In this document: piece by piece, positions 1 through 46,758 of the stretch
How the letters are laid out: every line of letters starts with the position of its first letter
Numbering within the stretch: the stretch's first letter is position 1
DNA from: Candidatus Jorgensenbacteria bacterium
Lineage (GTDB): Bacteria > Patescibacteriota > Minisyncoccia > UBA6257 > GWB1-50-10
DNA: 46,758 bases
Direction: 5' to 3'
Assembly (NCBI GenBank): GCA_011050075.1
Contig: DRGK01000003.1
Span: 1-46,758, forward strand
Translations under genes and position numbers: made by a program
The notes under the pieces: generated by a model
Told to the model about the DNA's origin: nothing
Databases searched by the model: none
Seen by the model: only the letters and a program-made list of their open reading frames with translations

Positions 1-135
1 AAGCGGCATATGAAAAAAAGATGCGTGATTTGAATCTTGGAAGTCGTGAAGTGTTAAGCTCGTTGAAAAATAAGTTTGACGCGTTGAAAAAGGAAGCCTT
101 TTATAAAGAAAACCATAATGAGCGTGCTATTGAGA
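1..135. repeat. 135-bp exact direct repeat, copy 1 (copy 2 at 552-686)
   Basis: aagcggcatatgaaaaaaagatgcg...gagcgtgctattgaga is identical at 1-135 and 552-686; the sequences diverge at 136 versus 687. Confidence 0.95.
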
Positions 136-211
136 TGCCGTAGAGTACAAGGACCAAAAGAATTTTTTTGAACAGTATAAAGAACTTCAGCATAATGTTC
201 CCCGACATAAT

Positions 212-1573
212 TTGTATGTTGATGGCACAAGCGTCAACTGTGATTATACGAACGGCGCGAGACGGTCGAAGAATTGTTATTTTGTGTTTGGCGCATGGCA
301 GGCAGAAGACAGCGCGTATAGTATTGAACTTAGATATTCACGAAATTGTTACGATTGTTTCACGCTTGATAATTCGGATACCTGCTACGACTGTTTTGAA
401 AGTTCTGATCTGTACCACTGTTTCTTTGTTGAGTACTCAAAACATTGCCTGAATTCTTATCTCCTTTTTGACTGCAGGAACTGTGACCATTGTTTTGGAT
501 GTACCAATTTGAGAAATAAAAAGTACTATTTTTTCAATAAACCACTTACAAAAGCGGCATATGAAAAAAAGATGCGTGATTTGAATCTTGGAAGTCGTGA
601 AGTGTTAAGCTCGTTGAAAAATAAGTTTGACGCGTTGAAAAAGGAAGCCTTTTATAAAGAAAACCATAATGAGCGTGCTATTGAGAGCTACGGCGAGTAT
701 CTAAAGGGCACTAAGCATTGCTATGCTTGTTTTTATAGTATTGAAGGACAGAATCTTTCGTACTGTACGGGTGGTATAAAAACCAGAGATTCATATGATC
801 TCGTTGGCGGCGCTGGTTCAGAGTCCTGTTATGATTCGTATGGTAGTATTCAGAGTCAGGGGATTAAGTTCTCTCAGACAGTTGATGCTTGTCGTGACAT
901 GGAGTACTGCGACCTCTGTACCAATTGTCATGATTGTTTTGGCTGCATTGGTTTGCGGAATAAATCATTTTGTATTTTCAATAAACAGTATTCTGAAGAA
1001 GAATACTGGAAGATAATTGACAATATTAAAACAAAGATGCTTCGGGATGGAATATATGGCGAGTTTTTTCCTCCTTCTCTTTCTCCTTTTCCATACAATA
1101 TTTCTATAGCCACATCTTATAGTGGATATGATGATATAGATGTGGCAGAACGGTATGGGTATAGAATTGAGAACATAGAACAGGATTTAACTGAAGTTGA
1201 GGGTGAAGTAATTGACGCTCAGTCTTTACCGGATGATATTCGTGATGTTAGTGACGATATTTTAGGCATACATATTTTTGACCGTGCGCATGACAGGAAA
1301 TTCCTGATCATAAAGAAAGAACTGGAGTTCTATCGGAGATACCATATTCCTTTACCTTACCATCATCCGAGTGAGCGTCTTACTGAGAAACGTAAAAAAA
1401 TCGGTCCTCTTCTTTTTGAGTTGCATGAACGGTCTTGCGCGAAGTGCAATAAGGCAATACAAACACCATATCCGCCTCGACTCGCCGTAGACGAAGTCGA
1501 AGGCGAGGCTGGTGCCGCTGACGGTCCGAAAAATGTGTATTGCGAAGCGTGTTATCAGGCAGAAGTGGTATGA
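212..1573 (+). CDS. Cys-rich zinc-ribbon protein, paralog 1; N-terminus missing because of the junction at about 135
   Basis: Translation resembles the ORFs at 1570 and 3353 (NCYDCF, LRNKKYYFFNKP, YGEFFPPxLSPFPYN, VYCEACYQAEVV). The homologous frame continues upstream of 212 (DAVEYKDQKNFFEQYKELQHNVPRHN) to a TGA at 131-133, so 212 (TTG) is probably not the true start. Confidence 0.85.
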   Translation: MYVDGTSVNCDYTNGARRSKNCYFVFGAWQAEDSAYSIELRYSRNCYDCFTLDNSDTCYDCFESSDLYHCFFVEYSKHCLNSYLLFDCRNCDHCFGCTNLRNKKYYFFNKPLTKAAYEKKMRDLNLGSREVLSSLKNKFDALKKEAFYKENHNERAIESYGEYLKGTKHCYACFYSIEGQNLSYCTGGIKTRDSYDLVGGAGSESCYDSYGSIQSQGIKFSQTVDACRDMEYCDLCTNCHDCFGCIGLRNKSFCIFNKQYSEEEYWKIIDNIKTKMLRDGIYGEFFPPSLSPFPYNISIATSYSGYDDIDVAERYGYRIENIEQDLTEVEGEVIDAQSLPDDIRDVSDDILGIHIFDRAHDRKFLIIKKELEFYRRYHIPLPYHHPSERLTEKRKKIGPLLFELHERSCAKCNKAIQTPYPPRLAVDEVEGEAGAADGPKNVYCEACYQAEVV

Positions 1574-3315
1574 ACGGGAAAACTCCCCAATTTGATAGAG
1601 CACTTGATGAGTATTTGTCCGGCCTAGAATTGGATGAAAAAGGAGGGCAGTGGCGAACGTGCAGATTTTCTAAAGAAAAGTTTTACGTTCGACCTGAAGA
1701 TATCAATTTCTATAAGAAGGTTTGTGTGCCCCTCCCGACGCTCAAACCGAATGAACGTCGCCGGAGGCGAGTAGCTTCACAGAATAGCTACAATCTGTTC
1801 AAGAACACTTCGGCATTTTCGGGAAAACGAATTATTACGGTGTATCAGCCGGGAAGTCCGTACAAAGTTTACGAACATGAGATTTGGCGTTCGGATGAGT
1901 GGGATCCGATGGACTACGGCAGTGAATACACTACCTCTAGCTCGTTCTTCGAGCAGTTTCATAAGCTGCAACTCGAAGTACCCCGCACGAGCTTAATCGG
2001 AGATCCATCGAACGTGGATAGTGAGTACACCAATGTCTCAAAGAATCTCAAGAACTGCTATATTGTCTTTGATCAGAATGGTGGCGAAGACCTCTACTAC
2101 CACCAGTGCTGTGCGGATGATAAGAACTGTCTCAACTGCTGGGCACTTGATTACTCGGACACCTGCTACGAGTGCAAGCTGAGCAAGCGCCTCTACAAGT
2201 GTTTCTTCTGTGAACAGTGCAGAAACTGTATGGAGGATTACTTTCTTTGGGACTGCCGGAACTGCGAATACTGCTTTATGTCTTCAAACCTGCGCAACAA
2301 GAAATACTATTTCCGGAACGAGTATGTTGGTAAAGAAAAGTATGAAAAGCGGATGAAAGATATTTACCTAGGGGATTACACAAAATTACAACTACTCATC
2401 CGTGAATTTGAAGAATTGAAGACGAAAGCGCCGAGGAAACCATTCTGGAATGAGAAAGTTGAGAATGTGTACGGTGATTTTATCTATAATTCAAAGAACG
2501 TTTATATGGGACTCTACGTTGAAAATAGTGAGAATATAGCGTACGCGGAAGGTGGTGATGATTCTGCTGATTGTTACGATATAAATGGCGGCACAGGGAA
2601 CGAGCTCTGCTACGAATTCTCAAACATATGGACCGGAAATAGCTATAACTGCAAATTCTCTTTAAACATTGAAAATTGTAGTGATGTTGAGTACTCAGAT
2701 TTTTGCAGGGACTGTGAGCACTGCTTTGGCTGCGTCGGGCTCAAGAACAAAGAATTTTGTATTTTCAATAAGCAGTATTCAGAGGAAGAGTACTGGAACA
2801 AGGTAGATGAGGTAAAAACGAAGATGTTAGCTGATGGTGAGTATGGAGAGTTTTTCCCACCGGAGTATGCCGTATTTCCGTATCGACTGACCGTCGCAAC
2901 TTCATTTCTCGGTTTTAGAGACTATGGAACAGCTGCAAAGTATGGATACGATACTGCTCTGGTAGAGGAGTCAGTGGAAGAAACTGGTGGTGAGAAAGTA
3001 AACGTGAGTGAATTACCATCAGACATTAGAGACGTAAAAGATGATATCCTTGAAAAGGTTATCTTTGATGAAAAAAATAGTAAGAGCTTCCGTATCATTA
3101 AACCGGAACTGGAGTTTTGTCGAAGGTACGGCTTACCGCTCTCGCGGGAACATCCGAGCATCCGCATGCAGAAATGGCGGGAAGGATTTGAAATAAATCT
3201 CATGTTCTATAAACGAACCTGTGATAGGTGTAATAAAGATATTGAGACCTCATACGCGCCAGAGCGAAAAGAGACCGTGTACTGCGAACAGTGCTATCAA
3301 GCAGAAGTTGTCTAA
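1570..3315 (+). CDS. Cys-rich zinc-ribbon protein, paralog 2
   Basis: ATG at 1570 overlaps the upstream TGA (ATGA). Full-length paralog ending in CDRCNKDIE...VYCEQCYQAEVV. Confidence 0.85.
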   Translation: MNGKTPQFDRALDEYLSGLELDEKGGQWRTCRFSKEKFYVRPEDINFYKKVCVPLPTLKPNERRRRRVASQNSYNLFKNTSAFSGKRIITVYQPGSPYKVYEHEIWRSDEWDPMDYGSEYTTSSSFFEQFHKLQLEVPRTSLIGDPSNVDSEYTNVSKNLKNCYIVFDQNGGEDLYYHQCCADDKNCLNCWALDYSDTCYECKLSKRLYKCFFCEQCRNCMEDYFLWDCRNCEYCFMSSNLRNKKYYFRNEYVGKEKYEKRMKDIYLGDYTKLQLLIREFEELKTKAPRKPFWNEKVENVYGDFIYNSKNVYMGLYVENSENIAYAEGGDDSADCYDINGGTGNELCYEFSNIWTGNSYNCKFSLNIENCSDVEYSDFCRDCEHCFGCVGLKNKEFCIFNKQYSEEEYWNKVDEVKTKMLADGEYGEFFPPEYAVFPYRLTVATSFLGFRDYGTAAKYGYDTALVEESVEETGGEKVNVSELPSDIRDVKDDILEKVIFDEKNSKSFRIIKPELEFCRRYGLPLSREHPSIRMQKWREGFEINLMFYKRTCDRCNKDIETSYAPERKETVYCEQCYQAEVV

Positions 3316-3323
3316 CTAAGCAC

Positions 3324-3341
3324 GCTATGACGCGTCATAGC
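3324..3341. repeat. 18-bp perfect palindrome GCTATGACGCGTCATAGC between paralogs 2 and 3
   Basis: Self-reverse-complementary; no following T-tract, so terminator is unlikely. Confidence 0.8.
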
Positions 3342-3352
3342 ACTTCACTACA

Positions 3353-5080
3353 ATGACTAACGAAAAAAAGATCACTTCGACAAACTCAGTGCAAGCCTGC
3401 CAAAACTGCAAGCGTGAGTTCATAATTGAGCCGGATGACTTTGATTTCTATAGAAAGATTAAAGTACCGCCGCCGACGTTCTGTCCACAGTGTCGTTTGC
3501 AGAGGCGGCTTGCGTTCTTTAATATTTTTAGTTTGTACAAGCGCCCGTGCGATTTCTGTAAAAAGGAGTTTATTTCAACTTTCAAAGCTGGTGCTCCGTA
3601 CGTCGTTTACTGTCCTAAATGTTGGTGGTCGGACGATTGGGATGTTTTTGAGTACGGACGTGACTATGATTTTTCAAGGCCGTTCTTTGAACAGTTCAAA
3701 GAACTGTGGCAAGCGACTCCTGTACTTGGTATTTCGCTCGACATTCCGGCAATGCAAACGTCTCCGTACTCGAGCCACGCCGGTCACCTCAAGAACTGCT
3801 ACCTCCTCTTCCATGCCGATTACATGGAAGACTCTGCCTACGGCTTCTATTTGAACAGCTGCAAGTCGGTATTTGATTCATCGCTCATTATTTCATCTGA
3901 GCGATGCTACGACATGATGCACTCGTGGCGCAACAACGGGTGTATCGGAGGACGGAGCCAAGTTACCGAATCTATCAACTGCGCGTTCCTCAAGGACTCT
4001 ATGAACTGCCAGAACTGCTTCGCTTCTGCGAACCTGCGGAACAAAAAGTATCACATATTCAATAAACCCTATTCTAAGGAAGCGTATGAGGAAAAGATGA
4101 AGCAGTGGGACCTCGGGAGCTACCGCACGTACCAAGAGGTACAGCGGAGAGCGGAAGAGCACTGGGCGACGCTCCCGCCGAAGCCGACTAAAGATGAGTT
4201 CGCCACGAATTGTACGGGGACCCATGTGTTTCAGTCCAAGAACTGCAAAGAATGCTTCGAGACTATCGGTGCTGAAGATTCAAAATATTTGCTTATGGTT
4301 CAGAATCCGCCGATCAGGGACTCATACGACATCTCGAGCTGGGGAAACAACATGTCGCGTTGCTACGAGTGCTGCAACGTGGGAGAAGATGTTTCGGACG
4401 TCAGATTCTGCAACGAATCCGGTCTCGGGCTCATGGACGCGGACTATTGCAAGCTCTCCACGGGCGCTCACCACTTCGGGTGCGTGTCAGTGAAAAAGGG
4501 CGACTATGTAATCATGAACAAGCGGTACCCGAAGGACGAGTACGAGAAGCTGCGGGAGCAGATCATCGCGCACATGAACGAAATGTCGTATGCCGACAAG
4601 AGCGGACGCGTGTATCGGTACGGAGAGTTCTTTCCGACAGAGCTTTCGCCGTTTGCGTACAATGAAACGATCGCGTCCAACTTTTTCCCGCTCTCGCGTG
4701 ATGCAGCAGAGGCGGCGGGGTACCGGTATGCTGAGTCGGAAGAGCGCAGCTACACAATTACGAAACAGGTGAGCGAACTTCCCGACCACATCGGGGACGT
4801 CGAGGACAATATTCTCAAGGAAACCATTGCGTGCGAAGCGTGCGGGAAAGGGTACCGCATTGCTGGAATGGAGCTGTCGTTCCTGCGAAGCATGAATGTG
4901 CCGCTTCCGCGCGAGTGCCCGTTCTGCCGTATCAATGAAAAATTTGAGCAGTGGGTGAAGAATTTGCGTGTGTTCCAGCGAACGTGCTCTAAATGCGGGA
5001 CCGAGTTTGAGACTAATTATCCGAAAGAGGAAGTGAAGCATATATTGTGCAAAAAATGTTATCAATCAGAAGTTTTGTGA
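3353..5080 (+). CDS. Cys-rich zinc-ribbon protein, paralog 3
   Basis: Zinc ribbons CQNCKREFIIEPDDFDFYRKIKVPPPTFCPQC, CEACGKGYRI...CPFC and CSKCGTEFE...CKKCYQSEVL plus central Cys/Tyr-rich repeats. Confidence 0.88.
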   Translation: MTNEKKITSTNSVQACQNCKREFIIEPDDFDFYRKIKVPPPTFCPQCRLQRRLAFFNIFSLYKRPCDFCKKEFISTFKAGAPYVVYCPKCWWSDDWDVFEYGRDYDFSRPFFEQFKELWQATPVLGISLDIPAMQTSPYSSHAGHLKNCYLLFHADYMEDSAYGFYLNSCKSVFDSSLIISSERCYDMMHSWRNNGCIGGRSQVTESINCAFLKDSMNCQNCFASANLRNKKYHIFNKPYSKEAYEEKMKQWDLGSYRTYQEVQRRAEEHWATLPPKPTKDEFATNCTGTHVFQSKNCKECFETIGAEDSKYLLMVQNPPIRDSYDISSWGNNMSRCYECCNVGEDVSDVRFCNESGLGLMDADYCKLSTGAHHFGCVSVKKGDYVIMNKRYPKDEYEKLREQIIAHMNEMSYADKSGRVYRYGEFFPTELSPFAYNETIASNFFPLSRDAAEAAGYRYAESEERSYTITKQVSELPDHIGDVEDNILKETIACEACGKGYRIAGMELSFLRSMNVPLPRECPFCRINEKFEQWVKNLRVFQRTCSKCGTEFETNYPKEEVKHILCKKCYQSEVL

Positions 5081-5142
5081 GCAGATTGATGAGTATAATG
5101 GTGTTATAATGCAGAAGTAGCATAATCAGGTAGCGAGAATGT

Positions 5143-6606
5143 ATGAAAATTGTTTGTACTAAAAAACTTTTGAAAAGTGTGACACCGGTTTTTATACTGA
5201 GAGAAAAAGAAAAACCAGAGAAGCATCTATTTTTTCAGCAGTTGTCCAAGAGTGATCAAGAGCAACTTCACTTATTTGGTAAGCATACCCACTTGGAAGG
5301 TATCTACACGCACACAGTTTTCCTCTTGAGTGGCAGGCGAGCGCTTGTAATGGGGATAGGTAAGGAATATAACCACCGAAAGGCAATTCGTACGATGCGC
5401 CGTATTATTTCAGTTGCCCGGAAAGAGAGAATGAGCAGTCTTGTAGTTAACCTTGGAGACTTTCGAGCAGGAAAGAAAGTTGATGTAAACACGCTTGCTG
5501 AGATACTGGCAACACAGCTTGAACTCGCTAATTTTGAGTTTGTTATGTATAAAACGAAGCCGAAAGAAGGATGGTTTTTTGTAAAAGAGGTTCATGTTTT
5601 TACTCCTCATGTACGGAATGTACAAGCGAATTTGAATACGGGGAAGATTATTGGCGAAGAAATCAATGATGCGCGGGCACTTTCTAATACGCCGGGAGGT
5701 GATATGACACCGCAGAAACTTGCCGAAGCGGCACAAGGTATAGGTCACAGAACCGGATGTAAGGTGCGCATATTGACCGAGTCGGCAATTAAAAAACTCA
5801 AAATGGGAGGTATATTGGGGGTTTCCAGAGGTTCGTCAGAACAACCACGATTTATTGTAATGGAGTACCTGAAGGGGAAAAAGAGTGAGAAACCAATAGT
5901 GCTCGTTGGAAAAGGGGTAACGTTTGATACCGGAGGCCTGAATCTTAAACAGGGTAACGGAATTTATGAAATGCATATGGATATGTCCGGAGGCGCGGCG
6001 GTAATCCATACACTCGCCGCACTTGTACGGTTGAAGGTAAAGAAAAATATTATTTGCCTGATTCCTGCGGTTGAGAATATGCCTTCCGGCTCAAGTTACC
6101 ATCCCGGTGATCTTTTGAAGACGATGTCGGGAAAAACCATTGAGGTGCTAAACACCGATGCGGAGGGACGGGTGATACTGGCAGACGCTTTAACGTACGC
6201 AGAACGGTATGCACCGCGGCTCGTTATTGATGTGGCGACATTAACCGGCGCTGCAATGGTTGCGTTGGGACAGCGCGCGTCAGCATTATTTACAACAAAT
6301 ACAGTAGTAGAAAAAAAGTTGCGGCAAGCTGGAGAAGTCGTTGGAGACCTTCTTTGGCCGTTACCCCTTTGGGAAGAATATGAAGAAGAAGTGAAGGGTA
6401 CGTTTGGTGACGTGGCAAATATGGGAAAGACAAAATACGGTGGCGCAATTACCGGTGCAGTATTTCTCTGGCAGTTTGCGAAGCAATATCCATGGGTGCA
6501 TATAGATATTGCGCCGCGCATGACGACCATTGAAGGTGAGTACCTTGCAAAAGGCGCTGCGGGTGCATCAATAGGACTTCTTGTCTCGTTCGTGCGTGAT
6601 TTTTGA
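5143..6606 (+). CDS. pepA: Leucyl aminopeptidase, M17 family
   Basis: VGKGVTFDTGGLNLK, NTDAEGRVILADALTYAE and VIDVATLTGA motifs. Confidence 0.95.
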   Translation: MKIVCTKKLLKSVTPVFILREKEKPEKHLFFQQLSKSDQEQLHLFGKHTHLEGIYTHTVFLLSGRRALVMGIGKEYNHRKAIRTMRRIISVARKERMSSLVVNLGDFRAGKKVDVNTLAEILATQLELANFEFVMYKTKPKEGWFFVKEVHVFTPHVRNVQANLNTGKIIGEEINDARALSNTPGGDMTPQKLAEAAQGIGHRTGCKVRILTESAIKKLKMGGILGVSRGSSEQPRFIVMEYLKGKKSEKPIVLVGKGVTFDTGGLNLKQGNGIYEMHMDMSGGAAVIHTLAALVRLKVKKNIICLIPAVENMPSGSSYHPGDLLKTMSGKTIEVLNTDAEGRVILADALTYAERYAPRLVIDVATLTGAAMVALGQRASALFTTNTVVEKKLRQAGEVVGDLLWPLPLWEEYEEEVKGTFGDVANMGKTKYGGAITGAVFLWQFAKQYPWVHIDIAPRMTTIEGEYLAKGAAGASIGLLVSFVRDF

Positions 6607-6639
6607 ACAGGACTTAGTAATGAACTACAATTACCAGTA

Positions 6640-8442
6640 ATGATTGACATAAAACCAAGTAAAGACGTTATCTATTTCGGAAAAACCGACTTCCGTGGAA
6701 CAAACCGGCTATTTGGCATTAAGCGTGCCGACCGACGCCAGCATATGTATGTGATCGGAAAGACCGGCACGGGCAAAACTACATTCCTGCATAATATGGC
6801 GGTGCAGGACATTGTGAACGGTGAGGGCATCTGTGTGGTAGATCCGCACGGTGAGTTTGTTGAGAGTTTGCTTGAAAAGGTACCAAGAGAACGTATTGAG
6901 GACGTCGTGTATTTCAATCCAGCCGATCCGGATAATCACGTGGGTTTTAACATACTCGAAATTCCAGACCCTAAATATAAGCACCTCGTTGCATCCGGAT
7001 TAATGGGTATTTTCACCAAGATATGGGCAAATGTATGGTCAGCGCGGATGGAGTACATTATGAATAATGCGGTGCTTGCGTTACTTGATACGCCCGGTTC
7101 AACACTTTTGGGAGTGACACGGTTGTTGACTGACAAAGATTATCGGCAAAAAATTATTGCTAATCTGAAAGACCCGGTGGTCAAAGCATTCTGGGTTCAC
7201 GAATATGAACAGTGGCAGGACAGATTTAGAAATGAAGCAATTGCTCCTATTCAGAACAAGGTTGGCCAGTTTCTATCAACATCACTCATCAGAAACATTG
7301 TTGGTCAGTCAGAGAGCACGATTAGCATCTTTGATATCATGAATACGAGGAAGATATTCCTTATTAATGTATCAAAGGGAAGGATCGGCGAGGATAACTC
7401 TGCGCTTTTAGGAGCAATGCTCATTACCAAAATTCAACTTTCAGCGATGGAGCGCGTGCGCATTCCAGAGAGCGAGCGGAAGGATTTTTTCCTATACATT
7501 GACGAGTTTCAGAACTTTGCCACCGAGTCATTTGCAGGTATTCTTTCGGAGGCGCGCAAATACCGTCTTGACCTTATATTGACGCATCAATATATTGGTC
7601 AATTGGTTACCGATGTGTCCACAAAAGTGCGAGATGCTGTGTTTGGTAACGTGGGTACGTTGATTACGTTTCGTGTTGGTGCTGCTGATGCGGAGTTTCT
7701 TGAGAAAGAATTTGATCCTGAATTTACTATGCAGGATATCGTGAACCTGCCAAACTACCGTATTTATCTCAAGCTTATGGTGGAGGGAGTTACCAGCCGC
7801 CCCTTTTCTGCAATCACATTACCTTCACTTAGAGTACAAGAATCATTGTCTATGCGTGATGAAGTTATTAAAGAGTCCAATAAACGCTATGCGCGGCCTC
7901 GTGAGAAAGTAGAAAAGGAAATTAGCAACTGGAGTGGTATTATGGAGGATAGTGAAGATATTAAGGGGCAGTATGACGTTGTATGTGCATCGTGCAGCAA
8001 AGATACGACGGTGAACTTCAAACCGGATGAATCACGTCCGGTGTACTGTAGAGACTGTCTCGCAAAGATCAAATCAGGGGAAATGAAGCCGGTCATTACC
8101 TCTCGCGATTTTACCGGACACAAGCGCGCTGAGTACATGACTGACCTTTCAGCATTAGGGATTGAGTTTGAAGGTAAGAAACCAAAACCGAAGAAAAAAA
8201 CATATACTACAACACCGAAACCCTCTGTAGTAAAAGGAGGTATGTCGACATTCAGCATGCCAAAGAAAGAGATGTCTTTGAGTGAGCTTAAAGTTAAGAC
8301 ATCAGAAGAACAATCAGAAAAATCAAACAAAGAAAAGAAACACAGCAAAGGACCAAGCATTACCGGACTGCGCAGTGCGTTGCAAGATGCGCTCAATGAA
8401 ATGCAGCAGACGAATGACGAGGATACGTCAGTTCCTACATAG
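6640..8442 (+). CDS. HerA/TraD-like DNA-pumping ATPase with C-terminal zinc ribbon
   Basis: Walker A GKTGTGKTTF; VVDPHGEFVESLL; FFLYIDEFQNF; C-terminal VCASC...YCRDC ribbon. Confidence 0.85.
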   Translation: MIDIKPSKDVIYFGKTDFRGTNRLFGIKRADRRQHMYVIGKTGTGKTTFLHNMAVQDIVNGEGICVVDPHGEFVESLLEKVPRERIEDVVYFNPADPDNHVGFNILEIPDPKYKHLVASGLMGIFTKIWANVWSARMEYIMNNAVLALLDTPGSTLLGVTRLLTDKDYRQKIIANLKDPVVKAFWVHEYEQWQDRFRNEAIAPIQNKVGQFLSTSLIRNIVGQSESTISIFDIMNTRKIFLINVSKGRIGEDNSALLGAMLITKIQLSAMERVRIPESERKDFFLYIDEFQNFATESFAGILSEARKYRLDLILTHQYIGQLVTDVSTKVRDAVFGNVGTLITFRVGAADAEFLEKEFDPEFTMQDIVNLPNYRIYLKLMVEGVTSRPFSAITLPSLRVQESLSMRDEVIKESNKRYARPREKVEKEISNWSGIMEDSEDIKGQYDVVCASCSKDTTVNFKPDESRPVYCRDCLAKIKSGEMKPVITSRDFTGHKRAEYMTDLSALGIEFEGKKPKPKKKTYTTTPKPSVVKGGMSTFSMPKKEMSLSELKVKTSEEQSEKSNKEKKHSKGPSITGLRSALQDALNEMQQTNDEDTSVPT

Positions 8443-9010
8443 CACTCTTCTCAGTTCGTTCGGTATATGTTCCGTTTTGGGTATTGACCCGAATGGTGTC
8501 ACCTCGCTCGATAAAGAGGGGAGTATTCACCTTTAGGCCGGTTTCCGTAATAACAGGCTTTGTTCCTCCATCTGCGGTATTGCCCTTAATGTTTGGTGGA
8601 GCCTCTGTTACTTTAATGTCCACTTTAATAGGGAGCTCAATATTAATTATTTGCTCTTTGAATGTGAGAACCTGCACTTCAAGTTCGGGAATGAGATAAT
8701 AGCGGCTTTCACCGAGTATCGTTTCATTAAGCGAGAAACGATCACGGGGATTATCAGGATTACGAAACCAATATATGCCTTTGTTGTCGTATATAAAGAT
8801 TACCGGTGATTTTGTAATAATTGCCTCCTCAAATGAATCGTTTTGGTGCGCTGTCACATCTGAAAGCTTTCCGGATATTAGGTTTCTGGTCTTGAGTTGT
8901 ACAATTGGTTTACCGCGCTGTTTTTTTACATGACTATATTCAATGACGATATGCGGCTCACCATCTTTAATAAATTGAACACCAGGTTTTAAATCGTTGT
9001 AGTGTAACAT
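8435..9010 (-). CDS. efp: Elongation factor P
   Basis: MLHYNDLKPGVQFIKDGEPHIVIEYSHVKKQRGKP...; EF-P C-terminal domain TADGGTKPVITETGLKVNTPLFIERGDTIRVNTQNGTY. Start inferred at 9010. Confidence 0.93.
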   Translation of the reverse strand: MLHYNDLKPGVQFIKDGEPHIVIEYSHVKKQRGKPIVQLKTRNLISGKLSDVTAHQNDSFEEAIITKSPVIFIYDNKGIYWFRNPDNPRDRFSLNETILGESRYYLIPELEVQVLTFKEQIINIELPIKVDIKVTEAPPNIKGNTADGGTKPVITETGLKVNTPLFIERGDTIRVNTQNGTYTERTEKSAM

Positions 9011-9047
9011 TTGACTTCTCTTCAATACTAAAAAATAATACACCCGT

Positions 9048-10115
9048 ATGTCAAAGAAAGATATTAAAAAAGTATTTGTTGGTCTATCGGGTGGCGTGGA
9101 TAGTTCCGTCGCGGCGCTTTTGTTGCAAAAAGAAGGGTATGATGTTACCGGTATTTTTATACATTCCTATAATGTGGATGGTTGTGCTGAGCGTGATGCG
9201 GACGATGCACGTCGCGTAGCCGCGCAGCTTGATATTCCATTCTACACATTTGATTTTGAGAAAGAGTACTGGGAACGTGTCGTGCAGTATATGATTGACG
9301 GGTACGCACGGGGCATTACGCCAAATCCTGACATAATGTGCAACAAGGAGATAAAGTTTGGGCTGTTCTTGAAGAAAGCACTTGAAATGGGAGTGGACTA
9401 TATTGCTACTGGACACTACATACGCTTACAAAATAAACGGTTATATATTGCTAAAGATAAGAATAAGGATCAAAGCTATTTCCTCTGGACGCTCACACAA
9501 GAACAATTGCAGTACTGTCTCTTTCCAGTAGGGGACTATTTGAAGTCAGAGGTGCGTGATATTGCACGTGAAGCAAGGTTACTGACCGCAGAAAAGAAAG
9601 ATTCTCAAGGTATTTGTTTTTTAGGACAGATACATCTGCGCAACTTTCTGCAAAAATATATTCCGTTGCGTAGTGGTAGTGTGGTGAATGAGAATGGAGA
9701 AAATATAGGCACACATGAGGGTGTCCAATTTTATACCATTGGACAGAGGCACATAGGTGTTGGTAATTTAGCGCACGGTAGCAGTTCTCAACCCCACTAT
9801 GTGGTGGGGAAAGATATACATACAAACACGCTTACGGTTGCCGAAGGCCGTGATAGTGTAATAGCGTCTAAAAAAGAAATTGAACTCCGTGATGTGAGTT
9901 TTGTGAATCGGGAATTTGAAATTGAGAATAAAGAAATTCCCATTATGGCACGAATACGATATAGACAACCACTTGCGAAAGCGGTTATCTATAGCTCAAC
10001 ACCTGGCACCTATAATCTAACCTTTGAAGAGTCTCAAAAGTTTGTCGCTCCCGGCCAGTCAGCAGTGTTTTACTCAAGAGAGGGAGAGTTGCTCGGCGGT
10101 GGTATCATCGTCTAG
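9048..10115 (+). CDS. mnmA: tRNA 2-thiouridine(34) synthase
   Basis: GLSGGVDSSVAALLL, NPDIMCNKEIKFG, ATGHYIR, DQSYFLWTL, DSQGICFLG. Confidence 0.97.
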   Translation: MSKKDIKKVFVGLSGGVDSSVAALLLQKEGYDVTGIFIHSYNVDGCAERDADDARRVAAQLDIPFYTFDFEKEYWERVVQYMIDGYARGITPNPDIMCNKEIKFGLFLKKALEMGVDYIATGHYIRLQNKRLYIAKDKNKDQSYFLWTLTQEQLQYCLFPVGDYLKSEVRDIAREARLLTAEKKDSQGICFLGQIHLRNFLQKYIPLRSGSVVNENGENIGTHEGVQFYTIGQRHIGVGNLAHGSSSQPHYVVGKDIHTNTLTVAEGRDSVIASKKEIELRDVSFVNREFEIENKEIPIMARIRYRQPLAKAVIYSSTPGTYNLTFEESQKFVAPGQSAVFYSREGELLGGGIIV

Positions 10116-10139
10116 TACGGCATATGGTAGAGTAACATA

Positions 10140-11570
10140 GTGCAGCCGTACCAGATCTTTTTCTTTGCATCATTGTCCTTTCTTGTCGGGGTACTTTTCA
10201 AGAGTATTGGACTCGGTGCCGGTATTGTATACGGTACCCTCTTGCTCGCTGCCGTTTTTCTACTTACATACTTCATAAACCACAGAAGGCAGTTTCTGTG
10301 GTTCTGTGCGTTAACGGTACTCGTGCCCGTTGGCGCTGTGTATTTTGAAGCATATGATGTTGCGGTACGTACGCAACATATAGTATTTGACACACCGGAA
10401 AAGTTTCTTGCGACTGTGGTTTCTAATCCAGTAATCCGCGATGCGGTTCAAGAGTTTGCCGTGCAGCTGCGACCGCCATATGAAGGGGGTGTATTAATAA
10501 AATCTGCACGTTATCCGCAGGTAGCATATGGAGATGTGTTAGAAATAACCGGTACCATTACACGTCCTGCGTACGAACGCTATGCAGGATATCTCGCATC
10601 AAAGAAGATATCCGGAATAGCACGTTTCCCAAGGATTGAGGTTACTGAAGATAACGTCGGTTTACCGCTAAAGACGCAGTTATATGAGATACGGAATAGA
10701 GCCCAATATACCTTTGAACGAATACTTGCACCGCGTGAAGCGGCGTTTTTGAATGGTATAACGTTTGGCGGGTACGGTGGATTCAGTAAAGATTTCCGGG
10801 AAGCAATGAGCAGGAGCGGCACGACGCATTTAGTTGCGCTCTCCGGATACAATATTAGCATCATTATTTGGGCTGCAATGGGAGTGTTTCTCACCATCTT
10901 TTCACGCCGCGCCTCGTGGATACTGACAGTACTGTTAATTATTGGATTTGTAGTGATGACCGGAGCTGAAGCGTCGGTGGTACGCGCCGCAATTATGGGT
11001 TCGTTGGTCATTGTGGCTCGGGGTATTGGTAGGACGTACGATATGCGGAACGCGGTGATATTAGCAGCACTCCTCATGGTGCTCGTCAACCCGCACGTGT
11101 TGGTATTTGATGTTGGGTTTCAGCTCTCGTTCTTGGCATTATTAGGTATCGTGTATCTTAAACCGGCATTACAAAAAGTTATGCATGCACGAGAGGAAGA
11201 AGGATTTTTGTCTTGGCGTGATAATTTGTACACCACAACGTCTGCACAACTAGCGGTGGCACCACTTCTCATTACCCAGTTTGGCCAGTTTTCACTGACC
11301 GCGCTTTTAGCAAACGTTGCGATATTAGAACTCATTCCGGTGACTATGGCAGTAGGTTTTGTGATGGCGGCCGTCGCACTCGTTTCGATCACTCTTGCGA
11401 CCGTAATTGGTTGGTTTGTGTATGTTCTCGTCCATATAGAAGTTTTGTTGATACAGTTTTTCAGTATGCTCTACGTACCGCTGCGACCATCTTTAAGTTT
11501 AGGTAGTGTCATAATGTACTATATATTCATTGTAGGTATTTTATGGTGGGTTAACCGTAAAAGAATTTAG
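10140..11570 (+). CDS. comEC: ComEC/Rec2-family competence membrane protein (channel part)
   Basis: Multi-TM; GTTHLVALSGYNISII motif of the competence domain; GTG start. Confidence 0.88.
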   Translation: MQPYQIFFFASLSFLVGVLFKSIGLGAGIVYGTLLLAAVFLLTYFINHRRQFLWFCALTVLVPVGAVYFEAYDVAVRTQHIVFDTPEKFLATVVSNPVIRDAVQEFAVQLRPPYEGGVLIKSARYPQVAYGDVLEITGTITRPAYERYAGYLASKKISGIARFPRIEVTEDNVGLPLKTQLYEIRNRAQYTFERILAPREAAFLNGITFGGYGGFSKDFREAMSRSGTTHLVALSGYNISIIIWAAMGVFLTIFSRRASWILTVLLIIGFVVMTGAEASVVRAAIMGSLVIVARGIGRTYDMRNAVILAALLMVLVNPHVLVFDVGFQLSFLALLGIVYLKPALQKVMHAREEEGFLSWRDNLYTTTSAQLAVAPLLITQFGQFSLTALLANVAILELIPVTMAVGFVMAAVALVSITLATVIGWFVYVLVHIEVLLIQFFSMLYVPLRPSLSLGSVIMYYIFIVGILWWVNRKRI

Positions 11571-11576
11571 AGCACC

Positions 11577-12446
11577 ATGTTTGATAGATTGCTGGAAAAG
11601 GTAGGAAAGAATAAAGTTATCGTTGTCGTCGCGGCACTAGCGATATTGGACGTGTTGGTGTATATTCACCTCCTTGCTCGCAATCCAAATATTACTACGT
11701 ACTTTCTGGATGTAGGGCAAGGAGATAGTGCACTCGTTCGATTAGAAGGTACTGTAGATGTGTTGATAGATGGTGGACCGCCAAATAATCGCGTGGTTCG
11801 CGCTCTGGGAGATGTGTTGCCGTTTATTGACCGATACATTGATGTCGTACTCATTACGCATGTACAGTCGGACCATATAGGAGGATTGGTAGAGGTGTTG
11901 CGCAGATATAATGTTGGTGTAGTGCTTTGGAACGGAGTAGGAGCGGAGACAGCAGTATTTCAGGAACTGTATCGTATCATACAAGAACGCGACATACCGT
12001 TTATTGTTGTCGGAGTGGGGGACACGCTTTGTTACCGATCTTCGTGTTTTATAGTTCTTGCTCCAAGTGAAATGCTCAAGAGCGCATCTGATATCAATAA
12101 TACATCGGTTGTGGTGCTGCTCAAAAATCAAGATATTTCATTTCTTTTTACGGGCGATATCAGTACTCGTGTTGAGCGATTATTGCGTGAACAATATTAC
12201 TTGAGTGTTGATGTGCTCAAGGTGGCACATCACGGTTCTCGGTATAGTTCCTCAGAAGCATTTCTCTCTGCCATTCGACCAAAAGTAGCGGTTATTAGTG
12301 TTGGTAGAAACAGTTATGGACACCCTACATCGGAAACGCTCAAGCGGTTGGCAAACGTAGGTGCGCAGGTACTGAGGACTGATATGCACGGTACGGTGCG
12401 TATCGTGCTGGATAAACAAACACTACATATTTCAAAAGGTAGATGA
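11577..12446 (+). CDS. ComEC-type metallo-beta-lactamase-fold domain as a separate protein
   Basis: N-terminal TM then FLDVGQGDSALVRLEG, LITHVQSDHIGGL, LFTGDIS, VLKVAHHGSRYSS. Confidence 0.9.
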   Translation: MFDRLLEKVGKNKVIVVVAALAILDVLVYIHLLARNPNITTYFLDVGQGDSALVRLEGTVDVLIDGGPPNNRVVRALGDVLPFIDRYIDVVLITHVQSDHIGGLVEVLRRYNVGVVLWNGVGAETAVFQELYRIIQERDIPFIVVGVGDTLCYRSSCFIVLAPSEMLKSASDINNTSVVVLLKNQDISFLFTGDISTRVERLLREQYYLSVDVLKVAHHGSRYSSSEAFLSAIRPKVAVISVGRNSYGHPTSETLKRLANVGAQVLRTDMHGTVRIVLDKQTLHISKGR

Positions 12447-12465
12447 AGTAATATAGAATAGGAGT

Positions 12466-13875
12466 ATGAGAACTCTTTCTAAGGAAATTCTTGAATGGGA
12501 AGGAAAGGAGGTTGAGATGGCCGGTTGGGTTGCGGGTCGTCGTGACCACGGCAAGATTATTTTTGTCGACCTGCGTGATCGCAGCGGTATTACGCAGCTT
12601 GTATTTACACCAAAAGACAAAGATATATATGAGACTGGAAACACACTTCGTTCTGAGTGGGTGATTCGTGTAAAAGGCTTGGTGCAGCGGCGTCCATCCG
12701 GTATGGAAAATAATGACCTACCAACCGGTAAGCACGAGATACAAGTCACGCGTTTGGAGGTACTGGCACAGTCGGAAACACCGCCCTTTTCTCTCGATAC
12801 CGATGGAAATGATGCAGGTGAGGAAATGAGGATGCAGTACCGTTACCTTGATATTCGGAGGCCGCGTCTCACAAATAATCTACGGATGCGTCATTTAGTA
12901 CAGCAGTATGTGCGTGAGTTTCTTTCTGCTCGGGACTTTGTGGAGGTTGAAACGCCGATTCTGGGAAAATCAACACCTGAAGGTGCTCGTGATTATTTAG
13001 TTCCCTCGCGACTGCGGCCGGGCGCATTCTATGCATTACCGCAGTCGCCGCAACAGTACAAACAACTACTGATGGTTGCTGGGATTGAGCGGTACTTTCA
13101 GATAGTACGGTGTTTTCGCGATGAAGATACGCGTGGAGATCGCCAACCTGAATTTACGCAACTCGATATTGAGATGAGTTTTATTGAACAGCAGGACATA
13201 CTAGACCTTGCTGAAGAAATGCTTATCGGATTGGTGCGCGCGTTGTACCCAGACGTAATACTTACTCTGGACAAAAATGGACGTATGCCGCGCCTAACGT
13301 ACCGGGAAGCTATGGATACATATAAAACTGATCGTCCTGATCTTCGAAAAAATACCGAAGACCCAAAAGAACTTGCGTTCGGTATCATTGTAGACTTCCC
13401 TGCGTTTGAGTGGAAAGAACAGGAAAAACGGTGGGATGCGGTGCATCATCCATTCACCATGCCACAGGTGTCGGATGTAGGAGAATTTAATGAGCAGTTT
13501 GAAAAAGATCCGGGTCAGATAATGGCATACCAGTATGACATTGTATTGAACGGATATGAGATTGCTGGCGGTTCCATTCGTATTCACGAATCGGAACTAC
13601 TCACTCGTATTTTTGAGGTGATGGGGAATAAGCGAAAAGATATTGAGGAAAAATTTGGTCACCTCTTGAAAGCATTTCAGTACGGTGTTCCACCGCATGG
13701 TGGTATTGCGTTTGGATTTGACCGTTTGATGATGGTGTTGCAGAATGAACCGAGTATACGAGAAGTTATTGCGTTTCCGAAAACGGGAGACGGGAGAGAT
13801 CTTATGATGGGAGCGCCGAGTGAAGTAGATGCAGAACAGTTGAAGGAACTACACATAAAAGTTGATAAGGAGTAA
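12466..13875 (+). CDS. aspS: Aspartyl-tRNA synthetase
   Basis: AGWVAGRRDHGKIIFVDLRDRSGITQLVF; FRDEDTRGDRQPEFTQLDIEMSF; GGIAFGFDRLMMVL. Confidence 0.96.
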   Translation: MRTLSKEILEWEGKEVEMAGWVAGRRDHGKIIFVDLRDRSGITQLVFTPKDKDIYETGNTLRSEWVIRVKGLVQRRPSGMENNDLPTGKHEIQVTRLEVLAQSETPPFSLDTDGNDAGEEMRMQYRYLDIRRPRLTNNLRMRHLVQQYVREFLSARDFVEVETPILGKSTPEGARDYLVPSRLRPGAFYALPQSPQQYKQLLMVAGIERYFQIVRCFRDEDTRGDRQPEFTQLDIEMSFIEQQDILDLAEEMLIGLVRALYPDVILTLDKNGRMPRLTYREAMDTYKTDRPDLRKNTEDPKELAFGIIVDFPAFEWKEQEKRWDAVHHPFTMPQVSDVGEFNEQFEKDPGQIMAYQYDIVLNGYEIAGGSIRIHESELLTRIFEVMGNKRKDIEEKFGHLLKAFQYGVPPHGGIAFGFDRLMMVLQNEPSIREVIAFPKTGDGRDLMMGAPSEVDAEQLKELHIKVDKE

Positions 13876-13891
13876 CTGGTTATAAAAACAT

Positions 13892-14473
13892 ATGCATCCA
13901 AAAGAAGAAAGAACGTTTTTAATGGTTAAGCCGGACGGTGTTCGGAAGGGGCTTATTGGTGAGATTATCAAGCGCGTTGAGCAGCGTGACCTTAAAGTGA
14001 TTGCACTGAAAATGTTTCAGCCGACGCGTGAAGATATTGATAATCACTATCCAAAAGACGAAAAGTGGATTACGCGCCTTGGAGAAAAGACATTGGATAC
14101 GTACCGAACGTATGGGTATGACCCGGTTGAAGAAGTAGGTACGGACGATCCAATGAAAATCGGCAAGCAAGTGCGCGGTTGGGTGATTGATTACATGACC
14201 TCTGCTCCGCTGGTGAAGATGGTCATACAGGGACTGCACGCTGTGGATATGGTGCGTAAGATTGTGGGACCAACTATGCCAGCAAAAGCAGAAATGGGTA
14301 CGATTCGTGGTGATTTTTCCGTTGACTCAGCAATACTAGGTAACACCGAAAAACGGGCGATCATGAATCTAGTACACGCCTCGGAAACACCTAAAGAGGC
14401 AGAGCACGAGATTGCGTACTGGTTTAAGAAAGATGAGATGCATAAATATAAACGGTTTGGTGTAGACGAATAG
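13892..14473 (+). CDS. ndk: Nucleoside diphosphate kinase with internal insertion
   Basis: FLMVKPDGVRKGLIGEIIKR, RGDFSVDSA, active-site His in NLVHASET. Confidence 0.93.
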   Translation: MHPKEERTFLMVKPDGVRKGLIGEIIKRVEQRDLKVIALKMFQPTREDIDNHYPKDEKWITRLGEKTLDTYRTYGYDPVEEVGTDDPMKIGKQVRGWVIDYMTSAPLVKMVIQGLHAVDMVRKIVGPTMPAKAEMGTIRGDFSVDSAILGNTEKRAIMNLVHASETPKEAEHEIAYWFKKDEMHKYKRFGVDE

Positions 14474-14500
14474 GGGTTGGTAATATGTTATACTGTATGC

Positions 14501-14646
14501 AGATCCCGCTTTTTTAGATTCCGGGTCGAATGAATTACAAAGGGATTTCAATAGTACACTAGTTTGCTGATTCGTTCGGGAACTAGTCGTTGAGAAAACC
14601 CACTTGACTCTCAGCCGGAATCCTTGGAGGCGGGATTTTTTATTTT
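14501..14646 (+). ncRNA. Candidate structured RNA (6S-like shape) upstream of metG
   Basis: -10-like TATACT at 14489-14494. GATCCCGC (14502-14509) pairs GCGGGATT (14630-14637); GATTCCGG (14517-14524) pairs CCGGAATC (14615-14622); ACTAGTT (14558-14564) pairs AACTAGT (14581-14587); ends in a U-rich run. Confidence 0.5.
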
Positions 14647-14674
14647 TTATGGGTCGCGGTGTACAATAGAATCA

Positions 14675-16342
14675 ATGCCTAAGAAAATTTTCATTGGTGT
14701 TGCATGGCCGTACGTAAATGGAGATATCCATATCGGTCATCTGGCAGGGTATTTATTGCCGGCCGATATTTTTGCGCGCTTTCATCGGTATATTGGCAAT
14801 GACGTACTCATGGCTTCGGGTTCTGATTGTTTTGGCACTCCCATTACACTTGAGGCGGAAAAGCGTGGTGTTGCTCCGGAGGCAATAGTTGAGGAATATC
14901 ATAAAAAGCATGTTGAGTTATTCAAAAAGCTCCATATTAGTTTTGACATCTTTACAAAGACCACTACGGACAATCATATTCGTATTGCACAAGATTTTTT
15001 TCTCAAATTTTTAGAAAAAGGATATATATTTAAAAAAACTGTTGAGCAATATTACGATTCCAAAAGTGATAGATTTCTTCCCGACAGGTATATTGAGGGA
15101 GAATGTCCTTATTGCGGATACAAAGAGGCGCGTAGTGACCAATGTGACAACTGCAGCAAAGTGCTTGACCAGGGTGAACTTAAGAACCCAAAGAGCAAGG
15201 TAACGGGAAGCGCTCTTCAGATGAAGGAGAGCGAACATTACTTTTTTGACCTTGCAAAGATTGAGCCATTTTTGAAAAGCTATGTTAAGAGTAAGAAAAG
15301 CGAATGGAAAGACTGGGTGTATAAAGAGACGGAGGGCTGGTTAACACATGGGTTAAAGCCACGGGCGTTCACAAGAGATCTTGAGTGGGGCGTGCCCTTG
15401 CCTATAGATCAAATACCGGAAGATGACCGCATAGAAGGAATTGAGAAGAAGAGATTTTATGTCTGGTGGGAGGCGGTTATGGGATATTATTCTGCATCCA
15501 TTGAGTGGTCTGAGCGTACTGGTAAGGACTGGAAAGAGTTTTGGCTTAATGATGATGCGTTACATGCCTATTTTATGGGAAAGGATAATCTGCCGTTTCA
15601 TACTATGTTCTGGCCCGGAGAACTGAATGTGTTTAATGAGAAACTACATGTACCGGACCTGCCTGTCATAAATCAATACCTCACCTTTAAGGGCAAGCAA
15701 TTCTCAAAAAGCAGGGGAGTCACCGTTGATTCGGCATATATTGTAGATACGTATGGTCTTGACACGGTTCGGTTTTATCTTTCGCTTGTTATGCCAGAGT
15801 ATGCCGATACGAGTTTCAACTGGGACGACTTTAGAGAACGGCATAATGGAGTTCTCATTGGTAATCTTGGGAATTTTATTAACCGTACGTTAGTTTTGTC
15901 AGAAAACCTGGATTTTGGAGATAGTTGGGAAATTAAAGAAAACATCGTTTCCGATGTTGCGCATATCGTAGGGGAGGCGAAGCAGAATCTTGCAAAACCG
16001 GAGTTCAAAAAATATGTGGAATCGATCTTGGAACTCTCTGATTTTGGGAACAAGTATCTCAGCAATGAGAAACCGTGGATGGTGGAGGATGAAGAACAGA
16101 AGAAAGAAATTTTACGCAATGCCTTGTTTATAATAGTTGCGATATTACTTGTTATGAAACCGTTATTTATTGATGCGACAGAAAAACTTGAGAATATGTT
16201 GGGAATCTCGTTTGATGAATGGTCAAAAGAAGAAGCGGACGCAATAAAAAAAGCTTTGCTAAATATAAAGATAAAAAACCCAAAGCCACTCTTTATAAAG
16301 ATTGAAGAGGAGAGTATCAAGAAAGAGAATGGGCGGGATTAG
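14675..16342 (+). CDS. metG: Methionyl-tRNA synthetase
   Basis: AWPYVNGDIHIGHLAGYLLPADIFARF, CPYCGYKEARSDQCDNC zinc knuckle, TFKGKQFSKSRG (KMSKS equivalent). Confidence 0.97.
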   Translation: MPKKIFIGVAWPYVNGDIHIGHLAGYLLPADIFARFHRYIGNDVLMASGSDCFGTPITLEAEKRGVAPEAIVEEYHKKHVELFKKLHISFDIFTKTTTDNHIRIAQDFFLKFLEKGYIFKKTVEQYYDSKSDRFLPDRYIEGECPYCGYKEARSDQCDNCSKVLDQGELKNPKSKVTGSALQMKESEHYFFDLAKIEPFLKSYVKSKKSEWKDWVYKETEGWLTHGLKPRAFTRDLEWGVPLPIDQIPEDDRIEGIEKKRFYVWWEAVMGYYSASIEWSERTGKDWKEFWLNDDALHAYFMGKDNLPFHTMFWPGELNVFNEKLHVPDLPVINQYLTFKGKQFSKSRGVTVDSAYIVDTYGLDTVRFYLSLVMPEYADTSFNWDDFRERHNGVLIGNLGNFINRTLVLSENLDFGDSWEIKENIVSDVAHIVGEAKQNLAKPEFKKYVESILELSDFGNKYLSNEKPWMVEDEEQKKEILRNALFIIVAILLVMKPLFIDATEKLENMLGISFDEWSKEEADAIKKALLNIKIKNPKPLFIKIEEESIKKENGRD

Positions 16343-16403
16343 TATAGTGGCAGCACACTTGCTTCCCAAGCAAGAAACACGGGTTCGATTCCCGTATCCC
16401 GCA
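16333..16403 (+). tRNA. tRNA-Gly(CCC)
   Basis: Cloverleaf: acceptor GCGGGAT/ATCCCGC, anticodon arm CTTGC-TTCCCAA-GCAAG, T arm ACGGG-TTCGATT-CCCGT. CCA not encoded. Confidence 0.93.
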
Positions 16404-16430
16404 CAGAAAAACAGCAAAATTTTTATGGGT

Positions 16431-16491
16431 CCAAGTTTGAAACGGGGGTTCCCTGCCTGCCGGCAGGCAGGGATTTCCGTATCCTGCACAG
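16431..16491 (+). pseudogene. Degenerate duplicate of the tRNA-Gly 3' half, split by a 20-bp palindrome
   Basis: Removing 16452-16471 gives CCAAGTTTGAAACGGGGGTTCGATTTCCGTATCCTGCACAGAAAA, aligning with the tRNA segment CCAAGCAAGAAACACGGGTTCGATTCCCGTATCCCGCACAGAAAA. Confidence 0.8.
16450..16473. repeat. 24-bp perfect palindrome TCCCTGCCTGCCGGCAGGCAGGGA (REP-like)
   Basis: Self-reverse-complementary over 24 bp. Confidence 0.9.
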
Positions 16492-16574
16492 AAAACTTAA
16501 GTGTTTGTGTTTGTTGTCATGTGAAGTCATACAAGTATCTATTGCTACCAAAACTGGATAAATTGACTGTTGCG

Positions 16575-16602
16575 AAGGATACCCCAATAGGGTATCCTTT
16601 TT
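16575..16602 (+). terminator. Rho-independent terminator
   Basis: AAGGATACCC-CAATA-GGGTATCCTT followed by T run. Confidence 0.85.
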
Positions 16603-16752
16603 GTATGATAAAAAAGATAGTGAGTTGAGTATAAGAAACTGTGGGTCGATAAGAAATCAAAAAACTTTTTTAAAAAAATTCTACAAAAGAAAATAAAAAA
16701 AGCTCTAATTGGAAAAAAGAGGAGAAAAATTAAAAAGGCTTCTCCTTTAGTA

Positions 16753-17748
16753 TTGTCCAAACTATTAGAAAATCCGGTAATTTCGCCGGACATAAAAAAT
16801 GACTGGGAGTCCTGGCAAACTTTTAATCCAGGAGCTATTTTACTTGAAGATAAAGTTCATTTTATCTATCGAGCTATTGGAGAAGAGGGTATTTCGCGAT
16901 TAGGATATGCTGTTTCGGATGATGGATTTAAAATTGATGAGCGGTTATCTTATTCTGTGTATGAACATCACATTGCGCACCCGTCATTTAACTACTATTC
17001 TTTTGCTTCAGGAGGGAGTTATGGAGGAAGTGAAGATCCGCGTGTAGTTCGGGTAGGTGAAGAAGATGTTCTTTATATGATCTATACCGCCTGTGATGAG
17101 GGATTAAGAGTAGCATTAACCTCAATAAAAATTAAAGATTTCTTGGAGAAGAAATGGAAATGGAAGCCCGTGACATTAATTTCGCCACCGGGTGAAGTTC
17201 ATAAAAATTGGGTCATTTTTCCAGAAAAGATACGTGGTCAGTATGTTATTCTTCATAGTATCACACCCAAAGTAACCGTATCTTATGTTGATAATTTAGA
17301 GTTTGGTGATGGTGAGTATATTAGTAGCTTTCATGATTCACAAACACGGAAGAGTTGCTGGGACACCTGGGTAAGAGGTGTGGGGCCTCCACCTATCAAA
17401 ACGGAGAAAGGTTGGCTGTTATTTTATCATGCCATTGATAAGCGTGATCCCGGAAAATATAAAGTTGGCGCGATGCTTCTGGATATTAACGATCCAACCA
17501 AAGTACTACACAGATCGAAAGAACCCATTTTAGAACCGAAAGAGCAGTATGAAAACAATGGTTTTAAAGCAGGTATTGTGTATGCTTCGGGAGCAGTAGT
17601 AAAAGACGGGAAGATATTTGTCTATTATGGGAGTGCCGACAATTTTGTTTCTGTGGCTTATGCTGATTTGAAAAAATTTCTGGACGCACTGGAGAAAGAA
17701 ATTAAACCAGAACTTAAACGAAAGGTTATAAAAAAGAAAGTTAAATGA
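16753..17748 (+). CDS. GH130-type glycosidase/mannoside phosphorylase family protein
   Basis: NPVISPDIKNDWESWQTFNPGAI, HFIYRAIGEEGISRLGYAVSDDG, GGSEDPRVVRV, YHAIDKR...YKVGAMLLD. The TTG start is uncertain; the frame is open upstream to 16624. Confidence 0.85.
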   Translation: MSKLLENPVISPDIKNDWESWQTFNPGAILLEDKVHFIYRAIGEEGISRLGYAVSDDGFKIDERLSYSVYEHHIAHPSFNYYSFASGGSYGGSEDPRVVRVGEEDVLYMIYTACDEGLRVALTSIKIKDFLEKKWKWKPVTLISPPGEVHKNWVIFPEKIRGQYVILHSITPKVTVSYVDNLEFGDGEYISSFHDSQTRKSCWDTWVRGVGPPPIKTEKGWLLFYHAIDKRDPGKYKVGAMLLDINDPTKVLHRSKEPILEPKEQYENNGFKAGIVYASGAVVKDGKIFVYYGSADNFVSVAYADLKKFLDALEKEIKPELKRKVIKKKVK

Positions 17749-19664
17749 TAATTAAAAGATCAAACGACAATCCGATATTAAAACCAAACAGAGAGCAGTC
17801 ATGGGAAGCAGAGGCGGTTTTTAATGGGTGTCCGGTCAAAAAAGGCAATCGTATATATCTTCTTTATCGGGCATTATCTTTACCTCACTACCACACTTCT
17901 GCACAAACAAAGATGATGATTTCTGATATTGGTATTGCAGATAGTAAAGATGGAGTTCATTTTGAAAACAGGAAACGATTTATTGTTCCGGAACATTCTT
18001 GGGAAAGGTTCGGCTGTGAAGATCCAAGAGTGACCCACCTGAATGGTACATACTACATTTTTTATACGGCGCTTTCCGAGTATCCTTTTACGGCTGATGG
18101 AATTAAAGTTGGATTGGCAGTAAGCAAAAATTTAAAGAAAGTTGATGAAAAGCATCTCGTTACTCCTTTTAATGCCAAAGGAATGGCTCTTTTCCCGGAG
18201 AAAATAAACGGGAAAATGTGGGCGATACTTACGGTTCATACCGATAAACCTCCGGCAAAAATATGCCTAACTTCTTTTGATAAAGAAGAAGATATGTGGT
18301 CTGAACGTTATTGGAAGAAATGGTATAAAAATTTTGAGAAACATTCTTTACCGCTGGCACGCAATCCCGAGGATCATGTTGAGGTTGGTGCCCCGCCTAT
18401 AAAAACAAAATATGGCTGGCTCCTCATTTATTCTTATATTAGGGGTTACTTTTCTCCACGGAGACTTTTCACTGCAGAGGCGGTACTTCTTGATTTAAAG
18501 AACCCTTCTAAGATTATTGCCAGAACCGAGGCGCCGATTTTAATCCCTGAGGAATATTACGAGAGAATTGGTCTTGTACCGAATATGATTTTTCCATCGG
18601 GCGTATTAATTGAAGGGGATTGCCTCAGCCTCTATTATGGCGCTGCTGATACTACGTGCTGCTTGGCCACCATTGAACTTTCTTCGCTATTGGGTCAGAT
18701 ACTAGAGAGAGGTAAGAATTCTGCAAAACTTAAACGTGCCAAAGAGAATCCTATTATTACTCCAGAAAAAAAACATGCTTGGGAAAGCAAAGCTACGTTC
18801 AATCCGGGAGCACTATACCTTAAAGATAAGGTTCATCTTGTGTATCGTGCAATGTCCGAAAACAATACTTCAGTATTTGGTTACGCGACAAGTCAAGATG
18901 GAATTCATATTGACTATCGTCTGTCACAGCCAATCTATACTCCCCGCGAATCATTTGAGCAAAAACTTCAACCCGGGGGAAACTCAGGCTGCGAGGATCC
19001 GCGACTGACTAAAATCGGAAACAAAATCTATATGTGCTATACAGCCTTTGATGGCAAACACCCTCCCCGTGTAGCCTTAACATGGATACGTTCTAATGAT
19101 TTTTTAAATCAGCAATGGCATTGGTCAAAGCCGGTTCTCATTTCGCCCCCGGACCTGGATGATAAGGACGCGTTCATTTTTCCGGAAAAATTTAATGGAA
19201 AGTATGTGATTATACACCGAAGCGGAGATGACATTGATCTTGCTTTTAGTTCAACCTTGAATTTTAAGGGTGATACGTGGCTTGAAGAATACCGCTGGAT
19301 AATACCAAGAAAGGGATGGTGGGACAGTAAAAAAGTGGGAGCTGCCGCTCCGCCTATTAAAACTAAAGAGGGATGGGTTTTTCTTTATCACGGTGTTTCT
19401 GATAAAGGAGTTTATCGGGTGGGAGCGGTGCTTTTGAGTCTGAAAAATCCCGTTAAGATAATCGGACGTACCGATAACCCTATTTTTGAACCTGAAACTT
19501 CTTATGAGAAAGAGGGGCAAGTACCGAATGTTGTTTTTCCGTGCGGTATGGTGCTTTTGGAAGAAACCTTATTTGTATACTACGGGGGAGCTGATCAGGT
19601 AGTAGGAGTTGCTACTATTGAGATGAAAAAACTTTTGAAGGTTCTTAAGCAATGCAAGTGCTGA
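17745..19664 (+). CDS. Tandem two-domain GH130-type protein
   Basis: Two copies of the fold: NPILKPNREQSWEAEAVFNGC...CEDPRVTHL and NPIITPEKKHAWESKATFNPGALYL...GCEDPRLTKI. Confidence 0.85.
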   Translation: MIIKRSNDNPILKPNREQSWEAEAVFNGCPVKKGNRIYLLYRALSLPHYHTSAQTKMMISDIGIADSKDGVHFENRKRFIVPEHSWERFGCEDPRVTHLNGTYYIFYTALSEYPFTADGIKVGLAVSKNLKKVDEKHLVTPFNAKGMALFPEKINGKMWAILTVHTDKPPAKICLTSFDKEEDMWSERYWKKWYKNFEKHSLPLARNPEDHVEVGAPPIKTKYGWLLIYSYIRGYFSPRRLFTAEAVLLDLKNPSKIIARTEAPILIPEEYYERIGLVPNMIFPSGVLIEGDCLSLYYGAADTTCCLATIELSSLLGQILERGKNSAKLKRAKENPIITPEKKHAWESKATFNPGALYLKDKVHLVYRAMSENNTSVFGYATSQDGIHIDYRLSQPIYTPRESFEQKLQPGGNSGCEDPRLTKIGNKIYMCYTAFDGKHPPRVALTWIRSNDFLNQQWHWSKPVLISPPDLDDKDAFIFPEKFNGKYVIIHRSGDDIDLAFSSTLNFKGDTWLEEYRWIIPRKGWWDSKKVGAAAPPIKTKEGWVFLYHGVSDKGVYRVGAVLLSLKNPVKIIGRTDNPIFEPETSYEKEGQVPNVVFPCGMVLLEETLFVYYGGADQVVGVATIEMKKLLKVLKQCKC

Positions 19665-19673
19665 AAACATTGT

Positions 19674-19703
19674 AAAAAAATAGGCGAAATCGCCTATTTT
19701 TTT
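19674..19703. terminator. Bidirectional terminator
   Basis: AAAAAAATAGGCG-aaat-CGCCTATTTTTTT. Confidence 0.85.
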
Positions 19704-19748
19704 CTTGGAGAGTGTTTTCAAGCATTGAGTGCAGATGAGTGCTCGTTT
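19697..19748 (-). pseudogene. Fragment of an rpmB 3' end
   Basis: Minus-strand translation RALICTQCLKTLSKKK matches the C-terminus of the rpmB at 21510-21701. Confidence 0.85.
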
Positions 19749-19826
19749 ATCCCATGAAATTTGAAAAATAAAGAAAATGCGGTATAAAGAAGCCAGAACT
19801 TAAACAATAAAACACAGGAGGTGTGT

Positions 19827-21437
19827 ATGGAAAAGAATAAAAAGAATGCAATACTCTCGGTCTTTGATAAGACTGGTATTGTTGAATTCGCGCAGGAATT
19901 GGTGAGTCTTGACTGGAAGATATTTTCTTCAAGCGGTACTGCACGAGTGCTTCATGAAGGGGGAATTCCGGTGACAGATGTTTCTAAAATTACCGGACTC
20001 GCACCAATTCTTGATCATCGTGTTGCAACGCTGGCTCCGCAGATACACGGTGGTCTACTTGCTATGGAGAAACATTTGCAAGAGCTCAAGAAGCTGGGCT
20101 ATCCATGGATTGATCTTGTTTGCGTGGATCTCTACCCGCTTAAGGAAGAAATTTGTCGGCCCGGTGCAACACTGGAATCAGTCCTTGAAAAGACCGATAT
20201 TGGCGGCCCAACACTCCTTAGGTCGGGTGCGAAAGGTCGGCGTATTGTTGTGATAGGATCCAGTGATCGCGAGCGTGTTATAGAGTGGCTTAAAAATGGT
20301 GAGCCGAATGCGGAGGAATTCAGGAATGCATTAGCGGCTAAGGCAGAAGCAATTGCCGCTGATTATTCTCTGGAATCGGCGCGTTTCCGTGGAAATGGTA
20401 ACTATGACGGTATAATTGGTCATAGGGTGGTGTCTTGCAAATACGGAGAGAATCCTTGGCAGACACCAGCCGCATTGTTCGCACAAGAAACGAATGATAG
20501 TCTCGCACTTCAAAACTTCAAATTGGTAGAAGGAAGTGATCCGAGCTACATAAACTGGTGTGACATTGACCGGCTACTTCAAACTATCACTCATATCGCT
20601 GCGGTATTTGAACAAAATCACAATAACATCCCGTTCATTGCTGTAGGAGCCAAACATGGGAATGCATGCGGTGCTTCAGTTGCTACAGATGCGGGTGATG
20701 CGCTTCGTGGCATGATTGATGGTGATCCCTTGGCGTTATTTGGTGGGTTGGTGATGACGAATTTTCCAATCAGTGGGCAAGAAGCGAAGCTTCTACGAGA
20801 ATGGAACACATCGGATGGAACAAAACGAATTCTTGATGGTGTTCTTGCTCCGTCGTTCAGTAAAGAAGCAAGACTGAACCTAAGCAGAAAAGGTGGTAAG
20901 TGCCGCCTACTGGAGAACTCAGCCCTTGAAAACCTTGGTATGGATTCACTGGACGTTGCACCGCGATTTCGTTATGTGCGCGGTGGATTTCTCCGTCAAC
21001 CAAACTACACTTATGTGCTTGATCTCAAAGATCCTGATCTTGAGATTGTTGGACATACGTGTTCAGAATCTCAAAAGACTGATTTACTTCTCGCTTGTGC
21101 AGTTGGTAGCACAAGTAATTCTAATACGATTACGCTCGTGAAGAACGGAGCGGTAATAGGGAACGGAGTCGGTCAAAAAGATCGTGTCGGTGCGGCAACA
21201 CTCGCTATAGCTGGTGCTAAGCGAAGCGGGCATGACATCAGAGGTGCAGTCGCTTACTCAGATAGTTTCTTTCCATTCCCGGACGGACCACAGATTCTCA
21301 TTGAGGCCGGAGTGCAAGTCATTTTTACTTCAAAGGGATCCGTGAAAGACGAAGCTACTCGAGAAGTTTGTAGGGAAGCAGAGATATCTTTGTATTTCCT
21401 TCCAGACTCAAGGTGTCGAGGTTTTTTCGGACACTAA
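19827..21437 (+). CDS. purH: Bifunctional AICAR transformylase/IMP cyclohydrolase
   Basis: SVFDKTGIVEFAQEL, SSSGTARVLHEGGIPVTDVSKITG, LDHRVATLAPQIHGGLLA, DIGGPTLLRSGAKG, KHGNACGA, DSFFPFPDGP. SD aggaggtg precedes the ATG at 19827. Confidence 0.93.
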   Translation: MEKNKKNAILSVFDKTGIVEFAQELVSLDWKIFSSSGTARVLHEGGIPVTDVSKITGLAPILDHRVATLAPQIHGGLLAMEKHLQELKKLGYPWIDLVCVDLYPLKEEICRPGATLESVLEKTDIGGPTLLRSGAKGRRIVVIGSSDRERVIEWLKNGEPNAEEFRNALAAKAEAIAADYSLESARFRGNGNYDGIIGHRVVSCKYGENPWQTPAALFAQETNDSLALQNFKLVEGSDPSYINWCDIDRLLQTITHIAAVFEQNHNNIPFIAVGAKHGNACGASVATDAGDALRGMIDGDPLALFGGLVMTNFPISGQEAKLLREWNTSDGTKRILDGVLAPSFSKEARLNLSRKGGKCRLLENSALENLGMDSLDVAPRFRYVRGGFLRQPNYTYVLDLKDPDLEIVGHTCSESQKTDLLLACAVGSTSNSNTITLVKNGAVIGNGVGQKDRVGAATLAIAGAKRSGHDIRGAVAYSDSFFPFPDGPQILIEAGVQVIFTSKGSVKDEATREVCREAEISLYFLPDSRCRGFFGH

Positions 21438-21455
21438 CGTTAGCTAACTATCCTT

Positions 21456-21493
21456 AGGCACTGTTGGTTGAATACCAACAGTGCCTTTTTTAT
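21456..21493 (+). terminator. Rho-independent terminator of purH
   Basis: GGCACTGTTGGT-tgaat-ACCAACAGTGCC-TTTTTTAT. Confidence 0.92.
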
Positions 21494-21509
21494 ATTAAAA
21501 ATACGGGTG

Positions 21510-21701
21510 TTACTTTTTTTTCTTGGAGAGTGTTTTTAGACACTGCGTGCAGATGAGTGCTCGTTTGCCCGAAGGAAGAATTGTTCTTTGCAGGTTTGCC
21601 TTGCGTTTGTAGTGCTTGTTCACAGGGTTGTAATGTCCACGCAATAGTTTGCGTTTGCCGCCCATCGTATGTGATTTTTCACAGAGTTCGCATTTGCGCA
21701 T
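21510..21701 (-). CDS. rpmB: 50S ribosomal protein L28
   Basis: MRKCELCEKSHTMGGKRKLLRGHYNPVNKHYKRKANLQ... Confidence 0.9.
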   Translation of the reverse strand: MRKCELCEKSHTMGGKRKLLRGHYNPVNKHYKRKANLQRTILPSGKRALICTQCLKTLSKKKK

Positions 21702-21742
21702 AGTTCGTACAGCGTACTTATATTATTGTGCTCCGTCAATAG

Positions 21743-22372
21743 CTACCCAAGTATTGCTTCCTTGTAGGTGCCGTTGGTAAAGTCAAATTCGTAGTATGTG
21801 CCGCCGTCTCCACTGTCAACTTTGAGTACTGCCTCAGTCCGTCCTGAGTCTATTTTAAAGACCACTTCACCCTCAACAGCACTTTGAGGCGGCATAGAGT
21901 CAAACGCACCGCGTACGTGCACCGGTTTTTGGTTTGAACGGGAAGGTTCTACGAGTTCAAAAAAGTTACCGGGATCAAAGGCGCTGTATGAAGTTGCTCT
22001 ATTGGTAAAGGTTTTGATATGTAAGGTAAGGAAACCATCTTTCGCCTTGGATACCTTTTCAACTGAAACGGTCAGTTGCGTGGTTGGAGAAAGAAGCGGG
22101 CTTGATTCTATTTGAAATAGGATCGCAGTGGGAATCACGACACTGCCTTCATATGTCCGGCGTGGTTCAGCGAGCGTCGTTGTGGCTTCATCGGATGCCG
22201 GCGTTACCGTTTCGGGAACGCTAGTTATCCCGCTTGAGAAGATATCAAGATTGAGAGCTACGTTGCGCACCTCATCTTGTATGACTTGAAGCTTACTGAG
22301 CACGAAGAAAAACCCGACGATACATACGAGTATGAGTACGGAAAACATAATCCCCACATTCGTTCGTTTCAT
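21743..22372 (-). CDS. Single-TM hypothetical protein with a possible DUF4352-like extracytoplasmic domain
   Basis: N-terminal TM helix then beta-rich domain (DGFLTLHIKTFTNRATSYSAFDPGNFFELV). Confidence 0.55.
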   Translation of the reverse strand: MKRTNVGIMFSVLILVCIVGFFFVLSKLQVIQDEVRNVALNLDIFSSGITSVPETVTPASDEATTTLAEPRRTYEGSVVIPTAILFQIESSPLLSPTTQLTVSVEKVSKAKDGFLTLHIKTFTNRATSYSAFDPGNFFELVEPSRSNQKPVHVRGAFDSMPPQSAVEGEVVFKIDSGRTEAVLKVDSGDGGTYYEFDFTNGTYKEAILG

Positions 22373-22416
22373 ACTGCCATTATATCATCTTTCCACAATA
22401 CGGTTATAATGGGGAC

Positions 22417-23064
22417 ATGGAATTTATTATATTCCAGATTTTAATATTACTATTCTCTATTGTCGTACATGAAGTTGCGCATGGCTTTATGGCGGAACAC
22501 TTAGGAGACCCTACGGCACGTATGGCGGGGAGATTAACTCTCAATCCATTGAAACACATTGATGCGTTTGGGTCTGTGCTATTACCACTCCTACTTATTG
22601 TTACTCGTTCGCCAATTGTGCTTGGTTGGGCAAAGCCGGTCCCGTACAATCCGCATCTACTGACCAAAGATCTGAAGTATGGACCGCTCAAGGTTGCACT
22701 CGCAGGACCGGGAGCAAACATCACTATTGCAGTTCTCTTTGGAATATTACTGCGTTTCACTTACATGTACTCGGTACCATTTACCTTTCTCGTTGGTATT
22801 ATCGTGTTTCTGAATCTTCTGCTCGCGGTATTCAATCTTATGCCGATTCCGCCGCTTGATGGCTCTAAAATTTTGACTGTGCTGCTGCCACGGAAGTATT
22901 CGCTCATGGTACAGCAGATCGGTATGGTCGGTATTATGCTTGTACTACTGTTCGTATTTTATTTTGGTAATGTTATTTTTGGGCTGACTTCAGTTATGTT
23001 TCAGGTTATTGCGGGTGCAGATGCGTTCCATGTGTTTATGATGGTCATGAACAAAGGGATTTGA
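22417..23064 (+). CDS. Site-2 protease-like M50 family membrane metalloprotease
   Basis: VVHEVAHGFMAEHLGDPTARMAGRLTLNPLKHIDAFGS; NLMPIPPLDGSKI. Confidence 0.93.
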   Translation: MEFIIFQILILLFSIVVHEVAHGFMAEHLGDPTARMAGRLTLNPLKHIDAFGSVLLPLLLIVTRSPIVLGWAKPVPYNPHLLTKDLKYGPLKVALAGPGANITIAVLFGILLRFTYMYSVPFTFLVGIIVFLNLLLAVFNLMPIPPLDGSKILTVLLPRKYSLMVQQIGMVGIMLVLLFVFYFGNVIFGLTSVMFQVIAGADAFHVFMMVMNKGI

Positions 23065-23100
23065 CAACCACCTTTATTTATATGTACACTCTACAACACT

Positions 23101-23529
23101 ATGCCGACTATTAATCAGTTATTAAAAAAAGGCAGGGAGCGGGCGCCTAAGAAACCAAAGACGCCGGCTTTGGATTACTATTTTAATTCATTACAGAATA
23201 AGCCGGTGAAGTCATCTTCGCCATTCAAGCGTGGTGTGTGCGTAAAAGTGTTTACGACAACTCCTAAGAAACCTAACTCGGCACTCAGGAAAGTTGCTCG
23301 TGTGCGGTTGACTAATGGAATGGAAGTGACTGCATATATTCCGGGCGAAGGTCACAATTTACAGGAGCACTCAATAGTACTTCTACGCGGCGGCAGGGTT
23401 AAGGATTTGCCTGGTGTCCGGTATCACATAGTACGCGGCGTACTTGACACGGGAAGCGTTGAAGGCAGGAATCAGAAGCGGTCAAAGTACGGTACAAAAA
23501 AGAAGAAAGTTAGCGAATCAGCGTCATAG
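23101..23529 (+). CDS. rpsL: 30S ribosomal protein S12
   Basis: [48 protein letters not shown]. Confidence 0.98.
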
Positions 23530-23532
23530 TGT

Positions 23533-24006
23533 ATGCGAAAAAGAACGTATTACAAAAAGAAAGAACGTGTTCCGGATCATAAGTATGACCGGATAGATGT
23601 TGGGCTGTTTATTAACTATCTTATGTGGGACGGCAAGCGCACGGTTGCCGAGCACGTATTTTACGGCGCACTTGATGAGATACGGAAGCGCACGAAAGAT
23701 GATGGTGTAGAGACCTTTGAACATGCAATTGAGAATGTAACTCCGCTCCTTGAATTAGTATCACGTCGTGTTGGTGGTGCGAACTACCAGATTCCTCGAG
23801 AGGTTCGTCCGGAACGAAAGTTTTTTCTCGCATCACGTTGGATTATTACGGCAGCGCGCAAAAAGAAAGGGAAGCCTATGTATGAGCGTCTTGCTGATGA
23901 ACTGATAGCAGCATCTAAAAACGAAGGAGAAGCTATTAAAAAGAAACAGGATACGCACCGCATGGCGGAAGCGAACCGCGCTTTTGCAAGCCTCTTGCGG
24001 CGCTAA
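23533..24006 (+). CDS. rpsG: 30S ribosomal protein S7
   Basis: VGLFINYLMWDGKRTVAEHVFYGALDEI; RRVGGANYQIPREVRPERK. Confidence 0.97.
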   Translation: MRKRTYYKKKERVPDHKYDRIDVGLFINYLMWDGKRTVAEHVFYGALDEIRKRTKDDGVETFEHAIENVTPLLELVSRRVGGANYQIPREVRPERKFFLASRWIITAARKKKGKPMYERLADELIAASKNEGEAIKKKQDTHRMAEANRAFASLLRR

Positions 24007-24058
24007 TCACATTTATCTATTTTTATTAACTAGTTACTAATCACTAGCTGCTTTTCAA

Positions 24059-26197
24059 ATGGCAAGAAAATATCCAATAGAAAGAGTACGAAACATCGGC
24101 ATTATTGCTCATATTGATGCCGGTAAAACAACCGTAAGTGAACGGGCACTTTTCTATACCGGTGTTTCGCACAAAATTGGTGAAGTACATGAGGGAGAAG
24201 CGATCATGGACTGGATGGAGCAGGAGCGTGAACGCGGCATTACTATCACCTCTGCAACTACTACCTGTTTTTGGCTGCCATCATACTACACTATCGGTGG
24301 GGTTGATGAGAAAAAACTTGAGGAGTTGAAAGGATTATATGAGCACCGTATTAATATCATTGATACACCGGGACATATTGACTTTACAGTAGAAGTGAAG
24401 CGATCGCTCCGTGTGCTTGATGGTGCCGTCGTTGTGTTTGATGGTGTTGCAGGAGTTGAGCCGCAGTCAGAGACAAACTGGCACTATGCCGATGAGTATA
24501 AGGTGCCGCGCATATGTTTTATTAATAAACTGGACCGTACCGGCGCAAGTTTTGAAAAGAGTCTGCAGTCCATTTATGACCAGCTTACTACTAAAGCGGT
24601 TGCAATTCAGCTCCCCATTGGCATTGAGAGCAATTTCGTTGGCGTTGTTGATTTACTTACAGAAAAAGCATATGGGTTTGAAGGTGAGTTGGGTAAAGAT
24701 GTGAAGGAAATACCGATACCGGATAATATCAAAGATGAGGTGAGTGAACGAAGACATGAACTTATAGAGAAAATTGCTGAAACAGACGAGGCATTGCTTG
24801 AAAAATACCTGGAGGATGAAGCCAGTCTACCAATTGCAGAATTGAAAACCGTACTGCGTAAAGCAACCATTCGTCTTGATATCATACCGGTGCTATGCGG
24901 TTCTGCACTGAAAAATAAAGGCGTACAGCTTATGCTTGATGCTGTTGTTGATTACCTTCCCGCACCGACAGATCTTCCACCAGTAACAGGTATAGATCCA
25001 AGAACTAATAAAGAACTCCAGCGTAAGCCAAGTGATGATGAACCGGTAGCGGCACTCGCATTCAAGATAGCTACCGACCCGTATGTTGGCGTACTGACGT
25101 ACTTTCGCTTGTATTCGGGAATATTGAAGCGCGGTAGTTATGTACTGAATGCAACACAGGACAAGCAAGAGCGCATCGGGCGTATTCTGCGCATGCACGC
25201 CAACCATCGGGAAGAAGTTGATGAAATCTATGCAGGTGATTTAGGTGCTATTGTTGGACTCAAAAATACTACAACTGGTGATACCCTAACTGATCCCAAT
25301 CACCCGATCGTGTTAGAGACGATTACGTTCCCTGAACCGGTTATTTCGGTGCGCATTGAGCCGAAAACAAAAGCTGACCAGGAAAAAATGAGTACTGCAC
25401 TCCATAAATTGGGTAATGAAGACCCAACATTTAAGATGGGAGCTGATCAGGATACCGGTGAGACCATTATTTCCGGCATGGGTGAACTGCATCTTGAAAT
25501 TATTATTGACCGCCTAAAACGTGAGTTTGGTGTTGAGACTGATATGGGACGGCCGCGGGTGGCATACAAAGAGACAATTTCAAAAGAAGCGGAGGCGGAA
25601 GGTAAGTTCATTCGTCAGTCCGGCGGTCGTGGGCAGTACGGTCACGTGCGCTTGCGAATAGAACCGCTTGAGCGGGGGGGTGGGTTTGAGTTTGTTAATG
25701 CGATTAAGGGCGGCAGCATTCCGTCAGAATTTATCCCTTCGGTGGAGAAAGGTGTTAAAGAAGCAATGGGAAGGGGTATTGTTGCCGGATATCCCATTAC
25801 CGATTTGAAGGTAATATTATATGATGGTTCATACCACGAAGTGGACTCGTCAGACATAGCATTTAAGGTAGCAGGGTCAATGGCGTTTCAGGAGGCTGCA
25901 AAGCACGCGGGACTGAAACTGGTAGAACCGATTATGAATATTCAAGTAATTGTTCCGGAGAAGTTTCTCGGTGACGTGACCGGTGATGTGAGCTCAAAGC
26001 GTGGCAGAATATCTTCAATGGATGAACGAGACAATGTTCGCGTGGTCAATGCACACATACCGCTTTCGGAGATGTTTGGATACTCAACCACACTTCGTTC
26101 TATGACACAGGGCAGAGGCTCATTCAATATGGAATTTTCGCACTACGATGTAGTGCCGCAGAGCGTATCTCAAGAAATTGTAGAGGGTAGGAAGTAG
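24059..26197 (+). CDS. fusA: Elongation factor G
   Basis: [36 protein letters not shown]; follows rpsL-rpsG. Confidence 0.98.
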
Positions 26198-26221
26198 GAG
26201 TCGTCAGCATATTCCTTTGGG

Positions 26222-26250
26222 TTGAAGAGTTAAAGAAATTTACGTAAAAT
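26222..26250 (+). promoter_or_regulatory. Sigma70-type promoter candidate for the AbrB-like gene
   Basis: TTGAAG (26222-26227), 17-bp spacer, TAAAAT (26245-26250). Confidence 0.55.
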
Positions 26251-26282
26251 AATACGTAAAGGTTTACGTATTATTTTACGTA
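26241..26282. promoter_or_regulatory. 42-bp inverted repeat, putative operator
   Basis: TACGTAAAATAATACGTAAA-gg-TTTACGTATTATTTTACGTA; arms are exact reverse complements and contain four TACGTA sites; ends 1 bp before the ATG at 26284. Confidence 0.85.
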
Positions 26283-26283
26283 C

Positions 26284-26460
26284 ATGTCCACACGCAAAAC
26301 AGGAAAACGAAATATTAGGAAGCTCACCAAGCTCGGCGGCCACTCAATCGGCCTCACCATCCCTATTTCCATTGTCCGCAAACTCAAATGGCGCAATAAA
26401 CAAAAGGTAACGGTCAAACAAGTCGGGAAGCGGGTGATAATAGAGGATTGGGAGAAGTAA
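26284..26460 (+). CDS. AbrB/MazE-like small DNA-binding protein (58 aa)
   Basis: MSTRKTGKRNIRKLTKLGGHSIGLTIPISIVRKLKWRNKQKVTVKQVGKRVIIEDWEK; shorter than the ORF-track cutoff. Confidence 0.7.
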   Translation: MSTRKTGKRNIRKLTKLGGHSIGLTIPISIVRKLKWRNKQKVTVKQVGKRVIIEDWEK

Positions 26461-26462
26461 CT

Positions 26463-27134
26463 ATGCCAAAAATAAAGGATTTACCGAAAGTTGAACGACC
26501 GCGGGAAAAGCTTATTGCCAAAGGTGCCGAGAACCTCAAGGATTCGGATCTTTTGGCCATTCTGCTTCGAACAGGAAAAACCGGGAAAAATGTTATCGAA
26601 ATTGCTTCTCAAATTTTAGCCAAGCATTCCAAGAAACGGATTCTACAGATGACCTATCAAGACATGCTGAAAATAAGCGGCATTGACTCCGCCAAGGCCA
26701 CAACACTTCTTGCCGCTTTTGAGCTTTCAAAACGTGCGTTGGAAGTTAATGACACCAATTTGACGACTATTTCTACAGCTAAAGATGTTGTGGCTCAATT
26801 GACCGAGCTGCGCAATAGTAAAAAAGAGCATTTCGTTGCTCTGTATCTCAATGCCAGAGATCAACTAGTACACAAAGAAACGATTTCAATAGGAACCTTG
26901 AATGCCAATCTGGTTCATCCTCGGGAAATTTTCGAACCAGCTCTTAAATATTTGGCAGCTAACATCACTGTTGCGCATAATCATCCCTCCGGAGATCCAA
27001 AGCCGTCAGAAGACGATCTGGAGATTACGAAGAGATTGGTGAAAGCCGGCAAAATGATGGGCATTGAACTTTTGGATCATGTCATTGTTTCGAAAAATAG
27101 CCACTTTAGTTTTAAAGAGAAACAGTTAATTTAA
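26463..27134 (+). CDS. radC: RadC-family JAB-domain protein
   Basis: RPREKLIAKGAENLKDSDLLAILLRTG; VAHNHPSGDPKPSEDDLEITKRL. Confidence 0.93.
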   Translation: MPKIKDLPKVERPREKLIAKGAENLKDSDLLAILLRTGKTGKNVIEIASQILAKHSKKRILQMTYQDMLKISGIDSAKATTLLAAFELSKRALEVNDTNLTTISTAKDVVAQLTELRNSKKEHFVALYLNARDQLVHKETISIGTLNANLVHPREIFEPALKYLAANITVAHNHPSGDPKPSEDDLEITKRLVKAGKMMGIELLDHVIVSKNSHFSFKEKQLI

Positions 27135-27139
27135 ATAAC

Positions 27140-28885
27140 ATGAAGGAGCTAAGAAAACATGATTTTAATGATCCTATATCGATCAGAGAGACACTAAACT
27201 CTATTAGTACACGGCGGTATATTTTGCCTGCAATTCAGCGCGAGTTTATTTGGAGCACCGATCAAATCATCTGTTTATTCGAATCTATTATGGATAGACT
27301 CATAATAGGTTCGTTTTTGTTTTGGACAACAAATGATGATACGCTACAAAATTTTCATTTTTATCATTTTATTGAAAATTATCATAAAAAAGACAATAGG
27401 CATAATCAGCGCGCTGATGTCACTGGAGAAAAAAATTTAGTAGCGGTTCTTGATGGTCAACAACGATTAACCGCCTTGTATATTGGTTTAAAAGGGTCAT
27501 ACGCCGAAAAAATCAAACATAAGCGACGAAATAACCCGGGTGCTTATCCTGTCAAAAAGTTATACCTTAACTTATTGGACGAAGGAGCAAAGGAATCTTC
27601 TTACGAGTTCGCCTTCTTAGGGCAGCGAGAGATGACCGACAACGCCTCTCAAAAAGCTTATTGGTTTCGAGTTGGAGATATTTTAAACTTTGATAATAAG
27701 GAAGATATAAAACAATATTTGATTGAAAGAAACCTTTTTGATAATAAGTTTGCTCGTCAGGCACTGCAACGATTATGGGAAGCCGTTAACGAAGAAAAAT
27801 ACATTCATTATTTTTTGGAATCGTCCGATGATATTGAAAGGGTCCTTAAATTATTTATACGAGTAAATAGCGCTGGCACGGATCTGACTTATTCTGATAT
27901 GTTGCTTTCCGTAGCCACGGCGCAATGGAAAGGAGATGCTCGTGAAGAAATAACGCAATTCGTTGATAGTATAAATGATATTAAAGATGGATTTGATTTT
28001 AAAAAAGATTTTGTTTTAAAAAGCGCTGCAACATTAGCGGATCTCGACGTGGCGTTCCGAGTTAAAAACTTTAATAGAGAAAATGTAGAAAAAATAGAAA
28101 GCGAGTGGAGTGATATAAAATACTCTGTAGAGTTGGCAATACGTCTTATTGCTAGCTTTGGGTACTGTGAGGAAAATCTTCCTTCTGCTAACGCAGTCAT
28201 TCCAATAGCATACTACTTGAAGAAAATAGGGCATCCCGAAAGATTTATAGACTCAGGACATTTTGAAGAAGAACGGAAGCGCATTAAAAAATGGTTCACC
28301 CTTACTCTCTTAAAGAGGGTATTTAGCGGCCAGTCCGATGCTACACTTAGCTCTATTAGAAAAATATTGCAAGAAAGCGAAGAAACTTTTCCTCTTGAGA
28401 AGATAATTGAGGAGTTCAGGGGTACTAATAAAGGTCTCGAAATTACTGGGCAGGAGTTGGAGAGGATTCTGGAAACAAAGTATGGAAATGCCCTATCTTT
28501 TTCGATTCTTTCTTTAGTTTATCCGTATCTTGACTTAAGAAATAATAAATTTCACAAAGATCATATTTTTCCAAAAAAGTTTTTTAAAAAAGGAGATTTA
28601 TGGAAACTGAGATTTTCTGACGAAGATGTTGAGTTTTATATGGAAAATTATGACAAAATTGCTAACCTACAATTATTGCTTGGACCTGTGAATAACGAAA
28701 AAGGTGGTAAAGATTTTCAGGAGTGGCTTGAGGATTATAATTCTGGCGACCAAAAGAAAAAAGAGCAATTTAAGCGCGATCATCTCATTCCGCTAGATAC
28801 AGATTTAAGTTTCGAAAACTTTAGAGATTTTTTTGGAAAGCGGAGAAAACTTGTTTTTGAAAAAATATTCTCCATTCTTAATTAA
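27140..28885 (+). CDS. DUF262 protein with C-terminal HNH-type (DUF1524-like) region, GmrSD-like
   Basis: IQREFIWSTDQIICLFESIMDRLIIGSFLFW; AVLDGQQRLTALYIGL; KFHKDHIFPKKFF...IANLQLLLGPVNNEKGGKDFQEWL. Confidence 0.85.
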   Translation: MKELRKHDFNDPISIRETLNSISTRRYILPAIQREFIWSTDQIICLFESIMDRLIIGSFLFWTTNDDTLQNFHFYHFIENYHKKDNRHNQRADVTGEKNLVAVLDGQQRLTALYIGLKGSYAEKIKHKRRNNPGAYPVKKLYLNLLDEGAKESSYEFAFLGQREMTDNASQKAYWFRVGDILNFDNKEDIKQYLIERNLFDNKFARQALQRLWEAVNEEKYIHYFLESSDDIERVLKLFIRVNSAGTDLTYSDMLLSVATAQWKGDAREEITQFVDSINDIKDGFDFKKDFVLKSAATLADLDVAFRVKNFNRENVEKIESEWSDIKYSVELAIRLIASFGYCEENLPSANAVIPIAYYLKKIGHPERFIDSGHFEEERKRIKKWFTLTLLKRVFSGQSDATLSSIRKILQESEETFPLEKIIEEFRGTNKGLEITGQELERILETKYGNALSFSILSLVYPYLDLRNNKFHKDHIFPKKFFKKGDLWKLRFSDEDVEFYMENYDKIANLQLLLGPVNNEKGGKDFQEWLEDYNSGDQKKKEQFKRDHLIPLDTDLSFENFRDFFGKRRKLVFEKIFSILN

Positions 28886-28895
28886 GCCAAAAGTC

Positions 28896-30446
28896 ATGAG
28901 TGCTAATATAAAAAATTTAGAAAATAGATTGTGGGAGGCGGCGGATCATATGCGCGCCAATTCTCCGTTGCGTCTTAATGAATTCGCTGAGCCGGTTTTG
29001 GGTTTGATTTTTCTCAAATTTGCAGGCGTAAAACATTCGAAAACCGAAAAAGAGTTAGCCGAAAAGAGAAAAAATAAAGCTAAAAAACTTGGTGGTGCTT
29101 CGGTTTCGCGTGAGCGGCCAGTTTCTTCCGCGGATTATCATGCGCGCGGCACACTCTTTATTCCCGAAAAAGCTCGGTTTTCATATCTTATAGAACTACC
29201 GGAGGGAACGGATATGGGGAGAGCTGTAAATGATGCAATGAAAGGAATCGAAGCCGAAAATAAAGAGCTTGCCGGCATTCTCCCTAAGACATTTCAAAAG
29301 CTGGACAATCGATCCATCATTACGCTTCTCAAAAACTTTAATCAGATTCCAGACGACATTGAAGGGGACGCGTTCGGTAAAATTTATGAATACTTCCTTG
29401 GTAAGTTTGCGCTTGCGGATGGCACTCGCGGAGGCGAGTTTTTCACACCGACAAGCATTGTTAAACTTATCGTGGAAATTATCGAGCCGTATCAAGGCAG
29501 GATTTATGACCCTGCCTGCGGTTCCGGCGGAATGTTTGTGCAGTCGCACGAATTCGTAAAACGGCATCTTGAAAATGGGCAAAAGACAAGAGCTTCGCGT
29601 GAGATCGCTATTTATGGACAAGAAAAAACAGATCAAACTGTTCGCATCGCAAAAATGAACCTTGCAATCCACGGTCTTTCAGGAGATATCCGCGAAGGGA
29701 ATACCTATTATGAGGATAGCCATAAGAGTATTGGAAAATTTGACTTCACTATGGCTAATCCTCCTTTTAATGTGAAAGGAATTGATAAGGAACGTATTAA
29801 GGACGATCCACGGTTTTCGTACGGTATACCCAGAGCGGATAACGGTAATTATCTTTGGATTCAAATCTTTTTAAATTCGCTCAATGAAAAAGGGCGCACA
29901 GGATTTGTTATGTCAAACGCGGCTGGCGACGCCGGTCATAGTGAAAAAGAAATTCGCCAAAAGCTCATTGAAGATGGTTTTGTAGATGTAATGATCGCAG
30001 TGGGTCCGAATATGTTTTATAATGTTGCGCTCTCGGTAACGCTTTGGTTTTTGGATAGGGGTAAGAAGAGGACAAACCGTAAGAACAAGATTCTTTTTAT
30101 TGACGCACGCAATATTTATACGCAGATTGACCGCGCCCATCGCGACTGGACCGACGAGCAGATAGAGCAGATTACAAGCATTGTGAGGAGCTACCGTAGT
30201 GAGAACGGAAAGAAGTACAAAGACATAAAAGGCCTATGCAAGGTAGCGACAATTGATGAAGTAAAGAAGTCCGGCTATTCACTCAACCCCGGCCGATATA
30301 TTGGCGTTGCTGACAATGGAAATGGAGACGACGGTAATTTTGGAGAGAAAGTTAAAAATCTTCACAGCGAATTTAAAGATCTGACTGACGAGGCGCATAA
30401 ATTAGAAAAGAAGGTTTTTGAGAATTTAAAGAAGTTGGATTTTTAA
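28896..30446 (+). CDS. hsdM: Type I restriction-modification DNA methyltransferase
   Basis: GGEFFTPTSIVKLIVEII; YDPACGSGGMFVQS; ANPPFN. Confidence 0.96.
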   Translation: MSANIKNLENRLWEAADHMRANSPLRLNEFAEPVLGLIFLKFAGVKHSKTEKELAEKRKNKAKKLGGASVSRERPVSSADYHARGTLFIPEKARFSYLIELPEGTDMGRAVNDAMKGIEAENKELAGILPKTFQKLDNRSIITLLKNFNQIPDDIEGDAFGKIYEYFLGKFALADGTRGGEFFTPTSIVKLIVEIIEPYQGRIYDPACGSGGMFVQSHEFVKRHLENGQKTRASREIAIYGQEKTDQTVRIAKMNLAIHGLSGDIREGNTYYEDSHKSIGKFDFTMANPPFNVKGIDKERIKDDPRFSYGIPRADNGNYLWIQIFLNSLNEKGRTGFVMSNAAGDAGHSEKEIRQKLIEDGFVDVMIAVGPNMFYNVALSVTLWFLDRGKKRTNRKNKILFIDARNIYTQIDRAHRDWTDEQIEQITSIVRSYRSENGKKYKDIKGLCKVATIDEVKKSGYSLNPGRYIGVADNGNGDDGNFGEKVKNLHSEFKDLTDEAHKLEKKVFENLKKLDF

Positions 30447-30448
30447 TT

Positions 30449-30892
30449 ATGGATTATCTAAAGCGACAATTTAAATTATGGAAATTTGTCCAAATCTTAA
30501 AGGAAATTTTGAATGATTTAACCCTGGCAACTTATAAACTGCAGCGCCGGTCTTTTTATACGAGAATTAAGGATTATTATTTTTCTAGAGAAAATCCTCT
30601 TGAAGATAAAGAAAATAAAATGACTTTCCCTGTCGCCACAAAGCAATTTAAAGACGCCATTCCTAATGGACATAACCTGGACTCAATGAAACGCAACCTC
30701 GACTTTTTACAAAGAGAATTTGGAGATTATTTTGATCAACTTGTACAAGAGGGTGTGTTAGTGTCGGATAATGACTATCCACCGAGTTATTCCTTGAATC
30801 ATAATTCTCCAAAAGTGTATTGGGTTTTAGGCGTAATGAGTACAGCTGCTTTAATCTGGGGTATTGTGAAAATTTTTGTAAGTACAGAATAA
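30449..30892 (+). CDS. Hypothetical tail-anchored membrane protein embedded between hsdM and hsdS
   Basis: 147 aa, C-terminal TM VYWVLGVMSTAALIWGIVKIFV; TAATG overlap with hsdS. Confidence 0.7.
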   Translation: MDYLKRQFKLWKFVQILKEILNDLTLATYKLQRRSFYTRIKDYYFSRENPLEDKENKMTFPVATKQFKDAIPNGHNLDSMKRNLDFLQREFGDYFDQLVQEGVLVSDNDYPPSYSLNHNSPKVYWVLGVMSTAALIWGIVKIFVSTE

Positions 30893-32136
30893 TGCCAAAA
30901 ACAAAATCACAACCGGAAAATTGGCGGAGGGTAAGGTTGGGAGAAGTTATTTTTATCAACCCTGATTCTATTGGTAAAGATTTTTCTTTCCAACAGATTT
31001 TGTATACAGATATATCCTCCGTGGGGGAAGGAACTGCAGAGGATCCGGTAGAGTTACATCTTTCCGAAGCCCCTAGCCGTGCTCGTAGATTGATTAAGAG
31101 TGAAGATACGATTTTATCAACAGTTCGTCCAAATCGTCGCTCATTTCTATACATTAAAAATCCCGAGAAAAATCGTTTAGTTTCTACTGGTTTTGCCGTG
31201 CTTCGAGCTAGTGATCAGATTGATTCAAGGTTTTTGTATTATTTCATTTCGAATCAATCATTTACGGACTACTTATCATTACACGCAAAAGGAGCCACTT
31301 ATCCGGCTGTTGACGCAGATATAATTACTGGCGCTGATATTTCTCTTCCGGAATTAAATGAACAAAAAAAGATTAGCTATGTTCTCTCAACCTACGACAA
31401 TCTTATAGAAAATAACACGAAGCGGATTAAGATTTTGGAAAAAATGGCGCAGGCGATGTATAAGGAGTGGTTTGTATACTTCCGTTTTCCCGGCCATGAA
31501 AAAGTAAAAATGGTTGATAGCAAAACGGATTTAGGCGAGATTCCGGAAGGGTGGGAAGTGAAAAAGCTACCGGAAGTTTTTGATTTTCTTGAGGGTCCGG
31601 GTATTAGAAATTGGCAATATACCCCTACCGGCTGTCCATTTATAAATATTCGGCTTATTCAAAATAATGACATAAATATAAACTCAGCAAACTTTATTTC
31701 CGAGGAAGAGGCGAATGGGAAATACAAACACTTTCAACTGCAAGAACGAGATATGGTTGTATCAACATCGGGAACACTTGGCCGATCTGCGATTGTCAGA
31801 AAAGAACACTTGCCGCTTATACTCAATACATCGGTGATAAGATTTAGGCCGATAGATGGGCGGAGCTATGCTTTTATGTACCAATTTTTAAACGCAGATT
31901 ATTTTCAAAACAAGATATTAAGTATGGCTTCTGGAAGCGCGCAGCCAAATTTTGGCCCTATGCATTTAAAACAGATCGAATTACTTGTACCAAGTCGGAA
32001 TGTATTGAATGCATTTAATAATTTAGTTGGTCCAATATATGGCGGAATGATAGTTTATTTTGCGGAGAATCAAAGATTACGCCAAGCCCGAGATTTGCTT
32101 TTGCCAAAATTAGTAGGTGGAGAAATTAGAATATAG
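30892..32136 (+). CDS. hsdS: Type I restriction specificity subunit
   Basis: LPELNEQKKISYVLSTYDNLIENNTKRIKILEKMAQAMYKEWFVYFRFPG between two target-recognition domains; GEIPEGWEVKKLPEV. Confidence 0.92.
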   Translation: MPKTKSQPENWRRVRLGEVIFINPDSIGKDFSFQQILYTDISSVGEGTAEDPVELHLSEAPSRARRLIKSEDTILSTVRPNRRSFLYIKNPEKNRLVSTGFAVLRASDQIDSRFLYYFISNQSFTDYLSLHAKGATYPAVDADIITGADISLPELNEQKKISYVLSTYDNLIENNTKRIKILEKMAQAMYKEWFVYFRFPGHEKVKMVDSKTDLGEIPEGWEVKKLPEVFDFLEGPGIRNWQYTPTGCPFINIRLIQNNDININSANFISEEEANGKYKHFQLQERDMVVSTSGTLGRSAIVRKEHLPLILNTSVIRFRPIDGRSYAFMYQFLNADYFQNKILSMASGSAQPNFGPMHLKQIELLVPSRNVLNAFNNLVGPIYGGMIVYFAENQRLRQARDLLLPKLVGGEIRI

Positions 32137-32141
32137 TTTTT

Positions 32142-33494
32142 ATGGATAACGAATATTATATCAAATATATCGAGTCTAACTTATACAAAGTAAGTGCATT
32201 TATTGCCGGTATTGTTTTTATCCTCGTGTTGTCTGCTAGTATTGATTCGTGGTTAGAGAAGTTAATTATAAATACACAAATAAGATTTTCTATATACGGT
32301 GCGACTCTTCTTATTTGGACCTGTTTTTGGCTATTTTATAAATATAGATTGCCAAGAAATAAAAAAGGTAAGGTTGGTATTGTTGTGGCTATCCACGCAG
32401 AGACAAACAACGAAGAAATCAGGCTAAAAAATGATTTTATTTCAAAACTAAAAGAGAATATTAATAAAGAGAAATGCGGCGAAGTTATAAATATTATCGT
32501 TCTGAAAAATCATTTTTCGGAGAAACTCGACGATATAGGCAAGGGTTTAAGATTACACAAAAATATAAAGGGACATTTTTATGTTTATGGCCAAGTGAAA
32601 AGAAGAAGTGACGGCGAGAAGAAATACTTTCTAAAACTAGAGGGGTTGGTTGCACATCGCCCTATTAATATCCGCACCCAAGACTTTTTGAAGAAGGAGT
32701 TCGTAAGCATCCTACCGAAACAGATATCGTTTTTTGAAACTTTTGAGTTTAAGGGTTTTGAATTTACTGCTGATATTGTTTATCTTGCGGCACGATACAT
32801 CACAGGAATCGCTGCTTATTTATCGGGGGATCCGATTTTAGCTCATGAATTTCATTCTAATCTTCAGGGAGAATTTAATAAATTCCAGCCACTCCCTCCC
32901 CACTTACAGGTGATAAAGAATAAAATACCCGCACTATTATCTGACGAAGAATTAATTATTGCCCGGCATTATTATTTCAGAAATGAAGCTGGAAACTTAA
33001 AAGAATGGCTTGATAAATCTTTAAAATCTAATCCGAATAATTACGGTGGATGGGTGCTCAAGGCAATAGTAGATTTTCTGCCGACGCTTGACAACAATCC
33101 GGACACTGCTCTGGAAAGCATCAAGAGGGCTCGGAGGTATGCCAGCGCTACTCATGAATGGAGATATAGCCGAGCGTTTTTGTATTTCTGGGTAGAAAAT
33201 TATATAGAAGCTCTTCGTGATTGCGAGAATCTTAAAAACAAATCTTATCATAGTGAAGACATTACTATTAAAGAGGTGGAAGATTTTAATCTACAATTGC
33301 TAAAAGAAAATCCTGGTAAAATCCAGTTATATTTTTGGCTTGGTTACATTAACCTTATCAAAAAGAGAAATTTACCACTGGCTTATAAATACTTTAGTAA
33401 ATTTGAAGAAAAAGCAGATCAAACAATGGATTTACTAAAACAAAAGTCAAACGTTTATCTCTCGCAGATAAAAAGTGAGATGAAATTAAAGTAA
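32142..33494 (+). CDS. Two-TM protein with cytoplasmic alpha/beta region and TPR-like C-terminus, between hsdS and hsdR
   Basis: Two N-terminal TM helices; C-terminal helical repeats (GGWVLKAIVDFLPTLDNNPDTALESIKRARRYA..., IQLYFWLGYINLIKKRNLPLAYKYFSKF). Confidence 0.65.
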   Translation: MDNEYYIKYIESNLYKVSAFIAGIVFILVLSASIDSWLEKLIINTQIRFSIYGATLLIWTCFWLFYKYRLPRNKKGKVGIVVAIHAETNNEEIRLKNDFISKLKENINKEKCGEVINIIVLKNHFSEKLDDIGKGLRLHKNIKGHFYVYGQVKRRSDGEKKYFLKLEGLVAHRPINIRTQDFLKKEFVSILPKQISFFETFEFKGFEFTADIVYLAARYITGIAAYLSGDPILAHEFHSNLQGEFNKFQPLPPHLQVIKNKIPALLSDEELIIARHYYFRNEAGNLKEWLDKSLKSNPNNYGGWVLKAIVDFLPTLDNNPDTALESIKRARRYASATHEWRYSRAFLYFWVENYIEALRDCENLKNKSYHSEDITIKEVEDFNLQLLKENPGKIQLYFWLGYINLIKKRNLPLAYKYFSKFEEKADQTMDLLKQKSNVYLSQIKSEMKLK

Positions 33495-33501
33495 GATTTT
33501 C

Positions 33502-36500
33502 ATGAACCCATTTTCGGAAGACAAGTTAATTGAGCAAACTGCCGTCAAGATTTTTGGCGGGCTTTGGGGCGCCGAAAATTTTGCCAATGCATATTCAGGC
33601 GAAATGGACGTAGAATTTGGGCGTGAGAATCCGGGAGAAGTGGTGCTGATGAATTATCTCAAAATTGCCTTGGTGAAACTCAATCCTGATGTATCTACCG
33701 AAGCGTTGAATCTTGCGATTGACGAGATTATCAAAGACCGCTCGGCAATGAGTATGGTGAATGCAAACCACGAGGTATGGCAACTGCTTAAAGATGGCGT
33801 AAAGGTTGAGACGGAAAATGAAAAAGGTGAACAGCAAACTGAGACGGTAAAAGTTATTGATTTTGAAAATCCGAAAGAAAATCACTTTATGCTTGTTTCC
33901 CAGTTTTGGATAACAGGCGAGCTGCATAAACGCCGCCCCGATCTGATCGGATTTGTGAATGGTATCCCGCTTGTATTGGTGGAACTGAAGGCATCACACA
34001 AAAATCTTCGTAATGCCTACAGCCAGAATATCCGGGATTACAAAGACACGATTCCACAGCTCTTTTGGTATAACGCCTTCATTATTATTTCCAACGGCAT
34101 TGAAAGCAAAGTTGGTACTATTACTAGCGCGTACGAACATTTCAACGAGTGGAAGAAAATAGATGATGAAAAAGAAGTTGGAAAAGTGAGCTTGGAAACG
34201 GTAATTAAAGGCACCTGCGAGCCGACGCGGCTATTGGATATTGTTGAAAATTTTATTCTTTTTGATGACTCCCGCGGCGAGCGCACTAAAGCGATTTCTC
34301 GATATTTTCAATATTTTGGAGTGAACCGCGCCTTTGAACAAGTGCAAAATCGAGATAAAAATAAGGGCCGGCTTGGTGTTTTTTGGCACACACAAGGATC
34401 CGGCAAATCATATTCAATGGTCTTTTTGTCTCAAAAAGTGTTCCGCAAATTAACCGGGAACTTCACTTTTGTCGTGGTTACAGACCGCAAAGAGCTTGAT
34501 AGGCAGATATACAAGACATTCGCCGCTTGTGGCGCAGTGTATGAGGACGAAGTGCATGCCGATTCTGTAGAGCATCTTCAGCAGTTGCTTAAAGAAGATC
34601 ACCGCCATGTTTTTACGCTTATCCATAAATTTGCCGAGCCGAAAGAGCTATCTAACAGAAATAATGTGATTGTAATGGCTGACGAAGCGCATCGTACGCA
34701 ATATGACCGCATGGCGTCCAATATGCGCATTGCCCTACCAAAAGCGTCATTTATCGGTTTTACCGGTACGCCCTTAATGGTTGGTGGAGAAGAGAAAACT
34801 CGAGAAGCTTTCGGTGATTATATCTCAACATACAACTTCGCACAGTCAGTAAAGGACGGAGCTACAGTTCCACTTTATTACGAAAATCGTGTTCCAAAAC
34901 TTAAGAACGTCAATCCTGATATTCAGAAAGATTTGGAGCGGGTAATGAATTTTTACGATCTTGCGCCGGAAGAAGAGGAAAAACTGGAACAAGAATTTTC
35001 AACTTTTTACCACCTGATCACTCGCGAAGATCGCTTGAATAAAGTCGCGGAGGATATCGTCACACACTTCACTGCTCGGGGGTATAACGGAAAAGCAATG
35101 GTTGTTTCTATTGATAAGAAAACGACCATTCGAATGCATGCCAAAGTCAAAGAACAAATGCAACGCCATTTGGCAAAGTTGAACATCACTCTATCTAAAG
35201 CAGCAGACGAACATGAGAAAGAAAAGATTCAACAAACAATAGAGCAATACGAAGGAATTGACATGGCAGTAGTGGTAAGCCAAGGCCAGAATGAAATCGC
35301 CGACATGGAAGAGTTTGAAATTGATATGCGGCCGCTTAGAGCTCGTATGCAAAATGAAGATTTGGAAACGAAATTTAAAGACCCAGACAGCAACCTGCGC
35401 ATTGTCTTTGTTTGCGCAATGTGGATTACCGGTTTTGATGTTCTTAATCTTTCAACGTTATATCTTGATAAACCGCTTAAGAACCACACGCTCATGCAGA
35501 CCATCGCCCGCGCCAATCGAGTATATCCGGGCAAAACAAACGGCCTTATTGTTGACTACATCGGCGTATTTAGAAACATTCAAAGAGCTCTCGCGATTTA
35601 CGCTACTCCGGAAAGCGGCGCGTCAATTGACGACATTATTAAAGAAAAAGAAGAACTTGTTGAGTTGTTGGTTTCAACTACCACACAGACGAGAGGATTC
35701 TTAAAAAAGCTTGATCTTGATGTTGATGAATTACTGAAAGCAAAGGACACAGAAAAGATACGCCTTGTTGATGTATTTACGAATCGTATTTTGCAGGATG
35801 AACAGACGAAAATGAGATATCTAGATCTTGCATCAGATGCTTATCAACTTTATAAAGCCGTACTACCCGCGCCCAAAGCGGAAGATTATTACCAAGAAGT
35901 TACGGCTTTTAAAGTTATTGCCTCTCGCATCAAAGAGGTTATTGAGGAAGAGGCCGATGTTAGTCAAGTGAAAAAAGACCTTGAAGACTTACTTGATCGT
36001 TCTATCAAGGCGGGTGAATTTGTCATTAAAGCGCCAAAACTAAAAGATCTAAGTCAGATTGATTTTGAGGCGTTGCGAAAGTTTTTTGATGATACGGATA
36101 ATAAAAATATTGCCGCTGAAAGTTTAAGCGCCGAACTTGAAGAAAAAATCAAAGAAATGGCGCGGAAAAATAAACTGCGCAAACATTTTCTTGATCGCCT
36201 TAATTCATTGATTCGAGAATATAATTCAGGGTCTCGCGACCTCGACTCATTTTTTGACGAGCTTCTCGTTCTAGCAAAAGAATTAAGCGAGGAGGACGTA
36301 CGAGCGATAAAAGAAAATCTCACGGAGGAGGAGTTGGCGATCTTTGACCTTCTCGTGAAAGAAAATCTTAACCCTAATGAAGTGGAGAAAGTGAAAAAAG
36401 TCGCGCATGAGCTGATAACCAAACTGAAAAAGGAAAAGTTTGTCTTGGATTGGAAGCGCAAAGAAGAAACACGCGCTGATGTGAAAATAACAATTCGTGA

Positions 36501-36627
36501 TACATTGTACGACAACTTACCCGAGCCGGCATACTCTAAAAAGGACTGCGAAGACCGAACTCAAAAGGTTTATTTCCATATCTACGACAGTTATGTGGAT
36601 GCGGAAATAAATGTTTATACGCGATAA
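33502..36627 (+). CDS. hsdR: Type I restriction endonuclease subunit R
   Basis: VNGIPLVLVELKAS; HTQGSGKSYSMVF; VMADEAHRTQYD; FIGFTGTPL; MQTIARANRVYPGKTNGLIVDYIG. Confidence 0.96.
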   Translation: MNPFSEDKLIEQTAVKIFGGLWGAENFANAYSGEMDVEFGRENPGEVVLMNYLKIALVKLNPDVSTEALNLAIDEIIKDRSAMSMVNANHEVWQLLKDGVKVETENEKGEQQTETVKVIDFENPKENHFMLVSQFWITGELHKRRPDLIGFVNGIPLVLVELKASHKNLRNAYSQNIRDYKDTIPQLFWYNAFIIISNGIESKVGTITSAYEHFNEWKKIDDEKEVGKVSLETVIKGTCEPTRLLDIVENFILFDDSRGERTKAISRYFQYFGVNRAFEQVQNRDKNKGRLGVFWHTQGSGKSYSMVFLSQKVFRKLTGNFTFVVVTDRKELDRQIYKTFAACGAVYEDEVHADSVEHLQQLLKEDHRHVFTLIHKFAEPKELSNRNNVIVMADEAHRTQYDRMASNMRIALPKASFIGFTGTPLMVGGEEKTREAFGDYISTYNFAQSVKDGATVPLYYENRVPKLKNVNPDIQKDLERVMNFYDLAPEEEEKLEQEFSTFYHLITREDRLNKVAEDIVTHFTARGYNGKAMVVSIDKKTTIRMHAKVKEQMQRHLAKLNITLSKAADEHEKEKIQQTIEQYEGIDMAVVVSQGQNEIADMEEFEIDMRPLRARMQNEDLETKFKDPDSNLRIVFVCAMWITGFDVLNLSTLYLDKPLKNHTLMQTIARANRVYPGKTNGLIVDYIGVFRNIQRALAIYATPESGASIDDIIKEKEELVELLVSTTTQTRGFLKKLDLDVDELLKAKDTEKIRLVDVFTNRILQDEQTKMRYLDLASDAYQLYKAVLPAPKAEDYYQEVTAFKVIASRIKEVIEEEADVSQVKKDLEDLLDRSIKAGEFVIKAPKLKDLSQIDFEALRKFFDDTDNKNIAAESLSAELEEKIKEMARKNKLRKHFLDRLNSLIREYNSGSRDLDSFFDELLVLAKELSEEDVRAIKENLTEEELAIFDLLVKENLNPNEVEKVKKVAHELITKLKKEKFVLDWKRKEETRADVKITIRDTLYDNLPEPAYSKKDCEDRTQKVYFHIYDSYVDAEINVYTR

Positions 36628-36787
36628 CACCCCGGAGGAGATCAAAATTATTGAAGGTGAGAGAAATTGATAAAGAAGGAATGAAAAAGTACTCCGTGGT
36701 GGTCTAAAAATAGGCTCTAACGTAGTCCAGCTGCTGCCATCGAAAATAATCTTTACAGTCTTAATTCGACGAGATACACTGAACTGT

Positions 36788-37444
36788 ATGAAGAGGAAAT
36801 TGCTCATATATCTCTTGTTTTTCTCTGCTATAACACTAGTCGGAATTGTTTTATTCAGACTCTTTCAGCTTGAGCAGATAATATTTATTAAAGGATTTAC
36901 GCTTGGCGAAACAATTACCGTTGTAATCTTAATCATTGGTCTGTTGATAGGAATGGAAGAAGCAGAAAATGCTTTAAGGCCGTATGTTGATGTTGGTGTT
37001 ATATTCCACAAAGGAGTCAAGAAAACTCGCTTTCAATTTCTCCAAAAATCTAAGATACCAGCTCTTGTTTGGTTAGATATAAGATTGAGAATAAATGGGC
37101 GTGATATAGATTCAAATGAAAGAAAATGGTGGTTGGAAGATAAGCGATTATGGGGTGTAAAACCATGGGTTGTTCGATTTGATAATCGTGCAACATCTGC
37201 TTATGCTCTAAAAAAGGTAACAAACGCTATTATGGAAACAGAAAGCGGTGAGGCTGATTTATTTATTAAAATTTCCGTTGCCCCCATTTTTAGAAAAAAG
37301 GCGCGTTTTTATTACGAAGAAAAACATTATGAATTTAATAAAGACAAAGACAATCCTAGGTGGATAGAGACTAGTTGGGGTATAGAAGATAGATTACATC
37401 CTGGATTTAAGTTTTCAAAAGAAGACAGTTCTCACGATGAGTAG
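36788..37444 (+). CDS. Two-TM hypothetical protein
   Basis: N-terminal TM pair (LLIYLLFFSAITLVGIVLF, TITVVILIIGLLIGM); no recognised motif. Confidence 0.6.
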   Translation: MKRKLLIYLLFFSAITLVGIVLFRLFQLEQIIFIKGFTLGETITVVILIIGLLIGMEEAENALRPYVDVGVIFHKGVKKTRFQFLQKSKIPALVWLDIRLRINGRDIDSNERKWWLEDKRLWGVKPWVVRFDNRATSAYALKKVTNAIMETESGEADLFIKISVAPIFRKKARFYYEEKHYEFNKDKDNPRWIETSWGIEDRLHPGFKFSKEDSSHDE

Positions 37445-37493
37445 AAAATATACAAGTTCACTTGTACTCGACGACTTATTTGATAAAATAAAA

Positions 37494-37571
37494 CCAACAT
37501 CGTCCCATAGCCCCAGAAAAATAAACGGCTCAATCCCATTGAGCCGTTTATTTTCGCATTGTTGTGATATT
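37494..37571. repeat. 78-bp direct repeat, copy 1, containing a bidirectional terminator hairpin
   Basis: CCAACATCGTCCCATAGCCCCAGaAAAATAAACGGCTCAAtCCCATTGAGCCGTTTATTTTCGCATTGTTGTGATATT; 76/78 identical to 42642-42719. Confidence 0.95.
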
Positions 37572-37605
37572 ATTGGGATATAGAGACAAAATCGTCTGGC
37601 AACTA

Positions 37606-37629
37606 GTTCAAATCCCTGTCCGGCAGCCA
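37606..37629 (+). other. Possible tRNA 3'-end remnant (T-arm, acceptor, CCA)
   Basis: GTTCAAATCCCTGTCCGGCAGCCA resembles a tRNA 3' end with G73 and encoded CCA; the 5' T-stem strand and the rest of the tRNA are absent. Confidence 0.45.
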
Positions 37630-37663
37630 GTTTGATATAGGTTAGGATTCCGAAGAGTATATT

Positions 37664-38275
37664 ATGAAAAACTTTTTAAACACAAAAACAATCATAGGAA
37701 GCCTAGTAGTAGGTCTCATAGGAAGTGCGTTATGGGAAAATCTATTTAGAGACCTCCTAAATCTTGGAGGAAAAACGTTGTTAACTATATCTACTCTTGG
37801 ACTCGATAAGTACAAGGACAATATATATATGAGTATTGCCCAAGGTTTTTATGAGCGAGTGAGTATCCAAATACTGTCCCTAGGGTTAGGGGTACTTTTT
37901 GGAATTGCACTTGGGACTATAATAATCACATTCAAGATTAATAAAAAAGATGAGAAATCCAAGGATTTAAAAATAAAGAAATGGTTAAGAGGTCACAAAC
38001 GTTTTGTTAAAATCGGATTTCTTATCTATACGATTTTTGTAATGGGTATCACAGTTCTTAGTCTTGCTGAAATCACTTATATAAACAAATCAATAGCTTA
38101 TTATAGACAACTTGAGAGTATTGCGGCTCCATATATTACGTCCGACCAGGAAAAGATATTCAACTCTAGATTTTCCCAGATTAAGAATCGAGAAGGTTAT
38201 ACTAAATTGATCAATGAACTTTCTGTGATTATTGACGAAGCAGGACAGACGGTGGTGCCAGCATTCATTTTCTAA
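37664..38275 (+). CDS. Multi-TM hypothetical protein upstream of the Gabija-like pair
   Basis: About three TM segments; no recognised catalytic motif. Confidence 0.65.
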   Translation: MKNFLNTKTIIGSLVVGLIGSALWENLFRDLLNLGGKTLLTISTLGLDKYKDNIYMSIAQGFYERVSIQILSLGLGVLFGIALGTIIITFKINKKDEKSKDLKIKKWLRGHKRFVKIGFLIYTIFVMGITVLSLAEITYINKSIAYYRQLESIAAPYITSDQEKIFNSRFSQIKNREGYTKLINELSVIIDEAGQTVVPAFIF

Positions 38276-38450
38276 CAGTTCAAATGAATCAAGGAACCGC
38301 TTACGACCCTTTGATTAGAGACATAGAATGGTTCCAACATCATCCCATAAGCCCAATCAGCTTGAGATGGGTTCAGAGTCCGAGAAGCATAATTTTGGTC
38401 CTTGGCACTTGGTGCTCGCATCTTCCTCGTGGCAAGTGTAATATAAATCC

Positions 38451-40433
38451 ATGTATATAGAAAAGGTCAGAATATCAAATTTTCGCTGTTTCGGTCCTAC
38501 GCCGGAAACGATTGCTTTTGATCCTAGTATTACAGCTTTTATTGGAACCAACGGCACTGGGAAAACGGCAGTTATGCAGGCACTTTTACGTCTTTTTGGC
38601 GTGACGTATGAACAACGTCGTCTCAGGCGGCAGGATTTTCACGTACCTCTTGATGAGACAACTTCTCCGAGTGAGCGGATGCTTTTTATTGAAGTAGTTC
38701 TTGCTTTTCCTGAGTTAGATGCAAACGATCCTGTAGCAAAGGCCACGGTCCCTGAGTTTTTCAACCACATGGCGACAGACGATCGTGGTCATCTTAAATG
38801 CAGGCTGCATTTGAAATCAACGTGGACTGATGACGGCTCGATAGAGGGGGCAACTGAGCAAAGGCTGTGGGCGGTTACGACACTATCAGATGATTTTGAC
38901 GAAGAAAAAGATTGCCATGAAGTGAGTATATCGAACCGTAGTCAAGTTCAAATAATTTATGTACCTGCTGTCCGAGACGGTATCTCACAAGTGACTGCGT
39001 TTCTGAAGGGGCGTCTCTGGAAAGCCATCACCTGGTCAAATGAACTACGGGAGATGCTTGGTGATACAGGAGAAATACTCAACAAAAAGTTTCGTTCCGA
39101 GCCAGGAGTCGCCTCGATCACTGCGACGCTTAAGACACGCTGGCAGGAAATCCATTTTGCTGGTACAGACGCCGAACCGCTCTTTAGACCGATCGATTTG
39201 CAACTCGAAGAATTCATAAAAAAGGTTGATGTAGTGTTTCGCTCTGATGAGGCGGGAAAAGATCGAAATATGGATGACCTTAGTGATGGTCAGAGGTCGT
39301 TGTTCCATCTCGCAATGACTGCTGCAACATTGGATGTTGAAGACAAAATAGTATCCGGATCTGTAGGAGATGGCTTTCAAACCGATGGGATTGTATTGCC
39401 AGCGCTTACGGTAATTGCAGTTGAAGAACCTGAGAACAATCTAGCCCCGTTTTACCTGTCAAGAATCATTCGTCAAATCAAAGACGTTACAAAAAGTTCT
39501 CGTGCACAAGCATTGATCGCCAGTCACTCATCGAGTATTTTGGCACGAATTGATCCTTCAATGATTCGACATTTTCAGCTCTTGCGAAAAGACAGGACAG
39601 CCAAAATCAAAGGAATCCTAATTCCGGATGGTGAAGATGATGCAGCAAAATTTATCCGGGAAGCTGTACGAACTTATCCTGAGATATACTTTGCACGATT
39701 TGTAATACTTGGAGAGGGAAGCTCAGAGGAGGTCATAATTCCTCGTTTGGCAGAAGCAATGAATATGCATATCGACAGATCCTTCGTTGCAGTCGTACCT
39801 TTAGGCGGACGTCACGTTAACCACTTGTGGCGATTGCTTTCTGATTTGAAAATTCCCTATGCGACGTTATTGGATCTCGACACCGGACGTGCTGGTGGTG
39901 GTTGGGGAAGGATAAAAACAGTATGTTCTGAGTTGATAAAAAATGGCGCTGATCCTAAAGCAATTTTTGGTGATGAATTATTGCCCGCTGGAGCCGATGC
40001 AAGCCTCGACTCTTTTGTAGGGAGGAAGATTGATGAATCCTTGTCCGAGTGGGTCAAGAACTTGAGAAAATTTAATGTCTTTTTCTGTGCGCCACTAGAT
40101 ATTGATTGGACCATGCTTTCTGCTTTCCCAGAGGCATACCAACATCTTGAAACGGGCAATAGAGGACCCGTTATGACGATTGATGGCAAAATGGCTGTTC
40201 TCGGTGACGCTGGCGATCCATTACCATACGGCGCTGACGATGAAGATATGTTTCGTTGGTATCGCTATTTATTTCTCGGACGTAGCAAACCGAATGCACA
40301 CTTGCGTATACTAAGCCGCTTAGATAACAAAGCGATTACGGCGAACGCACCAGAAGAACTTATAGCATTGCTCGAACACGTAAATGCGAATATTTTCCCA
40401 AAAATTGCTGAAGTTAAAACACCGTCCGCATGA
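38451..40433 (+). CDS. gajA: OLD-family ATPase-TOPRIM nuclease, GajA-like
   Basis: Walker A GTNGTGKT; LSDGQRSLFHLAM; VIAVEEPENNLAP; TOPRIM-like FVILGEGSSEEVIIPRLAEAM...TLLDLDTG. Confidence 0.8.
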   Translation: MYIEKVRISNFRCFGPTPETIAFDPSITAFIGTNGTGKTAVMQALLRLFGVTYEQRRLRRQDFHVPLDETTSPSERMLFIEVVLAFPELDANDPVAKATVPEFFNHMATDDRGHLKCRLHLKSTWTDDGSIEGATEQRLWAVTTLSDDFDEEKDCHEVSISNRSQVQIIYVPAVRDGISQVTAFLKGRLWKAITWSNELREMLGDTGEILNKKFRSEPGVASITATLKTRWQEIHFAGTDAEPLFRPIDLQLEEFIKKVDVVFRSDEAGKDRNMDDLSDGQRSLFHLAMTAATLDVEDKIVSGSVGDGFQTDGIVLPALTVIAVEEPENNLAPFYLSRIIRQIKDVTKSSRAQALIASHSSSILARIDPSMIRHFQLLRKDRTAKIKGILIPDGEDDAAKFIREAVRTYPEIYFARFVILGEGSSEEVIIPRLAEAMNMHIDRSFVAVVPLGGRHVNHLWRLLSDLKIPYATLLDLDTGRAGGGWGRIKTVCSELIKNGADPKAIFGDELLPAGADASLDSFVGRKIDESLSEWVKNLRKFNVFFCAPLDIDWTMLSAFPEAYQHLETGNRGPVMTIDGKMAVLGDAGDPLPYGADDEDMFRWYRYLFLGRSKPNAHLRILSRLDNKAITANAPEELIALLEHVNANIFPKIAEVKTPSA

Positions 40434-42328
40434 AATATACCTTGTCTGAAGCATGGCGACCGCAGGGGGTCGACAATCTTGAGGATGCAGCATGGGCCGC
40501 CCTTCGAGAGACGGGTTGCACGAGTATTATAGCGGGGCCGGGCGCCGGAAAAACGGAATTTCTTGCACAACGTGCAGCCTATTTGTTGCAGACTGGGGTT
40601 TGCCGCAAACCATCTCGAATTTTGGCAATATCTTTCAAAAAGGATGCTGCTCAAAATCTAGCAGATCGTGTACGAAAAAGATGTTCACCAGAGCTAGCGT
40701 CTCGGTTTGAATCTTTGACATTTGATGCGCTTACAAAAAGCCTTGTAGACCGATTCCTCACAGTTCTACCTCAAGAATTGCAACCGACAAAACCATATAA
40801 CGTGATATTTCCCACAAAGCCGGAGGTCCAAAGCTTTTTGGCGACGGCGCGGACTATAGCTGATAGTGCGTGGCATACTGATATCGCTCGTGTTGCTCCG
40901 TCTGGTTTTGAGTCAAATTATATCGGAGCCAAGAAGTTGGGCGTAGAATTTACGGATGCGACAAATGCAGGCGACTTTCTAGTTCATCTGTGGTTGAAAC
41001 AACACTTATCGAGACGACCCTCAGACGTATCATTCGTTATGTTTAACCGCCTTGCTGAACTACTGTTACGCGTAAGTCCTGAAATATTGCGATCACTACG
41101 CCTAACGTACCCATTTGTATTTGTCGATGAGTTTCAAGATACAACTTATGCTCAATATGATTTCCTACTTTCTGCTTTCGGAGGCGGTCAAACAATCGTT
41201 ACTGCGGTCGGAGATAATAAACAGAAAATTATGGGATGGGCCGGCGCTTTACCCGATTCGTTCCAGCAGTTTCGATCGGACTTTGCCGCTCTAGAGATAC
41301 CATTGCGATCAAATTACCGATCCTCTCCAGATCTTGTAAGGATCCAGCAAATCGTAGCACGTGCAATAGACGCGGGGGTAGCTGAAGCTGAAGCGTGCAC
41401 AGAGCAGGCAATTGAAGGGGAAGTGGCGCAAATTTGGAATTTTCCAAATAACATCACTGAAGCACAACAGATCGCTTCTTGGTTAGTTGGTGATATACAA
41501 CGTCGTGGAACATCTACGCGTGATTATGCACTACTTGTGAAGCAAACCACAAATCTCTTTGAGGATCAGCTATCCGTAGCATTGAACAAGAAAAACCTTC
41601 AGTTACGTAATGAGGATAAGCGTATAGGGAAAATAACCCTTCAGGATCTCTTAGTGGATGAATTGGTTCAAATTTCTATAGCTATTCTAAAAGTGGCAAC
41701 CCTACCTCGTGCACCCGAAGCTTGGAGTATTGCGTCTCAGGCAGTTTTACGTTTGCGCGGAATAGACCCTGATAATGATGTTGGGTGTCAAAAAACTGAA
41801 AGACAGTTGAAAGCATTTATTGATCGACTACGCGTATTTACACAAAAGACAGTTCCACACCCGAAATATGTTGGAGTAATACTTGATAATCTCATTAAGT
41901 TTCTCGATCCTCCGGCGCTTTCGCGTGCATACCTGCAATACAGTACAGGAGATAACCTCGCAATTGCAATTGAAGGACTACGTTTACACCTCACCGATTC
42001 CACAAGAAGCACATCAACGTGGACAGCTTGCCTCGATGCTTTTGAAGGTGAAAATTGTATTTCCCTGATGACGGTGCATAAAAGCAAGGGGCTCGAATAC
42101 GACACAATCATATTTGTTGGCTTAGACGATAAAACATGGTGGAGTCACACTAAGGGTAATACTGAAGGAACCGCTATATTTTTTGTTGCACTTTCCAGAG
42201 CAAAACAGCGCATTGTTTTCACATTTTGTTCCACACGTGGTCCGAGGGATTTAGTTGATGATCTGTACACACTCTTGAGAGAGGCTGGTGTTCCGGAAGT
42301 TGAATATAGTATTACACCAGATACATAA
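40430..42328 (+). CDS. gajB: UvrD/Rep-type superfamily 1 helicase, GajB-like
   Basis: IAGPGAGKTEF; FVDEFQDTTYAQYD; LMTVHKSKGLEYDTIIFVGL; VALSRAKQRIVFTF; ATGA overlap with gajA. Confidence 0.82.
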   Translation: MKYTLSEAWRPQGVDNLEDAAWAALRETGCTSIIAGPGAGKTEFLAQRAAYLLQTGVCRKPSRILAISFKKDAAQNLADRVRKRCSPELASRFESLTFDALTKSLVDRFLTVLPQELQPTKPYNVIFPTKPEVQSFLATARTIADSAWHTDIARVAPSGFESNYIGAKKLGVEFTDATNAGDFLVHLWLKQHLSRRPSDVSFVMFNRLAELLLRVSPEILRSLRLTYPFVFVDEFQDTTYAQYDFLLSAFGGGQTIVTAVGDNKQKIMGWAGALPDSFQQFRSDFAALEIPLRSNYRSSPDLVRIQQIVARAIDAGVAEAEACTEQAIEGEVAQIWNFPNNITEAQQIASWLVGDIQRRGTSTRDYALLVKQTTNLFEDQLSVALNKKNLQLRNEDKRIGKITLQDLLVDELVQISIAILKVATLPRAPEAWSIASQAVLRLRGIDPDNDVGCQKTERQLKAFIDRLRVFTQKTVPHPKYVGVILDNLIKFLDPPALSRAYLQYSTGDNLAIAIEGLRLHLTDSTRSTSTWTACLDAFEGENCISLMTVHKSKGLEYDTIIFVGLDDKTWWSHTKGNTEGTAIFFVALSRAKQRIVFTFCSTRGPRDLVDDLYTLLREAGVPEVEYSITPDT

Positions 42329-42351
42329 CGTTCTAAGATGTTTAAGATTGA

Positions 42352-42582
42352 ATGGTTACCGTTCCTTTAGTAACCAATGAATTGTTATCAAAATATTTTA
42401 CTTATCAAAAACCAATTCGTAAGACACTAGATCCAAAATATAAAGTTTTAACCAAAGATGGTTTGGTAATAAGGTTGCAGAAAGATCATAAAAGATTATT
42501 GGCAGAATCAGAAGAGCGTATTAGAAAAGCAAAAGAAAAGGTTTCCGAGGAGCATAAAAATCAAGAACAAAAAATAAGCTAA
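42352..42582 (+). CDS. Small hypothetical protein with charged C-terminus
   Basis: 76-aa ORF, no recognised domain. Confidence 0.35.
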   Translation: MVTVPLVTNELLSKYFTYQKPIRKTLDPKYKVLTKDGLVIRLQKDHKRLLAESEERIRKAKEKVSEEHKNQEQKIS

Positions 42583-42641
42583 AAATCCTTATAGGGCTTG
42601 GTGAGGGATTATCCGAGACCGAGGAGTCAAGCATTGCGGTT

Positions 42642-42719
42642 CCAACATCGTCCCATAGCCCCAGCAAAATAAACGGCTCAACCCCATTGAGCCGTTTATT
42701 TTCGCATTGTTGTGATATT
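42642..42719. repeat. 78-bp direct repeat, copy 2, containing a bidirectional terminator hairpin
   Basis: 76/78 identical to 37494-37571; AAAATAAACGGCTCAA-cccca-TTGAGCCGTTTATTTT. Confidence 0.95.
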
Positions 42720-42727
42720 GTGGAGAG

Positions 42728-42766
42728 ATGAATTCAGAAGTAAAGCAGTGTAAGAACTGTAAACAA
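42728..42766 (+). pseudogene. 5' remnant of a Cys-rich zinc-ribbon family gene
   Basis: ATG reads MNSEVKQCKNCKQ, resembling the CQNCK start of paralog 3 (3353-5080), then becomes unrelated and stops at 42854-42856 inside dnaG. Confidence 0.5.
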
Positions 42767-42818
42767 GTTAAAATCTTAAAGTTGATTTTGCTACGTGGCG
42801 TCAGTACACTGATGAATA

Positions 42819-44516
42819 ATGCCAACCGATGCAGAGCGTATCAAGCAGAAGCTTGATATCGTTGAATTTTTAAAATCCGCGATGACACTTTCCCCAGCGG
42901 GAAAAAACTTTAAGGGGTTATGTCCGTTCCACCAGGAAAAGAACCCTTCCTTTATGGTGTCTTCAGAGCGGCAAAGTTGGCATTGTTTTGGGTGCGGAGA
43001 AGGTGGAGACGTTATAAAATTTGCCATGCTGTATGAAAATCTGGATTTTCCCGAAGCATTGCGTGTATTAGCAGAGAAGGCAGGCATTGATATTGCGGTT
43101 ATGAACCAACGTGACCAACGTCAGTTTACGGTCTTGTACGATATTAACACGGAGGCTCAGAAGTCATTTGCTCATGCATTATGGAAAAATAATGCAGCGC
43201 TTGTATACTTGCGTGATAGAGGATTAAAGGATGAAACGATACGCGAGTTTGGTCTTGGTTTTTCTCCGGGTGGTGATGCGCTGGTGGTGCATCTAATTAA
43301 AAAAGGATATGCCATAGAGGATATACACAAAGCCGGCATTGCGTACCGTTACCGTGGACTCAATAAAGACAGATTTGATGGACGCATCGTATTTCCGATA
43401 ACGAACGATATTGGGAATGTAGTTGGCTTTACGGGACGCATTTTTAACAAGGAAGAAACCGATGAGGTGCCGAAGTACATGAATAGTCCTGAGACACTTA
43501 TTTTTATAAAATCAAAATTACTGTATGGGTTGCATAAGAGCAAGCCGGCTATTGTTAAATCACGGACCGTATTTTTAGTTGAGGGGCAGATGGATGTGCT
43601 TATGGTATGGCAGGCAGGTGTGCATAATGTGGTTGCAGTTTCCGGAACCGGCCTGACGGGGAAGCACCTCATGAAATTGCGTCGCATAGCGGACACGGTA
43701 ATAGTGAGCTTTGATAACGATGCATCAGGACTGAAAGCACTTGAGCGAAGTTTGGATATATTCAGTACCTTTGATTTTCATATCAAGGCAGCTTCACTTG
43801 GTACGTATAAAGATCCTGCAGAGATGGCAGAAGCAGATCCACAGGCGCTAAAAAAAGCTATTACAGACGCCCAACCGGTATTTACTTATCTGTTTGAAAC
43901 GTACTTCCGCACGCAGAATATTACGGACATCATGGAGCGTAAAAATAAGGTGCGTCATTTATTAGGTAAAATTCAAAATCTTGCCAGTACTATTGAGCGG
44001 GATATGTGGATCAAGGAACTATCACGGTATTCCGGTATTGCAGAAACAGCACTTACTGAGGAGCTTGGCGAGATGAAAAGTATGAAGCGTGAGCATATGA
44101 CTGGTGACAGAGAGACACTTGAACAGCTTCCACCCCGAGAACGTATAGAACACATAGTGCGTCGGCTGCTCCTCGTCGCATGTACCGTAAAAGAGCTTTG
44201 GCAGATATTAGAGAAACATGAAGCCTGGTTTCCGGAGCAGTATCGTGAGATACTCAAGAATCCAGAAGACGAAAAGACAAACTTATTGGAGATGGAATCA
44301 AGTTACCTAACCGGAGATATTGATCCCGAACTATTAAAGACAGAGTTTCAGGAATTAATGTGTCAGCTCGAAATAGAGTTTCTGAAAAAGAAACAATCCG
44401 TACTAAAAGAGAAGATGCGCACATTATTAGAAGACGATACAGAGGTGGAAGTGTTAGCAGAAAAGTTCTATAACATTGCAGGTAAAATTGATACACTAAT
44501 AAAGAAAAATACGTAA
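42819..44516 (+). CDS. dnaG: DNA primase
   Basis: [52 protein letters not shown]. Confidence 0.97.
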
Positions 44517-44518
44517 CT

Positions 44519-45832
44519 ATGACTGTAAAAAAACAACCAAAGGGGAAGAGAAAAAGTACTGCTAAGACGCGCACAAAAACAGCACAGCGAAGCACAAAAC
44601 GTGTACCAAGGAAGAAAGGTGCTAAACATACAACAGGAAAGAAAACAATCTCTAAAAAGGAATCACCGAAGAAACTTGTAGCGCGTAGCAGAAAACCTAA
44701 GGTGGCAGTGCGCAAGAAAACTACCCCAAAGCGTATTTCCAAAAAACAGGAGAAGCAGCTTGAGGAATACCGAACACTTCTTAAAGAATTAACAGATCGT
44801 GGCCGCAGTCGTAGCTTTGTGACTGATGCTGAGGTTTTGAATTATTTTCCATTTATTGAAAAACATCTTCCATTCTTGGAAGAGGTGTATAACATATTAG
44901 ATAAGGAAGGTATTAAAGTACTTCAATCATCACCACTCATTGATGGTTCGGATGAGGAAATTAATGTTAAAGAACTTAAAGCCGCGACGTCAGTAGGTCG
45001 GCATATGCCCGACGTGGTGCAGATGTATCTCAAAGAAATTGGTAGAACTTCACTCCTTACTTCTAAAGAGGAGAAAGAGCTGGCAAAACGTATTGAACGG
45101 GATGATGAAGAAGCGCGTAAAAAGCTCGTTCAAGCAAACTTGCGATTAGTTGTTTCGATTGCGAAACGGTATGTGAATCGCAGCCCACACTTGAACATTT
45201 TAGATTTAATACAAGAAGGAAACATTGGGTTAACGCGTGCTGTGGAAAAATTTGATTATCGCAAGGGATTTAAGTTTTCAACCTATGCTACGTGGTGGAT
45301 TCGGCAGGCAGTAACACGTGCACTCGCAGACTACTCTCGTACTATCCGCATTCCGGTACATATGGTTGAAACGATTACGAAGTATACACAGAAGAAGCGA
45401 GAGCTGATGCAGCAACTGGGACGCGAACCGCTTTCTGAAGAAGTAGCGCTTGAAATGAACATAACTGTGGATAAGGTTCGGTACATTCAAAAAATCTCAC
45501 AGGAGGTGATATCACTTGAAAAACCAATCGGCGACAGTGATGAAGACTCAACACTATCGGATCTCATCCGTGATGAGCAAACCCCCTCTCCGGACCAAAT
45601 GGCAAATATCGCGTTGCTCAAGGAGCAAATTCAAGATGTATTGCAGGATCTCACGCCGCGTGAGCAGAAAATTTTATCAATGCGATTTGGACTTGAAGAT
45701 AATATTACACACACGCTGGAAGAAGTAGGAAAAGTGTTTGGTGTAACGCGCGAGCGCATTCGACAGATTGAGGCGAAAGCACTCGAGAAAATACGAGGGC
45801 ACGAAAAAGCATTGAAGCTGGAAGGGTACTAA
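44519..45832 (+). CDS. rpoD: RNA polymerase primary sigma factor
   Basis: [14 protein letters not shown]...[38 protein letters not shown]; region 4 [21 protein letters not shown]. Confidence 0.97.
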
Positions 45833-45836
45833 CGTT

Positions 45837-46758
45837 ATGACATCTAAAGAGATACGACAGAAGTTTTTAGAATACTTTGAGAAACATGGCCACGCGGTGG
45901 TGCCTTCATCCTCTCTGGTTCCAGATGATCCGTCGGTGCTTTTGACAACTGCAGGTATGCAGCAGTTCAAGCAGTATTTTACCGGAGAGCTTGATGCTGA
46001 GAAAGATTTTGGAAGTAAGAATACCGTATCGGTTCAGAAATCGTTTCGGACATCAGATATTGATGAAGTAGGGGACGAAAACCACCTTACGTTCTTTGAG
46101 ATGCTCGGAAATTTTTCCTTCGGCGGATACTTTCAGGAGAAAGCGATCAAGTATGCATACGAGTTTATTACGAAGGAAATGGGGTTTGAGATTGATTATG
46201 TAACCATCTTTGATGGTGCGAAACTCCCTGAAGGCGATTGGCGTAAAACAGGTACCGTACCTGACCAGCAGTCTTATGAAGCGTGGAGGAAAATCTTTTC
46301 CGCCGAGGGGTTTTCTGAAACTGAATTTAGCAAGCACAAGATTCGCAGGGAAGGTGTTGATAATTTTTGGGGACCGACGGGCAGTGAGGGCCCATGCGGT
46401 CCCACAACCGAGATTTATATGAAGAATATAGATGGGAAACCGATAGAAATCTGGAACATTGTTTTTAATCAATATTATTGTGACAAAAACAAAAATCTCA
46501 CATTTCTTGAAACGTTTGGTGAAGACTTGGGACAGGTGGGTATAGATACCGGCATGGGGCTGGAGCGCTTGGTAATGGTTGTGCAGGGAACACCGACTAT
46601 TTTTGAGACGGATCTCTTTGCACCGATTATCGCGTTGCTACCGGACGAAGTTCCGGTTCGGGTAAAGCGTATACTTGCCGACCACGTACGCGGTATCGCG
46701 TTTTTAATTGTTGATGGTGTTGAACCGTCTAATAAAGAAGTGGGATATATCCTGCGCC
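45837..46758 (+). CDS. alaS: Alanyl-tRNA synthetase (partial, runs off the window)
   Basis: MTSKEIRQKFLEYFEKHGHAVVPSSSLVPDDPSVLLTTAGMQQFKQYF; FWGPTGSEGPCGPTTEIY; MGLERLVMV. Confidence 0.97.
   Translation, partial: MTSKEIRQKFLEYFEKHGHAVVPSSSLVPDDPSVLLTTAGMQQFKQYFTGELDAEKDFGSKNTVSVQKSFRTSDIDEVGDENHLTFFEMLGNFSFGGYFQEKAIKYAYEFITKEMGFEIDYVTIFDGAKLPEGDWRKTGTVPDQQSYEAWRKIFSAEGFSETEFSKHKIRREGVDNFWGPTGSEGPCGPTTEIYMKNIDGKPIEIWNIVFNQYYCDKNKNLTFLETFGEDLGQVGIDTGMGLERLVMVVQGTPTIFETDLFAPIIALLPDEVPVRVKRILADHVRGIAFLIVDGVEPSNKEVGYILR

Follow-up and report, generated by a model that had tools for sequence, protein, structure and literature searches.

The locus described here lies in a patescibacterium whose genome of 526 kb is represented by 18 contigs and is ~91% complete. 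The window, by which we mean the whole stretch of 46,758 nucleotides that was analysed, is contig C3 of this genome. Relatives of the organism are likewise Patescibacteria, and members of its order have been deposited as Candidatus Liptonbacteria. Within the window, a single gene, purH, is found between two copies of a 52-bp repeat of the 3' end of rpmB, the insert measuring 1,766 bp from one copy to the other (Table 1). A preliminary description of this DNA had drawn attention to the repeat, which is real and in the same orientation at both positions, although the copy within rpmB begins at 21515 and not at 21512, a difference of 3 bp.

Table 1. Features of the purH–rpmB locus, in positions of the window
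Feature	Position	Strand	Basis and remarks
GH130-family gene, converging on the putative original rpmB end	17745..19664	+	Pfam Glyco_hydro_130, NCBIfam beta-1,2-mannobiose phosphorylase; not behind rpmB in relatives
Palindromic bidirectional terminator	19674..19703	.	13-pair stem and T tract, z=-5.9
Probable displaced remnant of the rpmB 3' end (17 codons; one extra A shifts the TAG stop out of frame)	19697..19748	-	47/52 identical to 21515-21566, five synonymous differences
purH 5' flank: putative promoter TTGAAA (19761-19766)/TATAAA (19783-19788); Shine-Dalgarno AGGAGG (19816-19821)	19749..19826	+	Promoter by eye
purH, bifunctional AICAR formyltransferase/IMP cyclohydrolase-like, 536 aa	19827..21437	+	PF01808 and PF02142 above cut-off; TIGR00355; tree
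Terminator between convergent purH and rpmB	21456..21486	.	13-pair stem, z about -5 on either strand
Intact rpmB (bL28, 63 aa)	21510..21701	-	Full-length match to relatives, 53-69% identity; L28 profile
52-bp repeat copy within intact rpmB	21515..21566	-	Sequence comparison

The purH unit is compact and self-contained, with its own Shine-Dalgarno sequence and a terminator that is common to purH and the convergent rpmB; a consensus promoter scan makes no call at the TTGAAA/TATAAA elements upstream of the gene. Both domains of the product, MGS-like (PF02142) and AICARFT (PF01808), score above cut-off, the score of 314 bits against the NCBIfam equivalog TIGR00355 is below the cut-off of 528, and a tree places the protein within a branch of PurH proteins from Patescibacteria. 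The GC content of the gene, 0.466, is not outlying. The preliminary description had placed a purH with its own terminator between the two copies and a further terminator at 19674-19703; the former is strong, the latter is palindromic and able to act both ways, and both stand. The neighbouring rpmB encodes a divergent bL28, which matches the L28 Pfam profile over its full length but weakly (17.6 bits against a cut-off of 27; 10 of 14 relatives match), and for which the best match among solved structures in the PDB is also L28. The gene has been left whole, its 63-aa product aligning over the entire length with those of relatives.

The repeat duplicates, without gaps, the last 17 rpmB codons before the final Lys, and both copies read KRALICTQCLKTLSKKK on the - strand. 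The match is not a chance one, E being 1e-15 when the two 2-kb flanks of purH are compared and 2e-14 across the whole genome. All five differences between the copies (ACT/ACG, CAA/CAG, TGC/TGT, TTG/CTA) are synonymous, leaving no amino-acid difference, an outcome that arises in ~0.04-0.14% of trials when five substitutions are placed at random. This argues that the copies diverged as working genes, and thus supports their interpretation, already put forward in the preliminary description, as two functional rpmB alleles as opposed to a decayed duplication of the target. A point to be added to that description is that the four altered codons directly follow one another, between identical stretches of 20 and 22 bp (p ~0.006-0.007), and such clustering could reflect one complex mutation instead of accumulated divergence. 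Identity between the two copies is 90%, whereas across the other genomes of the family the best rpmB match at the DNA level, over the full length, reaches ~70%, which points to a close relative, probably of the same genus, as the donor of the incoming rpmB end.

The question of which copy is native can be approached from their surroundings. The fragment continues uninterrupted into the hairpin at 19674-19703 (AAGAAAAAAATAGGCGATTTCGCCTATTTTTTT on the rpmB strand), whose left arm on that strand shares sequence with what would be the former C-terminal Lys codons and the TAG stop. In several relatives (L148-L150), rpmB ends AAAAAATAG directly on a GC-rich hairpin, and it is because of this resemblance that fragment, TAG and hairpin together look like an old rpmB end with its terminator; we infer that the hairpin is the native rpmB terminator. 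A run of seven A residues in the fragment shifts the TAG one base out of frame, a change that only a copy without function could tolerate. AAGTAA is the end of the intact rpmB, which uses the terminator of purH too. Since the fragment is both frameshifted and joined to a terminator of the native type, and the intact gene relies on that of purH, the fragment is probably the displaced resident end of rpmB, the present 3' end having come with purH.

The distribution of purH among relatives is patchy. Full-length PurH is encoded by 2 of the 42 family genomes, the window genome and one designated G013, at different loci, and by 10 of 244 in the order; three further family genomes contain the N-terminal part only. 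The two family proteins are sisters in the tree (100/99). fusA places the window genome with G009, in which purH is absent. A gain of purH by this species is likely, and more so than many losses, which favours the original suggestion that the gene was acquired; however, the 66% identity between the two PurH proteins does not fall below the 51-64% that several further proteins common to the two genomes show, making it possible that purH is an old family gene that moved.

What lies behind rpmB in the family is tRNA-Pro with a varying set of genes, and then NDK-AspS or metG; in G009, the nearest genome by fusA, the order is metG, tRNA-Gly, two other genes and then rpmB. The site is thus a variable gene slot within the family. 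In the window, two GH130 genes (16753-19664) lie between tRNA-Gly and rpmB, and these are missing here in relatives. The comparison with empty sites was made at the level of the family, whose genomes have no purH at this place and have differing neighbours. Neither purH nor a repeat or rpmB fragment lies behind rpmB at any of 40 relatives' rpmB loci, and purH in place without the fragment was likewise not encountered there. As a consequence, an insertion of purH at this place, at the 3' end of rpmB, is well supported, and the homologous 3' end of the incoming DNA would have kept rpmB intact, much as the preliminary description had proposed. The same 40 loci led us to reject the idea that the fragment is a recurrent attachment site.

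The surroundings of purH elsewhere were also considered. Flanking repeats (E<1e-5) occur at 5 of 71 PurH loci and at 5 of 439 control genes, and a family of purH cassettes was rejected, as there is no common unit: the five repeats comprise a copy of sequence upstream of tRNA-Thr (G013), a palindromic repeat (L076), an 80-bp repeat that, by eye, adjoins an apparent insertion-sequence remnant (L113), and two that are like terminators (L104). In G013 (L034 1367-1420 and 3163-3216), promoter-like sequence directly upstream of tRNA-Thr(tgt) recurs directly upstream of purH with 79% identity over 53 bp; this 54-bp repeat looks like promoter sequence and was not counted as the same kind of event. The palindrome of L076, from a Taylorbacterium, is perfect, 31-35 nt long and present in three copies around purH (7820, 9643 and 10141). 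Repeated leader or promoter-like elements are found upstream of purB and purH in L098 (4199-4293 and 5708-5810) and at three places around purH in L104 (4180, 5456 and 10528), and these are possibly a regulatory element common to purine genes.

A search for integrases near rpmB revealed a complete-looking prophage of ~32 kb in G013 (C1:7399-39676, including rpmG; L041, L242, L243), which encodes portal, capsid, terminase, ParB and a tyrosine integrase. On one side of it is an intact rpmG (bL33, C1:7399-7569); on the other, at ~39620, the 3' end of rpmG recurs as a 57-bp copy, beyond which is tRNA-Trp. The integrase gene adjoins this far repeat. The repeat corresponds to the last 18 rpmG codons and the stop, the displaced end keeps a stop, and 7 of the 8 differences within codons are synonymous. 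In the window genome the equivalent site is empty, with the order tRNA-Thr, tRNA-Thr, rpmG, tRNA-Trp. The purH of G013 is outside the prophage, ~0.5 kb upstream of rpmG. Judged from its sequence, the prophage is a 3'-end-restoring insertion with its integrase present, in the same family as the window genome. It shares with the purH unit a 3'-end repeat of similar length, mostly synonymous divergence and an old end on the far side, but differs in its 32 kb and its integrase, portal, capsid and terminase genes. The preliminary description had likened the event at rpmB to tRNA-targeted integration transferred to a ribosomal-protein gene. Events of this type do exist in the family, as the prophage illustrates, but an integrase origin for the insertion at rpmB is only one of the possibilities, no integrase being found near purH and no recurrence at rpmB.

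Wider searches gave little else. The purH unit itself contains no integrase, as had been noted from the outset, and one Xer-like tyrosine recombinase is the sole one visible in the window genome. Among matches in 99 genomes, none places an integrase within ~15 kb of rpmB, and elsewhere in the order, integrase loci showed no additional repeats of gene 3' ends that we could recognise. A search for other genes flanked by such repeats, as proposed earlier, showed no other coding 3'-end scar in the 355 of 526 kb of the window genome that were scanned (about two thirds). Viral contigs carry no recognisable rpmB or window purH; rpmG, intended as a positive control, is also missing from them, so that this absence is weak evidence.

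The window contains other repeats. Direct repeats of 78 bp (37494-37571 and 42642-42719), 97% identical and including a terminator hairpin, flank a Gabija pair (GajA 38451-40433, GajB 40430-42328) and a 203-aa open reading frame, and weaker copies of them are present on contigs C7 and C17. Beside the left repeat, a 22-bp stretch (37606-37627) matches the 3' part of tRNA-Gln(ctg) on contig C4 (95%) and looks like a scar of tRNA-targeted integration. The Gabija genes form part of a defence island (26448-42328) that also encodes RadC, a HEC-05-like protein and type I restriction-modification genes. At the end of the contig is an exact 135-bp repeat (1-135 and 552-686), which is perhaps an effect of assembly or a protein repeat.

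How, then, might purH have arrived? We consider it probable that a single recombination within the 3' end of rpmB brought in purH-bearing DNA, circular or one-ended, from a close relative, and displaced the resident end. In essence, the incoming molecule would have carried purH and its terminator beside an rpmB 3' end; one crossover within that end would join it to the resident rpmB, so that the gene stays whole, and the resident last 52 bp, still on their native terminator, would be moved to the far side of purH, where the scar would begin to decay. The duplication, its purely synonymous divergence, the intact rpmB, the frameshifted scar joined to a terminator and the relatives that have neither purH nor scar are seen directly in the sequence, and from them we infer the circular form of the donor and the convergence of its purH on rpmB. 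In E. coli, a single crossover by a circular molecule yields duplication rather than deletion (PMC3240628). Such Campbell-type integration of small circles resembles the purH locus in having a homologous segment duplicated on both sides of the insert; the duplications described there are 109-950 bp (PMC3240628), whereas that at rpmB is shorter, at 52 bp, and its circular donor is putative. Against a single crossover, a homology of 52 bp at 90% identity, broken into stretches of just 20 and 22 identical bp, is a short one for RecA. We also found no donor that has purH next to rpmB, and the differences clustered in four codons could be a single complex mutation. Site-specific integration and a RecA single crossover with a circle give the same anatomy; we weigh RecA and a tyrosine integrase, either lost or acting in trans, about equally, leaning slightly toward RecA.

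Integrative elements of the CIME type are flanked by att sites and have no integrase. The purH unit is like them in having cargo between att-like repeats and no integrase, and unlike them in that no cognate element or integrase was identified for it. It may, more tentatively, be a cargo-only element or remnant inserted by a tyrosine integrase at the rpmB 3' end, with the integrase gone or supplied in trans and the two copies of the repeat being attachment sites. Direct repeats that match the 3' end of an intact target gene flank the insert, as would then be expected, and the geometry is that of the rpmG prophage with its integrase beside the far repeat. Tyrosine-integrase ICEs at rplL, rpsI and rpmG of Streptococcus normally have repeats of 12-54 bp, some of them exactly the 3' end of the gene (PMC4701971), and the 52 bp at rpmB fall within this range; here, too, the target is a ribosomal-protein gene that remains intact. 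The Streptococcus elements differ from the purH unit, which has no integrase or other mobility gene, a single metabolic gene as its insert, rpmB as its target and no recurrence that we could find. The lone Xer-like recombinase of the genome, the failure of rpmB to be reused among the 40 loci, the lack of nearby integrases in the 99 genomes and the viral contigs noted above all weigh against an integrase, as does the repeat itself, whose differences are central and which shows no clear core of identity between inverted arms. A broader idea is at present a long shot. It holds that single metabolic genes travel between Patescibacteria as cassettes that lack an integrase, that such cassettes go in at the 3' ends of small ribosomal-protein genes, and that the recombinases come in trans from prophages with targets of the same class (rpmG in G013, rpmB here).

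The remaining explanations are less attractive than a single recombination with DNA of a close relative. Homology-facilitated illegitimate recombination of linear transforming DNA, with a homologous crossover in rpmB and illegitimate joining on the purH side, requires homology at just one end; DNA uptake is believed to occur in Patescibacteria (PMC12455944), and a competence-type gene, ComEC/Rec2-like, is present at 11577-12446. We nevertheless regard it as unlikely, because it predicts deletion of recipient DNA (PMC3240628) where duplication is seen, and duplication would call for a second copy of the chromosome. It is similarly improbable that insertion was accompanied by a local duplication of the rpmB 3' end, and that the working copy acquired the five synonymous changes afterwards or rpmB was subsequently replaced by another allele. 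An identical duplication needs no donor homology, and the clustered changes might be one event, but all changes other than one extra A would have had to fall in the functional gene, and to be synonymous there, with the dead fragment staying as it was. Least credible of all is an assembly artefact in which a metagenome-assembled genome merges two strains: 18 contigs and ~91% completeness suggest metagenome assembly, and two rpmB alleles could mean two strains, but the fragment-purH junction has no common sequence by which an assembler could bridge it, and the fragment has a frameshift of its own.

In host-dependent bacteria with half-megabase genomes, the acquisition of biosynthetic genes has mostly been inferred from trees. 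The scar at purH is legible enough to indicate the probable direction of the event, the closeness of the donor and the way in which an essential gene may have been spared. Together with the prophage at rpmG, it suggests that DNA enters genomes of this family at the 3' ends of ribosomal-protein genes, and 3'-end repeats with synonymous differences could be used to detect further insertions of this kind.
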